A DNA stretch of 64,000 nucleotides, taken from Longimicrobium sp. Its GTDB lineage: Bacteria > Gemmatimonadota > Gemmatimonadetes > Longimicrobiales > Longimicrobiaceae. The translations under genes and the position numbers were made by a program. Location: assembly GCF_035474595.1 (NCBI RefSeq), contig NZ_DATIND010000091.1, positions 1 through 64,000 on the forward strand. Direction: 5' to 3'. Under the pieces are notes generated by a model. That model was given only the letters and a program-made list of their open reading frames with translations, was not told the DNA's origin and ran no database searches. The stretch's first letter is position 1. Each line of letters begins with the position of its first letter. Below are positions 1-64,000 of the stretch, in pieces.

Positions 1-128
1 TGCCCGCCGACCTCGCCGCGCTGAAGGAGCGTGTGGCCACGATCCTTCGCAACTACTCCAACGAAACTCTCGCCTCCATCACCGGCTACGAGTACCTGCG
101 GAACATCTATTCTGCACAATCAGCTTAA
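1..128 (+). CDS. C-terminal fragment of an unidentified protein, possibly a DDE-type transposase
   Basis: An open frame enters from the left edge (first full codon at 3) and stops with TAA at 126-128, leaving 41 residues. The tail contains ILRNYSNETLASITGYEY. A Leu/Glu-rich helix followed by 'LASxTGY' recalls the C-terminal tail of some IS630-like transposases, but this is recall, not a match I could test. It points toward the terminator of the oxidase gene that follows on the other strand. Codon use fits the window. It could equally be the end of an ordinary helical protein. Confidence 0.4.
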   Translation, partial: PADLAALKERVATILRNYSNETLASITGYEYLRNIYSAQSA

Positions 129-144
129 GGAAATGGTATAATTA

Positions 145-182
145 GCAAAAAGCCCGGCCCGCGGAGATCTCCGCGGGCCGGG
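145..182 (-). terminator. Rho-independent terminator of multicopper oxidase A
   Basis: A perfect palindrome of about 13-bp arms (CCCGGCCCGCGGA / TCCGCGGGCCGGG) is followed, reading the minus strand, by a T-run (AAAAA on the plus strand at about 147-151). It lies about 35 bases beyond the stop at 216. Nearly the same hairpin ends the other two oxidase genes. Confidence 0.85.
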
Positions 183-215
183 GTGAAGGTTCACGTCAGC
201 GGCCGTCCCGGATCG

Positions 216-3200
216 TCATCCGCCGGTGCACACGGTCATGCCGCTTTCCGGATCGATGGTGCAGCTGGGGCCGGGGGCCGGGCCGGGGTCGTCGCCGCCG
301 TACGGCGCCGCCGTTCCGCGCACCCGCATGATCCCCCAGATCCCGCCGTCGAACCCGAACGACCCCTGGTCGCGGAACAGGAAGTCGCCCGGCAGGTGGT
401 TCACGCCGCCCGCCCCGTGCCTGGGCAGGATGTCGAAGTGGTCGCCCGGGCCGTGGCCGTCGCGCGCGCCCTTCCACTCGCTGAAGGGGTTGCTGGCGAT
501 CACCCGCGAGCTGTCGGCGTACGGCTCCTGCTCCCAGATGTGGCCGTGCAGGTTGAACACGTGGTTGCGCGCGTGCCCGCCCGGCTCCAGCACCCGGAGC
601 CGCACCGCCTGCCCCGGCGCCGCCCGGAAGATCGGCGTCTGCGCCGAATCTCCCTGCAGCACCGCGTGCAGGTCCAGGTTGCGGGTGAAGCCCAGCGTTG
701 CGTCGGGCGAGAAGCCCTTGCGGAACCAGAGCGGCTCCGTGCGGTAGTTCAGCCCCTTCTGCCCCGAGTCCTCGGGATCTTCCTCGCGCGCCAGGTTGGG
801 CACCGGGTCGCCCGCGTTGTAGTGCGCGGTGACGATTCCCGTCCGCCCCGCGCACAGCCCGGGGTCGGCGTCGGGATCGGGGTGCGAGCAGTTCTCCACC
901 GGCAGGTCCACCGCGCTGCCGAAGCGCAGGTTCACGTCGTTCTGGAAGAGCAGCACCTGCTCGCGGAAGAGCGTGGTGCCGTCGCTGCGGCGGATGGTGG
1001 CCGAGGCGCGCGTCCCCGGGTCCGTCACCCACTGGCTTCCCTTCGGCTCCACGATCAGACCGGCGATGGCGCCCTTGTTGGAGTGCTGGATGCGGTCCGA
1101 CGAGATCAGGTTGATGGCGCCGAACTCGGCCGGGCGCGCCACCAGCGAGATCCCCCGCGTGCCCGGGTACACCGTGCCCGCGTACCACTGGTACCAGCGC
1201 CACTTGCCCGGGGGCACCGTGGTGTTCTGGTTGATGCCGATCGACGAGCCGTCGGAGTTCTGCACGTCGAGCGTCACCAGCTGCGCGTGCAGCCCCACCA
1301 GCGACGACGGAACGACGTGGTTGGCGTTGAACTGGTCCACGATCATGGGCAGGGTGTTCCACCCGTCCAGGTCGGGAAGGGTCGCCGGCAGCCGGTTGCG
1401 CAGGCGCACCAGCACGCAGTCGCCCGCGTTGGCGCGCATCACCAGCGGCTCGGGGTTGGCCGGCACCCGGCCCCGCATCAGGTCGGCGTCGTAGACGTAG
1501 ACCACCGCCGTGGGGTCGTTCAGCGGCCCGCCGCGCGAGGTGCGCGTGTTGTACACCAGCTTCCCGCCCGGCAGCATGGACGCCGGGATGGCGCTGATCT
1601 CGTACACCCGGAGCGGCGCCACGCGCGGGCACACGCCCCAGAAGCCCACGTTCGGGCTGGGCTGGCTCTTGTACGTGGTGCTTCCCTCCGGCGCCTCGGC
1701 CGCGGGCGCCTCGGTGCTGGGCTGCAGCTTCGCGTCCGTGGCCTCGGGAGTCGCCCCCTCGGTTGCCACGTACTCGGTGCCGCTGCTGGCGTCGTACTCG
1801 AACACCTCCACGTTGCTCACGCCGCCCTCGGCGTCGGTGCCGTACCCGGCCGCGGTGCTGTCGGCCTCGGTGGCGGTCCCGGCGTCGAACTCGGCCGCCT
1901 TGGCCTGGGTCACCGTGGGCTCGCTGGCGTCGAGCGTGGCCACGTCGCCCGTCCAGGTGGTGGAGTCGTTCGGGTCGGGGAAGGTCGACGCCGAGCGGAA
2001 GGCCACCGCCCCGTCGATGGTGGCCGCGCGCCCCGCCGCGGCGTCCAGGTCGGCCATCTCGGCCGAGGTGGCCAGCGGCCGCGCGGTGGTCAGCCGCAGC
2101 AGGTCGCCGCGCGGGCGGCGGTACGAGCGGATGACGCCCCACTGCCCGTTCCACTGGTCGTCGACCGCGCTGCCGCCCCGGTACTGGTAGTCGGCCACGC
2201 TGTCGCGCCCGTTCCCCGGCAGCGGGTTCAGCGCGAACTCGTGCCACTCGCTGATCCCCGCCATCTGCCCGGCGCGGAACCCGGAGTTGGGCGCCAGCCG
2301 CTCGAACAGCCAGCGCGAGCCGCTGATCCCCCAGTTGTGCCCCTCCTCGTGCGCGCCCACCAGCAGGCGGATGAGGATGCGGTCGTCCTCGTACGTCCTG
2401 AGCAGCGGGGTGAAGGGGTCGCGGTCGCGCTCGCCCACGCGGCGCCCGTACGGCCCCGGCGCGTTCAGGCGCGCGTCGGCGCGCACCACGGTGTCGGCGT
2501 AGGCCAGCGACAGGTCGCCCTGCACGCCGCCCGCCTGCGAGTTGCCGGCCGGATCGCGCACGCGCAGCGCCAGCGGCTCGTTGCGGTAGTTGATCAGCAT
2601 CGTGCCGGGATCGTCGAGCGCGATGAGCTCCGGGCACGGCGGCGTGTCGATGTGGTTGGGGCAGATCCCCCGCGCCAGCGGCGGCCGCAGCAGGTCGTGG
2701 ATCCCCGCCTCGTCCTTCCCCGGCGGGTTGATGGGGTACTGCACCTTGATGGCCGGGCCGATAAAGGCGACGCGGCTGTCGGAGGTGCCCGCCTCCGTCA
2801 CCGGCACGTCCACCGTTCCCGTTCCCGTGGCGGTGTTCCCGCTGAAGCCCTCGCGCCCGTACGCCAGCGAGAAGTCGGCGATCTGGATGCCGAACTCGCG
2901 GTAGCTCTGGCGGCTGTCGGGATACAGCACGTCGGCGCGCCAGCTCGTCGGCCCCCCGTCGAAGCGGGTGCCGAAGATCCGGCCGTTCTCCGGGTCGCGC
3001 CAGGTGGTGGTGGCATCTTCCGGCAGCAGCCCGGCGTACAGCCCGGTCTGCTGGTGGGTGCTGGGGCCGAAGTGGTCGTGCGTGAACACGGTGGGCAGCG
3101 GCGTGCTCCGCCCCCCGCCCCGCGGCACGGCGTCGACCCACCAGCGCTGGATGTTCTCCTGCGCGCCCACCTCGGCGGTGAAGTACGGGTGCGGCCGTGC

Positions 3201-5870
3201 GACCGGGCAGGTCGCGGTCCCGTCCCTCGCATCACCCGAGTCCAGCCCGGTGCACCCGTTCTGGCGGCGGATGGCGCGGATGGAGGCCCGCACGGCGTCG
3301 GGGGCCAGCGCGCCGTCCTCGTAGTTCCACCCGTTGGCCGAGCCGTCGGAACTGGTCACGTCGAACTTCACCAGGTGGATGTGCTGCCCGATGATGTCGG
3401 TGGGCGTCTGCACCTGGAAGTCGTCAACGTTGTACTCGCCGGGGATCAGGTTCACCAGGTGGTAGGTGAGGCACGCGTTGTTGCGGGCGCGGAAGAAGAG
3501 CGGCTCCGGCGCCTTGGCCTGCGTGCGGAAGCTGTCCACGTCGGCCCACAGCCCGAACATGCGGTGCTGGCTGAACGACCAGCGCGCCTTGTTGTAGAAC
3601 GCGGTGATCTGGAACCCCGCCGCCTTGTAGTCGGTCGAGTCGCCCATGCGCACCCCGCGGATCCCGCACGGGTCGGCGAAGGGCGCGCCCGGCGCGGGCG
3701 GCAGGCCGTTGGTCTCGAAGGTCCCGTAGGTGGTCCACTGCCCGGCGATGGGCGTGCTGTAGCCGGTGCGCGCGTGGAAGCGCATGGCGGCCTGCTCCAG
3801 CGGCGTCCCGTTGTTGGGCAGGAAGTTCACCGCCAGCAGCGAGTCGTGCTTGCTGAAGTCACGCGTGTTCAGCGCCGGGAAGGTGGCCACCCCGCCCGTC
3901 ACCACGTGCCGCGGCAGCCCGCCGTCGAAGGCCAGGTCCAGCGGCGGCTGCGGCGGCCGGTGCCCGGCCACGCCCGGGATGTAGAACGGGTACCCCGGCA
4001 TGGTGTCGGCCGGGAGCGGCGCCAGCGCGTAGGTGGGAATGGGCACCACCGCGGGAATCGGCGTCCCGGCCGCGATCTCGCCGTCGGGCAGCGCGCGCGA
4101 GCCCGCCGCGGGGCGGCCGTCTGCGTCCAGCACCGTGCCCGCCTCGAACACGTCGTGGTTGCGCCACAGCCCCCACATCCCCTGCGCGAAGTGGGGGTAG
4201 AAGTGGCAGTGGAAGATGGCGTCGCCCGGCGTGTCGTTGCGGTTCCCCGAGCCGCCGTAGGTGATCTCGTAGGTGAAGCCCGCCCCCGGCCCGATCGCCT
4301 GGCTGTCCTTGTAGTTCGACAGCGAGTCGTTGGGCGTGTTCATCCACTGGTGGGCGTGCAGGTGGAAGATGTGGTGCTCCTTGGGACCTGCGTGGATGTT
4401 GCGGATCTTCACGTGGTCGTTGATGTAGCTGTGGAAGACGTTGCTCGGGTCGTCGGGGAAGAACGCCTTCGTCGCCCGCGGCCCCGGCGCCGGCGGATGG
4501 CTGGGGTCGAAGTCCGCCGCGGCGGGAACGTCGACCACCATCGCCGGGTCGCCCACCGCCCAGGAGGAGAGGAAGAACTCCTCGAACTTGCAGTCGTTGC
4601 ACTTCCACATCGGGCCCAGCCCGAAGCGGTTGGCCAGGATCTCCGAGCCGATGCCGCCGGTGCCGTAGTTGATGGCGAAGGCGTCGCGGCCGCCGGCCAG
4701 CGTGAACTTGAACTGCTGGCTGCGGTAGATCGAGTCGAACGCCTGCACCAGCCCCGCCTCGTCGTGGAAGATCACCGTGTGCTCGCGGAAGGGCCGCAGC
4801 CGGTCCGGGTACACGGGCACGCCGGGGTTGGCGAACGAGCTCGCGGGGAAGTCGCCGCGGCTGGGCCCGGTGATGATGGCGCTGATGTCGGACCACACGA
4901 TGGTGTCGCCCTTCATCATGTTCAGGATGGGCCGCCCGGCCAGCGGGTGCCCCGACGGGTACACCGCGTCGTAGCTGATGCGCGGATACTGCGGCGCGGG
5001 GACGCACGCCGGATCGGTGGGATACAGCACCGAATCGGCCGGCACCGGCTGCTCCTCGACCGCCGTGTCCGGCGGCACGGGGTCGGTGGTCGGCATCATG
5101 TTGGCCGACGACGTGGTCTCCCCCGACGCGGTGGTTGCCGAAGTCTGCTGCTGCGGTGGCGACTCGTACGGCGTCGGGCAGAAGCTCTTGGTGATGGCGC
5201 TGGCCAGGCGCAGGTCCTCGGCGCTCACCTGGCTGCGGTAGAACTCGCCGCCGGCGGGCTCCACGTTCACGGCGCCGAACAGGCCGCGCGAGATCTGCCC
5301 GCCGTCGCCCTCGCCGCCGGTGGTCTGGGCGGTGGAGTACAGGAGGTAGGTGCCCTCCTTCTCGGCGAACAGCACGTAGGTGCGCGTGCCGCCGGGGGCC
5401 ACCAGGCTGGGGGTGTTCTGCTGCACCGCGCTGCCGTCGTCCTCGATCGAGCGGACCAGCTGCATGCCGGTCACGTGGATCGACACGAAGCGGTTGCTGT
5501 CGGGGTGCGCCGTGTCGACGGTGGGCGAAAGGAGGTTGCGCAGCGTGACCTGCAGGCACTCGCCCGCGTTCACGCGCAGCACGATGGGGCGCGGGCGGCG
5601 CCCCGGGCGCAGGTGGGCGTTGCCGGTGGCGCCGGGGCCGCCGGAGCTGTTCACCACGTCCTGCTCCAGCGCGAACATCAGCGCGTCGGGAGCGTTGGCG
5701 CCCAGCCGGTTGTACCAGATGAACTGCTCGAAGGCCGCCACGCGGGCGACCCGGGTCCGGGTGCACTGCGCCTGCAGCGGGGCCGCTCCTGCGGCCACCA
5801 GCAGCAGCAGCGCCAGCGCCAGGCGGTGGATGCCGCGCCCGGGCGGCGGTGGGGCACGAAACGGGTGCAT
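216..5870 (-). CDS. Giant secreted multicopper-oxidase-like protein A (1,884 aa)
   Basis: First of three tandem paralogues. The ATG at 5870 is preceded by AGGAAAG and opens a Sec signal peptide (hydrophobic LALALLLLVAAGAAPLQAQ), so it is preferred over the longer frame. Cupredoxin-like His motifs recur: HHIFHLHAHQW near residue 500, HCHFYPHF near 555, a THDHFGPSTHQQ motif mid-protein, and LHGHIWEQEP near the C-terminus. These resemble the Cu-ligand motifs of multicopper oxidases. The length is several times that of a laccase and closer to the multi-domain Mn(II)-oxidase type (MofA, MnxG, McoA). Relative to its neighbours it has an insert of about 70 Pro/Thr/Ser-rich residues near position 225-300. 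It ends in a conserved C-x10-C tail. Probably extracellular; the substrate is not determinable from sequence. Confidence 0.85.
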   Translation of the reverse strand: MHPFRAPPPPGRGIHRLALALLLLVAAGAAPLQAQCTRTRVARVAAFEQFIWYNRLGANAPDALMFALEQDVVNSSGGPGATGNAHLRPGRRPRPIVLRVNAGECLQVTLRNLLSPTVDTAHPDSNRFVSIHVTGMQLVRSIEDDGSAVQQNTPSLVAPGGTRTYVLFAEKEGTYLLYSTAQTTGGEGDGGQISRGLFGAVNVEPAGGEFYRSQVSAEDLRLASAITKSFCPTPYESPPQQQTSATTASGETTSSANMMPTTDPVPPDTAVEEQPVPADSVLYPTDPACVPAPQYPRISYDAVYPSGHPLAGRPILNMMKGDTIVWSDISAIITGPSRGDFPASSFANPGVPVYPDRLRPFREHTVIFHDEAGLVQAFDSIYRSQQFKFTLAGGRDAFAINYGTGGIGSEILANRFGLGPMWKCNDCKFEEFFLSSWAVGDPAMVVDVPAAADFDPSHPPAPGPRATKAFFPDDPSNVFHSYINDHVKIRNIHAGPKEHHIFHLHAHQWMNTPNDSLSNYKDSQAIGPGAGFTYEITYGGSGNRNDTPGDAIFHCHFYPHFAQGMWGLWRNHDVFEAGTVLDADGRPAAGSRALPDGEIAAGTPIPAVVPIPTYALAPLPADTMPGYPFYIPGVAGHRPPQPPLDLAFDGGLPRHVVTGGVATFPALNTRDFSKHDSLLAVNFLPNNGTPLEQAAMRFHARTGYSTPIAGQWTTYGTFETNGLPPAPGAPFADPCGIRGVRMGDSTDYKAAGFQITAFYNKARWSFSQHRMFGLWADVDSFRTQAKAPEPLFFRARNNACLTYHLVNLIPGEYNVDDFQVQTPTDIIGQHIHLVKFDVTSSDGSANGWNYEDGALAPDAVRASIRAIRRQNGCTGLDSGDARDGTATCPVARPHPYFTAEVGAQENIQRWWVDAVPRGGGRSTPLPTVFTHDHFGPSTHQQTGLYAGLLPEDATTTWRDPENGRIFGTRFDGGPTSWRADVLYPDSRQSYREFGIQIADFSLAYGREGFSGNTATGTGTVDVPVTEAGTSDSRVAFIGPAIKVQYPINPPGKDEAGIHDLLRPPLARGICPNHIDTPPCPELIALDDPGTMLINYRNEPLALRVRDPAGNSQAGGVQGDLSLAYADTVVRADARLNAPGPYGRRVGERDRDPFTPLLRTYEDDRILIRLLVGAHEEGHNWGISGSRWLFERLAPNSGFRAGQMAGISEWHEFALNPLPGNGRDSVADYQYRGGSAVDDQWNGQWGVIRSYRRPRGDLLRLTTARPLATSAEMADLDAAAGRAATIDGAVAFRSASTFPDPNDSTTWTGDVATLDASEPTVTQAKAAEFDAGTATEADSTAAGYGTDAEGGVSNVEVFEYDASSGTEYVATEGATPEATDAKLQPSTEAPAAEAPEGSTTYKSQPSPNVGFWGVCPRVAPLRVYEISAIPASMLPGGKLVYNTRTSRGGPLNDPTAVVYVYDADLMRGRVPANPEPLVMRANAGDCVLVRLRNRLPATLPDLDGWNTLPMIVDQFNANHVVPSSLVGLHAQLVTLDVQNSDGSSIGINQNTTVPPGKWRWYQWYAGTVYPGTRGISLVARPAEFGAINLISSDRIQHSNKGAIAGLIVEPKGSQWVTDPGTRASATIRRSDGTTLFREQVLLFQNDVNLRFGSAVDLPVENCSHPDPDADPGLCAGRTGIVTAHYNAGDPVPNLAREEDPEDSGQKGLNYRTEPLWFRKGFSPDATLGFTRNLDLHAVLQGDSAQTPIFRAAPGQAVRLRVLEPGGHARNHVFNLHGHIWEQEPYADSSRVIASNPFSEWKGARDGHGPGDHFDILPRHGAGGVNHLPGDFLFRDQGSFGFDGGIWGIMRVRGTAAPYGGDDPGPAPGPSCTIDPESGMTVCTGG

Positions 5871-6593
5871 GGGCTTTCCTGCGGCATAGGGTGAGTGCCG
5901 TTGCCGGACCCGCCCCCGCGCTCGCGCACGCCGGCGCGGCGGTTCCCGGGGCTCCGGAGCGCCGTGCCACGCGCATCTTCGGCGCGGGGACGGGACGCGT
6001 GCGTCGGTTCTCCGACGGGAGCGGGGCCGGGCGCCGGGGTGCAGGGCGCGGTGACGGGGTCCGGCGCGCCGCAAAGGCAACCGCCGTTCCCCGACATACG
6101 TTTACAGCCAAGTGTTTATGCAGGCGGAAGATGTGCTTCGATCTGATACGGAATGGACCCCATACGCCGCGCACAGATCATGTGCAACGGCCGACGGAGA
6201 GGCACAAACCCTGTTCCTGCGCGGAAATTCCGGGGAGATGGGAAGGCGAAGAGGGAGCGGAGGGGAGGAAGTGGATCAGGAGCAGATCAGTGGGATCGCG
6301 TGAATCTGATTGGGTATAAATCGCAATTCGATGGACATTTCTGTAGACGATCCGCTCTCATCTCCATCGCGTTGTGAAGAGATGCTGGTGCGTCTCCCGG
6401 CACCGCGGCCCTCTCCCCCCGGCCCCTCCGCCCGCTCCGCGGGGGAGGGGTGAACTCAGCGCGAAGAGAGCCTTCGGAACACGCCGCGATGCTGGATCGG
6501 GCCTCGCATCGCGCCACCGCCCGACGGGACGCGGCCGCGCACGGAAGCTGGGCACGCACCGATCCCGCCGTTGATCTTCATCCCCCGTCCCGC
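5871..6593. other. Intergenic region upstream of oxidase A
   Basis: No gene is supported here. It holds the palindrome pair described at 6170-6215, and part of the dispersed hairpin-forming repeat at about 6410-6470 (CTCCGCCCGCTCCGCGGGGG core). The repeat belongs to the family also present near 12500, 18995, 22130, 23200 and 28035. The open frames across it are shadows of high GC. Confidence 0.6.
6170..6215 (-). promoter_or_regulatory. Conserved palindrome pair upstream of oxidase A
   Basis: CGCACA-GATCA-TGTGCA at 6170-6186 is followed by a weaker CACAA/CTGTT pair at 6203-6215. The same two elements, in the same order and spacing, lie upstream of oxidase genes B and C, about 230-350 bases before each start. 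They look like operator sites for a dimeric regulator. A short conserved TTGGC..GTAAAAC-like stretch lies between them and each gene. Confidence 0.55.
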
Positions 6594-6630
6594 AAAAAAG
6601 CCCGGCCCGCGGAGACGTCCGCGGGCCGGG
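6594..6630 (-). terminator. Rho-independent terminator of multicopper oxidase B
   Basis: Palindrome CCCGGCCCGCGGA / TCCGCGGGCCGGG at 6601-6630 with AAAAAA immediately left, which is a U-run in the minus-strand transcript. It is nearly identical to the terminators at 153 and 12787. Confidence 0.85.
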
Positions 6631-6666
6631 GAAAATGGTTTCGTTCGCGGGCCGGTCAGATCGCCA

Positions 6667-9600
6667 TTACTGGCAGACGGTCTGGCCGGTCTGCGGGTCC
6701 ATGGTGCAGCTGTCCACGGGCTCCATCGGGGCGGGTGTGGGCGAGGTCGTGCCGACGGAGTTCGCCAGCACGCGCAGGATCCCCCAGATCCCCCCGTCGA
6801 ACCCGAACGACGCCTCGTCGCGGAAGAGGTAGTCGCCCGGCACCCGGTACAGCCCGCCCGCCCCGTGCCGCGGCACGATGTCGAAGTGCTCGCCCGGGCC
6901 GTGGCCGTCGCGCGCGCCCTTCCACTCGCTCAGCGGGTTGTGGATGATCGCGCGCGAATTGCGGCCGTACGGCTCCTGCTCCCAGATGTGCCCGTGCAGC
7001 ACGAAGGTGTGGTTGCGCGCGTGCCCCTGCGGCTCCAGCACCCGCAGCCGCACGCTGTCGCCCGCCACGGGGCGGAAGATGGGCGTCTGCGCCGAGTCGT
7101 TCTTCAGCACGTCGTTGAACTGTAGCCCGCGGGTGAAGCCCAGCTCTGCGTCGGGCGCGAAGCCCATCCGGAACCACATGGGCTCCGTCCGGTAGTTCAG
7201 CCCCTTCTGCCCCGAATCCTCCGGGTCTTCCGCCTGCGCGGTGTTGGGCACCGCGCTTCCCGCCGCGAAGGTGTGCGTGGCCACCCCCGTGGTCGACGTG
7301 GCGCACGCCGCCGGCACCGGGCCGTCGGGGTGCGCGCAGCTCACCGCCGGAAGCGTGGCGGCGCTGCCGAAGCGCAGGTTCACGTCGTCCTGGAAGAGGA
7401 GCACCCCCTCCTTGAACGCCACCCCGTTGTCGCTGTCGCGGCGGACCACCGCCTCGGCGCGGTTGGCGGGGTTCACCGTCCAGTGCGTGAGCGACGGCTC
7501 CACCACCAGCGCCGCGAAGGCGCCCTTGTTGGAGTGCTGGATGCGGTCCGGCGAAACCAGGTTCACCGCGCCGAACTCCACCGGCCGGGCGCGCAGCCTT
7601 CCCGTCCCGGTGGGCAGCACCGTTCCGGCGTACCACTGGTACCAGCGCCAGCGCCCCGGGGCCACGGTGGTGTTGCGGTTCAGCCCGATGGACGCGCCGT
7701 CGGAGCGCTGCACGTCGAGCGACAGGAGCTGCGCCTGCAGCCCCACCCGCGACGAGGGGCGCACCTGGTTCGCGTTGAAGCGGTCTACGATCACCGGCAG
7801 CGTGTTGAAGCCGCTGCTGTCCGGCAGCGTGGCCGGCAGCCGGTTGCGCAGCCGCACCAGGATGCAGTCGCCCGCGTTGGCGCGCAGCACGAGCGGCTCC
7901 GGGTTGCGGTTCAGCTTCCCGCTCACCAGGTCGGCGTCGAACACGTACACCACGGCCGTGGGATCATAGAGCGGCCCGCCGTTGGTGGTCCGCGTGTTGT
8001 ACGTCAGCCGCCCGTTCGGCAGCGCCGTGGCGGGGATGGCGCTCACCTCGAACACCCGCAGCGGCGCCACCCGCGGGCACACTCCCCAGAAGCCCACGTT
8101 CAGCGACCCCGGCTGGCTGGTGTACGTGGTGGTCGCCGGAGCGAACGACTCGTCGGGGGCGATGACGGCCGCCGACGACACCGAGGTCGCGTCCTGCTGC
8201 AGCGCCAGGCTGGGCGACTTGGTGGCCACGTTGGGGTCCGAGGTGGTCAGCGTCTCCTGCCCGGCGGCGGGATCGTAGTCGAAGGTCTCGTGGTCAATCC
8301 CCCCCTCGGACTCGGTCCCGTACCCCGCCTGCACGCTGTCGCTGGCCGTGGCCGTTCCCGTGGCGAAAGCCTGCTGCTGCGTAGCGGTGGCCGTGGACGC
8401 CGAGGCGTCGAGCGTGGCCACGTCGCCCTCCCACGTGGCCGGGTCGTTGGGGTTGGGGAAGGTGCTGGCGGTGGAGAAGGTCGACGCGCCCGAAAGCGTG
8501 GCCTTCCGCCCCGCGGCCGCGTCGGCGTCGGCCGCGTTCAGGCTGGTGGACACCGGCGCGGTGGTGCTCAGCCGCAGCAGGTCGGTGCGCGTCCTGCGGT
8601 AGGCGCGGATCACCCCCCACTGGCCGTGCCACTGGTCGTCCACCGCGCTCCCGCCGCGGTACTGGTAGTCGGCCAGCGTGTCCAGCCGGTTGGTCATCAG
8701 CGGGTTCAGGTTGAACTCGTGCCACTCGCTGATCCCCGCCATCTGGCTGGCCCGGTAGCCGGAGTTGGGCGACAGGCGCTCGAACAGCCAGCGCGTGCCG
8801 TTGATCCCCCAGTTGTGCCCCTCCTCGTGCGCGCCCACCAGCAGGCGGACGAGGATCCTGTCGTCCTCGTAGGTGCGCATCAGCGGGGTGAAGGGGTCGC
8901 GGTCCTGCTCGCCCGGCCGCCGCCCGTACGGGCCGATGGAGTCGAAGCGGGCATCCTGGCGGAAGGGCTCGTTGCTGTAGGCCAGCGACAGGTCGCCCCC
9001 GTTCCCCGCGCTCTGCGAGTTGTTGGGATGGTTGCGCACCCGCATGGCCACCGGCTCGTTGCGGTAGTTGATCAGCATCGTGCCGGGGTCGTTGGCCGAG
9101 ATGATCTCCGGGCAGCCCAGGGCGGACGAGGTGCCGTTGGGGCACTGCCCGGCCAGCGGCGGGCGGATCAGGTTGGGCAGCCCCACCTCGAACTTGCCGG
9201 GGGGGTTGATGGGCGGCACGCGCGTGGACGTGCCCGCGAACCCCTCGGCCCCGTACGCCAGCGAGAAGTCGGCGATCTGGATGCCGAATTCGCGGTGGTT
9301 CAGCGTGGGCGCGGCCGCGTAGAGGATGTCGGCGCGCCAGCTGGTCGGCCCGCCGTCGAAGCGGCCGCCGAAGGTGGTGCCCGTCTCCGGGTCGCGCCAG
9401 GTGGTTCCCCGGTCCTCGGGAAGGAGGCCGGCGTAGAGGCCCACCTGCTGGTGCGTGCTGGGCCCGAAGTGGTCGTGCGTGAAGACGGTGGGCAGCGCGG
9501 TGGTGTCGCCGCCACGGGGGACCGGGTCCACCCACCAGCGCTGGATGTTCTCCTGCGCGCCCTTCCAGGCGGTGTCGCCCTGGAAGCCGGTGTAGGTGTG

Positions 9601-12096
9601 GTACTTCGCCACCGGGCAGGTGGCGTTGCCGTCGCGGGTGTCGCCGGAGTTCAGCCCCGTGCACCCGTTCTGGCGGCGGATGGCGCGGATCGCCTCGCGC
9701 ACGGCGCCGGGCGAGAGCGCGCCGTCCTCGTAGTTCCACCCGTTGGCCGCGCCGTCGCTCGAGGTCACGTCGAACTTCACCAGGTGGATGTGCTGCCCGA
9801 TGATGTCGGTGGGCGTCTGCACCTGGAAGTCGTCCACGCGGTACTCGGGCGGAATCAGGTTCACCAGGTGGTAGGTGAGGCACGAGTTGTTTTGCGCGCG
9901 GAAGAAGAGCGGCTCGGGCGCGCGCGTGCCGTTGACGAACCCGGCGACGTCCGCCCAGAGCGCGAACATGCGGTGCTGGGAGAAGGACCAGCGCGCCTTG
10001 TTGTACAGCGCGGTGATCTGGAACCCCGCGGCCTTGTAGTCCAGCGAGTCGCCCATCCGCACCCCGCGGATGCCGCACGGGTCGGCGAAGGGGGCGCCGG
10101 GCGCGGGGGGAAGCCCGTTCGTCTCGAAGGTTCCCGTCGACGCCCAGCTGTTGGCGATGGGCGTGGTGTAGCCCAGCCGCGCGTGGTAGCGCATGGCCGC
10201 CAGCTCCGTGGCCGTGCCGTTGTTGGCCAGCGTGGTGACGGTCAGCAGCGAGTCGTGCTTGCTGAAGTCGCGCGTGTTCAGCGCCGGGAAGGTGGCCACG
10301 CCGCCGGTGACCACGTGCCGCCGCAGCCCGCCGTCGAACGCCAGGTCCATCGGCGGCTGGGGCGGGCGGTGGCCCGCGACGCCGGGGATGTAGAAGGGGT
10401 AGCCCGGCACGCTGTCGGTCGGCAGCGGCGCCAGCGCGTAGGTGGGCATGGGGACCACCGCGGGGATCGGCGTTCCCACGGCGATCTCGCCGTCGGGCAG
10501 GGCGCGCGCGCCGGCGGCGGGGCGCCCGCTGGCGTCGAGCACCGTGCCGCCCTCGAAGACGTCGTGGTTCCTCCACAATCCCCACATCCCCTGCGCGAAG
10601 TGGGGATAGAAGTGGCAGTGGAAGATGGCGTCACCCGGCGTGTCGTTGCGGTTGCCGCTGCCGCCATAGGTGATCTCGTACGTGTACTCCCCGCCCGGCC
10701 CGATGGCCTGGCTGTCCTTGTAGCTGGAGTTCACGTCGTTGGGCGTGTTCGTCCACTGGTGCGCGTGCAGGTGGAAGATGTGGTGCTCCTTGGGCCCCGC
10801 GTGAAGGTTCCGGATCTTCACGTGATCGTTGATGTAGCTGTGGAAGACGTTCGACGGGTCTTCCGGGAAGAGCGCCTTGGTGGCCCGGGGCCCGGGGACG
10901 GGCGGGTGCGCCGGGTCGAAGTCCGCCGCCGCGGGGACGTCGACGACCATCGCGGGATCGCCGACGGCCCAGGAGGAAAGGAAGAACTCCTCGAACTTGC
11001 AGTCGTTGCACCTCCACATCGGCCCCAGCCCGAAGCGGTTGGCCAGGATCTCGGCGCCGATGCCGCCGGTGCCGTAGTTGATGGCGAAGGCGTCGCGCCC
11101 GCCCTGCAGGGTGAACTTGAAGGTCGTGCTGTCGAAGATGGGGTTGAACGCCTGCACCAGCCCCACCTCGTCGTGGAAGATCACCGTGTGCTCGCGGAAC
11201 GGCTTCAGCCGGTCAGGGAAGACGGGAACGACCGGGGTGGGATAGGCCGACGACGCGAAGTTGCCGCGGTTGGGGCCGGTGATGATGGCGCTGATGTCGC
11301 TCCACACGATGGTGTCGCCCTTCAGCATGTTCAGGATGGGGCGCCCGGCCAGCGGATGGGCGCCCGGGTAGAGGGCGGTGTAGCTGATCTTGGGATACCC
11401 GTTCACCGTCTGCGCCACGCCCGAGACCAGCGAGGCCAGCCGCATGTCCTCGGCGGTCACCTGGCTGCGGTAGTACTCGGCGCCCGCGGGCTCCACGTTC
11501 ACGGCGCCGAACAGGCCGCGGTCGATCTGCCCGCCGTCGCCCTCGCCGCCGGTCATCTGCGCGGTGGAGTAGAGGAGGTGCGTTCCCTCCTTCTCCGCGA
11601 AGAGCGTGTAGGTGATGGAGGCGCCCGGGCCCACCAGCCCGCTTGCGTTCTTCTGCACCCACGAGCCGTCGTCCACGATGCTGTTCACCAGCTGCATCCC
11701 GTTCACGTGGATGGACACCTGGCGGGTGCTGTCGGGGTGCGCGGCGTTGCGGACGGAGAGCAGGTTGCGCAGCGTGATCTGCAGGCACTCGCCCGCGTTC
11801 ACGCGCAGGACCAGCGGGCGCGGGCGGCGGCCGGCGCGCAGCTGCGCGTTGCCGGCGCTCGCGGCGCCGCCGGTGCTGCTGACCACGTCCTGCTCCAGCG
11901 CGAACATCAGCGCGTCGGGGGCGTTGGCGCCCAGGCGGTTGTACCACACGAACTGCTCCAGGGCCGCCACCCGGGCGACCTTGGTCTTCGTGCACTGCGC
12001 GGAAAGCGGCGCCGCGCCGGCCGCCGCCAGGAGCAGCGCCAGCGCAATGCGGGGTGTGCCGCGGCCGGGCGGCCGGGGTCGGTGTTGCCAGACCAT
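6667..12096 (-). CDS. Giant secreted multicopper-oxidase-like protein B (1,809 aa)
   Basis: Second paralogue. ATG at 12096 is preceded by GGAGGAG at good spacing and starts a signal peptide (IALALLLAAAGAAPLSAQ). The longer frame to 12255 has no signal sequence at its start and was rejected. Ligand-type motifs: HHIFHLHAHQW near residue 442, HCHFYPHFAQGMWGLW near 494, QHIHLVKFD near 760, THDHFGPSTHQQ near 875, LHGHIWEQEP near 1702, and GHGPGEHFD just after. A Thr/Ala/Ser-rich, sequence-variable stretch near residues 1220-1380 looks like a linker between two large halves. The tail is CTMDPQTGQTVC. Family knowledge supports a multicopper oxidase fold, and a secreted metal-oxidising role is inferred from the neighbouring type II secretion genes. 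Confidence 0.85.
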   Translation of the reverse strand: MVWQHRPRPPGRGTPRIALALLLAAAGAAPLSAQCTKTKVARVAALEQFVWYNRLGANAPDALMFALEQDVVSSTGGAASAGNAQLRAGRRPRPLVLRVNAGECLQITLRNLLSVRNAAHPDSTRQVSIHVNGMQLVNSIVDDGSWVQKNASGLVGPGASITYTLFAEKEGTHLLYSTAQMTGGEGDGGQIDRGLFGAVNVEPAGAEYYRSQVTAEDMRLASLVSGVAQTVNGYPKISYTALYPGAHPLAGRPILNMLKGDTIVWSDISAIITGPNRGNFASSAYPTPVVPVFPDRLKPFREHTVIFHDEVGLVQAFNPIFDSTTFKFTLQGGRDAFAINYGTGGIGAEILANRFGLGPMWRCNDCKFEEFFLSSWAVGDPAMVVDVPAAADFDPAHPPVPGPRATKALFPEDPSNVFHSYINDHVKIRNLHAGPKEHHIFHLHAHQWTNTPNDVNSSYKDSQAIGPGGEYTYEITYGGSGNRNDTPGDAIFHCHFYPHFAQGMWGLWRNHDVFEGGTVLDASGRPAAGARALPDGEIAVGTPIPAVVPMPTYALAPLPTDSVPGYPFYIPGVAGHRPPQPPMDLAFDGGLRRHVVTGGVATFPALNTRDFSKHDSLLTVTTLANNGTATELAAMRYHARLGYTTPIANSWASTGTFETNGLPPAPGAPFADPCGIRGVRMGDSLDYKAAGFQITALYNKARWSFSQHRMFALWADVAGFVNGTRAPEPLFFRAQNNSCLTYHLVNLIPPEYRVDDFQVQTPTDIIGQHIHLVKFDVTSSDGAANGWNYEDGALSPGAVREAIRAIRRQNGCTGLNSGDTRDGNATCPVAKYHTYTGFQGDTAWKGAQENIQRWWVDPVPRGGDTTALPTVFTHDHFGPSTHQQVGLYAGLLPEDRGTTWRDPETGTTFGGRFDGGPTSWRADILYAAAPTLNHREFGIQIADFSLAYGAEGFAGTSTRVPPINPPGKFEVGLPNLIRPPLAGQCPNGTSSALGCPEIISANDPGTMLINYRNEPVAMRVRNHPNNSQSAGNGGDLSLAYSNEPFRQDARFDSIGPYGRRPGEQDRDPFTPLMRTYEDDRILVRLLVGAHEEGHNWGINGTRWLFERLSPNSGYRASQMAGISEWHEFNLNPLMTNRLDTLADYQYRGGSAVDDQWHGQWGVIRAYRRTRTDLLRLSTTAPVSTSLNAADADAAAGRKATLSGASTFSTASTFPNPNDPATWEGDVATLDASASTATATQQQAFATGTATASDSVQAGYGTESEGGIDHETFDYDPAAGQETLTTSDPNVATKSPSLALQQDATSVSSAAVIAPDESFAPATTTYTSQPGSLNVGFWGVCPRVAPLRVFEVSAIPATALPNGRLTYNTRTTNGGPLYDPTAVVYVFDADLVSGKLNRNPEPLVLRANAGDCILVRLRNRLPATLPDSSGFNTLPVIVDRFNANQVRPSSRVGLQAQLLSLDVQRSDGASIGLNRNTTVAPGRWRWYQWYAGTVLPTGTGRLRARPVEFGAVNLVSPDRIQHSNKGAFAALVVEPSLTHWTVNPANRAEAVVRRDSDNGVAFKEGVLLFQDDVNLRFGSAATLPAVSCAHPDGPVPAACATSTTGVATHTFAAGSAVPNTAQAEDPEDSGQKGLNYRTEPMWFRMGFAPDAELGFTRGLQFNDVLKNDSAQTPIFRPVAGDSVRLRVLEPQGHARNHTFVLHGHIWEQEPYGRNSRAIIHNPLSEWKGARDGHGPGEHFDIVPRHGAGGLYRVPGDYLFRDEASFGFDGGIWGILRVLANSVGTTSPTPAPMEPVDSCTMDPQTGQTVCQ

Positions 12097-12327
12097 GATG
12101 GGGCTCCTCCGTGGGACCGGTGAGCGGGACGGCGGCGGCCGCGGCTCGTGGCGCGCGCCGCCGGATGGGGGTGATGCGAGGCGGGGCTTTCTCCTGGGAA
12201 CCGGGTGGGCGGAGAGGGTGGATAGCGGCTTCCAGAGGCAAGCGCCGCTCCCCACTAACGTTTACCGCCAACTAGATGCAGAGCCGGGAGATGCGGCGAA
12301 GGTGCGACAAAGCGTCCTCTCCCCGCG

Positions 12328-12374
12328 CGCACAGAAGGTGTGCACGGGCGCTGGATGGCGGCACAGGTTCTGTG
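12328..12374 (-). promoter_or_regulatory. Conserved palindrome pair upstream of oxidase B
   Basis: CGCACA-GAAGG-TGTGCA at 12328-12344 and CACAG-GTT-CTGTG at 12362-12374. They have the same arrangement as upstream of oxidases A and C, about 230-280 bases before the ATG. Confidence 0.6.
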
Positions 12375-12499
12375 TAGCGGATGAGAGGGAAGGGAGATGC
12401 GGGTCGTCCGAGAGATGGATCGCATTATTGAGGAGATTCGATCGGGTTATTTCTCGCGGGGGATGAGGCTGGTGCGTCTCCCCACGCCGCGGACCCCTG

Positions 12500-12655
12500 A
12501 CCCCGTCCACCAAAACCGACTGGGGGGAGGGGGAGACCTCATCGCGAGGAGAGGCTTTCAGTGCGGAACGGAGACATCCTGCCCGCCTTGCTGGCCCTCT
12601 CCCCCGGCCCCTCCGCCCGCTCCGCGCGGGAGGGGAGAACTCAGTGCATGGCGAG
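12500..12655. repeat. Dispersed GC-rich hairpin repeat (copy 2)
   Basis: Two conserved halves, each with a long G-run against a C-run: a GGGGGGAGGGGGAGACCTCA type half and a CTCCGCCCGCTCCGCGC type half. A 'CATCCTGCCCGCC' spacer joins them. Near-identical sequence recurs in other intergenic gaps of this window in both orientations. Confidence 0.7.
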
Positions 12656-12779
12656 CCTTCGTCGCATCGCCGCAATGCCGGGGTGGGGTTCGCGGGGGAC
12701 GCTGGAACGCGCGGCAAGCCTGGACTGCGGTGAGTATCTTCGTCCTGATCGAGCGGTGATTACTCCATCCGCGCGAGAG

Positions 12780-12816
12780 AAAAAAGCCCGGCCCGCGGAT
12801 GTCTCCGCGGGCCGGG
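12780..12816 (-). terminator. Rho-independent terminator of multicopper oxidase C
   Basis: CCCGGCCCGCGGA...TCCGCGGGCCGGG at 12787-12816 with AAAAAA on the left (a U-run in the minus-strand transcript). Third copy of the terminator shared by the oxidase genes. Confidence 0.85.
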
Positions 12817-12861
12817 GTTGAAGTGTGCCCGATCCGGAATCTCAGTCCATCGCCCTCGCCG

Positions 12862-15800
12862 TCAGTTGCAGACGGTGGCGCCGGTCTGCGGATCTACCGT
12901 GCAGTTGTCCAGCGTGGCGCTCCCCTGCCCGGGGTTCGACGCGCCGCCGGTGGTCGTCGTGGTCGTGGCGCCCGAGGGCGGCAGCACGCGCAGGATTCCC
13001 CAGATCCCGAAATCGAAGCCGAACGCGGCCTCGTCGCGGAACAGGTAGTCGCCCGGCACGCGGTTGATGCTGCCTGCGCCGTGCCGCGGGATCACCTCGA
13101 AGTGCTCGCCGGGGCCGTGGCCGTCGCGCGAGCCCTTCCACTCGCTCCACGGGTTGTGCGCGATCACCCGCGAGCTGTCGGCGTACGGCTCCTGCTCCCA
13201 CACGTGCCCGTGCAGCACGAACACGTGGTTGCGCGCGTGCCCCTGCGGCTCCAGCACCCGCAGCCGCACGCTGTCGCCCGCCGTCACCCGGAAGATGGGC
13301 GTCTGCGCCGAGTCGCCCTGCAGCACCGACTTGAACTGCAGGTTGCGCGTCAGGCCGAAGTCCGCGTCGGGCGCGAACCCCTTCCGGAACCAGAGCGGCT
13401 CGGTGCGGTAGTTCAGCCCCTTCTCGCCGCTGTCCTCGGCGTCGTCCTCGCCGCCCAGGTTGGGCACCGGCGCGCCCGCCGCGAAGGTGTGGCTGGCGAT
13501 GCCGCTGGCCGTCCTGCACTCCGGCGGCAGCTCGCCGTCCAGCGGCGCGGCGCAGTTCACCGCCGGAAGGGTGACGGCGCTGCCGAACAGCAGGTTCACG
13601 TCGTCCTGGAAGAGGAGCACCCCCTCCTTGAACAGCGTGGCCCCGGTGCTCCGGTTCTGGATCACCGCGGCGGCGCGGTTGGCCGGGTTCACCACCCACT
13701 TGGTGTTGGCCGGCTCCACGATCAGCGCCGCGATGGCGCCCTTGTTGGAGTGCTGGATGCGGTCCGACGAGGTCAGGTTGATGGCCCCGAACTCGGCCGG
13801 CGTGGCGCGCAGGTGCCCGTTCGACATCGGGTACACCGTGCCCGCGTACCACTGGTACCACCGCCACCCGCCGGGGGCCACCGTGGTGTTGCGGTTGGCG
13901 CCCACCTGCGAGCCGTCGGAGTACTGCACGTCCAGCGAAACCAGCTGCGCGTGCAGCCCGACCCGGGCCGACGGCACCACCTGGTTGGCGTTGAACTGGT
14001 CCACGATCATCGGCAGGGTGTTGAACCCGTTGATGTCGGGAAGCGCGTTCGGCAGCCGGTTGCGCAGCCGCACCAGCACGCAGTCGCCCGCGTTGGCGCG
14101 CAGGATCAGCGGCTCGGGGTTGCGCGTGAGCTTTCCGCTCACCAGGTCGGCGTCGTACACGTAGACCACGGCCGTGGGGTCGTACAGCGGCCCGCCGTTG
14201 GTGGTCCGCGTGTTGTACACCAGCCGGCCGCCCGGCAGCGCCGTGGCCGGGATGGCGCTGATCTCGTACAGGCGCAGCGGCGCCAGCCGCGGGCACACCC
14301 CCCAGAAGCCCACGTTGCCAGACCCCGAGATGCTCTGGAACACCGGCGCGCTCGACGTGCCGCTCGAGGTGCCGTTGGCCGACATCGACAGCGTGCCCGG
14401 CGACGCCGGGGCCGTGGACGCCGTGTCGGCGGTGAGCTGGGTGCTGCTCGGCTGCAGCGCCTTGCTGGGCGCGTTGGGGTCCGAGGTGGCCACGTACTCG
14501 GTGCCCGTATCCGGGTCGTACTCGAAGATGTCGTACTGGATCCCGCCCTGCGCGTCGTTGCCGTACCCCGCCTGCACGCTGTCGCTGCTGGTGGCGATGG
14601 CCGTGGCGTTCATCGTCGACGTGCCCGGCTGCGCCGTCGCGGGCGAGGTGGGAGACGTGGCGTCGAGCGTGGCCACGTCGCCCTTCCAGGTGGTCGAATC
14701 GTCCGACGCCGGGAAGGTGGTGCTGGTGCGGTACGCCGTCTCGCCGTCGCTGTGGGCGCGGCGGCCGGCGGCCGCGTCCTTCAGCGCGCCGTCGCGGCTG
14801 CTGGACACCGGGCGGAAGTCGTCCAGCCGGGCCAGGTCCTTCCGCGGCGAGCGGTAGGCGCGAATGATCCCCCAGGTGCCGTTCCACTGGTCGTCCACGG
14901 CGCTGCCGCCGCGGTACTGGAAGTCGGCCACGGTGTCGCTCTTGTTGGCCAGCAGCGGGTTCAGCGCGAACTCGTGCCACTCGCTGATCCCCGCCATCTG
15001 GCTGGCCCGGAAGCCGGAGTTGGGCTCCAGCCGCTCGAACAGCCAGCGCGTGGCGTTGATCCCCCAGTTGTGCCCCTCCTCGTGCGCGCCCACGAGAAGG
15101 CGGATGAGGATGCGGTCGTCCTCGTACGTCCGCATGAGCGGCGTGTACGGGTCGCGCGGCAGCTCGCCCACCCGCGCGCCGTACGGCCCGAAGGTGTTCA
15201 GCCGCGTGTCGCGCCGGATGGGGCGGCTGCTGTACGCCAGCGACAGGTCGCCCGTGGTGTCGGCCGGCTGCGAGTTCGTCGCGGGATTCCTGACCCGCAG
15301 CGCCAGCGGCTCGTTGCGGTAGTTGATCAGCATCGTCCCCGGGTCGTCGGCCGAGATGATCTCCGGGCAGCCGAGCGCCGACGACGAGCCGTTGGGGCAG
15401 GTTCCCGCCAGCGGGGGACGAAGGAGGTGCGGGAGGCCCACGTCGATCTTGCCCGGCGGGTTGATGGGCGGCGTGCGCCCGGCGCTCCCCGCGAAGCCCT
15501 CCTGCCCGTACGCCAGCGAGAAGTCGGCGATCTGGATGCCGAACTCGCGGAAGCTGCGCCTGGGCGCCGACGGGTAGAGGATGTCGGCCCGCCAGCTGGT
15601 GGGCCCGCCGTCGAACCGCGTGCCGTAGAACACGGTGGGGTTCTCGGGGTCGCGCCACTGCGTGGCCGAGTCCTCGGGCAGCAGCCCGGCGTACAGCCCG
15701 GTCTGCTGGTGCGTGCTGGGCCCGAAGTGGTCGTGCGTGAAGATGGTGGGCAGCGGCGTGCTGGTTCCCGCGCCGCGCGGCACCGCGTCCACCCACCAGC

Positions 15801-18357
15801 GCTGCAGGTTCTCCTGCGCCCCCTTCCAGGCGGTGTCGCCCTGGAAGCCGGCGTAGGGGTGATACTGCGCCACCGGGCACGCCGTCGTCCCGTCGCGGGC
15901 GTCGCCCGAGTTGCGGCCGGTGCAGCCGTTCTGCAGGCGGATGGCGCGGATGATCTCGCGCACCGCGTCGGGCGCCAGCGCGCCGTCCTCGTAGTTCCAC
16001 CCGTTCGCCGCGCCGTCGGACGAGGTCACGTCGAACTTCACCAGGTGGATGTGCTGCCCGATGATGTCGGTGGGCGTCTGCACCTGGAAGTCGTCGACCT
16101 TGTAGTCCTTGGGGATCAGGTTGACCAGGTGGTAGGTGAGGCAGGCGTTGTTGCGCGCCCGGAAGAAGAGCGGCTCCGGCGCCTTCGTCCGCGCGGTGAA
16201 GCCCGCCACGTCGCCCCACAGGCTGAACATGCGGTGCTGGCCGTAGCTCCACTGCGCCTTGTTGTAGAACGCGGTGATCTGGATCCCCGCCGCCTTGTAG
16301 TCCACCGAGTCGCCCATCCGCACCCCGCGAATCCCGCACGGGTCGGCGAAGGGGGCGCCCGGCGCGGCCGGCAGGCCGTTCGTCTCGAACGTCCCGTTGG
16401 TCGTCCACAGGTTGGCGATCGGCGTGGTGTAGCCCAGGCGCGCGTGGAAGCGCATGGCCACCTGCTCGTCGGTGGTTCCCGTGTTCGGGAGCCAGTTCAC
16501 GGTCAGCAGCGAGTCGGCCTTGCTGAAGTCGCGCGTGTTCAGCGCCGGGAAGACCGAGACGCCGCCGGTGACCACGTGCCGCGGCAGCCCGCCGTCGAAG
16601 GCGAGATCGAGCGGCGGCTGCGGCGGACGGTGGCCCGCGACGCCGGGGATGTAGAAGGGGAAGCCCTTCATGCTGTCGGTGGGCAGCGGCGCCAGCGCGT
16701 AGGTCGGCATCGGCACCACCGCGGGGATCGGCGCGCCGGCGGCGATCTCGCCGTCGGGAAGCGCGCGCGCGCCGGGGGCGGGACGGCCGTTCACGTCCAG
16801 CACGGTGCCGCCCTCGAACACGTCGTGGTTGCGCCACAGCCCCCACATCCCCTGCGCGAAGTGGGGATAGAAGTGGCAGTGGAAGATGGCGTCACCCGGC
16901 GTGTCGTTGCGGTTGCCGCTGCCGCCGTAGGTGATCTCGTAGGTGAACGCCCCGCCGGGACCGATCGCCTGGCTGTCCTTGTAGTTGGAGAGCGAGTCGT
17001 TCGGCGTGTTGATCCACTGGTGCGCGTGCAGGTGGAAGATGTGGTGCTCCTTCGGACCGGCGTGAAGGTTCCGGATCTTCACGTGGTCGTTGATGTAGCT
17101 GTGGAAGACGTTGCTCGGGTCGTCGGGGAAGAGCGCCTTGGTCGCCCGGGGCCCCGGTGCCGGCGGGTGCAGCGGGTCGAAGTCCGCCGCGGCGGGAACG
17201 TCGACCACCATCGCCGGGTCGCCCACGGCCCAGGCGGAGAGGAAGAACTCCTCGAACTTGCAGTCGTTGCACTTCCACATCGGGCCCAGGCCGAAGCGGT
17301 TGGCCAGGATCTCGGCCCCGATGCCGCCGGTGCCGTAGTTGATGGCGAAGGCGTCGCGCCCGCCCTGCAGCGTGTACTTGAAGGTGGTGCTGTCGAAGAT
17401 GGGGTTGAACGCCTGCACCAGCCCCACCTCGTCGTGGAAGATCACCGTGTGCTCGCGGAAGGGCTTCAGCCGGTCCGGGAACACGGGCACGGTGGGGTTG
17501 GCGTACGCCGCCGAGGCGAAGTTGCTGCGGTTGGGGCCGGTGATGATGGCGCTGATGTCGCTCCACACGAGGGTGTCGCCCTTCAGCATCGACAGGATCG
17601 GCCGCCCGGCCAGCGGGCCCGAGGCGTAGCTCGCCAGGTAGTTGATCTTGGGATAGCCGTTGGCCGTCTGCGCGTTCCCCGCCGCGTCCAGCGAGGCCAG
17701 GCGCATGTCCTCGGCCGTCACCTGGCTGCGGTAGTACTCGGCGCCCGCGGGCTCCACGTTCACCGCGCCGAACAGGCCGCGCCCGATCTGCCCGCCGTTG
17801 CCCTCGCCGCCCGTCATCTGCGCGGTGGAGTACAGGAGGTAGGTGCCCTCCTTCTCCGCGAACAGCAGGTAGGTGAGGGACGAGCCGGGAGAGACCAGCG
17901 AGCTGGCGTTGGCCTGCACCGCGCTCCCGTCGTCGGCGATGGTGCGCACCAGCTGCATCCCGTTCACGTGGATCGAGACGTCGCGGGTGCTGTCCGGGTG
18001 CGTGGGCCCGGCCGGCGAAAGCAGGTTGCGCAGGGTGATCTGCAGGCACTCGCCCGCGTTCACGCGCAGGACGAGCGGACGCGGGCGGCGGCCGGCGCGC
18101 AGCTGCGCGTTCCCGGCGCTCGCGGCGCCGCCGGTGCTGCTGACCACGTCCTGCTCCAGCGCGAACATCAGCGCGTCGGGGGCGTTGGCGCCCAGGCGGT
18201 TGTACCAGATGAACTGCTCCAGGGCCGCCACGCGGGCGACCTTGGTCTTCGCGCACTGCGCCGCCAGCGGCGCCGCGCCGGCCAGCGTCAGCAGCAGCAT
18301 GGCCACCAGCCGCGCCGCTCCGCGCCAGGGTGGTAGGGATGGGGATGCACTTCGCAT
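12862..18357 (-). CDS. Giant secreted multicopper-oxidase-like protein C (1,831 aa)
   Basis: Third paralogue and the first to be transcribed from the right. ATG at 18357 opens a signal peptide (LVAMLLLTLAGAAPLAAQ). The ribosome site is weaker than for A and B (only an AGGA about 13 bases upstream). It carries the same His motifs: HHIFHLHAHQW near residue 440, HCHFYPHF near 495, THDHFGPSTHQQ near 875, and LHGHVWEQEP near 1720. It has a longer Thr/Ser/Ala linker than B around residues 1215-1400 and a Thr-rich stretch before the CTVDPQTGATVC tail. Divergence is concentrated in linkers while motif blocks are nearly invariant, as expected for retained duplicates under selection. Confidence 0.85.
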   Translation of the reverse strand: MRSASPSLPPWRGAARLVAMLLLTLAGAAPLAAQCAKTKVARVAALEQFIWYNRLGANAPDALMFALEQDVVSSTGGAASAGNAQLRAGRRPRPLVLRVNAGECLQITLRNLLSPAGPTHPDSTRDVSIHVNGMQLVRTIADDGSAVQANASSLVSPGSSLTYLLFAEKEGTYLLYSTAQMTGGEGNGGQIGRGLFGAVNVEPAGAEYYRSQVTAEDMRLASLDAAGNAQTANGYPKINYLASYASGPLAGRPILSMLKGDTLVWSDISAIITGPNRSNFASAAYANPTVPVFPDRLKPFREHTVIFHDEVGLVQAFNPIFDSTTFKYTLQGGRDAFAINYGTGGIGAEILANRFGLGPMWKCNDCKFEEFFLSAWAVGDPAMVVDVPAAADFDPLHPPAPGPRATKALFPDDPSNVFHSYINDHVKIRNLHAGPKEHHIFHLHAHQWINTPNDSLSNYKDSQAIGPGGAFTYEITYGGSGNRNDTPGDAIFHCHFYPHFAQGMWGLWRNHDVFEGGTVLDVNGRPAPGARALPDGEIAAGAPIPAVVPMPTYALAPLPTDSMKGFPFYIPGVAGHRPPQPPLDLAFDGGLPRHVVTGGVSVFPALNTRDFSKADSLLTVNWLPNTGTTDEQVAMRFHARLGYTTPIANLWTTNGTFETNGLPAAPGAPFADPCGIRGVRMGDSVDYKAAGIQITAFYNKAQWSYGQHRMFSLWGDVAGFTARTKAPEPLFFRARNNACLTYHLVNLIPKDYKVDDFQVQTPTDIIGQHIHLVKFDVTSSDGAANGWNYEDGALAPDAVREIIRAIRLQNGCTGRNSGDARDGTTACPVAQYHPYAGFQGDTAWKGAQENLQRWWVDAVPRGAGTSTPLPTIFTHDHFGPSTHQQTGLYAGLLPEDSATQWRDPENPTVFYGTRFDGGPTSWRADILYPSAPRRSFREFGIQIADFSLAYGQEGFAGSAGRTPPINPPGKIDVGLPHLLRPPLAGTCPNGSSSALGCPEIISADDPGTMLINYRNEPLALRVRNPATNSQPADTTGDLSLAYSSRPIRRDTRLNTFGPYGARVGELPRDPYTPLMRTYEDDRILIRLLVGAHEEGHNWGINATRWLFERLEPNSGFRASQMAGISEWHEFALNPLLANKSDTVADFQYRGGSAVDDQWNGTWGIIRAYRSPRKDLARLDDFRPVSSSRDGALKDAAAGRRAHSDGETAYRTSTTFPASDDSTTWKGDVATLDATSPTSPATAQPGTSTMNATAIATSSDSVQAGYGNDAQGGIQYDIFEYDPDTGTEYVATSDPNAPSKALQPSSTQLTADTASTAPASPGTLSMSANGTSSGTSSAPVFQSISGSGNVGFWGVCPRLAPLRLYEISAIPATALPGGRLVYNTRTTNGGPLYDPTAVVYVYDADLVSGKLTRNPEPLILRANAGDCVLVRLRNRLPNALPDINGFNTLPMIVDQFNANQVVPSARVGLHAQLVSLDVQYSDGSQVGANRNTTVAPGGWRWYQWYAGTVYPMSNGHLRATPAEFGAINLTSSDRIQHSNKGAIAALIVEPANTKWVVNPANRAAAVIQNRSTGATLFKEGVLLFQDDVNLLFGSAVTLPAVNCAAPLDGELPPECRTASGIASHTFAAGAPVPNLGGEDDAEDSGEKGLNYRTEPLWFRKGFAPDADFGLTRNLQFKSVLQGDSAQTPIFRVTAGDSVRLRVLEPQGHARNHVFVLHGHVWEQEPYADSSRVIAHNPWSEWKGSRDGHGPGEHFEVIPRHGAGSINRVPGDYLFRDEAAFGFDFGIWGILRVLPPSGATTTTTTGGASNPGQGSATLDNCTVDPQTGATVCN

Positions 18358-18662
18358 GGGCGTCGTCCGTCCTGCCTGGTGAATGGATGGTTCCGGGTGG
18401 GATTCCCCGCGCACCGGCGCCCGCGCCTCCGGCCTTTGCGGGAGCGTGCCCACGCCCGGGCGCGGTGAGACGCGCCGGGCGTCTGGAGACGTGTGGCGCC
18501 GCGGGTGCCGGCCATGCCGAGCCGGCGGGTACGCGGGCGCCGGTGCGCGGGGAATCCGCCGCCGCCCAAGGCACCATGCGTTCCACTACAGATGTTTTAC
18601 GCCAAGTATCTGCAAACCGGCGAGATGGCCCTCAACCAGACATTCCGCAACCCCGCCCCGCG
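18358..18662. other. Leader region of oxidase C
   Basis: About 300 bases between the palindrome pair and the gene. No ORF is supported. A TTTTACGCCAAGTA-type segment at about 18595-18610 matches corresponding segments upstream of A (about 6108) and B (about 12258), so core promoter or leader sequence is conserved in the three copies. Confidence 0.45.
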
Positions 18663-18708
18663 TGCACAGATGATGTGCAAGGGCGCCCGATCGAGCACAG
18701 GATCTGTG
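18663..18708 (-). promoter_or_regulatory. Conserved palindrome pair upstream of oxidase C
   Basis: TGCACA-GATGA-TGTGCA (perfect arms) at 18663-18679 and CACAG-GAT-CTGTG (perfect arms) at 18696-18708. Best-preserved copy of the element found before all three oxidase genes. Confidence 0.65.
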
Positions 18709-18994
18709 TATCGGACGAGCAGGACGGGAGGGAGACGACGAGCGGCATGAGCGTCACTAAGTCACTGCTATTACACAACTAAGTAGCAGATGCAACAATC
18801 CCGCTGTGCGACGGAATGCGTGATGACGGAGATAACGATGGGTTCAGAAACATCTGGGGACGAGCAGAAGCAGCAATTCACACTTTATGGTCACGAGAAC
18901 CGGCGAAAGGCGAGCGGCAGTAATCCCGAACACGCACCGTTAGTGACAATCAAGGTAACGAGAGATGAAGAGTCCTTCACGTCAGGCCGGCGCC

Positions 18995-19165
18995 GCGGCC
19001 CTCTCCCCCCGGCTCCTCACCCGAAACTGCCTGGGGGAGGGGGAGACCTCATCGCGAGGAGGGGTTTTCGGCGCGCGCTGGATGCATCCTGCCCGCCAGG
19101 CTGGCCCCCTCCCCCGGCCCCTCCGCCCGCTCCGCGGGGGAGGGGAGAACTCACCGCGAGGAGCT
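18995..19165. repeat. Dispersed GC-rich hairpin repeat (copy 3)
   Basis: Same two-part repeat as at 12500: G-rich/C-rich halves around CATCCTGCCCGCC. It lies in the roughly 1-kb gap between the oxidase C promoter and the sigma-54-type activator. A further small inverted repeat (CCCCCTCCCG / CGGGAGGGGG) lies at about 19254-19278. The rest of 18709-19383 shows no supported gene. Confidence 0.65.
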
Positions 19166-19383
19166 TCCGGAGCGCCTCCCAAGCTAGGCAGGGCCTCGCA
19201 CCACGCGAGAATCCTACGAGTGCGCTACCACCTGCGCGCCCCGAACGAAGTTACCCCCTCCCGTTATCGGGAGGGGGTACGCGGCCCCAGCCGCGGGGGG
19301 AGGGCTCCGCAGCGGGCACAGCGGTCATCCACACACTGATGCAACGCGGCCCGCCGATGCCACGCACTCACGCACTTCCGCAC

Positions 19384-20418
19384 TCACGCACTTCGTATCT
19401 GCCTCAGCTTCTGCCGCAGCGTGTTGCGATGGATGCCCAGCATGCGCGCGGTGTCGCCCAGGTTGCCGCCGGTGAGGTCCAGCGCGCGGCGGATGTGGCG
19501 CCGCTCCAGCTCGCGCAGCGGGAGGAAGCGGTCGGCGTCGGGCTCGGGCGGGTCGGTGGCGCTCAGCACCTCGGGCGGCAGGTGCTCGGCGCGGAGGGCG
19601 TCGCCGTCGGCCACCAGGACGGCGCGCTCCATCACGTTGCGGAGCTGGCGCACGTTCCCCGGCCAGCCGTACGCCCGCAGCCGGTCTGCCGCCTCGGGCG
19701 CCAGCGCGCGCACCGGGCGCCCGTGCTCGGCCGCGAAGTGCTCCAGGAAGCGGCTGGCCAGCAGGTCCACGTCGTCGCCCCGCTCGCGAAGCGCGGGGAG
19801 CTGCACCACGACCACGGCCAGGCGGTAGTACAGGTCCTCGCGGAAGCGCCCGGCGGCGACCTCGGCCTCCAGGTCGCGGTTCGTCGCCGCGACGACGCGC
19901 ACGTCGACCCGGACGGAGGTCTCGCCGCCCACGCGCTCGATCTCGTGCTCCTGCAGGACGCGCAGGATCTTGGCCTGCATGGTGGGGCTCATGTCGCCCA
20001 CCTCGTCCAGGAACAGCGTGCCGCCGCTGGCGCGTTCGAAGCGCCCCAGCCGCCGCGCCGACGCGCCGGTGAAGGCGCCGCGCTCGTGCCCGAAGAGCTC
20101 GCTCTCCAGCAGCGTCTCGGGGATGGCGGCGCAGTTCACCGCCACGAACGGCCCGCGCGCGCGCCGGCTGCTCTCGTGGACGATGCGGGCCAGCAATTCC
20201 TTGCCGGTGCCGCTCTCGCCCTGCACCAGCACGGTGGCGGTACTGTCGGCCACCTGCCGCGCCACCTTCAGCGCCGCCAGCGCGCGCGGGCTGCGCGCCA
20301 GGAACGCGGCCTCGGCGGGCTCGCGCGGCGGCACGGCGCTCAGCACGCGCGCGGGCACGGCGGCCGCGGTGGCGGCGCTGCTGCGGTACGGAACCATGGG
20401 TCGGGTGGGCTCCCGCAT
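19384..20418 (-). CDS. Sigma-54-interacting transcriptional activator without sensor domain
   Basis: 344 residues. A short N-terminus of about 40 residues leads straight into an AAA+ sigma-54 activation domain: Walker A GESGTGKE near 66-73, the GAFTGA loop near 130, Walker [11 protein letters not shown] near 150, and an arginine-finger region. A C-terminal Fis-type helix-turn-helix follows ([16 protein letters not shown]). There is no receiver, GAF or PAS domain, so it resembles PspF-like activators controlled by a partner protein or by expression level. It sits 41 bases after gspK on the same strand and may be the last gene of the T2SS unit. Candidate targets are the secretion and oxidase genes, but I did not find a convincing -24/-12 promoter. 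Confidence 0.9.
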
Positions 20419-20459
20419 CGTTTCGTCAGGGATGGAGCGTCTGCCTTGCGGCTCGCGAT

Positions 20460-21377
20460 TCAGCGTTCCTCGATCTCCGTCAGCGGCGCCAGCCTGCCGC
20501 CCGCCAGCACCGCCACCGCGCGGATCCGCGCGCGCTCGGCCGGCCCCTTCCCCCGCGCCTCCACCCGCACCTCGCCATAACGCGGGGTGAAGGCGATGCG
20601 GGCCAGCAGCTCGGCCATCCGGTCCTGCACCCGCTCGCGCTCGCCGGGCCGGAGCGCCGCCACCACCTCGTACGCGCTGAGGAAGGGCGCGGCCCGCCGC
20701 CGCTCGATCACCGCCCGCGCGGAGCTCGCGTCGAACCCCGGCAGCGTCCGCAGCACCGCCATCGGCGCGGAGTTCAGGTTCACCCGGCCGTCGCCCGCCA
20801 CGCTCAGCAGGGGGGCCACGGCGCGGTACATCTCCCCCGTCACCCCCGGCACCTGGCGCAGCTCCTCCACCGTCCGGAAGGCGCCGGCGGGGGGGCGGAC
20901 CGCGGCGGCCAGGGTGTCTTCCGGCGCGGCGGCCCAGCGCGATCCGTTCTTCGCCCGCCAGTCCACGATCGCGTAGGCCATGGCGTAGCTCACGTCCGGC
21001 GACAGCCCGGCTGCCGTTCCCAGTGCGCGCAGCTCGGCGGCGGGGGCGAGATTGAGCTGCACCTTCGCGCGGGCGTCGGTGACGGTCACGCGCACCTTCA
21101 CGCCGTCGTAGTCCAGCTCCCCGGGGCGGACCACGGAGGTGTCGGTGGCGGGCGGAAGGCCGGCCGCGGACGAGGCGTTCAAGCGCGCGCGGAGCGCCTC
21201 CTCGGCATGGGCCAGCCCGCCGCGCGCGGCCCAGCGGGCGCGCCCGGCCAGGCGCGCCGCCGAGGCGCCGCGCAGGTCGCCACGGGCGCCGGACTGGAGC
21301 TCAGCGGCCAGGGCCGCAGCCAGGAGCAGCGCCCAGAGCACCGCAATCAGGGCGAAGCCCCGCCGGTCGGTGCGCAT
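20460..21377 (-). CDS. gspK: T2SS minor pseudopilin GspK
   Basis: 305 residues. The N-terminus has a prepilin-type G-F-A-L-I-A-V-L-W start with a hydrophobic helix (residues about 8-28). It lacks the usual Glu at +5, as is typical of GspK. A helical region with two SAM-like/helix-hairpin modules follows ([29 protein letters not shown]). GspK caps the pseudopilus tip with GspI and GspJ. ATG at 21377 follows GGAGGAA. It overlaps the end of gspJ by 77 bases in another frame, which suggests translational coupling. Confidence 0.85.
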
Positions 21378-22050
21378 CCGTTCCTCCGCTCAGGGTCTGC
21401 AGGCCGGGCCTGAGCGGCACCCGCACCGGGAGCCGCAGCAGGTTGGGAAAGCCGCCCGCGCGCGGGTCGGCCGCGTACTCGGGGGCGGGGGTCACGCGAA
21501 GCTCCACCGCCTCGGGGAGCACCGAGTCCGACGCCCACGCGTCCGTCCAAACCTTCCGGTCGCGCAGGGTGAAGCGGTAGCGCACGTCCAGCCCCCCCGC
21601 CGCGCGGGCGACCACCAGCGTCTCGGCCGGCTCGCTCCGAGGTCCGAGCGAGGAGATCTCGGCCAGCAGCCCGGACGGGCCGAAGGAGGAGCGGCCGATC
21701 CAGAGCCGCACCCGCCGGGGTCCGGGACGCAGCGCGCCGCCGTCCTCCACCGCGAAGCTCAGCTCGTCGCGCGGGAGGCCGGCCGCGCGCCGGTCCGCGC
21801 CGTCGAAGCGCCCGCTGCCGTCGAAGAGCGCGGCGGCGCGCACCCACTCCTGCAGCGTCTCGCGCGCGCCGGCGCCGGGAATCGCCATCTCCCTGCCCCG
21901 CTCCGCCGCCCGCCGCGACGCCGCCAGCGACCCCACCACCCCGTACGCCGCCGCCGACACCGCGCCCGCCACCACGATGGCCACGAGGACCTCGACCAAG
22001 GTGAAGCCGGCGGTGGAGCGGGTGGATCGCAAGGTCGTCATGACGATCAT
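21301..22050 (-). CDS. gspJ: T2SS minor pseudopilin GspJ
   Basis: About 249 residues. Prepilin cleavage motif AG|FTLVEVLVAIVVAG with Glu+5 and a hydrophobic helix, then a beta-rich domain with LWIGRSSFGP and RYRFTLRDRKVW stretches. The size and position between gspI and gspK fit GspJ, which binds GspI and GspK in the pseudopilus tip complex. The start could be ATG at 22050 or 22041; neither has a strong ribosome site. The overlap with gspK is large. Confidence 0.8.
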   Translation of the reverse strand: MIVMTTLRSTRSTAGFTLVEVLVAIVVAGAVSAAAYGVVGSLAASRRAAERGREMAIPGAGARETLQEWVRAAALFDGSGRFDGADRRAAGLPRDELSFAVEDGGALRPGPRRVRLWIGRSSFGPSGLLAEISSLGPRSEPAETLVVARAAGGLDVRYRFTLRDRKVWTDAWASDSVLPEAVELRVTPAPEYAADPRAGGFPNLLRLPVRVPLRPGLQTLSGGTDAHRPAGLRPDCGALGAAPGCGPGR

Positions 22051-22129
22051 CAAGCACAGTTGGGATGGTGGTACTCATCGCCGGTTCGACATTCGTGCGC
22101 GGGCGCGGTGCCCGTGGAGCGGCCCACCC

Positions 22130-22290
22130 AGCCATCCCCGCATCACCGGAGGAGGGGCCAGCCAGGCGGGCAGAATCTCGCCCAACCAGGCCGCCGCCTC
22201 TCCTCTCGATCAGGTCTCCCCCTCCCCAGTCTGTTTTGGGGGAGGGGGCGGGGGGAGAGGGCCGCGGCGCCGGGAGACGCACCATCATCA
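22130..22290. repeat. Dispersed GC-rich hairpin repeat (copy 4, inverted)
   Basis: It fills most of the 285-base gap between gspI and gspJ. It reads as the reverse orientation of the copies at 12500 and 18995 (GCCAGGCGGGCAGAAT, then a GTCTCCCCCTCCCC half opposite a GGGGGAGGGGGCGG half). Confidence 0.6.
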
Positions 22291-22335
22291 TCCCCCGCCA
22301 ATCCTCCTGTCCCCTGTCCCCTGTCCCCCTCCGCA

Positions 22336-22734
22336 CTACCGCCCGCTGAACTCCGGCAGCATCTCGGGGCGATGGAACGTCGTCTCCAGCGAGTAGCTGC
22401 CGCCGGGCCAGTCGACCACCACCGCGGCGCGGATCAGCGCGGGCGACTGCGGCTCGGTGCGCAGGAGCGCGTGCCACGTCCATCCGCCGTACGGCGCCGC
22501 GAACCGTCCCTCGCGCGGCGCCAGGTACGCGGCCAGCGAGTCGGGCGGGAGAAGCGACAGCTCTTCCATCCGCGCCTCGGCCAGCGCCACGGCCTCGCGC
22601 GCGGGGCCGACCTTCGCCTCGTTCACCAGCGCCTGCCGCGCGGCGCCGAGGAGCGGCACCAGGGCGACGGCCACGATCAGCAGCGCCACCACCGCCTCGA
22701 TCAGCGTGAAGCCGCCGCGGTCAGCGAGCCGCAT
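22336..22734 (-). CDS. gspI: T2SS minor pseudopilin GspI
   Basis: 132 residues, typical for GspI. GG|FTLIEAVVALLIVAVALVPLL is the prepilin cleavage site plus hydrophobic helix with Glu+5, followed by LAEARMEEL, a stretch characteristic of GspI/PilV proteins. The start at 22734 overlaps the end of gspH by 14 bases, so translation is probably coupled. Confidence 0.85.
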   Translation of the reverse strand: MRLADRGGFTLIEAVVALLIVAVALVPLLGAARQALVNEAKVGPAREAVALAEARMEELSLLPPDSLAAYLAPREGRFAAPYGGWTWHALLRTEPQSPALIRAAVVVDWPGGSYSLETTFHRPEMLPEFSGR

Positions 22735-23179
22735 GCGCCGCCCCGCTCCAGGCGTCCACCGTGATGTCGATGCGCCCGCCCGCGTCCGCCACGCCGATGC
22801 GGTCGGCGCGGGCGCGGCCGGCGGCGTCGAAGCTCACCCGCGCCGCGTCTCCACCCGCGCGGCCGGCCACGACGCGCCCGTCGGCGGGGAGCGGGAGCGT
22901 GCCCGCGCGCAGGGTGTCGCGCGCGCCGTCGTCCGCGTCGGCGGTGACCGCGAAGGCGCCGTCGCCGGGGCGCACCTCCACGCGGACGGGGGTGCCGCGC
23001 GTGGCCGCATCGGCGCGGGCGCGGGCGAGCACGTGCAGCAGGCTGTCCGCGGCGGCGCCGGCGCTCCGCTCGTGCGGCGGCCGCAGCGCGGGAACCGCCA
23101 CCGAAGCGGCGATCGCCAGCATCGCCATCACCACCAGCAGCTCGATCAGGGTGAAGCCGCGCGTGGCCCACCCGAGCAT
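22721..23179 (-). CDS. gspH: T2SS minor pseudopilin GspH
   Basis: 152 residues from the ATG at 23179. RG|FTLIELLVVMAMLAIAAS is a clear prepilin peptidase site and helix, followed by a GspH/FimT-like beta domain (RARADAATRGTPVRVEV). The longer frame to 23371 runs through the dispersed repeat and was rejected. Confidence 0.85.
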   Translation of the reverse strand: MLGWATRGFTLIELLVVMAMLAIAASVAVPALRPPHERSAGAAADSLLHVLARARADAATRGTPVRVEVRPGDGAFAVTADADDGARDTLRAGTLPLPADGRVVAGRAGGDAARVSFDAAGRARADRIGVADAGGRIDITVDAWSGAAHAAR

Positions 23180-23199
23180 CCCCGCATCTCCGAAAGCTC

Positions 23200-23360
23200 C
23201 CCCGCGCTGAGTTCTCCCCTCCCCCGCGGAGCGGGCGGAGGGGCCGGGGGAGAGGGCCAGCCGGGCGGGCAGGGCGCATCCTCTCCGCGCGGCGATCTCT
23301 CCTCGCGCCGAGGTCCCATCATCCCCCAATCGGTCTGGAGGGAGGAGGCAGGGGGAGATG
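23200..23360. repeat. Dispersed GC-rich hairpin repeat (copy 5, inverted)
   Basis: It fills the gap between gspD and gspH. The CCGCGGAGCGGGCGGAGG half and the GGGCGGGCAGGGCGCATCC spacer match the reverse of the copies at 12500 and 18995. It sits inside the T2SS operon, so it is either transcribed as an intercistronic hairpin or splits the operon. Confidence 0.65.
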
Positions 23361-23375
23361 GAGATCTCCATCTCC

Positions 23376-25058
23376 CTAATTCCTCCGCCTTACGTCCACT
23401 AATGCCACTTCATCGGACTCGGGCGTGGGGGTGCCGCCGCCCTGCGGGGGCTGCTGCGGCTGCGCGGGCTGCGGGGCGATCAGCGGCGTGCCCGCGCGCG
23501 GGCGGCCGGGGGCGCCGGTGGTGTCCTGCTGGCTCTTCCAGAAGAGCGGGATCGAGTCCGGGAGCGCGCGGTCCAGCCGCTCGGTGCGGTCGCGCACCAT
23601 CTGCGTGGCGCTGTCCATGTCCGCGTCGCTGTACAGCACGTGCGGGACGAGGAAAAGGAAGAGCTCGGTCGACGTCTTCTGCCGGCTGGTGGAGCGGAAG
23701 AGCGCGCCCAGGATGGGGATGTCCTTGAGGATCGGGATCCCCGAGTTGCTGCTGTTGCGCTGGTGGTCGATGAGGCCGCCGATGACCACCGTGTGCCCGT
23801 CCTGCACCAGCAGCCGCGTCTCCGCCTCGCGCGTGGAGATGATGGGCGCGCCGAACTGCGTCTCGCTGGTCGCGTTGCTCACCTCCTGCAGGATGGCCAG
23901 CGTCACGTAGCCGTCCGGGTTCACCGTGGGGCGGATGGTGAGCTGCGTGCCCACGTCGCGGTACTGGATCACCTGGTCGCGCACCGCGTTGTCGGTGGGC
24001 AGCGAGCGGGAGATCTGGATGAACGGCCGCTGGTCGCCCACCAGGATGCGCGCGGGCTCGTTGTTCTGCGCCATGATGACGGGGCGCGAGAGGATGGTGA
24101 CCTCGCCGCTGGCCGCCAGCGCGTGCAGGATGACGTTGGCCTGCACGTTCCCCAGCTTCAGGATGCGCAGTGCCACGTCGCCCGCCGTGCCGCCGATCAG
24201 CTCGCCGCCGATGGTGGTGCTCCCCTCGTTGCCGATGGTCTGCGTCGGCACCCGGACGTCCACCCCCAGCCCGAACTGGCTGTTGCGGCGCACCTCGGCG
24301 ATCACCACCTCGATCATCACCTGCAGCGGGCGCGTGTCCAGCTGGTCGATGGCCTGCCGCAGCGTCTCGTAGTCCGCCGGGGTGGCGCGGATCAGCAAGG
24401 CGTTCGTCCGCGCGTCGGCGAAGATCTGCACCTGGCCCTGCAGCGCCGCGTTCATCCCCGGCTGCGCGCGGGGGACGCGCGGCTGGCCGTTGGCGTCCAG
24501 CGACTGCCCGCGCAGCTGCTCGGTGAGCGACTGCGCGCGGTCCTGCCCCGCCGCCCCGTCGCCGATGCCGAAGAGCGCGCCGATGCTGCGGGCCATGTCC
24601 TCGGCCGGCGCGTGGCGCAGGCGGTGGACGAACACGCGCACCGAGCCGTCCTGCGGCCCCGCGTACGCCGGCGACGCGGCCTGCGGCTGCGCCGCCCGCG
24701 CGGCCGCCGCCTCGTTGGGCACGATGCGCAGCAGCCCGGCGCCCTCGTCCTTCAGCTCCAGCTGGTTGGCCTGCAGCAGCGAGTTCAGGTAAACGCGCAG
24801 CTGCGACGGCGCCACCGGCTGCGTGGTGCGCAGCGTCACCGTCTTCTGCGGCAGGTCGCCGTACACCACGTTCAGCCCCGCCGCGTCCGCCAGCGCGGCC
24901 ACGACCAGGCGCATGTCGGTGTTCTGGAAGTCCACCTGCACGCCGCCCGGCGTGCGGATGACCCCCGCCGGCTGCTGCTGCCCCGCGGCCGGCGTCGTCA
25001 TGACGGCGGTGGCGGCGAGGATCGCCGCGGCGGCCGCGGCGACCGCGCGCCTGACCAC
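23376..25058 (-). CDS. gspD: T2SS outer-membrane secretin GspD
   Basis: About 560 residues from a GTG at 25058, chosen because it opens a signal peptide (AAAAAAILAATAVMTTPAAGQ). N-domains follow (VQVDFQNTDMRLVVAALADAAGLNVV; the ring-forming FADARTNALLIRATPADYETLRQAIDQLD). The C-terminal secretin domain carries VPTQTIGNEGSTT, NNEPARILVGDQRPF and the VVIGGLIDHQRNSSNSGIPILKDIPILGALF signature. It forms the outer-membrane channel of the T2SS. It is shorter than typical E. coli GspD (about 650 residues), with fewer N-domains. The frame extends 260 codons further upstream but through repeat sequence. Confidence 0.9.
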   Translation of the reverse strand: MVRRAVAAAAAAILAATAVMTTPAAGQQQPAGVIRTPGGVQVDFQNTDMRLVVAALADAAGLNVVYGDLPQKTVTLRTTQPVAPSQLRVYLNSLLQANQLELKDEGAGLLRIVPNEAAAARAAQPQAASPAYAGPQDGSVRVFVHRLRHAPAEDMARSIGALFGIGDGAAGQDRAQSLTEQLRGQSLDANGQPRVPRAQPGMNAALQGQVQIFADARTNALLIRATPADYETLRQAIDQLDTRPLQVMIEVVIAEVRRNSQFGLGVDVRVPTQTIGNEGSTTIGGELIGGTAGDVALRILKLGNVQANVILHALAASGEVTILSRPVIMAQNNEPARILVGDQRPFIQISRSLPTDNAVRDQVIQYRDVGTQLTIRPTVNPDGYVTLAILQEVSNATSETQFGAPIISTREAETRLLVQDGHTVVIGGLIDHQRNSSNSGIPILKDIPILGALFRSTSRQKTSTELFLFLVPHVLYSDADMDSATQMVRDRTERLDRALPDSIPLFWKSQQDTTGAPGRPRAGTPLIAPQPAQPQQPPQGGGTPTPESDEVALVDVRRRN

Positions 25059-25096
25059 CCGTGCGCGGCCGGGCCCGGTGGCGGGGCCAGGCCCCG

Positions 25097-25285
25097 CACC
25101 GGCGGCTGAAGCCGCAGCAACAACCACGGGAAGCCTCGCAAACCGCGCGAGGCTGTTCGGTTCGGCGCCAGTGCGCGAAGGCGGGTTTTGGGCCCGGCCG
25201 GTCCCCGCGCGAGCCTCCGAAGCCGCGGCGAAGGTCCCGGCGCGAGTCCGCGAAGGCGGACTTTGGGCCGTTGTTGCCGCGAATT
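25097..25285. repeat. Second dispersed repeat class between gspC and gspD
   Basis: The segment with GCAGCAACAACCACGGGAAG and CGCGAGGCTGTTCGG recurs reverse-complemented at about 35085-35160. It is followed by two related GCGAAGGCGG(G/A)(C/T)TTTGGGCC units. It lies between the gspC stop and the likely gspD start. No separate gene is supported. Confidence 0.6.
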
Positions 25286-25333
25286 CATTCGCCCTCGGGT
25301 CCCGGCGGCGGGTGGGCGCTCCAGCTTCCGATG

Positions 25334-25855
25334 TCACTCCGAACCTCCGGACTTCAGGACGAGGGTGGTGTCGTGGCCGGCCAGGGTGGCGCTTCCGGGC
25401 GTCACCTTCACCAGGCGGAACTGGTCGATCGGCTGCCCCAGGCGCACCACCTTCCCCTCGCCCGACGGGCCGGCGATGGCGGCCAGCCCGCCGCTCTCGG
25501 TGACCACGGTGCCGAGGAGGCGGTAGACGTAGACGGGCGGCGGCGCGGCGGCCACCGCCGGCGTGGCGACCGGGGCGGGCGCGGGCTCGCCGGGCATGCG
25601 GTAGCGCCCGGGCGGCCGGCGGCGGTCCGCGCGGAACGGGTCGCGCTCCACCGCGGTGAGGACCACGCGGTCGGACGCGTCCCGCCGGGCCACGCGCACC
25701 TCCGGCATCGCCGCGACGGCGCGGGCGCGCGGCGCGCGGGGGAGCGGCTGCACGTCGCGCCACTCCGCGAACGCCATCACCGCCAGCGCCGCGGTGGCGA
25801 CCAGCGCCGCGGCCGAGGCGCGCGAGGCCAGCGTCCACCTCGCCAGCGCGCTCAT
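25334..25855 (-). CDS. gspC: T2SS inner-membrane/periplasmic GspC-like protein
   Basis: 173 residues: a short cytoplasmic N-terminus, one membrane helix (residues about 12-30), a Pro/Ala linker, then an HR-like domain (YVYRLLGTVVTESGGLAAI, with GEGKVVRLGQPIDQFRLVKV). This matches GspC/PilP architecture linking the inner-membrane platform to the secretin. There is no PDZ domain, so it is short for GspC. It overlaps gspM by an ATGA junction and precedes gspD. Confidence 0.75.
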   Translation of the reverse strand: MSALARWTLASRASAAALVATAALAVMAFAEWRDVQPLPRAPRARAVAAMPEVRVARRDASDRVVLTAVERDPFRADRRRPPGRYRMPGEPAPAPVATPAVAAAPPPVYVYRLLGTVVTESGGLAAIAGPSGEGKVVRLGQPIDQFRLVKVTPGSATLAGHDTTLVLKSGGSE

Positions 25856-26514
25856 CGCCCCGCCTCCGCGCTGTCGCGCTGCGCGGGAACGGGCTTCCCC
25901 GTCGCCAGCGCGTAGCCAGTGGCCGTGAAGCCGAAGCGGATGATCTCGCTCCCGCCGCCCGGGGCGACGAAGAACGGCGTCGGCGAGTACGACGCGCCGG
26001 CCGAGACCGGCCCGTCGTCCGCCTCGATCTTCAGCTCGTCCACGCGCACCAGCTTGGGCCCGTTCTCCAGCATCTGCAGAAAGGTCATCAACCCCTCCAG
26101 GTCCGCCTCGCCGGTCACCGCCACGGGGAGCGCGGTGATGCCGCCGCCCGCGTCGCGCACCGGCGCGGGGTCCACGCGGGTGACGTTGGCGCCGCCCATC
26201 CGCGCCAGCGAGCGGACGTAGCCCGCCACCGCCGCCCCTGCCGCCGCGTCGTCGTTCCCGCCCGTCAGCCGCGGCGCAACGGCGAGCAGCTTCTTCGCCC
26301 CGTCCCCAAACGCGGTGGGGAACGACCTGGCCTGCGCCAGCAATTCCAGCTCGCGGCGGAGCAGCCCCTGCTCGTCGCGCAGCTTCGCCTTCGCCGCAGA
26401 GAGAGCATGGAGATAGGGGGCGAGGACGAGCGACCACAGCAGCGCGGGAACGACGAACGCCATCCCCAGCGCGATGGTGCGCCGGTCGCGCGGGGTGATG
26501 CGGATCGCCCTCAT
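25852..26514 (-). CDS. gspM: T2SS GspM / PilO-like protein
   Basis: 220 residues. One N-terminal membrane helix (IALGMAFVVPALLWSLVLAPYL) is followed by a coiled coil (AAKAKLRDEQGLLRRELELL) and a ferredoxin-like domain (VTGEADLEGLMTFLQMLEN). This is the usual layout of GspM/PilO, which pairs with GspL in the assembly platform. Its start overlaps the gspL stop by four bases. Confidence 0.75.
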   Translation of the reverse strand: MRAIRITPRDRRTIALGMAFVVPALLWSLVLAPYLHALSAAKAKLRDEQGLLRRELELLAQARSFPTAFGDGAKKLLAVAPRLTGGNDDAAAGAAVAGYVRSLARMGGANVTRVDPAPVRDAGGGITALPVAVTGEADLEGLMTFLQMLENGPKLVRVDELKIEADDGPVSAGASYSPTPFFVAPGGGSEIIRFGFTATGYALATGKPVPAQRDSAEAGR

Positions 26515-27926
26515 TGCCGCCTCCCCGGCGCGGCGCGGAAGGCGGCCACGTCGAACCGCTCCCCCGCATCCCCCTGCTCCCAGCGGACGGGCGCGGCGAG
26601 GGAGACGCGCTCGAAGTGGCGGCTGGCCTCCAGCGCAGGAACGACCGCGGAGGCCGAGCGCGCCACCCCCGCCAGCCGCATCCCCGCCGAGTCGCCCGCC
26701 AGGGTGCGCAGGTGCGCCGAGTCGGGGAGCGCGCGGGCCAGCGCGGCGATCTCGCCGGTCCACGCGGGCGCGGCGGACTCGAGCGCGGCCAGCGTCTGCA
26801 GCCGCCCGCGGACGCGCTCCACCGCGGCGCGGGCCTCCAGCGCGTCGTTCACCGGCTTGCGGATCTCGTGGCGCTTGGCCTCGATCGCCGCCACCTCGCG
26901 CCGCACGCCGTCCAGGTGCAGCCCCGCCGCGGAAGCGAGCAGGACCGCCGACGCGGCGGAGAACACCATCGCCCTGCGCTTCGCCGCACGGGTGCGGGAG
27001 ACGAGGATCGATTCGGGAAGGAGCGCCGGCGCCGATCCCCCGGCCCGCGCCGCGCCGAGCGCGATCACCGCCTCGGCGGGGAGCCGCTCCAGCGCGGCGT
27101 TCGATGCCACGCGGCCGGCGAAGCGCTCGTCGTCCAGCAGCGCCGCGCGGACCTCGGCCGCCCCGTCCTCCGCGCCGCAGACGGCGATCACGCCGCACCC
27201 GGCCAGCTCCTCGTCGCCATGCAGCGCCGCCAGGACGCGCTCGGCCAGCGAGGGGTGATCGGGAGATGCGAACGCGGCCAGGGGCTGGATGCGCGCGGGC
27301 TGCCCGGCGACCAGCACCAGCAGCTCGGGCCCCGCCGCCGTGCAGGCGATGACGGCGGTGCGACCGAACTTCGCGGACGGCACCAGCGCGCGGACCCCCG
27401 CCGCCAGCGCCGCCGCCGCGGGCACCATCGTTCCCACCCGGAACCCCGCCGCCGCGCACGCCGCGGCGATGGTCTCGGCGAGGGCGGCCGGGGCGCAGGC
27501 GGCCAGCGCCGGCGCGAGCGAGCCGGTGTGGGGCAGCGGCAGGCGCACGGCGTCGGCCACCAGCGCCTCGTCGCGCACGGCGAAGTGGCGGCGCGCGCCG
27601 CGGCGGACCAGCGCGGCCAGCTCGCCGCGGCGCACGGGCGGCAGCGACAGCACGCGGGCGTGCGCCAGCCGCCGCAGCAGCGCCACGTCCACGGTGCCGC
27701 GGGTGGCGCCCAGCTCGCGGGCCAGGTCGCGCAGCGCCTCCTCCAGCGCCGGCCACCCGTCGTCCGACGGCGGCGCCAGCGGGCACGACAGCACCTCGGC
27801 CGGGCGCGGCGCCAGCAGGCCGCGCAGCCGGACGGCGACGAGGTGGTCCGGCGCCAGCGCCAGCGCCAGCCGCGCGGGCATCCACCCGCGCCGGCGCCGC
27901 GCATCAACCAATGAGGATGGGCTCAT
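26511..27926 (-). CDS. gspL: T2SS GspL-like assembly platform protein
   Basis: About 471 residues. An actin-like cytoplasmic domain (residues about 15-310, with repeated Ala-rich helices) is followed by one membrane helix (AMVFSAASAVLLASAAGLHL, near 325-345) and a PilN-like periplasmic domain with a coiled coil (VRREVAAIEAKRHEI). GspL recruits the GspE ATPase. ATG at 27926 is used; a GTG two codons upstream is possible, and no strong ribosome site is visible. It is separated from gspF by 384 bases of repeat-rich DNA. Confidence 0.75.
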   Translation of the reverse strand: MSPSSLVDARRRRGWMPARLALALAPDHLVAVRLRGLLAPRPAEVLSCPLAPPSDDGWPALEEALRDLARELGATRGTVDVALLRRLAHARVLSLPPVRRGELAALVRRGARRHFAVRDEALVADAVRLPLPHTGSLAPALAACAPAALAETIAAACAAAGFRVGTMVPAAAALAAGVRALVPSAKFGRTAVIACTAAGPELLVLVAGQPARIQPLAAFASPDHPSLAERVLAALHGDEELAGCGVIAVCGAEDGAAEVRAALLDDERFAGRVASNAALERLPAEAVIALGAARAGGSAPALLPESILVSRTRAAKRRAMVFSAASAVLLASAAGLHLDGVRREVAAIEAKRHEIRKPVNDALEARAAVERVRGRLQTLAALESAAPAWTGEIAALARALPDSAHLRTLAGDSAGMRLAGVARSASAVVPALEASRHFERVSLAAPVRWEQGDAGERFDVAAFRAAPGRRQ

Positions 27927-28034
27927 GGTCACACATCACTTCGGGGAACCGCGTTTCCGGCTTCTAACCACGATCTGCATCCATCCCGACGCTCATCCAT
28001 CAAACAGGGCTGCTGTCCTGCATCTTCACACCTG

Positions 28035-28305
28035 ATCTACATCCTGCCCGCCTGGCTGGCCCTCTCCCCCCGGCCCCCGCCCCCCAAAACAGCCAGGGGG
28101 AGGGGGAGAGCTCAGCGTGGAGGAAGCTTCTGCGCGTCTCCAGAGCTCTCCGCGTCTCGAACTCCTCCGCGTCTCCGCGTGAGAACGACTGTCGTTCGAC
28201 TCCGCACCGTCGAACGATCGTTCGCACGAATGCAGGACCGCAGTCCCGCAGGGACTTTGTGCTCTTGTTGCCCCCGACCTCGGTCGGGGGGAGGGGGAGA
28301 TGCCC
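28035..28305. repeat. Dispersed hairpin repeats between gspF and gspL
   Basis: A partial copy of the CATCCTGCCCGCC / GGGGGAGGGGGAGAGCTCA repeat lies at about 28040-28120. A second short C-run/G-run hairpin (CCCCCGACCTCGGTCGGGGG) lies at about 28269-28288. Between them are CGCGTCTCCGCGTGAG-type words, seen elsewhere in inverted pairs. The remainder of the 384-base gap shows no gene. Confidence 0.55.
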
Positions 28306-28310
28306 GCGTC

Positions 28311-29522
28311 CTACAGCCCTTCCGGCTGGATGCCGTAGATCGCCTGCAGCAGCGACAGCGCGACGGCGCCGACGAGAAGGCCGAAGAACACGATCATCAC
28401 CGGCTCCACCAGCCGGAGCATGCGGTCCAGCCCGCGCTCCAGCTCTCCCTCCATGCTCGCGGCGGCGCGCTCCAGCATCTCCGGCAGGCGGCCGCCCTCC
28501 TCGCCGACCTCCACCATCTGCACGAACAGGAAAGGGAAGGCGCCGCTGCGCCGGAGCGCCGCCGCCAGCCGGTCGCCGGCGCGCACGTCCTCGCGCGCCC
28601 GCAGCACCTCCTCCGCCACGGCGCCGTCGGACTGGCTCGCGGCGGCCACCTCCAGCGCGCCCAGGATCGGCAGCCCGCTCTCCAGCAGCGCCGAGAGCGT
28701 CCGCGCCAGCCGCGCCGACGCCGCCCGCCGCCGCAGCCCGCCCACCAGCGGCACCGCCAGCAGCGCCCGGTCCACCCCCGCGCGCCCCTCGTCGGTCGAC
28801 CGCACCGCCGCCACGATCGCCGCGACCACGACCGGGACGAGCAGGAGCGCCCACCACCACTGCCCCACGAACTTTCCCGTGGCCAGCAGCAGCTGCGTGG
28901 AGCGGGGGATGGCGGATCCGGTGTCGGCCAGCAGCGCCACGAAGCGCGGCAGCACCCAGGCGAACAGCACCGCCAGCGCCCCCGCCCCCGCCGATGCCAC
29001 CACCGCCGGGTAGATCATCGCCGAGACCATGCGCGAGCGCAGCGCCAGGTCGCGCTCCATCTGCCCCGCCAGCCGGTCCAGCGCCGGGGCCAGCTTCCCG
29101 CCGCGCTCGCCGGCGCGCACCATCCCCACCGCGAAGCGCGGGAAGGCGGCGGGGTGCGCCGCCATCGCCTCGTCCAGCCGCGCGCCGCCGCGCACCCGGT
29201 CGCGCACGTCCAGCACCGCCGCCGCCACGTCGCGCCGCGCGACCACGCGGGAGACGGCGGCCAGCGCGCGGTCCAGCGGAAAGCCGGACTCCAGCAGGAT
29301 CGCCAGGTAGCGCACCGCCTCGGCCACGTCCGCCCTCCGCCCGCGGAAGGCGGCGCGCGGCCGGTCCTCCGCGGCGCGCGACGCCGTGGCGGGCGACACC
29401 TCCAGCGCGAAGAGGCCGCGGTCGCCCAGCCGCTTCTCCACGGCGGCGGCGGTGTCGGCGTCCTCCACCCCGCGGACGGTGCGGCCCGCGGGCGTCGCGG
29501 CGCGCCAGGCGAAGGCCGGCAC
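28311..29522 (-). CDS. gspF: T2SS inner-membrane platform protein GspF
   Basis: 403 residues, the family's usual length. Starts PAFAWRAATPAGRTVRG, as in GspF/PilC. Two cytoplasmic GspF domains (the first around FPLDRALAAVSRVVARRDV, the second around GLPILGALEVAAASQ) are separated by membrane segments (VVASAGAGALAVLFAWVLP; WWWALLLVPVVVAAIVAAV). A last helix is near the C-terminus (MIVFFGLLVGAVALSLLQAIY). The start is a GTG at 29522, five bases past the gspG stop, chosen because the protein then begins at the conserved N-terminus. An upstream GTG at 29537 would overlap gspG. Confidence 0.85.
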   Translation of the reverse strand: MPAFAWRAATPAGRTVRGVEDADTAAAVEKRLGDRGLFALEVSPATASRAAEDRPRAAFRGRRADVAEAVRYLAILLESGFPLDRALAAVSRVVARRDVAAAVLDVRDRVRGGARLDEAMAAHPAAFPRFAVGMVRAGERGGKLAPALDRLAGQMERDLALRSRMVSAMIYPAVVASAGAGALAVLFAWVLPRFVALLADTGSAIPRSTQLLLATGKFVGQWWWALLLVPVVVAAIVAAVRSTDEGRAGVDRALLAVPLVGGLRRRAASARLARTLSALLESGLPILGALEVAAASQSDGAVAEEVLRAREDVRAGDRLAAALRRSGAFPFLFVQMVEVGEEGGRLPEMLERAAASMEGELERGLDRMLRLVEPVMIVFFGLLVGAVALSLLQAIYGIQPEGL

Positions 29523-29527
29523 GGCGG

Positions 29528-30136
29528 CTACTTCCACCCCAGCACGTCGGCGTCCTCGCCCTCGCCGCCCTCGCGGCCGTCGCGCCCCAGCGTCAGCAGG
29601 TCGTAGCCCTCCGGGTTCGCGATCCCCGGCATGCGGTAGACGTACGGGCGGCCCCACGGGTCCAGCGGCACGTCGCGGCGCAGGTACGGCCCGCGCCAGC
29701 TGCGCGGCTGCGGCCCCGCCTGCGGGCGCGCCCGGAGCGCGGCCAGCCCCTGCTCGGTCGTGGGATACTCGTCGTTGTCCAGCCGGTACGCGTCCACCGC
29801 CGAGCCCAGCATCTCCATCTGCGTCTTCGCCGTGGCCTCCTTGGCGCTCCCCACGTGGCGGAAGACGTTGGGGGCGACGAGGGTGGCGAGCACGGTGATC
29901 ACCACGATCACCACGAGGACCTCGATCAGGGTGAAGCCCATCACCGGACGGCGATGCCCGCGGGCGTCGCTCCAGTGGCGGCCGCGCGGCGGATCGGCGG
30001 CCCTAGGCTCCACGCCCTCAGCTACGGGCGGCGCGCCGATGCGCTCCCGCCGCGCCGCCGCGATCTCGTGCGCGGGGCGCGGCGGGGCGGCCAGGATCCG
30101 CTCCACGATGTCCGCGAGAAGCAGGTGCTCCGTCAT
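29528..30136 (-). CDS. gspG: T2SS major pseudopilin GspG with a long N-terminal leader
   Basis: The mature part begins at G|FTLIEVLVVIVVITVLATLVAPNVF, the GspG prepilin site, and continues through TAKTQMEMLGSAVDAYRLDN and the DPWGRPYVYR motif of the calcium-binding loop. The ATG at 30136 overlaps the gspE stop (ATGA) and gives a 66-residue pre-region before the cleavage glycine. Normal GspG leaders are 6-15 residues. Start choice is therefore uncertain: a later start such as ATG at 29941 would leave only two residues before the cleavage site. GspG forms the pseudopilus shaft. Confidence 0.8.
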   Translation of the reverse strand: MTEHLLLADIVERILAAPPRPAHEIAAARRERIGAPPVAEGVEPRAADPPRGRHWSDARGHRRPVMGFTLIEVLVVIVVITVLATLVAPNVFRHVGSAKEATAKTQMEMLGSAVDAYRLDNDEYPTTEQGLAALRARPQAGPQPRSWRGPYLRRDVPLDPWGRPYVYRMPGIANPEGYDLLTLGRDGREGGEGEDADVLGWK

Positions 30137-31626
30137 GCGACCCTCAGCACATCCTCGGGTGTGGTCACGCCGGCGGCCACCTGCCGCCAGCCGTCTGCCC
30201 GCAGCGGGCGCATCCCCCGCTCCAGCGCCACCTTGCGCAGCCGGTCGGTCCCGGGCGCGCGCAGCAGCTCGGCGCGCAGCTCGTCGTCCACCGTCAGCAG
30301 CTCGTGGATCCCCGTGCGCCCGCGGTAGCCGGTGTTGCGGCAGGCGGCGCATCCCCGCCCGCGGAGCACGCGGTCGGCGGGGAAGCCGGCCGCCGCCATC
30401 TCGCGCGCCACCGCCGGCTCCGGCGCCGAGGCCTCCGCGCACGCCGCGCACACCCGGCGGACCAGCCGCTGGGCGAGGACGGCCTGGACGGTGGAGGAGA
30501 CGAGGTAGTCGGGGACGCCGAGGTCCACGAGGCGCGTCAGCGCCCCCGGCGCGTCGTTGGTGTGCAGGGTGGAGAGGACGAGATGCCCGGTGAGCGCGGC
30601 CTGGATGCAGATCTCCGCCGTCTCCGGGTCGCGCATCTCGCCCACCAGCAGGACGTCGGGGTCCTGCCGGAGGATGGAGCGCAGCGCCCGCGCGAAGGTC
30701 AGCCCCAGCTTCGGATGGACGGGAACCTGGGCCACGCCGGGAAGCTCGTACTCCACCGGGTCCTCGACCGAGACGATCTTCTCGCGCCCGGTGCGCACGC
30801 GGTCCAGCAGCGCGTACAGCGTGGTCGTCTTCCCGCTCCCCGTGGGCCCGGTGGAGAGGAGCACGCCGTGCGGCCGCGCCGCGAAGCCGAGAAGGGCGGA
30901 GAGCGTGTCCTCCGCCATCCCCAGCCCTTCCAGGTCGATCCGCTGCCCTTCGATGTCCAGCAGGCGGAGGACGACCGACTCGCCGTGCAGGGTCGGCAGG
31001 GTGCTGACGCGCACGTCCAGCTCGCGGTCGCCCGTGCGCAGCCGCACGCGGCCGTCCTGCGGCAGCCGCCGCTCGGCGATGTCCAGCTCGGCCATGATCT
31101 TCAGCCGGCTGACCACCGCGGCGCGCAGGTGCGGCGGCGGGGTCGGCGCCTCCTGCAGCACCCCGTCCACGCGGTAGCGCACCCGCATCGTCCGCGCTTC
31201 GGCCTCCAGGTGCACGTCGCTCGCGCCCGCCTCGACCGCTTCGGCCAGGAGAAGGTTCACCAGGCGGACGACCGGCGCCTGGTTGGCGATCTCCTCCAGG
31301 CCGTGCGCGACAAGGTCCGCATCTCCCCCCGCCGCCGACCCGTCCCCGCCCAGCCCGGCGGCGTACGACGCGGCGGTGGGCTGGCCGCAGGCGCGGCGGA
31401 TCTCGTCCAGCAGCTCCGCCTCGGCCATCGGCTCCAGCTCCACCGGCAGCCCGAACAGCACCTCCAGCTCGGCGATCGCCTGCGGATCGGGGCGCCCGGC
31501 GCAGGCCACGCGCAGCCGCCCCCCCGCGCGCTCGCGGGGGAGAAGGCGGGCCTCCTCCAGGAAGTCCTGCGCGGGAAGCTCGTCCGCGCGCACCGGGCCG
31601 GCCACGGCGGAAGCGGGGGCGATCAC
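30133..31626 (-). CDS. gspE: T2SS cytoplasmic ATPase GspE
   Basis: 497 residues from a GTG at 31626 that overlaps the preceding TGA. An N-terminal GspE domain is followed by a core with SDVHLEAEARTMRVRYRVDG, Walker A GPTGSGKTTTLYALL, the Asp box SVEDPVEYELPGVAQ, Walker B RQDPDVLLVGEMRDPETA and His box TGHLVLSTLHTNDA. A four-Cys zinc motif (CAAC near 425, CAAC about 35 residues later) is typical of GspE/PilB. It powers pseudopilus assembly and couples to GspL. Confidence 0.92.
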   Translation of the reverse strand: MIAPASAVAGPVRADELPAQDFLEEARLLPRERAGGRLRVACAGRPDPQAIAELEVLFGLPVELEPMAEAELLDEIRRACGQPTAASYAAGLGGDGSAAGGDADLVAHGLEEIANQAPVVRLVNLLLAEAVEAGASDVHLEAEARTMRVRYRVDGVLQEAPTPPPHLRAAVVSRLKIMAELDIAERRLPQDGRVRLRTGDRELDVRVSTLPTLHGESVVLRLLDIEGQRIDLEGLGMAEDTLSALLGFAARPHGVLLSTGPTGSGKTTTLYALLDRVRTGREKIVSVEDPVEYELPGVAQVPVHPKLGLTFARALRSILRQDPDVLLVGEMRDPETAEICIQAALTGHLVLSTLHTNDAPGALTRLVDLGVPDYLVSSTVQAVLAQRLVRRVCAACAEASAPEPAVAREMAAAGFPADRVLRGRGCAACRNTGYRGRTGIHELLTVDDELRAELLRAPGTDRLRKVALERGMRPLRADGWRQVAAGVTTPEDVLRVA

Positions 31627-33752
31627 TGGCCGCCGGCGCGGAAGTACAGCGGCGGCCGCCCGTGCGCCGTCACCCCCAGCGAGGGGATGTCGACCGCGGC
31701 GGCGTACAGCCCGGCGGCGGGAACGTCGAAGCGCGCCTCGTACACGCCGCCGCCGATCGCGCGCGCGTCGCCGTGCCCCTGCCACCCCTCGGGCGAGGCC
31801 AGCGTCACGCGCACGTCGGCCAGCCCGTCCACCGGTGCGCCGCCCTGGCGGACCACGCGGAAGCGCACCGTCGCCGCGCCCACGGGAAGCGTGCGCACCG
31901 CGTCCACCGGCTGCACCGCCACCGCGTCACCCGTCGCGCGGCTCGGGTCGGCGCCCACGGTGAAGGCGTAGCAGCCCACCACGTGCGGGTCGGCGCTGCG
32001 CATGACGAGGTCGTAGTTCCCCGCGTCCTCGATGCGCACGGTGGCCGTGTACACGCCCGGCTCCGTCTCGCGCAGCCGCCGCGACACCGGGCGGATGGAG
32101 CGGGGAACGAAGTCGTAGGTGCTCAGGCCGCCGTGGGGGACGGGCATCCCCTCCATGTAGTGGTAGCTGTAGACCATCTTCTCGGCCGGGTTGGCCACGT
32201 AGATCGCGTCGTGCATCCCCGGCTGCGCCACCAGCACGTCGCCCAGCGTGTCGCCCACGGCGCCCGGCGCCAGGTCGCCCGCGGGGAAGGCGTCGTGCAT
32301 CCCCGTGGCCCCCGTGGTCGGGTTGGCGAGGGGGATCATGGCCACCTGCGGCGTGCCGGCGGCGCGGACGTAGGCGAACGAGGCGGTGAACGTCACCTGG
32401 TCGGCCTGCGCGGCGCCGGAGAGCGACCGCAGCGAGCGGCGGCTGACGGCGTCGTACAGCTCCAGCGTTCCCGCGCGGGGGTTCAGGATGAAGGCCAGCC
32501 GCCCGCCCGGCGGCGGCGCCTGCTCCTCGCCGCCGCCCGCGTGCATCGCGTGGCCGCCGTCGCCGTCCGGCGCGAAGCGGATGGAGGTGATCCCCGGCTC
32601 GAAGCGCACCCGCCCCACCAGCGCGCCGCGCGCGGGGTCGAAGACGGCCACGGTGCCATCGCCCTCGTTGGCCACGAACGCCTGCTTCAGCCGCGGCGAC
32701 CAGGCCACGTCGGCCGGCCTGTCGCCGGACTGCACGACGGCGGTGATGCGCCCCGTGGCCGCGTCCACCTCGGTGAGCGTCCCCGCCGTGCGGCTGGTGA
32801 GGTACGCCCGTGCCCCGTCGTCCGAGAAGGCGATGGCGTGCGGCCCCGCACCGGCCGGAACGCGCCCGGCCACGGCGAGGCGGTCGACGTCGATGATGGT
32901 GAAGCCGGGCTGCGCGCCCTCGGTGGCCACCCACACGCGGTGCCCGCCCGGCTGCATGGCGATCTTCCCCGCCCGCGCGCCGGCGGGGATCACCGTGCGC
33001 AGCTTCCAGTCGTGCGTGTCGATCACCGCCACCGACCCGCTGTCGGGGATGGAGATGAAGAGCAGGCGGTCGTCCGGCGTCGACGCCCAGTCCTCGCCCG
33101 GCGCGGGAAGGGGAACGGCGGCCAGCAGCTTGGTGCGCCCGAACCCCTTCAGCGGATCGAGGACCGCGACGACGGGCTGGCGGGCGAGGACGGCCAGCAC
33201 GTGCCCGTTCAGGTCCTCGACCGGCGAGGCCAGCGAGATCTGCCCGTGCTTCACCATCATCGAGCTCTCGTTCAGCGCGCCGATGCGCTGCTCGCACTCG
33301 GCGGCCGGCGTGTTGCCGGCGCCCCGTCGCACGTCGATCCACGCCGACGGCGCCAGGCGCGACACGGGCCGCCCGGTCGCGGGGTCGGTAATGCGCACGC
33401 GCAGCTCCGTCTCGCCGTCCTGCACCGCCGCGCCGCCGCCCACCCCGCGCGCCACCAGGTCCGCGCGCAGCACGCGCACCGCCGTGCTCTCGCGCGAGGC
33501 GGCGTGGGGGGACGCACCGTGCGCCGCGTGGGCGTCGGGCCCGGGCGCGGCGTGCCCGTCGTGGGCGGAGGATGGGGGAGATGTTGCCGGTGCAGCGGGG
33601 CTGCCCATCCCGCTCATCCCGTGCATCGAGTGCGCGGTGTCGGCGTGGGCGGCGTGCCCGGCGTGCGGGTCCTGCGCCGCCGCGGCGTGCGGGGCCAGGA
33701 GCGCGGCCGCGGCGGCCGAGGCGGAAACCAGAACGAGACCGAAGGGGCGCAA
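31623..33752 (-). CDS. Secreted His/Met-rich YncE-type beta-propeller protein
   Basis: 709 residues, with a TTG start at 33752 supported by GGGAGGTG six bases upstream. A signal peptide (LVLVSASAAAAALLAPHAAAAQ) is followed by a His/Met-rich segment of about 65 residues (HAGHAAHADTAHSMHGMSGM), which looks like a Cu- or other metal-binding region. Next come seven-bladed propeller-like repeats (SVAVIDTHDWKLRTVIPAG; GHRVWVATEG; GTVAVFDPARGALVGRV) and two C-terminal beta-sandwich-like modules. It is the first gene of the T2SS unit, overlapping gspE by four bases. Its metal-binding look links the exporter to the multicopper oxidases downstream. Function unknown; an electron-transfer or metallochaperone role is inference. 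Confidence 0.75.
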   Translation of the reverse strand: MRPFGLVLVSASAAAAALLAPHAAAAQDPHAGHAAHADTAHSMHGMSGMGSPAAPATSPPSSAHDGHAAPGPDAHAAHGASPHAASRESTAVRVLRADLVARGVGGGAAVQDGETELRVRITDPATGRPVSRLAPSAWIDVRRGAGNTPAAECEQRIGALNESSMMVKHGQISLASPVEDLNGHVLAVLARQPVVAVLDPLKGFGRTKLLAAVPLPAPGEDWASTPDDRLLFISIPDSGSVAVIDTHDWKLRTVIPAGARAGKIAMQPGGHRVWVATEGAQPGFTIIDVDRLAVAGRVPAGAGPHAIAFSDDGARAYLTSRTAGTLTEVDAATGRITAVVQSGDRPADVAWSPRLKQAFVANEGDGTVAVFDPARGALVGRVRFEPGITSIRFAPDGDGGHAMHAGGGEEQAPPPGGRLAFILNPRAGTLELYDAVSRRSLRSLSGAAQADQVTFTASFAYVRAAGTPQVAMIPLANPTTGATGMHDAFPAGDLAPGAVGDTLGDVLVAQPGMHDAIYVANPAEKMVYSYHYMEGMPVPHGGLSTYDFVPRSIRPVSRRLRETEPGVYTATVRIEDAGNYDLVMRSADPHVVGCYAFTVGADPSRATGDAVAVQPVDAVRTLPVGAATVRFRVVRQGGAPVDGLADVRVTLASPEGWQGHGDARAIGGGVYEARFDVPAAGLYAAAVDIPSLGVTAHGRPPLYFRAGGQ

Positions 33753-34257
33753 GGTGCACCTCCCGTCCGCACTACGTCACTTCGGGATCTGTGGCGCGGC
33801 GTGCGAACCGTGTGGTGGGTCGGCTCAGCAATCCGTGTGGACGATGTCCACAGGGTGCGCGGTCAGAAACAGACGTTTGTCACGAAGCTGATCGATTCGT
33901 CCTGCTGCGAGTAACAGCTTCCGGGGGGAAACACACCGGGATCGGACATCTTTCAGATCGGGAAACCGAAGCTAAACGCCCTCGGAGATTCGCGCCAGCC
34001 CTCCCGCTCCGTTCATCTACACACCATATCTGTCTACAGTGCAGATAATTGCATTTTCGCGGAAACAGAGGTGACAGTTGGAACGTTACGGCCCATGCGA
34101 GCTGTTAAGATCTTTTAAAGTAATTTTTCATAACTTCTACCGACCCATCTGCCGCAGGATTATGTAGCAGGTAACGAAGCATACAGTCACAATTTTCACC
34201 GTCCATTTTCACACGAGCCCGGGATTACACCGGCAGCAAGTCCAACACGCTGCCTCA
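33753..34257. other. AT-richer intergenic region upstream of the T2SS unit
   Basis: No gene seen. The stretch 33860-34200 is visibly richer in A/T than the rest of the window (for example TTTTAAAGTAATTTTTCATAA near 34113-34133). It probably contains the promoter of the minus-strand propeller/T2SS unit. No specific -10/-35 is assigned. Confidence 0.5.
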
Positions 34258-34367
34258 CGCACTTCCGCACTTCCGCACTTCCGCACTTCCGCACTTCCGC
34301 ACTTCCGCACTTCCGCACTTCCGCACTTCCGCACTTCTGCACTTCCGCACTTCCGCACTTCCGCACC
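34258..34367. repeat. Tandem 8-bp repeat, about 13 units
   Basis: Units of CACTTCCG repeat head to tail with one substituted unit (TTCTGCAC near 34336). Because 8 is not a multiple of 3 the apparent reading frame through it is an artefact. A short relative of the word, CACGCACTTCCGCACTCACG, occurs at 19368-19387. It lies before a small gene. Confidence 0.9.
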
Positions 34368-34603
34368 TCGATGCCCGTCCGTGGCGGGAAAGTGCCGCGA
34401 GAAAGCGGACGCAGCCGACCGCGCCCCGACGGATGTTCCCTCCGTTGACTCTCTTGCGGCGCCGGGATGCCGGCGGTCAGGCGGTGGAACGGAAGATGAA
34501 GGGCCGGACGCGCCTTACGCTTCATCGCGGGGGCGGCTATCTTCAGGCCGCCAGGCCGAGGGCGGCCTGCCATCCATGGACTCAAGAGCCGGGAGATGAT
34601 GGG

Positions 34604-34969
34604 ATGACGGATCACGAGCACGCGCACGGCGACGGGGGCGGCGACATCCTGGGGATGGCGGTGGGGTTCCGGATCTTCGAGGACGGCGGCGCGCTGTACC
34701 TGGCCGAGGCCGAGATCAGCCCGTACGAGGACCAGACCAGCGCGCTGGGCGTCACGCTGGTGTTCCACCCGCTGGCCGGCATCGACCCCACGCAGGAGGA
34801 CGAGGGCGAGCAGGAGCCGTGGACCTTCGACTTCGACGACGAGCTGACGCGCGACGAGAACGCGTCCATCGTCGACCAGACGGCCGACATCCTGCGCCAG
34901 CTGTCCAACCTCACGCCGGCGTCGCTGTCCGAGTATCTCCGCGCCGCGAAGGAAGACGTGCAGGAGTAG
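34604..34969 (+). CDS. Conserved-looking acidic protein of unknown function (121 aa)
   Basis: ATG at 34604 follows GGGAGATGATGGG. The protein is acidic and lacks signal or membrane segments. It starts with a His-rich stretch (MTDHEHAHGDGG), then a mixed alpha/beta part (AVGFRIFEDGGALYLAEAEI), an acidic patch (QEDEGEQEPWTFDFDDEL) and a C-terminal helix pair. I do not recognise the family. It stands alone between a tandem repeat and a decarboxylase on the other strand. Third-position GC is strong, supporting it as real. Confidence 0.65.
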   Translation: MTDHEHAHGDGGGDILGMAVGFRIFEDGGALYLAEAEISPYEDQTSALGVTLVFHPLAGIDPTQEDEGEQEPWTFDFDDELTRDENASIVDQTADILRQLSNLTPASLSEYLRAAKEDVQE

Positions 34970-35084
34970 GGGGACAGGTTACAGGGGACGGGGGACAGGG
35001 AACCCCGCGCAAGCGGCGGCCGCGTCACGCAGACGCGGCTGCCGCTTCGTTTCCCTGACGTTCGTCCACCGCAGCCGGAACCAG

Positions 35085-35160
35085 CTTCCGAGCCGAACAG
35101 CCTCGCGCAGTTTGCGAGGCTTCCCGTAGTTGTTGCTGCGACGCTGCGACTTCAGTCGCC
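35085..35160. repeat. Dispersed repeat, second copy of the gspC-gspD gap element
   Basis: Reverse complement of the element at about 25097-25160, sharing GAACAGCCTCGCGCAGTTTG and GGCTTCCCGTAGTTGTTGCT words. An internal inverted repeat (CCTCGCG / GCGAGG) gives it hairpin potential. Four TCTCTGCG units follow at about 35212-35250. Confidence 0.6.
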
Positions 35161-35258
35161 GGTGTTGGGCCAGGCCCGCGACTTTCCATTCGGCTCGATG
35201 ATGAGCTCTCTGCGTCTCTGCGTCTCTGCGTCTCTGCGTCTCTGCGTGAGATTGCCGT

Positions 35259-37202
35259 TCAGAGCACCTGCTCCAGCACCTTCCTCAGCGCCTTCGCGAA
35301 GCCGGCCACGAAGTCCTCCTTCCCCCGCCGCGCGGCGAAGAACGGATCCATCACCGTGCAGCGGATCACGCCCACGCCGCCCGCGCGCTCGTAGTCGTCG
35401 TACGTGAAGCCCAACTCGCGCACGACGGGCTCCGCCGCGCGGCCGTACTCGTGCGCGCGCAGCACCGTCTTCGTCACCACGTACTCCAGGTCGCGCGCCG
35501 ACCGCCCGGCGGAAACGCTCATGGCCCCGTAGACGCGGTCCGCCAGCGCGTTGGTCTCCTCCAGCGAGACGAGGGACGGGTGGCCGATGGCGAAGCAGAC
35601 GATGTTCAGGTCCGGCTCCGGGAGCGCCACCAGCCGGAACGGCGCCCAGTCGCCCGCGGCGATGCGGCGGTGCAGGAGGAGCGCGCCGCGCGCCGTCTCG
35701 CCCACCAGCCGGCCGTACCCGCGCGCGTCCGGCGGCAGCACCTTGTGGCTCATCCACACCGCCGCGGCCGCCGCGCCGGGCTTCGATCCCTCGAAGATGA
35801 AGCGGCCGATGTACGACGCGTCGCTCCCGCCCGCGTGGAAGACGTACGGCGCCTCCACCGCCACCAGGTCGCGCACGCGCAGGTCGCGAAAGCTCACCGC
35901 GCCGGCCGGATAGGGAATGAACCCCAGCTTGTGCGGGTCGATGGTCACCGAGTCGGTCCGCTCCAGCGCCACCAGCGCGCGGTACACCCCCTCCTGCGGC
36001 CACGGCTCCGGCGCGTAGTCGGCCAGCGCGCGCTCGTAGCTCCGCCGCTCGCCGTCGGCGCCGCGGGTGATCGACGCCGCGTAGCCGCCCCACGCGGCGT
36101 CGGCATGGAGATGAAAGGCGATCCCGTGCCGCCGCGCCGCCTCGTCGCGCACCTCGGCCACGAGATCCAGCCGGTCCACCGCGCTCTCCTCCGTCGTCCC
36201 GATCACCGAGACGCAGGCGATCACCGGCTGGCGGCGCCCGGCCAGCGTGCCGAGCGTGGACCGCAGCGCGTCCGGATCCATGCGGAAGCGCGCGTCCACC
36301 GGCACGTGCACCAGCTGCGCCCCGCCAATCCCCAGCGCGCGGCAGATCTTCTCCCACGAATAGTGCGCGGTGGACGGAACCAGCACCGCCGCGGGCGGAA
36401 AGGCGTCGCCGAACTGCGTGGCCAGGCGGCGCCCGAACTCCTGGTAGCCCAGCCCCGCCAGCGAGTGCCGCGTCACCGCGTTCGCCGCCGCCATCCCGTC
36501 GCCCACCCGGTCGCGGAAGTGCTCCAGCAGGTCCAGCGACGCCTCGGGCGCCACGTTCAGCAGCTGCCACAGGTCCATCGCCCGCAGGTCCGCGCCCTCG
36601 CCGCCCGGCAGCCGCACGCCGATGCCGGCCAGCCCCAGCTCGTCGGCCGCCCAGCGCACGGCCACGGGGAGATACTTCACGTTCCGCGCGACCCACAGCG
36701 CCTCGAAGTTGGCCACCGTGCCGCCCGAGGTCAGGTGCCCCCACTGCCGCGCCGGGTCGTACCCGATCATCCGCGCCAGCTGCCCGGCCACCTCCAGCTC
36801 CATCCGCGTGGTCACCGGGCTGGCTTCGGCCGCCACGTTGTTGGGGTTGTACAGCATGGTGGCGAAGTACCCCACCAGGCTGGCCATGGTCAGGTCGCTG
36901 CTCATGTGCCCGATGTAGCGCGGGCTGAAGAAGGGCACGCCGGCCTTAAGCTCGCCCAGCAGCCCCATCAGCTCCTGCGCCAGCGTGGTGATGGAGCGCT
37001 CGTACGCCGGCGTGCGCTTCTCCGCCTCGGTCACCTCGAAGCCGTCCTCGGGGTGGAAGTTGCGCCGCCAGAATACATGGTCGCGCACCGCCTCCAGCAG
37101 CAGCCGCTCGAAGACGTCGGCGTTCTCGGCCTTGGGCCCCAGAAACACCGACGCGAGGTCCACCGGGGCCTCGCGTCGCGGGGAATCGCTGTAGTCCGTC
37201 AT
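35259..37202 (-). CDS. PLP-dependent amino-acid decarboxylase (647 aa)
   Basis: Group II decarboxylase fold. Visible signatures: the substrate/PLP region (WGHLTSGGTVANFEALWVAR), HADAAWGGY holding the PLP-nitrogen Asp, and TIDPHKLGFIPYPAGA with the Schiff-base lysine. The long N-terminus and the DPHKxGFIPYPAG wording resemble bacterial tyrosine/aspartate decarboxylases rather than short GadB proteins. Start ATG 37202 (MTDYSDSPRR); the frame extends upstream to 37403 but without support. It would release CO2 from an L-amino acid to give an amine or beta-alanine; the substrate cannot be fixed from sequence. Alone on its strand with no obvious partner. Confidence 0.85.
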   Translation of the reverse strand: MTDYSDSPRREAPVDLASVFLGPKAENADVFERLLLEAVRDHVFWRRNFHPEDGFEVTEAEKRTPAYERSITTLAQELMGLLGELKAGVPFFSPRYIGHMSSDLTMASLVGYFATMLYNPNNVAAEASPVTTRMELEVAGQLARMIGYDPARQWGHLTSGGTVANFEALWVARNVKYLPVAVRWAADELGLAGIGVRLPGGEGADLRAMDLWQLLNVAPEASLDLLEHFRDRVGDGMAAANAVTRHSLAGLGYQEFGRRLATQFGDAFPPAAVLVPSTAHYSWEKICRALGIGGAQLVHVPVDARFRMDPDALRSTLGTLAGRRQPVIACVSVIGTTEESAVDRLDLVAEVRDEAARRHGIAFHLHADAAWGGYAASITRGADGERRSYERALADYAPEPWPQEGVYRALVALERTDSVTIDPHKLGFIPYPAGAVSFRDLRVRDLVAVEAPYVFHAGGSDASYIGRFIFEGSKPGAAAAAVWMSHKVLPPDARGYGRLVGETARGALLLHRRIAAGDWAPFRLVALPEPDLNIVCFAIGHPSLVSLEETNALADRVYGAMSVSAGRSARDLEYVVTKTVLRAHEYGRAAEPVVRELGFTYDDYERAGGVGVIRCTVMDPFFAARRGKEDFVAGFAKALRKVLEQVL

Positions 37203-37480
37203 CGTCGCTTTCACTCGATCTGGATGTGAGGCGACGAACCTAGCGCCGCCCGCACCCAGCGTAAACCGCAGACGTTTTCGGGCCGATGAAAAGCAGGTGG
37301 ATCGCACGGAGGGTCGGAGAAGCGGAAGGAGGATCGAGATCCCGGCTGGCGCTTCACGCATCCAGGCCGATGAATGTCCCACGGTATCGACTCTGCAACA
37401 CAAAGTACTTGACGGACGATGGGAGACCGGCTACTCTTCGGCCAGTCGAACGGAAACACGAGATCGGGTGGAGGTGATCG

Positions 37481-37900
37481 ATGTCCCAGCTGGTGGAAGT
37501 GCTGTATCCCGTGCCGGACCTGCGGCGCACGCCGCTGTCCACGCTGCGCTGGTGGGAGTCGCGGCGCCTGCTGTTCAACAAGGTCGTGGGCGCCACCGGG
37601 CTGGCGACGCTCGCGTGCGTCTCGCTCTTCCTCCTGCTCCCGCCGCACACCATGGGCGCGCCCCAGGCCCTGCCGATGCTCGCGTTCGCGGCGGCATACG
37701 CGGTGGCGGCGAACGCGTGCTACACGATGGGCTGGCTCCTGGAGCTCGCCGCGCGTGCGGTGTGGGGGCGGCGCGCGCCGGACGTGGGGCCGCTCCTTTT
37801 CCGGCAGGGCCTCATCTTCGCCGTGGGCCTCACCCTCATGCCGGTGATCCTCGTCTCGATGATCTGGGTCATCCACGTCGTGCTGGCGATCGTCTCGTAA
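37481..37900 (+). CDS. Small membrane protein of unknown function (139 aa)
   Basis: ATG at 37481 with GGAGGTG seven bases upstream, a strong start. It contains about three membrane helices (GATGLATLACVSLFLLL; LPMLAFAAAYAVAANACYTM; LIFAVGLTLMPVILVSMIWVIHVVLAIV). No catalytic motif is recognised. It ends 80 bases from a convergent gene, with a terminator hairpin between. Confidence 0.65.
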   Translation: MSQLVEVLYPVPDLRRTPLSTLRWWESRRLLFNKVVGATGLATLACVSLFLLLPPHTMGAPQALPMLAFAAAYAVAANACYTMGWLLELAARAVWGRRAPDVGPLLFRQGLIFAVGLTLMPVILVSMIWVIHVVLAIVS

Positions 37901-37932
37901 CCCGTCGCCACGCCGAGCCAGCGGACATCGAA

Positions 37933-37971
37933 GGAGGCACGGAGGACTCGCATGCAGTCCTCCGTGCCTCC
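37933..37971. terminator. Bidirectional terminator between convergent genes
   Basis: Perfect 16-bp arms (GGAGGCACGGAGGACT / AGTCCTCCGTGCCTCC) around a 7-base loop, between the genes ending at 37900 (+) and 37980 (-). T-rich flanks are weak. Confidence 0.6.
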
Positions 37972-37979
37972 GTGTCTGT

Positions 37980-38660
37980 TCACGGATGCAGATCCACCAC
38001 GACAGGCCGGTGGTCGCTGCGCCCGCGCCACCCGTCGAACGAGCCGACGCGTACGTCGCGGATCGATGGCAGCCACTCGCGCGGGACGAAGCAGTAGTCG
38101 AGGTGATACGCGAGGTCCGGCCGCCACATGTGGTAGTACGTGGCGCGCGACTCCCCGCCCGGCGGCTCGCGATGGAATTCGTGGTAGGCGCTGGCCAGCC
38201 CCAGCGCGTGCAGCCGCGCCTCGATCGCCGCGTACGTCCACCGCAGGCGCTTGCGGTCGAAGACGGGGTTCGCGTTGAAGTCGCCCGCCATCACCGCCGG
38301 CCCGCTGGTGATGAGTCCCGAAAGCGCGTCGATGCCGTGGCAGACCGCGCGCGAGTAGCTCCCCCGGTCCGGCATCGCCCACACGGCAATCAGCGTGAAG
38401 CTGATTGGTCCGCTGACGCGGAAGGGCACGATCCACCTCGGCAGCGCCGCATCGGCCTCGACCGGATCGACCGCCCATCCCTCCCCCGCCATCACCGCGA
38501 TCCCCTGCCGCGGGTTCTCCCCGATCCATCGTACCCGCTCGGATTCCTCCGCCGGCCGCGCGCACTCCTGCACGACGGCGACGTCCGGCGCCAGCTCGCG
38601 CAGGAACGCCGTCTTCGCCGCGAACGGCCCGCGGCAGCAGTTCCAGGTGACGATGCGCAC
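37980..38660 (-). CDS. Endonuclease/exonuclease/phosphatase-family protein
   Basis: 226 residues. The fold's marks are all present: MRIVTWNCCRG at the start (Asn), the VVQE glutamate near 30, AGDFNANP near 130, and the SDHRPVVVDL C-terminal motif with the catalytic His. No signal peptide. The substrate (DNA, phosphoinositide or other phosphodiester) is not predictable. No operon partner. Confidence 0.85.
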   Translation of the reverse strand: MRIVTWNCCRGPFAAKTAFLRELAPDVAVVQECARPAEESERVRWIGENPRQGIAVMAGEGWAVDPVEADAALPRWIVPFRVSGPISFTLIAVWAMPDRGSYSRAVCHGIDALSGLITSGPAVMAGDFNANPVFDRKRLRWTYAAIEARLHALGLASAYHEFHREPPGGESRATYYHMWRPDLAYHLDYCFVPREWLPSIRDVRVGSFDGWRGRSDHRPVVVDLHP

Positions 38661-38698
38661 GACTACCTTGGGAGATCGAAACCGGGGAGGAGGCCGCG

Positions 38699-38905
38699 GT
38701 GAAGACCGTGACGATATCGCCCGGCTACGAGCTTTCGCTGCCGCCGGAACTCTGCCGGAAGCTCGGGATCAGCCCGGGGGACGAACTCGTGATCGCCGCT
38801 ACGGCGACCGGGATCACACTCGTTCCTGCCCGGGATCCGCGCAAACTCCGCGGGTTTTTGTCGGGGATGAACATCGACTTTGAGCGCGAGCCCGACCGGC
38901 TTTGA
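38699..38905 (+). CDS. Solo AbrB/MazE/SpoVT-type DNA-binding protein
   Basis: 68 residues, GTG start at 38699 after GGGGAGGAGG. The SPGYELSLPPELCRKLGISPGDELVIAAT pattern is the swapped-hairpin AbrB fold used by antitoxins and transition-state regulators. No toxin (PIN or MazF type) lies next to it: the neighbours are a phosphodiesterase-fold gene and a PHP gene on the other strand. Possibly an orphan antitoxin or a small regulator. Confidence 0.75.
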   Translation: MKTVTISPGYELSLPPELCRKLGISPGDELVIAATATGITLVPARDPRKLRGFLSGMNIDFEREPDRL

Positions 38906-38922
38906 TGTCGGATGACGCAAGA

Positions 38923-38954
38923 AGGCGGGGAATCGACGATTCGATTCCGCGCCT
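38923..38954. terminator. Terminator hairpin between convergent genes
   Basis: AGGCGGGGAATCGA / TCGATTCCGCGCCT arms (one mismatch, 4-base loop) between the AbrB-type gene and the convergent PHP gene. Confidence 0.5.
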
Positions 38955-38960
38955 CCGCCC

Positions 38961-39629
38961 TCACTCCGGCACGATCTTCTTGCGGAGGTTTGCGTACGTG
39001 GAGTAGACGGTGACGCGGAAGGGCGAGGTGCCGCGCACGAGGGTGGCGCTCGCCAGCGCGGCCAGGAACGAGTCGCGGTCGGGTTCGAACGGCGGCACCT
39101 CCACGTACGCGGTGCCGATCTCCCCCAGCGTGTGCGCGTCGCTCCCGGCGCCCAGCAGCTTGCCGTGCTCGCGCCCCCACGCCTCGCCCTGCTGGTTCAC
39201 CTCGGGCTTGAAGGTGCGGGCGTTGTGCGCCTCCACCACGTCCACCAGATCGGCGATCCCGTCCAGCAGCTCGCCGCCGCCGCGGCGGCGCGTGTCGAAG
39301 GGATGGGGAACGTAGACGATGCCGCCCTGCGCGCGGATCCGCTCGCAGGTCTCGCGCATGGGCGTGTACCTGGGGATCAGCTCGGTCAGGAAGATGCCGA
39401 TCAGGTCCGGCCCCTCCTTCGTGCGCACCTCCTCGCCCACGATGATGCGGTCCGGCGCCAGACTGTGCATCCGCAGCGCGCCGTCCACGCGGTCGTGGTC
39501 GGTCACGATCAGCCGGTCGATCCCGGCCGCGTCCATCGCCGGGAGGATGCCGTCGTAGGGGTTCAGCGAGTCTTTCGAGGCGCGGGTGTGGCAGTGCATC
39601 TCCACCCGCAGCCGGCCGCCCTCAGCCAC
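38961..39629 (-). CDS. PHP-domain phosphoesterase
   Basis: 222 residues, GTG start overlapping the coaE stop. PHP metal-ligand motifs: MHCHTRASKDS near 11-20, VTDHDRVDGA near 42, the glutamate of VGEEVRT near 65, VYVPHPFDTRRRG near 105, and GAGSDAHTLGEIG near 160. This matches the TrpH/YciV-like PHP family (3',5'-bisphosphate or ssRNA/DNA 5'-end phosphoesterases). The C-terminus is LRKKIVPE. Co-transcribed with coaE. Confidence 0.8.
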   Translation of the reverse strand: MAEGGRLRVEMHCHTRASKDSLNPYDGILPAMDAAGIDRLIVTDHDRVDGALRMHSLAPDRIIVGEEVRTKEGPDLIGIFLTELIPRYTPMRETCERIRAQGGIVYVPHPFDTRRRGGGELLDGIADLVDVVEAHNARTFKPEVNQQGEAWGREHGKLLGAGSDAHTLGEIGTAYVEVPPFEPDRDSFLAALASATLVRGTSPFRVTVYSTYANLRKKIVPE

Positions 39630-40236
39630 GCGCGCGCTCCGCCGACTGGATCTGCAGCTCCAGCCACACCTCGCGGGCGCGCCGCTCCACCTCCTCCACG
39701 GTGCCGGTGTTCTCGATCACGAAGTCGGCGCGGGCGCGCTTCAGCTCCGCCGGCATCTGCGCGGCGATGATGCGGCGCGCCTCCTCGGGATCCAGCCCGC
39801 GGTCGCCCACCAGCCGCGCCAGCCGCACCTCCTCGGTCGCGTCCACCAGCACCACCACGTCGAACTCGTCCACCAGCCCCACCTCGAACAGCAGGGGGAT
39901 GTCGGCCACGATCACCCGGTCGCCGCGCGCCTCGGCCTCGGCGTACAGCTCGCCGCGGAGCGCCGCGACGGCGGGGTGGACGATCTGCTCCAGCCGCTCG
40001 CGCGCGTCGGGGTCGGAAAACACGATGCGGCGCAGCGCCGCGCGGTCCAGCCCGCCGCCCGGCTCCACCACCTCGTTCCACTCCGCGGCAATGGCGGCGA
40101 AGGCCGGCGTGCCCGGGTCCACCGCGCGCCGCGCCAGCTCGTCGGCGTCGATCACGGTGGCCCCCAGCCCGCGCCAGACGCTGGCCACGGTGCTCTTCCC
40201 CGCGGCGATGTTCCCCGTCAAGCCCACCTTCAGCAT
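39622..40236 (-). CDS. coaE: Dephospho-CoA kinase
   Basis: 204 residues from ATG 40236 (after GGGAGGCGAGG). Walker A GLTGNIAAGKST at residues 5-16, then the DADELARRAVDPGTPAF motif, HPAV, VIVADIPLLFEVG and VDATEEVRLARLVGDRGLDPEEA in the order usual for CoaE. It phosphorylates the 3'-OH of dephospho-CoA, the last step of CoA synthesis. The stop overlaps the following PHP gene. Confidence 0.93.
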   Translation of the reverse strand: MLKVGLTGNIAAGKSTVASVWRGLGATVIDADELARRAVDPGTPAFAAIAAEWNEVVEPGGGLDRAALRRIVFSDPDARERLEQIVHPAVAALRGELYAEAEARGDRVIVADIPLLFEVGLVDEFDVVVLVDATEEVRLARLVGDRGLDPEEARRIIAAQMPAELKRARADFVIENTGTVEEVERRAREVWLELQIQSAERARG

Positions 40237-40274
40237 CGTCCCTCGCCTCCCATCCCCATTCTCGTTTCCAACGA

Positions 40275-40410
40275 AGTGCTGAGTGCTGAGTGCCAAGTCC
40301 TAAGTCCTAAGTCCTAAGTCCTAAGTCCTAAGTGGAGAAAGCAGACTTCGCGCCCGGGCGCACTCAGCACTCAGCACTTACTTAGGACTTAGGACTTGGC
40401 ACTCAGGACT
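40275..40410. repeat. Heptamer tandem repeat inside an inverted repeat
   Basis: Five TAAGTCC units (about 40300-40332) preceded by two GTGCTGA units. Across a short spacer the reverse complement returns (GCACTCAGCACTCAGCACTT then ACTTAGGACTTAGGACTTGG at about 40359-40400). This can fold into one long imperfect hairpin. It lies between coaE and a GspG-like gene. Confidence 0.85.
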
Positions 40411-40417
40411 ATCTGTT

Positions 40418-40816
40418 CTAGAACCTCCGCTCCGGCGCGTGCGTCACCGCGTCGGGGTTGGAGAGGATGTCGTCGGCCGTGCCCGCCTCGCGGTCCTTCC
40501 CCGCCGACCCGATCTGGAAGGTGGTGCCGCTGAAGACGATGTAGTACGGGTTTCCCCACGGGTCCTGAGACGCGTTCTCCGTCAGGTCCTCGCTGTCCAC
40601 GAAGTGCGCGAAGCCGTTGCCGGGCGGCACGGTGTGCCCCTGCGCGTCGGCGCGCTTCACCAGCTCGCGGATCTCGTTCACCCGGTTCTTGGCGCTCCAC
40701 TCGTACAGCGGGTTCAGCGCCGGCTGCACCTTGGGCCACACCCTGGCGCGGAGCTGCGGCACCATCACCACCGCGGCCACGCCCACCAGCAGCAGCAGGA
40801 AAAGCTTCTGGATCAT
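40418..40816 (-). CDS. GspG-like / pseudopilin-related small protein (132 aa)
   Basis: An N-terminal hydrophobic helix (MIQKLFLLLLVGVAAVVMVPQL) is followed by a soluble domain ending in DPWGNPYYIVFSGTTFQIGSAGKD. That is the DPWGxPY loop of GspG and related T2SS pseudopilins, with the GSAGxDxxxGTxDDI calcium-loop pattern. It lacks a G|FTLIE cleavage motif, so it is not a normal substrate for the prepilin peptidase. It is about 8 kb from the main T2SS genes. Role unknown; it may be an accessory anchor. Confidence 0.65.
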   Translation of the reverse strand: MIQKLFLLLLVGVAAVVMVPQLRARVWPKVQPALNPLYEWSAKNRVNEIRELVKRADAQGHTVPPGNGFAHFVDSEDLTENASQDPWGNPYYIVFSGTTFQIGSAGKDREAGTADDILSNPDAVTHAPERRF

Positions 40817-40834
40817 CGACTTTCGCTCCGTGTG

Positions 40835-41917
40835 TCAGCCCGCCGGCATCCGCCGGAAGCGCTCGGCTCCGTCCCCGCCCCGCTCGCGCGCCACCCGCCC
40901 GGCGCCCGCCAGCCGGTCCAGGTGCGCCAGCGTTTCGCGCAGCGCCAGCATCCGCGTGGCGGCGCCCATCTCGCGCCCGGGATAGCGGCGCTCCACCAGC
41001 TCCCACGGTGTGGCGGGAGATTCGTCCACCAGCGCGGCCACCGTCTCCGTCTCGCCCCCGGCGGCGGCGCGCAGCTCGCCGATGCGGGCGCCGCCGTCCG
41101 CCACCGGGTCGCCGTGGCCGGGGAGGATGAGGCGCGCGCCCAGCGCCTCCAGCCGGTCCAGCGCCGCCACGTAGTCGCCCACCGGGTCCGCGCGCTGCCG
41201 GTTCACGCCCAGCGTGGGGGTGATGCGCGGGAGGACCGCATCCCCCGCGATCAGCACGCCGTCCATCGGGCGGTGCAGGGAGATGTGCCCCGCGGTGTGC
41301 CCCGGCGTCCACGCGAACCGCCACCCCGCCGCGCCGAACAGGTCGCCCGCTTCCCCGTCCAGCACCCCGTCCACCGTGACCGGCGGGGCGAGAGGACGGG
41401 CCCGCGCATGGCCGCTCTCGACCGCGTCGATCCAGTCGGCCGGGGCTCCGCAGCGGCGGAAGAGGTCGCGGCGGTAGGCGGCCTCGTCGTCGGGGTGCGC
41501 GGCGGCGTGCGCCATTCGCTCGGCATCCAGGCGGCCCATCAGCACCGGCGCGCCGCTGGCCTCGCGGACGCGGGCGGCCAGCCCCACGTGGTCCATGTGC
41601 ATGTGCGTCACCACGTGCACCGACACCGATCTCCATCCCCCCGCCGCCTCGCGGACGCCGGCCTCGAGCGCGGCCCAGGCCTCCTCCGTCCCCAATCCGC
41701 CGTCCACCAGCATCCACCCGGCGTCCAGCCGGGCGAGGTACGCGTGTACCTCCGGCGGGCGGCCGGGCATGGGGGTGGTGATGCGCCACACCTCCGGCGC
41801 GACCCGCGCGGCCGCGGGCGCGCGGGGAGCCGGTGGGGACTGGGTTGCGGTGGGATCGGACGAAATATGGACCTGCCTTGCAGCGGGACACAAGGAAAAT
41901 CGCGGAAACCGCTCCAT
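40835..41917 (-). CDS. Metallo-beta-lactamase-fold hydrolase
   Basis: About 360 residues from ATG 41917; the first 40 or so residues are Pro/Ala-rich and the true start may be later. The metal motif THMHMDHVG (HxHxDH) is near residue 105. Further ligands are in WTPGHTAGHISL and AGDAVLP, with a C-terminal LPGHGDPV. There is an extra helical tail after the core (MLALRETLAHLDRL), as in glyoxalase-II-like/LACTB2-type thioesterases. Substrate unknown. It lies 18 bases downstream of the GspG-like gene in coordinate order but is transcribed before it, so the two may form one unit. Confidence 0.8.
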   Translation of the reverse strand: MERFPRFSLCPAARQVHISSDPTATQSPPAPRAPAAARVAPEVWRITTPMPGRPPEVHAYLARLDAGWMLVDGGLGTEEAWAALEAGVREAAGGWRSVSVHVVTHMHMDHVGLAARVREASGAPVLMGRLDAERMAHAAAHPDDEAAYRRDLFRRCGAPADWIDAVESGHARARPLAPPVTVDGVLDGEAGDLFGAAGWRFAWTPGHTAGHISLHRPMDGVLIAGDAVLPRITPTLGVNRQRADPVGDYVAALDRLEALGARLILPGHGDPVADGGARIGELRAAAGGETETVAALVDESPATPWELVERRYPGREMGAATRMLALRETLAHLDRLAGAGRVARERGGDGAERFRRMPAG

Positions 41918-42084
41918 GAGCGCCGCGCGGTGAGCACAATCCACCTGCCGAACATTACGGGACAGCCGCGGGAATGGTAAGATTCCCGACTCCTGGGGAT
42001 GCCGGCCCGGCGGCGGTTGGCGGCGTCCGTCTCGCGCCGATCGCCTCCCGAGGGGGCGCGGAACCGCAACCGGCGTCCGCGTCT

Positions 42085-43059
42085 ATGGTTGGCTCACGAA
42101 GCACAGCCGACCGGGCTTCCATCCCGAATTCATCGCACGTGACTCGATCTTCCGAGAACGGCCGCACCGGGCGGCCGCTGCTGGCGCTCGTGCTGTTCCT
42201 GATCGCCGTCTTCATCGGCGGGGCGCTGCTGGCGCCGTGGCTGTACCACGCGCTGCAGGCGGTCGCGCCGGGGACGAAGCTGGCGCGGACGTCGTTCGCG
42301 CGCGTGGTGAACCGCTCGCTGCTGCTGGTGGCGCTGGTCGGCGTTCCCTTCTACGTCCGCGCGTCGGGCATCCGGCGCTGGGCGGACGTGGGGCTGGACC
42401 CGCGCGCCATCCGCTGGCGGCGCGTGGCCGCGGGGTTCGCGCTGGGCTTCGTCTCGCTCGCGGCGGTGTGCGGGGTCGCGCTGGCGGCGGGCGGACGCGC
42501 GCTGAGCCCGCGCACGCCGGGGCAGCTGGCCGGCCACTTCGCCGGCGCGCTGGCGACGGCGCTCGCGGTGGCGGTGATCGAGGAGCTGCTCTTCCGCGGC
42601 GCCATCTTCGGCGGGCTGAGGCGCGCGATGCCGTGGGGCGCGGCGCTGGTGGCCAGCAGCGCCATCTACGCCATCGTCCACTTCATGGCGCGTCCGGCCA
42701 ACCCCCCGCAGATCGGCTGGCTCAGCGGCCTGCGCGTGCTGCCGACGATGCTCGGCGGGATGGCGCAGTCGGGCGGCCTGGTCCCCGCGTTCCTGAACCT
42801 GACGCTGGCCGGGTGCGTGCTCGCGCTCGCCTACCACTTCACCGGCGACATCCTCACCTCCATCGGCATCCACGCCGGCTGGATCTTCTGGCTGAAGTTC
42901 TACGGCTACCTGACGAAGGCCGTCCCCGGCGTCGACCCGGTCTTCTGGGGGACGCGGAAGCTGGTGGATGGGTGGCTCGCGTTCGTGGCGCTGGTGGTGG
43001 TGCTGGGCGCCGTGCTGCTTATCGCGCGGCGCGGGCGTTCGCGGGCCACTGGTTCGTGA
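42085..43059 (+). CDS. CPBP-family intramembrane protease
   Basis: About 324 residues if started at ATG 42085; GTG 42139 is an alternative. Multiple membrane helices. The family motif VIEELLFRGAIFGGL supplies the EExxxR glutamates, and later FxxxH/HxxxN-type helices (IYAIVHFMAR, SIGIHAGWIFWLKFYG) supply the His residues. CPBP (CaaX-processing-like, Abi) proteases cleave membrane substrates and sometimes confer bacteriocin self-immunity. The gene is about 4 kb from the RiPP island, so an immunity link is only a guess. Confidence 0.82.
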   Translation: MVGSRSTADRASIPNSSHVTRSSENGRTGRPLLALVLFLIAVFIGGALLAPWLYHALQAVAPGTKLARTSFARVVNRSLLLVALVGVPFYVRASGIRRWADVGLDPRAIRWRRVAAGFALGFVSLAAVCGVALAAGGRALSPRTPGQLAGHFAGALATALAVAVIEELLFRGAIFGGLRRAMPWGAALVASSAIYAIVHFMARPANPPQIGWLSGLRVLPTMLGGMAQSGGLVPAFLNLTLAGCVLALAYHFTGDILTSIGIHAGWIFWLKFYGYLTKAVPGVDPVFWGTRKLVDGWLAFVALVVVLGAVLLIARRGRSRATGS

Positions 43060-43206
43060 CGCCGGGTGCGTACCGCAGTTCGCCCTTGCGAAAACACCGG
43101 GCCGGGGCACAGTTGCGAAAACGAGTTTGTGAGTTAGTCCAATACGAGCGTTCGTCGAGAGGGCGTTCTACCCGCTCGGATCTCCACCTAGCTACCCTCT
43201 TAAGGG

Positions 43207-44343
43207 ATGCCTGACTACCGTCCGATTCGGTTTGAGATTGACCCTGCAACTTGGGGCAACGTTCCGCCGCCGGGTGCACTGGTTGCCGCAGCGCGGCAAG
43301 GGTCGATCGACATCGATCTTGATGCCGCACTGCTTTTCGCAGGCATCTGGACACGCCCGCCAGCATTGCATGGGTTCACATTAGCAGACTGTTGGGCATG
43401 GCTGAGGTATTATCCTGCATTCCTTCCTGGTGGCGTGACCCGATTGCGTCGCGAATGGACCCACATTGATCCACATCAGAAAACCGTTGCAAGCGACGAC
43501 TTCGGGGTGGGATTCGGAACATGGGTCTTACAGCATCTGCTGAATTTCCGCAGGTATGCCGACACGCTGTACGTCGTCAACGTACTCGAGCGCGGTCAGT
43601 GGCTCCTTCGGCGCCAAGCCAAGCGCGGTCCGGCAAAATCCCCCGACTACATCGCTTACGATGCGACGGGTGCAATCAGCGTTGTCGAGTGCAAAGGAAC
43701 TCAGACGTCGCAGGCAGAGTTGCGTCGAGCGCTGGCGCGAGGAACGCCCCAGAAGCGAAGTCTGACCGCACTCGGAGCCCAGCGCCTGATCCATCAACTC
43801 GTGGTCGGAGTCTACATCCCACAATACGAGCAGACCGAGCAGCCCCTTATCGCTGTACATGATCCAGAGAAGCCCGACTCCCGACAAGAACTCCGCAAAT
43901 ACTCCGAGGGAGAGATTCGCCGTAGCACAGAGCAGGTTTCCTTTGCAAAGGAGCTCGCCGTTTTTGAGCTTTCGGCAACGGCGGCAAGTCTCTCGTATGT
44001 CCGAGAGGCTCCGGAGCGGCTGGATACCGCGTTACGAATCGACATCGATCAGAGCCGTGCGGCCGGTCGAACCGTAATAGACAACACGATCCGCGTTCAA
44101 CGAGATATTCGATGGGCGACACCCCTTCCGAGAGCACTTCGCGCGTACCGAGGCGTACGCTTCAGCGGTGAGTTACCGCTCGATGCCCTCGAGGCAGTCA
44201 CGCGCTACCAAAGGTATCGTGATCTTCCGGACCAAGTACTTGAAAATATTGCTGAGCGTGATTGGCGATCAGTTCACACGGACTCCGGAGTGCGCCTCTA
44301 CTCCCCCGCCGGAGCAACCTACGAGATAGAGTGGTTAGAGTAG
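43207..44343 (+). CDS. Candidate PD-(D/E)XK nuclease, base composition unlike neighbours
   Basis: 378 residues. SPDYIAYDATGAISVVECKG fits the PD-x(n)-ExK active-site arrangement of restriction-endonuclease-like nucleases, preceded by a Gly-rich helix (GFGTWVLQHLLNF). The remaining sequence is not recognised. Codon use has many A/T-ending codons, unlike the GC-saturated third positions around it, which points to recent transfer. No methyltransferase or helicase partner is adjacent. It could be a solitary defence or repair nuclease. Confidence 0.6.
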   Translation: MPDYRPIRFEIDPATWGNVPPPGALVAAARQGSIDIDLDAALLFAGIWTRPPALHGFTLADCWAWLRYYPAFLPGGVTRLRREWTHIDPHQKTVASDDFGVGFGTWVLQHLLNFRRYADTLYVVNVLERGQWLLRRQAKRGPAKSPDYIAYDATGAISVVECKGTQTSQAELRRALARGTPQKRSLTALGAQRLIHQLVVGVYIPQYEQTEQPLIAVHDPEKPDSRQELRKYSEGEIRRSTEQVSFAKELAVFELSATAASLSYVREAPERLDTALRIDIDQSRAAGRTVIDNTIRVQRDIRWATPLPRALRAYRGVRFSGELPLDALEAVTRYQRYRDLPDQVLENIAERDWRSVHTDSGVRLYSPAGATYEIEWLE

Positions 44344-44509
44344 CTCTGTGAGGCCGCGCTACCACTGCCAGGGACCTTGATCAGAGCACCGCCGCTACTG
44401 GCCCCTGACCTGCACGCGGGGTATGTTGGTACTGGTCTAACTCACTACAGTGAACGGGCCCGGCCGGGACTCTGGCCGGTCGTTGAACAATCTCAGGATC
44501 AGCAGACGA

Positions 44510-46642
44510 ATGGCGACCACGACCCGCAGGAAGCCCAGGGCGGAGCCGGCCACCTCGCTGGACCGCAGCACCCTGCTCGGCTTCTACCGCACCATGCTCC
44601 TGGCGCGGCGGCTGGACGACAAGGAGATCCAGCTCAAGCAGCAGAACAAGATCTTCTTCCAGATCTCCGGCGCCGGCCACGAGGGCATCCAGGTGGCCGC
44701 GGCCGCGCACGCCCGCCCCGGCTACGACTGGTTCTACTTCTACTACCGCGACCGCGCCTTCTGCCTGGCGCTGGGGATGACGCCGCTCGAGCAGATGCTG
44801 CAGGCCGTGGGCGCCGAGGCCGACATCGGCTCCGGCGGGCGGCAGATGCCCAGCCACTGGGGCCATCCGCACCTGAACATCGTCAGCACGTCGTCTCCGA
44901 CCGGGACGCAGTTCCTGCAGGCCGTGGGCACCGCCGAGGCGGGCGTCCGCGCGCTGAAGGTGGGCGAGCCGCTGATCGAGACCACGCGCGCGAAGGACGA
45001 CGACATCGTCTGGGTGACGACGGGCGACGGAACCACCAGCGAGGGCGAGTTCTGGGAGAGCCTGAACACCGCCTGCAACCTGAAGCTCCCCGTCCTCTAC
45101 ATCGTCGAGGACAACGAGTACGCCATCTCCGTCCCCGTCGAGGTGAACACCGCGGGCGGCAGCATCAGCAAGCTGGTGTCGGGCTTCCCGGGGCTCTTCA
45201 TCCAGACCTGCGACGGCACCGACGTGGTGGACAGCTACGAGGCCATCGGGCGCGCGGCGGAGTACTGCCGCACGCGCCAGGGCCCGGCGCTGGTGCACGC
45301 CAGGGTCATCCGCCCCTACTCGCACTCGCTGTCGGACGACGAGAAGTTCTACAAGACCGACGCCATGCGCACCGAGGAGCAGAAGCGCGACCCGCTGGTC
45401 CGCTGCGCCGCGCTCCTGCAGGAGCTGGGGTACGCCACGGAGGATGATCTCAAGCAGGTGGAGGCCGAGGTGAACGCCGCGGTGCAGGCGGCCACCGACG
45501 AGGCGCTCCAGTCGCCGCAGCCGGACCCGTCGACGGCCATGCGCTACCTGTTCTCGCCCGACGTGGACCCCACGGCCGAGCAGTTCGACACCGAGGACGA
45601 CCCGCGCTTCAGCGGGAACGAGACCACGATGGTCGACCTGATCAACGCCACGCTGAAGGACGAGATGCGGCGCGACCCGCGCATCGTGGTCTTCGGCGAG
45701 GACGTGGCCGACTGCTCGCGCGAGGAGATCCTGGAGCAGGTGAAGGGAAAGGGCGGCGTGTTCAAGGTGACCGCCGGCCTGCAGCGCGAGTTCGGCGGCA
45801 CGCGCGTGTTCAACTCGCCGCTGGCCGAGGCCAACATCGTGGGCCGCGCGGTGGGGATGGCGGTGCGGGGGCTCAAGCCCGTGGTCGAGATCCAGTTCTT
45901 CGACTACATCTGGCCGGCCATGATGCAGATCCGCGACGAGCTCGCGACCATGCGCTACCGGTCCAACAACACCTACGCCTCGCCCGTGGTCATCCGCGTG
46001 ACCTACGGCGGGTACCTGAAGGGCGGCGCCATCTACCACTCGCAGACCGGCGAGTCGATCTTCGCGCACTGCCCCGGCCTCCGCGTGGTCCTCCCCTCCA
46101 CCGCGATGGACGCGGCCGGGCTGCTGCGCACGGCCATCCGCAGCGAGGACCCGGTGCTCTTCCTGGAACACAAGCACCTGTACCGCCAAGTCTACAACAA
46201 GGGCGTGTATCCGGGCGCCAACTTCATGATCCCCTTCGGCAAGGCCCGCACGGTGCGCCAGGGGACCGACGTGACCGTCGTCGCCTGCGGGGCGCTGGTG
46301 CAGCGCTCGGTGGTGGCGGCGAAGATGGCCGAGGAGCAGATGGGGATCAGCACCGAGGTCATCGACCTGCGCACGCTCAGCCCGTTCGACATGGAATCGA
46401 TCGCCGGGAGCGTGAAGCGCACCAACCGCGTGATCGTGGCGCACGAGGACTCGCTCAGCTGGGGGATCGGCAGCGAGATCGCCGCCCGCATCGCCGACGA
46501 GCTGTTCCCCTGGCTGGACGCGCCGGTGAAGCGCGTGGCCTCGCTGGACACGTGGGTGGCCTACGCGCCGCAGGTGGAGCGCGCCATTCTTCCCGAGCCC
46601 GAGGACGTGTTCAAGGCCATCCAGCAGGTGAAGGAGTTCTGA
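44510..46642 (+). CDS. 2-oxoacid dehydrogenase E1, fused alpha and beta subunits (710 aa)
   Basis: The N-terminal half is the E1-alpha ThDP-binding domain ([42 protein letters not shown] with the GDG...N ThDP/Mg motif). The C-terminal half is E1-beta ([53 protein letters not shown], and the transketolase C-terminal [11 protein letters not shown]). The fused layout is known for branched-chain or other 2-oxoacid dehydrogenases. It decarboxylates a 2-oxoacid and passes the acyl group to a lipoyl E2, which is not in this window. Start chosen at MATTTRR. Confidence 0.9.
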
Positions 46643-46683
46643 TCGCCTGATCGGCTCATCCTGATCGATCGACAGAACGCAAT

Positions 46684-46716
46684 CAGCCCCGCCCGGACGC
46701 GCTCCGGGCGGGGCTG
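46684..46716 (+). terminator. Terminator after E1; left copy of the island-flanking hairpin
   Basis: CAGCCCCGCCCGGA / TCCGGGCGGGGCTG arms with a short loop, about 40 bases past the E1 stop. The hairpin plus the following GGTCG(C/T)TGCCGGG matches the sequence at 53846-53892 in the same orientation. Confidence 0.75.
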
Positions 46717-46760
46717 GTCGCTGCCGGGAGATGCCTGACGGTGCTGGAACGGGAGCGCTG

Positions 46761-46898
46761 GCGATAGAGCGCGCCTTCTATGGATAGAATCCCCGCCCCT
46801 CGCCGCCGTTCCTGGAGATCCGGCCCGGAATCCACGCAAATGGTTTGCAACGCAGGGACTTAGCCCACAGGGTGAAAAACGGTATGCAGCCTGCCTTC
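46761..46898 (+). promoter_or_regulatory. Three-element upstream region of precursor 1
   Basis: GCGATAGAGC at 46761, TTCTAT-GG-ATAGAA palindrome at 46776-46789, GCAAA-TGG-TTTGC palindrome at 46836-46848, and ACGGTATGCAGCCTGCCTTC at 46879-46898. The start codon follows 45 bases later. The same order and spacing recur at the other precursor units. Confidence 0.6.
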
Positions 46899-46943
46899 CA
46901 GAGGGACGTTCACCCGGTGGAATCTCTACCCTGGAGGCACCTC

Positions 46944-47096
46944 ATGTCCGATCCCAGGAACGCGCACGACGACGAACTGTCCGTGGAGGAGCTCGACACG
47001 GTCGCCGGCGGCGTCGAGGGCGACAACACCAACTGCTCGCAGAGCTGCACCTCGAACACGAACTGCGGCGGGACCAAGGAACCGATCTGGGTGTAA
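46944..47096 (+). CDS. RiPP precursor peptide 1 (50 aa)
   Basis: ATG 46944 after CTGGAGG. Leader MSDPRNAHDDELSVEELDTVAGG ends in a double glycine (stated here in parts: acidic head, ELSVEEL, VAGG). The core begins VEGDNTNC and carries C-SQS-C-TSNTN-C, a C-x3-C-x5-C pattern rich in Asn/Thr/Ser, with the tail GGTKEPIWV. The leader style matches double-glycine leaders of ribosomally made peptides. The nearby radical SAM/SPASM protein is the presumed modifying enzyme, perhaps forming thioether or C-C links to the Cys/Asn/Thr positions. The mature product is unknown. Confidence 0.82.
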   Translation: MSDPRNAHDDELSVEELDTVAGGVEGDNTNCSQSCTSNTNCGGTKEPIWV

Positions 47097-47113
47097 CCTC
47101 CGCACGCGTGCAC

Positions 47114-47152
47114 ACCGCCGCCCGGCTCGCGCCGGGCGGCGGTTCTCGTTTC
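47114..47152 (+). terminator. Terminator of precursor 1
   Basis: ACCGCCGCCCGGC / GCCGGGCGGCGGT perfect 13-bp arms at 47114-47143 followed by TCTCGTTTCT. Confidence 0.8.
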
Positions 47153-47207
47153 TATCGGGCGATGGAACGGCTTCTCCGCTCGCGAAAAAGGTGGAGGCGG
47201 GGCCCTC

Positions 47208-47345
47208 GCGATAGAGCATCGGGTCTATGGTTAGATCTCCGGCGCGAGCCACGACGACCCCCAAGAATATGGTCGCAATCGGCACAAGTTCATGCCCGGT
47301 ACCGGCCTGGCGAATCGGGGCGCGAACGGTATGCCTCGTGCCTTC
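47208..47345 (+). promoter_or_regulatory. Three-element upstream region of precursor 2
   Basis: GCGATAGAGC at about 47209, TCTATGGTTAGA at 47224-47235, a CACAAGTTCATG element near 47284-47297, and ACGGTATGCCTCGTGCCTTC at 47326-47345, 49 bases before the ATG. Confidence 0.6.
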
Positions 47346-47394
47346 CTCCGGACGCAGACGGATGCACATCTCATCACCGCAAACGGAGGCACCC

Positions 47395-47556
47395 ATGGCT
47401 GACGATCCCAGGCGCGAAGACGAACTGTCGGTGGAAGAGCTCGACAGCGTGGCCGGCGGCGTGATCGGCGACAACACCAACTGCTCGCAGGGCTGCACCT
47501 CGAACTCGAACTGCGGCGGGACCAAGGAACCCACCACGGGACCGGTCTGGGTGTAA
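47395..47556 (+). CDS. RiPP precursor peptide 2 (53 aa)
   Basis: ATG 47395 after ACGGAGG. Leader MADDPRREDELSVEELDSVAGG, core VIGDNTNCSQGCTSNSNC then GGTKEPTTGPVWV. Same C-x3-C-x5-C spacing as precursor 1, and a nearly identical tail lengthened by TTGP. Its upstream leader, coding part and terminator are close copies of precursor 3's, so the two arose by duplication. Confidence 0.82.
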   Translation: MADDPRREDELSVEELDSVAGGVIGDNTNCSQGCTSNSNCGGTKEPTTGPVWV

Positions 47557-47574
47557 CGCCGCCAGCGCGTCGCT

Positions 47575-47612
47575 CCGCCGCCCGGCTCCCGCCGGGCGGC
47601 GGTTCTCGTTTC
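47575..47612 (+). terminator. Terminator of precursor 2
   Basis: CCGCCGCCCGGC / GCCGGGCGGCGG arms at 47575-47602 followed by TTCTCGTTTCT. Near-copy of the terminator of precursor 1. Confidence 0.8.
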
Positions 47613-47663
47613 TACCGGCGGTGGAACGGCTTCTCCGCTCGCGCGAAGGTGGAGGCGGGGCCC

Positions 47664-47800
47664 CCGCGATAGAGCATCCGGTCTACGGGTAGACCCCCGG
47701 CGCGCGTCCCCGATCGCTCAAGGATATTGTCGAATCGGCGCAAGTTATTGCCCTGCACTGGCCTGGCGATTCGGGCCCGGACGGTATGCCTCGTGCCTTC
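47664..47800 (+). promoter_or_regulatory. Three-element upstream region of precursors 3-4
   Basis: GCGATAGAGC at 47666, GTCTAC-GG-GTAGAC palindrome at 47681-47694, GCAA-GTTA-TTGC palindrome at 47740-47751, and ACGGTATGCCTCGTGCCTTC at 47781-47800, 49 bases before ATG 47850. No precursor 4-specific copy exists, so 3 and 4 probably share it. Confidence 0.65.
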
Positions 47801-47849
47801 TTCCGGACGCAGAGGGATGCACATCTCATCACCGCAAACGGAGGCACCC

Positions 47850-48011
47850 ATGGCCGACGATCCCAGGCGCGACGACGAACTGTCGGTGGAAGAGCTCGAC
47901 GCGGCGGCAGGCGGGCTGGGCGACAACACCAACTGCTCGCAGAGCTGCACGTCGAACAGCAGCTGCGGCCCGGTCGTCAAGGAACCGACCCAGGGACCGA
48001 TCTACGCGTAA
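47850..48011 (+). CDS. RiPP precursor peptide 3 (53 aa)
   Basis: ATG 47850 after ACGGAGG. Leader MADDPRRDDELSVEELDAAAGG, core LGDNTNCSQSCTSNSSC followed by GPVVKEPTQGPIYA. C-x3-C-x5-C pattern kept. First of a two-gene unit with precursor 4, 71 bases apart, separated by an imperfect terminator-like hairpin. Confidence 0.82.
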   Translation: MADDPRRDDELSVEELDAAAGGLGDNTNCSQSCTSNSSCGPVVKEPTQGPIYA

Positions 48012-48029
48012 CGGCCTCCGCGCGTCGCT

Positions 48030-48066
48030 CCGCCGCCCGGCTCCCGCCGTGCGGCGGTTTTCATTT
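48030..48066 (+). terminator. Imperfect terminator between precursors 3 and 4
   Basis: CCGCCGCCCGGC / GCCGTGCGGCGG: the same hairpin as after precursors 1 and 2, but one arm carries a T where the others have G, breaking one G-C pair. TTTTCATTT follows. The ribosome site of precursor 4 (GGAGG) lies just after it, so partial read-through is likely. Confidence 0.6.
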
Positions 48067-48082
48067 CGCTCCGGAGGCGATC

Positions 48083-48235
48083 ATGGCCGATCCAGAGGAA
48101 CCGCGGGAAGAGGAGAAGGAGATTTCGGTCGACGAGCTCGATTCGGCCGCCGGAGGGAGCATCGAGCCGAACATCAACTGCGTCTGCGATCCGCCCCCTC
48201 CGAACGGAGCCAGCTGCCAGGCCGCCACGCTATGA
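48083..48235 (+). CDS. RiPP precursor peptide 4, divergent core (50 aa)
   Basis: ATG 48083 after CCGGAGG. The leader is unusually acidic (MADPEEPREEEKEISVDELDSAAGG, in parts: EEPREEEKE then ISVDEL, AAGG). The core SIEPNINCVCDPPPP then NGASCQAATL replaces GDNTNC-x3-C-x5-C with a C-x1-C pair, a tetra-proline stretch and a third Cys nine residues later. The conserved N-x-N-C entry (NINC) remains. It may be modified differently or be a decaying copy. Confidence 0.75.
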   Translation: MADPEEPREEEKEISVDELDSAAGGSIEPNINCVCDPPPPNGASCQAATL

Positions 48236-48270
48236 CGGAGATGGCCGCGGCGCGACGCCCGGGCCCGGGA

Positions 48271-48404
48271 CGATAGAGCGTCCGGTCTACCGGTAGACGC
48301 CCGGCGCGCATCCGCGATCCGCGCCGGGTGCGGCCCCGTCCGCGCAAACTCCTATCCTGCAACAACATCGCGGTTTGGCAGGAACCGGTATGTCTCGTGC
48401 CTTC
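48271..48404 (+). promoter_or_regulatory. Three-element upstream region of precursor 5
   Basis: CGATAGAGCG at 48271, perfect palindrome GTCTAC-CG-GTAGAC at 48285-48298, GCAAACTCCTATCCTGC at 48344-48360, and CCGGTATGTCTCGTGCCTTC at 48385-48404, 47 bases before the ATG. Confidence 0.65.
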
Positions 48405-48451
48405 CCCCGCCGCGGTCATCCTGCACATCTATCACCGCGAATGGAGGCACC

Positions 48452-48607
48452 ATGTCCGAGCCCATGAATCTGCGCGACGACGACGAGCTGTCCGTCGACG
48501 AGCTCGACACCGTGGCCGGTGGCGTCGAGGGCGACAACACCAACTGCACGCAGGCCTGTACGTCGAACACCAACTGCAGCGGCGGCTGCTCCGCCCAGGC
48601 GTTGTAA
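48452..48607 (+). CDS. RiPP precursor peptide 5, four-cysteine core (51 aa)
   Basis: Short gene on the plus strand, ATG 48452 after ATGGAGG. Leader MSEPMNLRDDDELSVDELDT then VAGG, core VEGDNTNCTQACTSNTNC then SGGCSAQAL. It has the standard C-x3-C-x5-C plus a fourth Cys after SGG, giving C-x3-C-x5-C-x3-C. Own upstream elements and own strong terminator. Confidence 0.82.
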   Translation: MSEPMNLRDDDELSVDELDTVAGGVEGDNTNCTQACTSNTNCSGGCSAQAL

Positions 48608-48648
48608 GGCTCAGAAGCAGCATCGCGCGCGAGGGCGCGCGCGCGCGA

Positions 48649-48697
48649 CCAGCGGCCCCGCGCATCCACGGATGCGCGGGGCCGCTGGGCTTTCTGG
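48649..48697 (+). terminator. Strong terminator of precursor 5
   Basis: 19-bp perfect arms (CCAGCGGCCCCGCGCATCC / GGATGCGCGGGGCCGCTGG) at 48649-48688 around a 2-base loop, then GCTTTCT. Confidence 0.85.
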
Positions 48698-49014
48698 ACA
48701 TTGTGAGTAATTCTATGTGTCTATTTGCGGTAACCCCCTGTTCGCTCAGAAGTGATCTCGCCCCGCCCACGATCCCCGTCGGTTTGTGCCAACAATCCTG
48801 CATGCCTGTGTGTAGCGGTGTGGCACTACCGCGATAGAGCCTTTGGTCTACAACAGGCAGCAGAACTCTATGGGCCAATTCGCAATTCATTGGCAGAAAA
48901 CGCGTAATGGGCCGCCCCGCACGTACTTCAATCGAATGACCCAAATGGCGCATGATATGCTCAAGTATGTCCCCGACGGTACGATCCCACTCAACCCTAT
49001 CAGTGGAGGAATGC
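48698..49014 (+). promoter_or_regulatory. Degenerate upstream region of precursor 6
   Basis: GCGATAGAGC at 48831 is intact. The palindrome has only its left half (GGTCTAC then AACAGGC) at 48845-48857. A GCAATTCATTGGC element lies at about 48882-48894. ACGGTACG at 48976 is only about 32 bases before the ATG and lacks the GTGCCTTC end. The first 100 bases are AT-richer with no feature. Confidence 0.45.
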
Positions 49015-49164
49015 ATGTCCGACCCCAAGGAGTTCCGCGCCGAAGACGGGGAGCTGAGCGTCGAAGAACTCGAAGCAGCAGCAGGCGGAGACGGTGACAA
49101 CCTCCACTGCACCATCAACACCAACTGCACCCAGGGCTGCCTTCCCACAGTAGATCCTCAGTGA
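49015..49164 (+). CDS. RiPP precursor peptide 6, permuted Cys pattern (49 aa)
   Basis: ATG 49015 (an ATG four bases upstream is in another frame) after AGTGGAGG. Leader MSDPKEFRAEDGELSVEELE then AAAGG, core DGDNLHCTINTNCTQGC then LPTVDPQ. The spacing is C-x5-C-x3-C, the mirror order of the family's C-x3-C-x5-C: the NTNCTQGC block sits at the second Cys rather than the first. Either a block shuffle or an insertion before the canonical start. Confidence 0.8.
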   Translation: MSDPKEFRAEDGELSVEELEAAAGGDGDNLHCTINTNCTQGCLPTVDPQ

Positions 49165-49338
49165 CCAGGTCGGTTTCTCCGCCACCGCCGCGGCGTAGCG
49201 GGTGCGCATAGCGGCGGAGGCGAGAGGAATGTACTCGGTGAGGCGGCCGGGAGGCAGTTCGGGAAGTGCGGAATCGCACCGGCGCACGCGCGGGGGAGCA
49301 ATACAGACACCTTCGAACACGATGGAGCACCGGCACGG

Positions 49339-49473
49339 GCGAGTAGAGCCCCCGGTCTATCCGTAGACGCCGGGCGCCGTGGGAGAGCCGCGCCGGACGG
49401 AGGCGTGCGCGGCGCAAGTGAGTGCGGCGGAAGCGCTTGTAAAAGGGGCGGGAAACGGCACAACGCCTGCCTC
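49339..49473 (+). promoter_or_regulatory. Three-element upstream region of precursor 7 / maturase operon
   Basis: GCGAGTAGAGC at 49339, GTCTAT-CC-GTAGAC palindrome at 49355-49368, GCAAGTGAGTGC at 49413-49424, and a weak ACGGCACAACGCCTGCCTCC at 49454-49473, 57 bases before the ATG. The rest of the 49165-49530 gap shows no gene. Confidence 0.55.
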
Positions 49474-49530
49474 CCGGTTCCCCCCGCAGGCTCACCCGTC
49501 TCATTATCTCTCCCACACCCGGAGGCACAC

Positions 49531-49677
49531 ATGGCCGACCCCAAGGACATCCGCGAAGACGAGCTGTCGGTCGAGGAGCTCGAGGACGCCGCCGGCGGCA
49601 TCATCGGCGACAACACCAACTGCTCGCAGGGCTGCACGTCCAACAGCAACTGCGGCCGCGAGCCCGCTCTCGGCTGA
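49531..49677 (+). CDS. RiPP precursor peptide 7 (48 aa), first gene of the maturase operon
   Basis: ATG 49531 after CCGGAGG. Leader MADPKDIREDELSVEELEDA then AGG, core IIGDNTNCSQGCTSNSNC then GREPALG. Canonical C-x3-C-x5-C. It is 110 bases upstream of the radical SAM gene with a hairpin between, the usual precursor-first order that gives more precursor than enzyme. Confidence 0.85.
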   Translation: MADPKDIREDELSVEELEDAAGGIIGDNTNCSQGCTSNSNCGREPALG

Positions 49678-49692
49678 CGCGGGACGGTGCCG

Positions 49693-49727
49693 CACCTTCG
49701 CCCGGGCGCCATGCCCGGGCGAAGGTG
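49693..49727 (+). promoter_or_regulatory. Intercistronic hairpin between precursor 7 and the maturase
   Basis: CACCTTCGCCCGGGC / GCCCGGGCGAAGGTG perfect 15-bp arms with a 5-base loop and no T-run. Likely an mRNA-stabilising or attenuating structure rather than a full terminator. Confidence 0.6.
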
Positions 49728-49787
49728 GAGAGGGCGCCGGGCGATGCGCGCCGGGCGGCGACCCAACGAACCAGGAGATGACGAGTG

Positions 49788-51245
49788 ATGACGCCGACCA
49801 CCGACATGTTCGAGTCCCCGCACGACCGCAACGGTACCGCCCTCGCCACGACATCCCTGGTGCAGCTGCGCTACAAGGCCGCGCAGCGCTGGGTCCCCTC
49901 GCGCTACAACGCGCGCGCGGTCGGCGACGACGGCCGGCTGATGCTGTGGAACACGCTGAACGGCACGATCAGCGTCTTCGCCCCCAAGGACCGCGACCGC
50001 GTGCTCGAGGCGCTGTCGGTGGAAGGGGTCCGCGAGCCGCTGGGCAAGGCGGGCGAGTACCTGACGCGCCGCGGCTACCTGGTGCGCGAGGGCGTGAACG
50101 AGCTGGACATCTTCCGCTACCGCTACGCCAACGACCAGTGGCGGCAGGACACCCTGCAGCTGATCCTGCTGGCCAGCGAGGACTGCAACTTCCGCTGCGT
50201 GTACTGCTACGAGAAGTTCGAGCGCGGCACCATGACCCCCGAGACGCGGCAGGGGATCAAGGCGCTGCTGGACCAGCGCGCGCCGCGGCTGAAGGAGTTC
50301 AGCGTCTCGTGGTTCGGCGGCGAGCCGCTGTACGGCTGGGACGCGGTGAGCGATCTGTCGCCCTACTTCCGCAAGACCTGCGACGAACACGGGATCCGCT
50401 ACGGCCAGCACATGACCACCAACGCGTACCTCCTGACCGAGGAGCGCGCCACACACCTGCTGGAGTGGGGGTGCCGCAACTTCCAGATCACGCTCGACGG
50501 GCTGGCCGAGGAGCACGACTGCAAGCGCGTGGGGCGCGACGGCAGCGGCACCTTCTCCACCATCCTCGACAACCTGCGCTCGCTGCGCGAGCGCCGCGGC
50601 GAGGAGTTCGGCGTGGACCTGCGCGTGAACTTCGACCGCAGCAACTTCCCCAAGCTGGGGCCCTTCCTCGAGGCCATGAGCGAGGAGTTCGGCGGCGACA
50701 CGCGCTTCCGCATGCGCTTCCGCGCGGTGGGCAAGTGGGGCGGCGCCAACGACGCCAACCTGGACACCTGCGGCACCACCGACAGCCGCACCTACATGCG
50801 CGAGCTGCAGGAGCGGGCCAAGCAGCTGCAGCTGGGCCAGGAGGCGGGGATCCGCGAGATCGCCACGCTGGGCAGCCAGGTGTGCTACGCCGCGCGCCCC
50901 TTCAACCTGATCGTGGGCGCCACCGGTCAGCTGATGAAGTGCACGATCGCGCTGTACGACATGCCCGAGAACCGCGTGGGGCAGCTGCACCCCGACGGCT
51001 CGCTGGAGCTGGACGACCTGAACATGAGCAAGTGGGTGAACCCCCACTTCGAGACCGACGCCATGTGCCAGAGCTGCCACGTCCTTCCGGGGTGCCAGGG
51101 CGGCCACTGCCCGCTGTCGCGGGTGACCAGCGGAACGCGCACCTGCTGCACGGTGAAGAGCAACCTGAAGCGCGAGATGCGCTTCACCATGGCCGACATG
51201 GCCGAGGCCGCCGCGGCGCGCGCCGCCGAACCCCAGCCCGTCTGA
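49788..51245 (+). CDS. Radical SAM/SPASM peptide maturase (485 aa)
   Basis: ATG 49788 (GTG 49785 possible) after CAGGAGATGACGAG. Residues 1-125 form an N-terminal domain (SRYNARAVGDDGRLMLWNTL) resembling the leader-binding front part of other SPASM peptide maturases. The radical SAM core follows, with C-NFR-C-VY-C at residues 133-140 binding the [4Fe-4S] cluster and SAM, FGGEPLYGWD, and a TIM-barrel order. The C-terminal SPASM region (about 365-460) has a Cys near GSQVC, another 17 residues on, then CQSC, PGC, GHC and CC, enough for two auxiliary clusters. Expected to install a radical-derived crosslink or epimerisation in the precursors. Only one such enzyme is present for eleven precursors. 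Confidence 0.9.
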   Translation: MTPTTDMFESPHDRNGTALATTSLVQLRYKAAQRWVPSRYNARAVGDDGRLMLWNTLNGTISVFAPKDRDRVLEALSVEGVREPLGKAGEYLTRRGYLVREGVNELDIFRYRYANDQWRQDTLQLILLASEDCNFRCVYCYEKFERGTMTPETRQGIKALLDQRAPRLKEFSVSWFGGEPLYGWDAVSDLSPYFRKTCDEHGIRYGQHMTTNAYLLTEERATHLLEWGCRNFQITLDGLAEEHDCKRVGRDGSGTFSTILDNLRSLRERRGEEFGVDLRVNFDRSNFPKLGPFLEAMSEEFGGDTRFRMRFRAVGKWGGANDANLDTCGTTDSRTYMRELQERAKQLQLGQEAGIREIATLGSQVCYAARPFNLIVGATGQLMKCTIALYDMPENRVGQLHPDGSLELDDLNMSKWVNPHFETDAMCQSCHVLPGCQGGHCPLSRVTSGTRTCCTVKSNLKREMRFTMADMAEAAAARAAEPQPV

Positions 51246-51256
51246 GGAGCGCGCCC

Positions 51257-52429
51257 ATGACCGCCACCCTTTCCCCCGCCCCGCCGCGCGCCGCGGCCCC
51301 GGCGGCCGCAACCGTCCCGGGCGCGGTGCTCCTGAGCCCCACCGACCGCATCGGCCGCAAGCCGCTGGTGGACTGGGCGGTGGAGCTGATGGGCCGGCTG
51401 GAGACCGCGCGCGCCGCCGGGCTGGACGCGCGCAACCTGGCCGGCGAGGTCGGCTCCATCGGCAACAACGCGGCGCTGATGGCCGCGCACCTGGGGCGCG
51501 GCACGCTGGCCGGCACCCTGTGCGAAACGCAGATCGAGTGGCACGCCCGGCGCGCTCGCGTGCTGGGCGACCCGGGGCTGAACGCCTACGCGGCCCAGCC
51601 CTGGGTGAACCTGGGGCGGCTGGAGGTGCTGCGCGGCCAGTGGGAGGCGGCCGTGGCGCGCTTCGGGGCGCTGGCCCAGTACGCGCGCGACGGCGAGCTG
51701 ATGGCCGGGTGCGCGCGCATCGACTCGGGCGCGTGGGCGGCCGTGACGCCCACGCGCGAGGAGTTCGAGGCGTTCCTGGAGACGGTGCGGGTGATGGACA
51801 CCTTCCGTGCGCTCCTGCTGAACCGCCGCTGGGACGAGATCATGGCCTTCCGGGCCGCCCTGGCCGACGACACCCGCCCCACCCTGCAGCGCGTGGGCGA
51901 CGAGGCGGCGGTGGTGGCCCTCGCGCGCCTGGGCGATCCCGAGGAGGCGCACGAGGTGGCGCTGTCCGCCGAGCGCCAGACCAGCGGATGGCACCGCGCG
52001 GTGTTCCGGGTGCGCCGCGGCGAGGCGCTGCTGGCCGCCGGCCAGACCGAGCGCGCCACGGGGCTGCTCGCGCAGATGGCCGGCGTGGTGGTGCAGCTCT
52101 CCCCCGAGGTACGGGGCGACCTGAACACCGTGTACGTGCTGAACCGGCTGGGGTGCACCCTGCGCGAGGCGGGGAGCCACGAGCACGCGGGAAGCGTCGG
52201 GCGGGCCATGCTGGAGGGTGCCCGCGCCGGCGGCGACCAGGTGCTGGAGATCGAGGCGCTGCGGCTCCTGGCCGGGATTCCTGACGACGCCGAGCACGCG
52301 CGGTGGACGGACGAGCTGTCGCGGCTCGAAGCCACCACGCGCTACGCCAAGTTCCGCAAGGGCGGCCCCGTCGAGGACCTGGAGATCGAAACGCTCTTCG
52401 ACGAGCTGCTGGACCAGTTCGCGTACTGA
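51257..52429 (+). CDS. Helical-repeat (TPR-like) partner of the maturase (390 aa)
   Basis: ATG 51257 after TGAGGAG, 11 bases past the maturase stop, so the two are co-translated. After an Ala/Pro-rich head the protein is nearly all helix, with TPR-like pairs (AYAAQPWVNLGRLEVLRGQWEAAVARFGALAQYA; WHRAVFRVRRGEALLAAGQTERATGLLAQMA, given here as approximate spans 115-150 and 250-285). No catalytic motif, membrane segment or zinc site. I do not recognise the family. By context it may bind leaders, act as a scaffold, or regulate the cluster. Confidence 0.7.
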   Translation: MTATLSPAPPRAAAPAAATVPGAVLLSPTDRIGRKPLVDWAVELMGRLETARAAGLDARNLAGEVGSIGNNAALMAAHLGRGTLAGTLCETQIEWHARRARVLGDPGLNAYAAQPWVNLGRLEVLRGQWEAAVARFGALAQYARDGELMAGCARIDSGAWAAVTPTREEFEAFLETVRVMDTFRALLLNRRWDEIMAFRAALADDTRPTLQRVGDEAAVVALARLGDPEEAHEVALSAERQTSGWHRAVFRVRRGEALLAAGQTERATGLLAQMAGVVVQLSPEVRGDLNTVYVLNRLGCTLREAGSHEHAGSVGRAMLEGARAGGDQVLEIEALRLLAGIPDDAEHARWTDELSRLEATTRYAKFRKGGPVEDLEIETLFDELLDQFAY

Positions 52430-52457
52430 GCGCCGGCGCGGCAATCAGCACGCGGAG

Positions 52458-52487
52458 AAAAGGCCCGGGCTCGCTCCCGGGCCTTTT
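52458..52487 (+). terminator. Terminator of the maturase operon
   Basis: AAAAGGCCCGGG / CCCGGGCCTTTT arms around CTCGCT, symmetrical A/T ends, 30 bases after the stop. Ends transcription before precursors 8-11. Confidence 0.85.
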
Positions 52488-52527
52488 CGCGTCTCCGTCA
52501 TCCCTTCTCCCTCCATGATCCCGTAAT

Positions 52528-52592
52528 CTCACGCGGAGACGCGGAGACGCGGAGGACCCGTAGTTCTCTGCGTCTCCGCGTCTCCGCGTGAG
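52528..52592. repeat. Long inverted repeat of CGCGGAGA units
   Basis: Perfect 23-bp arms (CTCACGCGGAGACGCGGAGA... and its complement) around a spacer of 19 bases. A similar inverted repeat is at 57840-57908, with single arms near 28150 and 56477. Not a T-tailed terminator. Confidence 0.75.
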
Positions 52593-52633
52593 GATCGGTT
52601 TTTCGAGATCCGGGTCGCCACGAGGGGTGCTCC

Positions 52634-52770
52634 GATGGATAGACCCGCCGCTCTATCGGTTAGATGCGGAGCGCCGGGGAAAGGTGCGTCCCCGCGCGGT
52701 ACGTTCAGGCGTAAGCAGTTGCGGCTGAACTGCTTGCGTTCGACGCGGAAACCGGTACGAGGCGTGCCTT
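52634..52770 (+). promoter_or_regulatory. Three-element upstream region of precursors 8-11
   Basis: ATGGATAGAC at 52635, TCTATCGGTTAGA at 52652-52664, an AGCAGTT/AACTGCT inverted repeat near 52714-52734, and ACCGGTACGAGGCGTGCCTT at 52751-52770, 63 bases before ATG 52834. Precursors 9-11 lack their own copy. Confidence 0.55.
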
Positions 52771-52833
52771 TGCATCACCCGGACAGGACCTTTCCGTCCT
52801 GCTCTCCCAACACTCCCGCCATCGGAGGAAGCC

Positions 52834-52992
52834 ATGGCCGACCGCAAGGACCGCGAACCCGCCCCGCAGGACTCCGACGAGCTGTCGGTCGAGGAGCTCG
52901 AGTCCGCCGCCGGCGGCATCGAGGGCGACAACACCAACTGCTCGCAGAGCTGCACCAGCAACAGCAGCTGCAAGCCGCCGCTCCTGGCCTGA
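52834..52992 (+). CDS. RiPP precursor peptide 8 (52 aa)
   Basis: ATG 52834 after ATCGGAGG. Leader MADRKDREPAPQDSDELSVE then ELESAAGG, core IEGDNTNCSQSCTSNSSC then KPPLLA. Canonical C-x3-C-x5-C. It begins a four-precursor run on the same strand downstream of the maturase operon. The KPPLLA end is shared with precursor 9. Confidence 0.83.
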   Translation: MADRKDREPAPQDSDELSVEELESAAGGIEGDNTNCSQSCTSNSSCKPPLLA

Positions 52993-53348
52993 CGAAGGCC
53001 CGCGCGCCTCCCCCGCCCGCACCCGGGCGGCGGAGGCACGCACGCACATCCACGCCGCGGCCGCGTCCGGCCGACTTTTCCCCAAGGAGGAGCATGTCCA
53101 GACCCGACGACCGGCCCCTGGCCGCCGCGCATGAAGACGAGCTTACGGTGGACGAGCTCGAGGTGGTGGCAGGCGGCGTGGAAGGCGACAACACCAACTG
53201 CGTGGAAGCCTGCACGGTCAACAACAGCTGCAAGCCGCCGCTCCTGGCCTGACGAGGGTCGGCGCGCCTCCCCGCCCGCACCCGGCGGCGGAAGCGCGCA
53301 CGCACATCACGCCGCGGCCGCGCCCGGCCGTCTTTCCCCAGGAGGAGC
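52993..53348 (+). repeat. Tandemly duplicated spacer units before precursors 9 and 10
   Basis: The spacers 52993-53093 and 53253-53348 are close copies (GGCGCGCCTCCCC, CGCACCCGG, CACGCACATC, CGCGGCCGCG words, ending in AGGAGGAGC). Together with the near-identical coding parts this indicates duplication of a roughly 255-base gene unit. Confidence 0.75.
53094..53252 (+). CDS. RiPP precursor peptide 9 (52 aa)
   Basis: ATG 53094 after AAGGAGGAGC, a very strong ribosome site. Leader MSRPDDRPLAAAHEDELTVD then ELEVVAGG, core VEGDNTNCVEACTVNNSC then KPPLLA. C-x3-C-x5-C kept, but SQS/TSN is replaced by VEA/TVN. It shares its start with precursor 10 and its end with precursor 8, as if mosaic. Confidence 0.83.
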   Translation: MSRPDDRPLAAAHEDELTVDELEVVAGGVEGDNTNCVEACTVNNSCKPPLLA

Positions 53349-53513
53349 ATGTCCAGACCCGACGACGACAGGATTCCGGCGGCCGCGCACGACGACGAGC
53401 TTTCGGTGGACGAGCTCGAGGTGGTGGCCGGCGGCGTGGAAGGCGACAACACCAACTGCGTGTACGCCTGCACCGTGAACAGCGGCTGCAAGGCCGCCGC
53501 GAGCGCCATCTGA
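53349..53513 (+). CDS. RiPP precursor peptide 10 (54 aa)
   Basis: ATG 53349 after AGGAGGAGC. Leader MSRPDDDRIPAAAHDDELSV then DELEVVAGG, core VEGDNTNCVYACTVNSGC then KAAASAI. Canonical Cys spacing. A recent duplicate of precursor 9 with a different last exposed segment. Confidence 0.83.
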   Translation: MSRPDDDRIPAAAHDDELSVDELEVVAGGVEGDNTNCVYACTVNSGCKAAASAI

Positions 53514-53538
53514 GCCACGCGCCCACGAAGGCGGACCC

Positions 53539-53715
53539 ATGCGAAAGCCGACGCCACACCCCGACCCGCCGGACCGTGCGCCCGACGAGCCGCTCGCGGT
53601 GCACGAGCTGGACGACGCTGCGGGCGGGATCGACAACGAGCCCAACGCGAACTGCGGAGTCGCGTGCTCGCTGGACCACAACTGCGCGCCGACCATCGGC
53701 CTGAACGGCGGGTGA
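53539..53715 (+). CDS. RiPP precursor peptide 11, divergent (58 aa)
   Basis: ATG 53539, 25 bases after precursor 10, with only a weak GGCGGA ribosome site. The leader is Pro-rich (MRKPTPHPDPPDRAPDEPLA) and the family word ELSVEEL has become PLAVHEL, though DDAAGG is kept. Core IDNEPNANCGVACSLDHNC then APTIGLNGG retains C-x3-C-x5-C and the N-x-N-C entry. The most leader-divergent member with a standard core; it tests how much leader the enzyme needs. Confidence 0.75.
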   Translation: MRKPTPHPDPPDRAPDEPLAVHELDDAAGGIDNEPNANCGVACSLDHNCAPTIGLNGG

Positions 53716-53845
53716 ATTCGCCATCGGGCAAAGACGGGCTCATGCAGAAAAGCAGAGGAGCAGAGACAGATTCTCTGTTCTCCGCTGCTCTGCGTGAACC
53801 CGTCTCCTGATCGACGCGGTTGATCCACCGATCGTCAGCAAGCAA

Positions 53846-53880
53846 CCAGCCCCGCCCGGATGTGCTCCGGGCGGGGCTGG
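53846..53880. terminator. Bidirectional terminator; right copy of the island-flanking hairpin
   Basis: CCAGCCCCGCCCGGA / TCCGGGCGGGGCTGG arms with a short loop between the end of the precursor run (+) and the metalloprotease gene (-). The plus-strand sequence continues GGTCGTTGCCGGG, as at the left copy (46684). Confidence 0.75.
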
Positions 53881-53902
53881 TCGTTGCCGGGCGTGGTGCG
53901 GC

Positions 53903-55183
53903 TTACCGGAAGGCCGCCACCGTGGGCGCCGTCAGGTTCAGCACCCGCGCGTTGTCCTCGTACGCGGTGGTCCCCATCACCTGCCCCGTGGCCGGGTAGG
54001 TCTTGAGCGGGTTCGACCACCACTGGATGCGCGTGCAGTTGGCGCAGTTGTTCCCGTACGCCATGATCGTCCGCCAGTTCTTGGTGGACGGGATGTAGCC
54101 GTGGCCGTACTGGTACGGCGTGAGGGTGCCGTCCACGAAGCGGTCGTGCCGGGCGCCCTGCAGGTGGCCCAGCTCGTGGCCGAACGAGTAGTAGCCGGTG
54201 ATGCAGCTCTGGTCCGCCGTGGCGAAGGCCGAGCTGGCGGTCGCCTTGATCGCCGCGGCCTGGCCGCACGCCTCGGTGTCGTTCACCACCAGCATCACCA
54301 GGTCGGCCGCGTAGGTGTTCCGCAGCGTGTGGACGTTGTCCATGATGCCGTCGGTGGTGCTCTGCAGCGCGCTCACGTGCTGCGAGAAGCTGCGGCCGGC
54401 CTCGCTGTACGTGACCTGGCCGGTGTACACGCGGTTGAAGGAGATGTTGATCCCGCTGTTCGCGTACGACTGGTTGGTCTCATCCACCGCGAGCTGGATC
54501 TTGCTGGTGATGTTGCCCGCCGCCGACGCGGCCGAGGCGGTGTACACCACCATGACGTTGATGGTGGTGAGCGCCGTCGCGCTCAGGGCGCCGGAAACGC
54601 GCGACGCCTGGATCCGGCCGGCGGCGTCGCTCATCTGCGTGGTCAGCGCGCCGCTGGGGTTGTCGGGCGTGTGCTCCGGCGGGAAGCCGCTCTGGTCGAT
54701 CTTCGACACGGCGTGCAGCCCGTTGCCGATCGGCTCGATGCTGTACTGCGTCTGGCCCACGGTCACCGTGGCCGTCACCTCGCCGTCCATCATCACCAGC
54801 TGCACCCAGCCGTAGCCTCCGCGGATGGGCCCGGACCAGGAGATGTCCTGCGCGGCACGCTGCGTGGCGTGCTCGCCGGTGGCCACCACCTGCAGCCCCG
54901 GCGCCACGCCCAGGCGCAGGACGCTCCCCTGCCGCAGGAGCTGGCCCGGCGCCGCCGCGATGCGCGCCAGGTGCACCTCGGCGGTGCTCGGGCGGTTGCG
55001 GATGGCGGCGAGGCGGCCGGCCTGCACGTTGTCGAGCGCGGCCTGGGGAACCAGGGTGAGCAGGTCCTGCTGGCCTGCCGCGGCGGCGCTCATCGAGGTG
55101 TCGGCGGGGCGGGTGATGTCGTCGCTCTGGCACGCGGCCAGACCGACGGATGCGGCGAGGACCAGCACGAGCGGTGCTTTCAT
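53903..55183 (-). CDS. Metzincin-type zinc metalloprotease lipoprotein (426 aa)
   Basis: ATG 55183 with GGAG upstream opens a lipoprotein signal (LVLVLAASVGLAAC, lipobox Cys near 20). The catalytic domain has HELGHLQGARHD (HExxHxxGxxH plus Asp, about residue 330) and a Met-turn candidate IMAYGNNC. A propeptide-like region of about 200 residues precedes it. Resembles reprolysin-like/peptidyl-Asp metalloendopeptidases. It is convergent to the precursor run. A role in trimming exported peptides or in killing the producer's competitors is speculation. Confidence 0.82.
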   Translation of the reverse strand: MKAPLVLVLAASVGLAACQSDDITRPADTSMSAAAAGQQDLLTLVPQAALDNVQAGRLAAIRNRPSTAEVHLARIAAAPGQLLRQGSVLRLGVAPGLQVVATGEHATQRAAQDISWSGPIRGGYGWVQLVMMDGEVTATVTVGQTQYSIEPIGNGLHAVSKIDQSGFPPEHTPDNPSGALTTQMSDAAGRIQASRVSGALSATALTTINVMVVYTASAASAAGNITSKIQLAVDETNQSYANSGINISFNRVYTGQVTYSEAGRSFSQHVSALQSTTDGIMDNVHTLRNTYAADLVMLVVNDTEACGQAAAIKATASSAFATADQSCITGYYSFGHELGHLQGARHDRFVDGTLTPYQYGHGYIPSTKNWRTIMAYGNNCANCTRIQWWSNPLKTYPATGQVMGTTAYEDNARVLNLTAPTVAAFR

Positions 55184-55472
55184 CGGTACGACTCCAGGAG
55201 TGGGGTGGGCTGGAAGGAGCAGCCACGCTGAAGGCATCCTCCAGGCCATTCCGCTCCGCGCGCGCCAACTCTCTGGAGATGCAGGTTTTAGCCGAAACCG
55301 TGCGTAAACATGTGTACGCAGGTGGCGATGCAGCCCGGGGCGGACCGCACCGATCTGAGGCAACAACTTGTTTTATGGGCTCCAATGCATCGAAGCAGAC
55401 AGTTCCCCGGGAGAAACGACCTTTAATCTATCCTTGTCTCTAAAGGTGCTCAATGTCTCCACGTGCCATCCA

Positions 55473-56342
55473 TCATCCCCGCGGATCCGTACCGGTGCCG
55501 CCCATGCGCGCGAGCACGGCCAGGGTGCGCAGGTGCGTGCGCACGCCGTCCGGCCCCGACGCGCGGTGGATGCGCTGGAGCTGCTTGTAGGTGTCGTCGA
55601 ACCACAGCCCGCTGTCCGCGCGCCAGATGTGCTTCGCCAGCAGCCACTTCAGCGACGATACCTGCTGTTCCTGCGTCCGCCTTTCCTCCGCCTCCTCCTC
55701 CTCCATCGGCGTGAGCGTGTAGCCGGCCGACGCGGGCACCACCAGCAGCTGCGCGAACGGCTCGCCGGGGCGGAACACGTGCGTCTCGCCCGGGCGCGGC
55801 GCCTTGAAGACCGCGAAGAACATCCGCGGCCAGAAGCGCTCGATGTGCCCCGGCACCGCGGCGGGCACCTCGCCCGTGGTGTCGGTGAAGAAGCGCGGGT
55901 GCGGCTCCACCCGCAGCACGTGCCCCGGCGGCGGCAGGATGTCGATCGCCGTCGTCATCCCGTAGTGGTGCGGCGCGAACGCCCCGAACGGCACCTCCAC
56001 CTTCTCCCCCCGCTCCGCCGCCCGCGCGATCTCGCCCGAGAAGTCGCCGTCGAAGCGGATGGCGCCATCCTCGCGCGTCACCCGGCACTCGGTCTCGAAG
56101 GCGTACACCAGCTCGATTCCGTACGTGGACGCGTCGGCGAAGGGGCGGCAGTGCCACGGCTGCGGCGTCGCCCCGTCTTCCGCCGGCTGCAGCTCCCCCG
56201 CCCAGCCGGGGATAGCCATGCGGATGCGCCGCGGCGGCTGCGCCCGGTTCCACGCGCGGTACTTCAGCTCGATCCGCCGCGCCTCGCCGGGCGGCCCGGT
56301 CTGCGGCTGGGGATCGGGAGATTCGGGTGCGGGGCTCTGCAT
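55473..56342 (-). CDS. Unrecognised soluble protein (about 289 aa)
   Basis: Start ATG 56342 follows no clear ribosome site. After a Pro-rich head the protein is mixed alpha/beta with many aromatic residues (WHCRPFADASTYGIELVYAFETEC, residues near 60-85) and a C-terminal helical part (SSLKWLLAKHIWRADSGLW, near 225-245). RFWPRMFFAVFKAP is another notable word. No signal peptide or membrane helix. I do not recognise the family. Confidence 0.6.
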   Translation of the reverse strand: MQSPAPESPDPQPQTGPPGEARRIELKYRAWNRAQPPRRIRMAIPGWAGELQPAEDGATPQPWHCRPFADASTYGIELVYAFETECRVTREDGAIRFDGDFSGEIARAAERGEKVEVPFGAFAPHHYGMTTAIDILPPPGHVLRVEPHPRFFTDTTGEVPAAVPGHIERFWPRMFFAVFKAPRPGETHVFRPGEPFAQLLVVPASAGYTLTPMEEEEAEERRTQEQQVSSLKWLLAKHIWRADSGLWFDDTYKQLQRIHRASGPDGVRTHLRTLAVLARMGGTGTDPRG

Positions 56343-56504
56343 CGGGCGGCGTTGGGGGATGGGGATGGGGATGGGGATGGGGCGGGAGATGGACGGCGCC
56401 GGAAAGCTACGCGCCCCGCCGGGATAGTCCAAGCGGGGCGCGATCGGAAATCTCTGCGTCTTTCAATCGAAGCGGGTCTCACGCGGAGACGCGGGGATGC
56501 CGCG

Positions 56505-57719
56505 TCACCGCCGGCGCTCGTCGTCCTCCCCCGCTCCTGCGTCGGGATCGGCGATGTCGGCGGGGGTGCGCGTCTCGGCGTTCTTCGGCGCCGTGCCGGC
56601 GGAGACGGGATGGATGCCGGAGCCGCCCACCGCCTCGCGCCGCCCCACGCCGCCGCCGGGAAGGCCGCTCTGGTTGCCGGGCGACGAGTCCGGCGCGCGG
56701 TCCTTCTTCGCGGCGGCCTCGGCGCGCTTCGACACGTCCTCGCGCCTGAGCGCGCTCTCCCGCTGGCCGCCGCGCGCGGAGCTGCCGGAATCCTTCTCCC
56801 CCTCCCCGGTCTTCCCCTTGCCGCCGGACGCATCCTCGCGCCACACCGCGCCCTCCTCGGGCTCGATCCCCGACCCGCGCTCGGTGGCCCACGTCTCCGT
56901 GAACTCGGCGCCGAAGAGCACGATCATGGCCGTGTAGTAGATCCACACCAGGAGCACCGCCAGCGACCCCGCCGCGCCGTACGCCTTCCCCGGGTTGCTG
57001 TTCCCCAGGTACAGGCCGATGGCCCACTTGCCGATCTCGAACAGGATCGCGGTCACCAGCCCGCCCACCCACACGTCCTTCCACGCGATCTTCGCGTCGG
57101 GAAGGACGTAGAAGATGGCGCTGAACAGGAGCGTGACCACCGCGAGCGAGACCAGCGTCTGCAGGATGCCCACGACCACGCTGGACGCGCCGGGGATCAG
57201 CGAGCTCACCGCGCCGCCCACCGCCGTGAGCGCGGCGCTCAGCGCCAGCGACACCAGCAGCAGGAAGGCGATCACCAGCACCATTCCCACCGACAGCAGG
57301 CGCTTGAAGATGAAGTTCTTCAGCCCGCCGGCGTTCGGGTCGGGCCTCACCTCCCAGGCGCGGTTCAGCGCGCCCTGCAGCTGCATGAACGCCCCGGTGG
57401 CGCCCAGCACCAGCGCCACGATCCCCATGATCGTGGCGAGCGCGCCGCCGCCGGGCTGCTTGGCCTGGGTGAGCATGGTCTGGATCGTCTTCGCGCCGTC
57501 CGGGCCCACCATGCTCCCCATCTGCCCGCTCATCGCCTCCTGCACCTGCTCGCGGCTGACAAAGGCGCCCACCAGCATCAGGATCAGGATCAGCAGCGGC
57601 GGCAGGGCGAAGACGGTGGAGTACGCGAGCGCCGCCGCCGAGGTGGGGCACTCGTCCTCGCCGAAGTCCTTCGCCGACTTCTTCAGCAGCTGGAATGCTT
57701 CTTTTCCGCTCAGCTTCAT
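56505..57719 (-). CDS. YihY/BrkB-family membrane protein (404 aa)
   Basis: Start ATG 57719 after GGAAAGGTGA. About six membrane helices in the first 300 residues with the family's words (SAAALAYSTVFALPPLLILILML near 27-50, LNRAWEV near 117, GAAGSLAVLLVWIYYTAMIVLFGAEFTE near 248-276). The last 120 residues are hydrophilic, charged and low in complexity (Lys/Glu/Gly/Ser), an unusual cytoplasmic tail. Transport role unproven in the family. Confidence 0.85.
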   Translation of the reverse strand: MKLSGKEAFQLLKKSAKDFGEDECPTSAAALAYSTVFALPPLLILILMLVGAFVSREQVQEAMSGQMGSMVGPDGAKTIQTMLTQAKQPGGGALATIMGIVALVLGATGAFMQLQGALNRAWEVRPDPNAGGLKNFIFKRLLSVGMVLVIAFLLLVSLALSAALTAVGGAVSSLIPGASSVVVGILQTLVSLAVVTLLFSAIFYVLPDAKIAWKDVWVGGLVTAILFEIGKWAIGLYLGNSNPGKAYGAAGSLAVLLVWIYYTAMIVLFGAEFTETWATERGSGIEPEEGAVWREDASGGKGKTGEGEKDSGSSARGGQRESALRREDVSKRAEAAAKKDRAPDSSPGNQSGLPGGGVGRREAVGGSGIHPVSAGTAPKNAETRTPADIADPDAGAGEDDERRR

Positions 57720-57839
57720 CCGTCACCTTTCCGCCGCCGTTCCCGTCATTCGCTTCCGAGCCCGCGGAGCGTTTGCAAAGGCGGTTCCAACCTTTGCATC
57801 AGCGACGAAACGGACTTCTCCGAGTCTCCAGATCTCGAG

Positions 57840-57908
57840 GGATCTCACGCGGAGACGCGGAGGAGCCGGGAAAGCACCTCCGCGCCTCCGCGTCCCCGCG
57901 TGAGATCC
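57840..57908. repeat. Inverted repeat of the CTCACGCGGAGACGCGG class
   Basis: Arms GGATCTCACGCGGAGACGCG and its complement with one mismatch, between the BrkB gene and the propeller/phosphoesterase gene. Related to 52528-52592. Confidence 0.7.
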
Positions 57909-57929
57909 GACTGGCCTTGGAGAAACGCG

Positions 57930-60452
57930 CTACCGCACGACCGCCTCCGAGGCCGGCATGCGGCGCGGGCCGGGATAGGGGACGCCGGGACCCTTGATGG
58001 CCTCCCAGAGCACGCGGTTGAAGAGATCTTCGTCCGCCGCATCCTCGGTGCGCAGGTCCAGCATCGCCGAGGCGCGGTCGCCCGGCGTGTTCGGCGGGTT
58101 CAGCTCGTCCAGCCGCTGCTCGGGGACCAGGGCCACGTACGGCGCCAGGTCCGGCTCCGCCGCCCAGATCTCGCGCAGCGGCCGCCCGAAGCCGTCGAAC
58201 TGCGAGAGCGACTGGAGCCCCAGGATCTCCTCCATCGTGCGGATCACGTCCGTGGTGTTGGCGAAGCGGTGGATCGTTCCCGGCCGGTTGTACGCGCTGA
58301 TCACCAGCAGCGGCGAGCGGTGCGAGTCCACGTGGTCGGGGCCGTTCTGCGCATCGTCCTCCAGCACGATCATCACGGTGTTGCGCCAGAACGGCGAGCG
58401 GCTGAGCGCCTCCACCATCCGCCCCAGCGCCAGGTCGTTGTCGGCGAAGGCGGCGCGCGGCGTGGGCAGCCCCGCCCGCGCGCCCGAGGTGTGGTCGTTC
58501 GGCAGGCGCACGATCTCCAGCGCGGGCATCTCTCCCCGCTGCACGTACCGCTGCAGCTCGGCGATCCAGACGTCCGCGCGCCGCTGGTCGGGGATCGTCT
58601 GCCCGAAGCCGGGAAAGTCGGGGTTCGTGGTCCCCGCCAGCGCCCGCTTGGTGCCGCGGTAGCCGACCACGCGGTTGCTGTCGCCGCGGATGGGCACCAC
58701 GAACTCGCCGTAGTTGCGCAGCGTGATCCCCCGCCGCACGGCCAGGTCCCACAGGTAGCCGCTGGCCGGCTCGTTCACGTCGTCGTCGGGGATGTCGCGC
58801 GCCTCCCAGCCGCGGTTCGTCCCCTCGTAGTCGTAGGGCCGGCCGCGCCCGGAGTACTGGGAGGGGACGGTCTTCTGCAGATAGTCGGTCGTGTACGCGG
58901 CGGTCGACCAGTTGTGGCCGTCGGGGCTCACCTCGGCGTTCACGAAGAAGCGGTCGAACAGCCCGAAGCGCCGCGCCAGCGCCTTGTGGTTGGGCGCCGA
59001 GCGCGGGCCGAAGAACAGGATCGTCGTATCCCCGTCCCCCTCGGGCAGGTCGCCCAGCACCTGGTCGTAGGTGCGGTTCTCCTTGATGACGTAGACCACG
59101 TGGGTGAAGGGGGGATAGGTGAAAGCGGTGCGCGGCCGGTCCCACCCGTTCGCCCGCACCACGCGCGCGGTGAGCGCCGCCAGCTCCGCCCCGGATGCGC
59201 GGGCCAGCGGCGCCGCCATCAGCGTCCCCGAGATCTGACGCAGCGTGGTGTTGCCGCCGCTCCCCTGGTGCATGGTGGTCTGCGTCGGCTGCGGGCCGTC
59301 GGGGTTCGCCATCGTCCCCCGCCCCTTCCCGCTCGCCACCCACACCGTCTCTCCCGCCACGGCGACGGCGGAGGGATACCACCCCGCGGGGATGCGTCCG
59401 GCCAGCCGGTCGTCCCCCCGCGCGGCGGCGACGCCGGAGATGCGCGCGGAAAGGTCGAACACGGCGACGGCGTTCGCGTCGCCCTCCGCGGCGAAGAGGC
59501 GCGTGCCGTCGGCCGAGAGCGCCAGCGCGTTGGGGGTGCTTCCCTCGCGCGGGCCCGATGGCGGCGCGTCGTCCAGCTGCGCGATCACCCGCCGCGCGCG
59601 CGTGTCGACCACGGCCACGCGGTCGGTGCTCCCGCTGGCGGCGAAGAGGCGCGTCCCCGCGCGGTTCAGCAGCAGCGCCGACGGGTGCCGGCCGACCGCG
59701 ATCCGCCCCGCCGCCACCAGCCGCCCCGCGCGCGGGGTGAAGACCGAGACGGTGCTCCCGCCCCACGCCGAAACGTACACGGTCCCTTCCGGCCCCACGG
59801 CCACCCCGTACGGATACCGCTCCGTCGCGAAGCGCGCCGCCACCCGCCCCGTTGCCGCGTCGATCACCGCCAGCGAGTCGGCCAGGTTCTCGGCCGCGTA
59901 CACCCACCGCCCGTCGGGCGACACGGCGATCCCCGCCGGATAGCGCGTCCCGTTCTTCCCCGGCTCCTTCCGCGCCAGCACCAGGCTGTCGCGCAGCGTG
60001 GCCGCGCCGTTCGCCCAGGCGTAGCGGTAGACCACGTCCTGGTTGCCGCCGCTCGCGTACAGCGTCCGCCCGTCCGGCGAGAACGCGAGGCCCACGAAGG
60101 CCGAGGCCTGCTCCAGCGTCTGCACCACCGCGCCGTCCATCCCCGCCACCTGCACCCCCTGCTTCCCCCATCCGGAAAGGAGCATCACCACGCGCCCGCC
60201 CTCCGGCGCGGGGAGGATGGCGAGCGGCATGGGACCCACGTCGCGCATCGGCGCCGCCGGATCCAGCGTCACCCCCGTCGGCAGCCGCGGCCGCAGCGAA
60301 TCGGCAGACACCCGCACCTGCGCGGGAGCCGGCGCTGCGGCGGGCGCGGGCGCGGGTGACGCGGGCGCCGGCGCGGGAACGGGAGACGGTGCGGGCGCGC
60401 ACGCGGCGGCGAGAGCGGCGCAGGCGGACAGCGCGAGGGGACGACGGGACAT
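57930..60452 (-). CDS. Lipoprotein with YncE propeller fused to an alkaline-phosphatase-fold phosphoesterase (840 aa)
   Basis: ATG 60452 after CGAGGTCCC begins a lipoprotein signal (LALSACAALAAAC) and a Pro/Ala linker. Residues about 60-420 are propeller repeats (SAFVGLAFSPDGRTLYASGG; YPAGIAVSPDGRWVYAAEN; TPNALALSADGTRLFAAEGD). From about 450 the phosphoesterase part begins: VVYVIKENRTYDQVLGDL, NAEVSPDGHNWS, NDHTSGARAG and VLEDDAQNGPDHVDSHR, matching phosphoesterase-family metal ligands. Such fusions are known in Gemmatimonadota and Bacteroidota. Substrate unknown; outer-membrane or periplasmic. Confidence 0.82.
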   Translation of the reverse strand: MSRRPLALSACAALAAACAPAPSPVPAPAPASPAPAPAAAPAPAQVRVSADSLRPRLPTGVTLDPAAPMRDVGPMPLAILPAPEGGRVVMLLSGWGKQGVQVAGMDGAVVQTLEQASAFVGLAFSPDGRTLYASGGNQDVVYRYAWANGAATLRDSLVLARKEPGKNGTRYPAGIAVSPDGRWVYAAENLADSLAVIDAATGRVAARFATERYPYGVAVGPEGTVYVSAWGGSTVSVFTPRAGRLVAAGRIAVGRHPSALLLNRAGTRLFAASGSTDRVAVVDTRARRVIAQLDDAPPSGPREGSTPNALALSADGTRLFAAEGDANAVAVFDLSARISGVAAARGDDRLAGRIPAGWYPSAVAVAGETVWVASGKGRGTMANPDGPQPTQTTMHQGSGGNTTLRQISGTLMAAPLARASGAELAALTARVVRANGWDRPRTAFTYPPFTHVVYVIKENRTYDQVLGDLPEGDGDTTILFFGPRSAPNHKALARRFGLFDRFFVNAEVSPDGHNWSTAAYTTDYLQKTVPSQYSGRGRPYDYEGTNRGWEARDIPDDDVNEPASGYLWDLAVRRGITLRNYGEFVVPIRGDSNRVVGYRGTKRALAGTTNPDFPGFGQTIPDQRRADVWIAELQRYVQRGEMPALEIVRLPNDHTSGARAGLPTPRAAFADNDLALGRMVEALSRSPFWRNTVMIVLEDDAQNGPDHVDSHRSPLLVISAYNRPGTIHRFANTTDVIRTMEEILGLQSLSQFDGFGRPLREIWAAEPDLAPYVALVPEQRLDELNPPNTPGDRASAMLDLRTEDAADEDLFNRVLWEAIKGPGVPYPGPRRMPASEAVVR

Positions 60453-60794
60453 CCGGGACCTCGGAACGGGAGTGCGGCGAAACGGATGGAGGATTCTACT
60501 CCTCCATCCCCCACGCGCCAGACGTGGACCCGCGAACCCTCCGCCGCATCCGGGGTAGATGCATGGGAGCCCTTGCGAAATCCCATGGCGCGGGCTACCG
60601 TGCCGGAACGCGCCGGAATCCGGTGTGTCACGATCCCGCGGCTCGATGCGTTGTTCGGCCGATGCGAGCGAGCGGGCTGTGGCGGGGCGTGGCACCGATC
60701 TTGACGCACAGGATGCCGGTAAGCCCGCCGTCCACCCGGCGGGCGCGGTGGGCGCTGCCTGCCGAGTGGGTCTGTTCACCCTGTAAAAGCAACC
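60453..60794. other. Intergenic region between divergent genes
   Basis: 342 bases between the minus-strand propeller/phosphoesterase gene and a small plus-strand gene. Probably holds both promoters. No repeat or hairpin of note was seen. Confidence 0.4.
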
Positions 60795-60974
60795 ATGGGA
60801 ATCGTCGCAGGCGCCATCGCGGTGTTCGTTGGATGGCTGGTCCTTCGCCAGCTCATGCTTCCGGCCTGCCCCCGTTGCAAGGCCAGGAAGTGGGATCGCA
60901 AGCTCTGCCATCCGCTCCTTCTCTGCCGCCGGTGCGCCACGCGCGCCGACCAGCACGGGAGAGTCTACAACTGA
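60795..60974 (+). CDS. Small membrane-anchored zinc-ribbon protein (59 aa)
   Basis: ATG 60795. One membrane helix (GIVAGAIAVFVGWLVLRQLM) is followed by CPRC, a basic stretch (KARKWDRK), a lone Cys, and CRRC 16 residues after the first pair: a two-CxxC zinc-ribbon pattern. A terminator hairpin follows at 61000. Too short for ordinary ORF calling. Function unknown. Confidence 0.65.
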   Translation: MGIVAGAIAVFVGWLVLRQLMLPACPRCKARKWDRKLCHPLLLCRRCATRADQHGRVYN

Positions 60975-60999
60975 TCGAGCCTCCGTCCGCAAGATTCGG

Positions 61000-61041
61000 C
61001 GGCGCCCGTCTCCGGCAGGGGACGGGCGCCGTCTCGTTTCC
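61000..61041 (+). terminator. Terminator of the zinc-ribbon gene
   Basis: CGGCGCCCGTC / GACGGGCGCCG perfect 11-bp arms at 61000-61031 followed by TCTCGTTT. Confidence 0.75.
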
Positions 61042-61183
61042 GCACATCATGTCTCCCGGCGCAACACTCTTCCGCGCCGTCGGTCGGTCGCGCGTTCTCC
61101 CAGCCCCGGTTGATCTCCCGCCGTGTATGGAGACGCGGGCAGACCCGTCTCGAAACACAACTTGCGATCCCCTCGCCACGCAC

Positions 61184-61217
61184 GAAGCCCCGCGCTCCAT
61201 CAGGAGAGCGGGGCCTC
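61184..61217 (-). terminator. Probable terminator of the peptidyl-prolyl isomerase gene
   Basis: GAAGCCCCGC-G-CTCC / GGAG-AGCGGGGCCTC, imperfect arms about 45 bases past the stop at 61262. No good T-run, so support is moderate. Confidence 0.45.
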
Positions 61218-61261
61218 GTGTACATCTAATACTGTCAGCCGCCGCGGGCGGCCCGGCGGAA

Positions 61262-63079
61262 TTACGCCCGGCCGAGCACCTGCGCGCGGTTGTCCTTGAT
61301 GTTGGCGGCCTTCTTCACGCTGTCCAGCCAGCGGGCGGTGGCGCGCTGGCGCAGCTGCTGGCCCAGCACCGAGCGGATCTGCTCCTTCTGCTGCGCGAAC
61401 TGCTGCGCGTCGGCGGCGGTGCGCGCGGTGGGCCGCACGATGAACAGCCCGCCCGGTGACTCTACGACGCTGCTCACCTGCCCGATGGGGGTGCCGAACG
61501 CCGCGCCCACGGCCGGGGTGGCCTGGCCCAGCGCCGGGTTCCCCTCCACGCGCGAGAACGGCCCCGCCGTCTGCACCGCCAGCCCGCGGGCGGCGGCGGC
61601 CTGCTGCAGCGGAGTGCCGCGGCGCACCGCGGCCACGATCTTCTCGCCCTCGGCGCGCGCCTGCTCGCGCTTCTTCTGCAGGATCAGCATGGAGTTGATC
61701 TGCGGGCGCGCCTCGTCCAGCGTCATCTGCCCCGCGGGGAGGTAGCTGTCCAGCCGCACCAGGTACAGCCCCTGCTCGCCCTCCATCACGTCGCTCACCG
61801 GGTGCGCGCCGGGCTCCAGGTCGCGCGCCTCGCCGCTGGCCCAGTTCAGCGCCTCCATCGCCGGGCCCACGCCCGGGATGTAGGGGAGGTTGTCGGTCAC
61901 CGTAACCCCCTGCCGGATCGCAGCGCCCACCGTGCGGGCCGCGCGCTCGATCCCCTGCGACGACTGGGCGACGCGCTCCAGCGTGTCGCTCTTGGCGTCC
62001 AGCGTCTCCAGCACCCGGTCGTCCTTCTTCACCGGGAGCAGGATGTGGCGCACCACCGCCGTGTCGCCGCCGCGCTCGGTCACCTGGATCAGGTGGTAGC
62101 CGAACTGCGTGAGCACCGGCTGCGAGATCTCGTTCACCGGCAGCACCCACACCGCGCTGTCGAAGGGCGCCACCATCTGCCCCTTGCGCACGGTGCCCAG
62201 CGAGCCGCCCTGCCGCGCGCTCACGGAATCCGACGACTCGGCCTTCGCGATCGCCGCGAAGTCGCCGCCGGCGGCCAGCTGCTGGCGCACCTGCTGCGCG
62301 TGGGCCAGCACCGCCTGACGGTCGGCGTCGTCGGCCGCGGTGCGCAGCACGGCCACGGTGAAGCGGGCCGTGCGCGGGCGCTTGAACTCGTCCTCGTGCC
62401 CGTCGTAGTAGCGGCGGATCTCGGCCTCGGTCACCGCGGGGGTCCGCGGCGCCAGCCTGGCCAGGTCCAGCGCCACGTACTCCACGGTCGCCGTCTCGTT
62501 GCGGTCGCGGAACATCCGCCAGAGCTGCGCGTCGGGCACGAAGGTCCCCGCGCCGATCTGCTCGCGCAGCTTGCTCTCGGGGATCACCGAGCGGTAGTAC
62601 TGCTCCAGCTGCGCCAGCAGCTCGTCGCTGGCCTGCGGGCTGGACAGGTACTGGCGGTACTTGTTGATGTCGAACTGCCCGTTGCTCTGGAAGATCTCCT
62701 GCTGCGCCATCTGCGGCGCGGGCACGTTCATGGCCATGAAGCGGATCTCGTCGTCCGTCACGCGGATGCCGCGGCGGTCGAGCTCCTGCTGCATGAGGAT
62801 CTGGTTCACCAGGTCGTTCCAGGCCTGGTCCTCGATCTGCCTGGTGTCCTCGGCCGTAAGGCGCCCGCCGCCCTGCGCGCGCGCCTGCTCCTCGAGCTGC
62901 TGCACGCGCTGCTGCCAGGCGGCCAGGGTGATGGGCGTGCCGTTCACGCTTCCCAGGTCGCCCGGGCCGCTGGCGCCGGTGACTTCCATTCCGATGCCGT
63001 AAACCATCCAGGCCAGGAAGCCGCCGACGATGATGATCGTCATGAACTTCCCGGCATTGCTGCGGATCATCTGCATCAT
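61262..63079 (-). CDS. PpiD/SurA-like periplasmic peptidyl-prolyl isomerase (605 aa)
   Basis: N-terminal membrane anchor (GKFMTIIIVGGFLAWMVYGIGM, residues about 10-31), then a SurA-N-like chaperone region (LMQQELDRRGIRVTDDEI, near 95-115). A parvulin domain lies near 225-350 (FAAIAKAESSDSVSARQGGSLG, and FGYHLIQVTERGG). A second, weaker helical/parvulin-like part follows to the end. PpiD-type proteins help fold exported proteins at the inner membrane, which suits a cell secreting very large oxidases. Several in-frame ATGs crowd the start. Confidence 0.88.
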   Translation of the reverse strand: MMQMIRSNAGKFMTIIIVGGFLAWMVYGIGMEVTGASGPGDLGSVNGTPITLAAWQQRVQQLEEQARAQGGGRLTAEDTRQIEDQAWNDLVNQILMQQELDRRGIRVTDDEIRFMAMNVPAPQMAQQEIFQSNGQFDINKYRQYLSSPQASDELLAQLEQYYRSVIPESKLREQIGAGTFVPDAQLWRMFRDRNETATVEYVALDLARLAPRTPAVTEAEIRRYYDGHEDEFKRPRTARFTVAVLRTAADDADRQAVLAHAQQVRQQLAAGGDFAAIAKAESSDSVSARQGGSLGTVRKGQMVAPFDSAVWVLPVNEISQPVLTQFGYHLIQVTERGGDTAVVRHILLPVKKDDRVLETLDAKSDTLERVAQSSQGIERAARTVGAAIRQGVTVTDNLPYIPGVGPAMEALNWASGEARDLEPGAHPVSDVMEGEQGLYLVRLDSYLPAGQMTLDEARPQINSMLILQKKREQARAEGEKIVAAVRRGTPLQQAAAARGLAVQTAGPFSRVEGNPALGQATPAVGAAFGTPIGQVSSVVESPGGLFIVRPTARTAADAQQFAQQKEQIRSVLGQQLRQRATARWLDSVKKAANIKDNRAQVLGRA

Positions 63080-63314
63080 GGCGCGTTACAGACTCCGTAC
63101 AAGAGTGGCGCCCGTGTGGGGCGCCTGTCTGAGGGGGATTGGACCCGGGGTCGCGAAGTGAAGCCGCCAAAGATACTTAGACGGGTCCGGCCACGCAACC
63201 CGCGCCCGCGCGCGTGTTGACAGTGCGCTTGGGCCACGTGTAAGTTGCTCCCCCTGTCTCCCCGGCCTCGCCCGTGAACTTCTCGCACGCGCCACTCGAG
63301 TCGCGTCTCTGCTC

Positions 63315-64000
63315 ATGCCCGAAACTTCCCCCGAGCTCGCCGCGCGCATCGATAGCCTCAGGGCCAGCCACGCCGAAAATCCGGCGCGGTTCTTCATGCC
63401 GCTGGCCAGCGCCCTGCGCGAGGCGGGCGAAACGGGGAAGGCCGAGGAGCTGCTGCGCGAGAACCTGAAGCGCCACCCCGGCTACCTGAGCGCGCACGTG
63501 CTGCTGGGGCGGTGCCTGGCCGACCGGGGTGCGCAAGCCGAGGCGCGCAACGAGTTCCAGTACGTTCTCTCGGTCGACCCGCAGAACCTGATCGCGCTGC
63601 GCACGCTGGGCGACATGTCGGCCACCGGCGGCGACCCCGCCGAGGCGCGCCGCTGGTACGGCGAGCTCCTCTCGGTCGACCCCATGAACACCGAGGCGCG
63701 GCAGGCGCTGGCCGCGCTCGAGGGCGTCCCGCAGCCCGCCGCTCCCGCGCCACCGCCCGCGACCGAGCAGGACGCCTTCGGGATGGTGGAGATCGATTCC
63801 GGCGTGTCGCACGCCGCCGACCACCCCGCCGCGCACGCCGACCCCGGCACCTGGGGCGACCTCCGGCTCGACGAGCCCGCGCTCGCCTCCCCCGCGCCCG
63901 AAGCCGCGCCGCAGCCGCCCGCCGGGAACACCTTCGAGGCGCTGGACTTCGGCGCCGTCGATCTCGACGCGGCGTCCGCCGGGGGCGCGCTGATCGATGG
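63315..64000 (+). CDS. TPR-repeat protein, truncated by the window edge
   Basis: ATG 63315; the frame stays open to the right edge (228 codons). Tetratricopeptide pairs near residues 20-130 (LASALREAGETGKAEELLRE; AHVLLGRCLADRGAQAEARN; TLGDMSATGGDPAEARRWYG) are followed by a Pro/Ala-rich acidic linker and repeated words (DSGVSH..., FEALDFGAVDLD). Function unknown; such proteins often scaffold complexes. Confidence 0.75.
   Translation, partial: MPETSPELAARIDSLRASHAENPARFFMPLASALREAGETGKAEELLRENLKRHPGYLSAHVLLGRCLADRGAQAEARNEFQYVLSVDPQNLIALRTLGDMSATGGDPAEARRWYGELLSVDPMNTEARQALAALEGVPQPAAPAPPPATEQDAFGMVEIDSGVSHAADHPAAHADPGTWGDLRLDEPALASPAPEAAPQPPAGNTFEALDFGAVDLDAASAGGALID

Follow-up and report, generated by a model that had tools for sequence, protein, structure and literature searches.

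A Longimicrobium peptide array with one radical SAM/SPASM enzyme as a probable source of NxxC-type ranthipeptide-like RiPPs

Analysis of a 64,000-nucleotide stretch of Longimicrobium sp. DNA (the window) makes it fairly likely that an island of 11 short peptide genes and a radical SAM/SPASM enzyme encodes NxxC-type ranthipeptide-like RiPPs, formed by the mechanism and exported in trans as proposed below. The island looks like an enlargement of a known, little-studied NxxC ranthipeptide family into a natural peptide library. The initial annotation could name no class for these peptides, a view that does not hold, the N-x-x-C motif being that of the named NxxC ranthipeptides (PMC8326336, PMC13361665), in which NxxcB joins the Cys sulfur to the beta-carbon of an upstream Asn, the link in NxxcA running from Cys23 to Asn20. 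The literature covered reports these peptides in a handful of streptococci and gives each a single ring, and the titles and abstracts searched gave no description of such a system in Longimicrobium or Gemmatimonadota.

Precursor array

The 11 genes span positions 46944-53715 on the + strand, each preceded by a purine-rich ribosome-binding site. A six-frame scan of the whole window for the leader pattern returned exactly these ORFs, and all of them can be aligned across leader and core, which agrees with the common leader first described; the GDNTNC entry credited to the same 11 peptides is exact in only eight, the remaining three carrying GDNLHC, EPNINC and EPNANC. Searched as a degenerate DNA pattern, GDNTNC occurs eight times in the 6.57-Mb assembly, every time in the island and on the + strand, and the reversed-pattern control has no match in the assembly. 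The C-x3-C-x5-C arrangement was rightly attributed to nine peptides, the exceptions being the fourth and the sixth (starting at 48083 and 49015).

All precursors were delimited by the scan and the alignment. The first (46944..47096, +; core VEGDNTNCSQSCTSNTNCGGTKEPIWV, two N-x-x-C) has its own intrinsic terminator (47114..47143, +; 13-bp stem), and the second (47395..47556, +; core VIGDNTNCSQGCTSNSNCGGTKEPTTGPVWV) is followed by another with a 12-bp stem (47575..47602, +). Then come the third (47850..48011, +; core LGDNTNCSQSCTSNSSCGPVVKEPTQGPIYA), the fourth (48083..48235, +), with a divergent core holding one N-x-x-C (SIEPNINCVCDPPPPNGASCQAATL), the fifth (48452..48607, +; core VEGDNTNCTQACTSNTNCSGGCSAQAL, four Cys), the sixth (49015..49164, +; core DGDNLHCTINTNCTQGCLPTVDPQ, C-x5-C-x3-C) and the seventh (49531..49677, +; core IIGDNTNCSQGCTSNSNCGREPALG). 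Beyond the enzyme gene lie the eighth (52834..52992, +; core IEGDNTNCSQSCTSNSSCKPPLLA), the ninth (53094..53252, +; core VEGDNTNCVEACTVNNSCKPPLLA), the tenth (53349..53513, +; core VEGDNTNCVYACTVNSGCKAAASAI) and the eleventh (53539..53715, +; core IDNEPNANCGVACSLDHNCAPTIGLNGG), which has one N-x-x-C and one D-x-x-C. A sigma-54 promoter (TGGCAC-N5-TTGC) was sought because a sigma-54-type activator is present with the exporter described below, and no near-consensus site was found 5' of the precursors; the search for a sigma-70 consensus also returned no site.

A fixed register between Asn and Cys

The feature that defines the NxxC subfamily, an Asn three residues before Cys, is found in 11/11 window precursors, where it precedes 21 of the 34 Cys, and in 8/8 precursors of a second contig of the assembly (C64, see below), where it precedes 16 of the 32. 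Over ten related clusters, equally weighted and with leaders differing between clusters, the frequency of Asn at -3 of Cys is 0.50 vs 0.10 in shuffled cores, with none of 300 shuffles as high; in the same comparison Ser, Gly and Asp form no peak around Cys comparable to that of Asn, and Thr is depleted at -3. The initial annotation had seen that Asn flanks the Cys and overlooked this register. Within the N-x-N-C-x3-C unit, the middle Cys, which has no Asn at -3, is kept in 9 of the 11 window precursors and in all those of C64.

Maturase and TPR-like neighbour

The single radical SAM/SPASM gene recognised at the outset among the precursors (49788..51245, +) encodes a putative peptide maturase of 485 aa (P0001), with a PF04055 match at 5e-16, a CX3CX2C motif (C133/C137/C140) and a complete SPASM set of seven Cys (C366-C453). 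These ten cluster Cys are kept in 42-43 of 43 maturase relatives, and Cys328, outside the known clusters, is conserved in 36 of the 43. Residues about 30-105 (49875..50102, +), which the model shows as four strands and then helices, form a presumed leader-binding RRE, so that the enzyme would combine SPASM Cys and N-terminal RRE as ranthipeptide maturases do, the RRE part coming from the model only. Compared over its full length, the maturase model is closest in fold to CteB, a SCIFF thioether synthase (E 1.6e-17, aligned over 459 columns); the sactisynthase SkfB is also among the full-length matches, ranked below CteB, and the epimerase EpeE comes far down (2.7e-7). A PDB sequence search returned only CteB, 8vpo and, weakly, an anaerobic sulfatase-maturating enzyme.

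The maturase scores far under all NCBIfam equivalog cut-offs. The best models, TIGR04463 (181.3 bits, curated cut-off 525), CefB (NF038107) and Clo7bot maturases, give about one third or less of the cut-offs, and the enzyme therefore lies outside these families; the PapB model gives 99 bits vs a cut-off of 340. Precursor 2 obtains 11.6 bits with the NHLP leader model TIGR03793 (cut-off 50.9). Membership of the SCIFF, PapB, Nif11 and NHLP families was rejected, all scores being under the cut-offs.

The neighbouring gene (51257..52429, +) encodes a TPR-like protein of 390 aa, predicted to be all-helical; its weak TPR sequence match and modelled TPR-type solenoid support the helical-repeat gene reported initially. 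It also adjoins the enzyme in G018, C72 and G168, and is missing at the G008 locus. Its identification as a known regulator was rejected, the search giving only generic TPR fold matches and, weakly, PlcR.

Related loci in Gemmatimonadota

Co-occurrence of enzyme and precursors in related genomes, proposed at the outset as a check, was confirmed, because Cys-bearing precursors adjoin 10 of the 12 Gemmatimonadota enzyme copies examined (C91, C72, C5 twice, G001, G004, G008, G015, G018 and G168). At one of the two other copies (G014:C122) the contig starts just upstream.

Contig C64 of the same assembly carries eight further precursors of the same leader type (for example with core VEGNNTNCVAGCGNSNCVASCGPLNQTP) adjoining an NHLM exporter, and no radical SAM gene was found on this contig. 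In both G008 and G018, one locus unites the enzyme and peptides with the exporter, DUF7005 and the sigma-54 regulator, the exporter proteins being 81-85% identical to those of C64 in the former and the ABC subunits 49-65% in the latter. The window and G008 enzymes pair together in the tree, and past the window array lie genes (289 aa, YihY) that share 79% and 67% identity with their counterparts past that of G008. Because exporter, enzyme and peptides form a single locus in these two relatives, one maturase probably serves 19 substrates, the eight of C64 in trans, as judged from the sequences; C64 could be foreign to this assembly, of which the contamination is 3.95%, and its composition, compared with that of C91, fits either origin. 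We advance only tentatively, at somewhat less than even confidence, the fuller proposal that a single radical SAM enzyme modifies all 19 precursors of both loci and yields a combinatorial multi-ring Asn-Cys beta-thioether library handled by one NHLM exporter. If true, this system would be the radical-chemistry counterpart of the prochlorosins. The island is also an instance of a RiPP locus that seems to have separated in two, with the exporter in one part and the enzyme in the other.

Relatives in Bacilli

Maturase relatives are present in 25 of 399 sampled Bacilli genomes, and the full-length ones adjoin tiny peptides; where the peptide is recognisable, most end with N-x-x-C, including at loci first examined once the hypothesis was already in place (L086 three times, L093, L096 and L100), and in some relatives (L091, L094, L098 and L099) Asn stands at -4 or -2 in place of -3. 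One full-length relative has as neighbours a 27-aa peptide (MIINEIVEHDFNQDYEIFKNLGCGSGC), whose residues 20 and 23 are Asn and Cys, and an Rgg regulator recognised by TIGR01716 at 52.3 bits (cut-off 36.9). From this N20/C23 coincidence we infer that the locus may be the published NxxcA/NxxcB system, and homology to NxxcB was gauged through the relative as a stand-in (32% identity to the window maturase over 419 aa). The best NCBIfam models come in nearly the same order for both enzymes. The N-x-x-C motif is now placed in Gemmatimonadota and scattered across Bacilli, tied to a defined enzyme clade.

Proposed mechanism and alternatives

By analogy, the maturase probably ties Cys to the Asn three residues upstream, the sequence alone fitting alpha or beta attachment. 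The EL(S/T)VEEL..AGG leader would be bound through the N-terminal RRE-like domain, a 5'-deoxyadenosyl radical would be generated at the C133/C137/C140 cluster, side-chain hydrogen would be abstracted from the Asn of every N-x-x-C, and an Asn(i)-Cys(i+3) beta-thioether would be closed by the Cys thiol, probably positioned at the open auxiliary cluster of the SPASM domain. With the same enzyme, the products could instead be sactipeptides, the Cys sulfur being linked to the Calpha of the -3 Asn or, hairpin-like, of Ser/Thr/Asn further along the core; SkfB is among the fold matches, and Asn, Ser and Thr occur as sactipeptide acceptors (thurincin H, RumC, streptosactin). We hold this to be unlikely: SkfB ranks below CteB, the short, constant register does not resemble a hairpin, and the beta-thioether is the best precedent for Asn three before Cys (PMC8326336).

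With beta-thioether closure, most precursors would receive two small Asn-Cys rings, at -2 Da each, and the middle Cys of N-x-N-C-x3-C could be free, in a disulfide or linked otherwise. Its conservation without Asn at -3 may suggest a second, different link beside the N-x-x-C beta-thioethers, but the window island holds no second modifying enzyme and it is simpler to suppose a free thiol or a disulfide, which leaves such two-chemistry peptides improbable. Other radical chemistry on Asn/Thr (epimerisation or another mark), with Cys serving only in disulfides or as metal ligands, is very improbable, for although Cys328 could donate hydrogen as in epimerases and the N-x-N spacing could fit alternating marks, EpeE matches the structure much less well and, with leaders that are unrelated, Asn keeps Cys at +3 as its constant partner.

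To complete the beta-thioether route, cleavage behind Gly-Gly would remove the leader, and the core would leave through the NHLM transporter encoded in trans on C64, whose eight precursors are probable additional substrates of the window maturase. We consider interbacterial antagonism or signalling the likeliest role of the predicted secreted products. About 19 natural substrate variants would be available for one enzyme, with a mass shift predicted for each peptide, making substrate tolerance, ring-closure order and middle-Cys use directly testable.

Comparison with known systems

The island resembles the streptococcal NxxC RaS-RiPPs (NxxcA/NxxcB) in its Asn-x-x-Cys core and in its radical SAM/SPASM enzyme, homologous to the Rgg-linked relative over most of its length. 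It differs from them by having 11, probably 19, precursors in place of one, two motifs per peptide, a Gly-Gly leader and an NHLM exporter; identity to the Rgg-linked relative is only 32%, and no Rgg gene is found in or adjoining the window island, a sigma-54-type activator sitting with the exporter. The predicted RRE, radical SAM and SPASM architecture is that of the SCIFF/PapB ranthipeptide maturases (CteB, PapB), CteB being the best full-length structural match; PapB, however, acts on Cys-x3-Asp, in which the acceptor follows Cys (PMC9413430), whereas in the island the acceptor would come before it. As in NHLP/NHLM export systems, the arrays stand beside NHLM ABC1, ABC2 and DUF7005 in G008 and G018, and the leaders end in AGG; unlike those of true NHLP precursors, they are about 22-35 aa long and without a nitrile-hydratase-like domain.

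Many precursors per enzyme, a number that the initial annotation could match to no class, are unusual among radical SAM RiPPs, yet the prochlorosins provide a parallel. In these, one LanM acts on many precursors with a common leader (PMC10783134). The island would likewise set one enzyme against many precursors, with 11 candidates in cis and 8 in trans as judged from the genes, but where the prochlorosins have lanthionines and Nif11 leaders, it probably has radical thioethers and short AGG leaders.

Organization of the precursor array

Eleven open reading frames of 48-58 codons, each with a ribosome-binding site, span 46944-53715 in the order of seven precursors, the radical SAM/SPASM gene (49788-51245), a TPR-like gene (51257-52429) and four precursors; a six-frame scan of the window gave no further ones. 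They have in common a leader of the EL(S/T)V(E/D)EL(D/E)..AGG type, of which precursor 11 is a looser case. The initial annotation had attributed C-x3-C-x5-C to nine precursors, as is found here (9/11), and the core entry GDNTNC to all eleven, of which eight have it exactly. Several precursors are probably separate transcription units, because precursors 1 and 2 are each followed by a strong terminator, the first seven genes are spaced by 72-408 bp, and a CGGTATG...TGCCTTC stretch recognized by eye is common to the upstream regions of precursors 1, 2, 3 and 5. An M12/reprolysin-like metallopeptidase (53903-55249, minus strand) faces the last precursor, the corresponding place in another Gemmatimonadota genome, G008, being held by an S41 peptidase. 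Elsewhere in the window, three successive minus-strand ORFs of about 1,860-1,880 codons (216-18453), alike in size and base composition, are possibly tandem relatives.

A recurrent N-x-x-C motif

N-x-x-C occurs in all eleven precursors and was counted at least twice in 10/11, including precursor 4, where the two matches share residues (NINCVC) and the second does not stand as an independent motif; precursor 11 also bears D-x-x-C. Residues flanking each Cys were tallied with equal weight for each cluster, several of which are related to each other, and with core limits set by hand. Asn at -3 had a frequency of 0.50 versus 0.10 in shuffles (0/300 as high), and lesser peaks appeared for Asn at -1 and for Pro at +1/+2. 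This enrichment was noted before the NxxcA/NxxcB precedent was found. We read the window cores as repeats of an N-x-N-C-x3-C unit.

Of 21 genomes of the host family, 7 contained relatives of the enzyme; among 395 genomes sampled from the phylum, a single occurrence lay outside the family. The window's assembly holds four copies, on the window contig, on C72 and two on C5. Peptides beside the other copies have quite different leaders and cores similar to those of the window, namely ETDVNQNCYSCTCPP (G008), ETNIYCPTTNKESCNSGC (G018), DPNVNVQACYPNNCPP (C72), CDPGTSNQNCFCAS and CGPTTNLNCGCIPY (C5), CGPNTNCDGTCPPP (G168) and TNTTCSPSGPTTNAYC (G001), so that the co-occurrence of enzyme and precursors, proposed initially as a check, holds in related genomes. 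Also on C72, Cys-rich peptides with another leader (IRLDPEALRVDSF type) form a second series (L024, about 7400-8640), apparently another RiPP system. In genome G014 (L067, C273:28116-29022), four small peptides in a row read LSDESLEEVAGG(V/I)CS(W/V)S(G/S)CSN; a search of that contig gave no enzyme closely related to the one in the window.

The maturase and the TPR-like protein

The AlphaFold2 model of the 485-aa enzyme, P0001 (mean pLDDT 84.7, pTM 0.82), comprises an N-terminal region placed as an RRE (strand-rich, then helical), a radical SAM barrel and a SPASM domain, and its first Foldseek match is CteB (459 columns). Judging from spacing in anSME and CteB, C366, C385 and C441 would ligate auxiliary cluster I, leaving one site open, and C427, C430, C436 and C453 auxiliary cluster II; the assigned SPASM cysteines are kept in 42-43 of 43 relatives. 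An extra cysteine outside the known clusters, C328 (about 50769-50771), is kept in 36/43 and may be a ligand or hydrogen donor.

The TPR-like gene is kept next to the enzyme in G018, C72 and G168 and is absent from the G008 locus. Its product, modelled as a helical solenoid with generic matches only, could have a putative role in handling or sensing peptides.

A locus probably in two places

A search with the precursor alignment recovered eight further peptides with the same leader on contig C64 of the same assembly (L065, 36811-38962), with two N-x-x-C each and cores such as GNNTNCVAGCGNSNCVASCGPLNQTP; C64 yielded no radical SAM gene. The eight peptides adjoin an NHLM exporter (ABC1, 1075 bits for a cut-off of 853; HlyD, 351 for 156), and the contig also encodes a second ABC subunit, TolC, DUF7005, a periplasmic binding protein and a sigma-54-type activator. 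C64 likely comes from the same cell as the window contig, since its leaders, scoring 44-61 bits for 7/8 peptides and 33 for the eighth, are nearer to those of the window than the G008 and G018 leaders (at most 42). One G008 locus unites the orthologous exporter, DUF7005, activator, enzyme and precursors, most of which also lie within one 20-kb stretch in G018, and the two genes that follow the window array, for a 289-aa protein and YihY, have counterparts past the G008 array (79% and 67% identity). The arrangement is most simply read as a single ancestral locus, now in two places in this genome. On another contig, L066 (C11:26000-42000), a C39-peptidase exporter near a protein resembling, by eye, an ATP-grasp enzyme is possibly a graspetide cluster.

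Relationship to NxxC ranthipeptides

In Streptococcus orisratti, NxxcB forms a Cys23-Asn20 Cbeta thioether in NxxcA (PMC8326336; PMC13361665). With the window enzyme as query, relatives were found in 25/399 Bacilli genomes, including one in G561 (L097; 32% over 419 aa) whose gene is divergent from an Rgg regulator and adjoins that of a 27-residue peptide bearing Asn20 and Cys23. Tiny peptides at other Bacilli loci end in NTNCNC, NNNNCNC, NYNCDCK, NENCNNCWC or NGNCHIC, or contain VNINCYGC and TNYGC; part of them deviate, with Asn at -4 or -2 instead. At L086 and L088, tandem near-identical peptides of 21-23 aa, very short for precursors and ending in NNNNCNC or NTNCNC, adjoin the enzyme. The top NCBIfam model is identical for Rgg-linked, other Bacilli and Gemmatimonadota enzymes, with scores always below its cut-off.

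The island is thus real and coherent, and the initial view that no named class fits it was not borne out, as it can be named NxxC ranthipeptide-like, after the class with a Cys thioether to an upstream Asn. What is new relative to that class is the many-substrate, split-locus form with two predicted rings.
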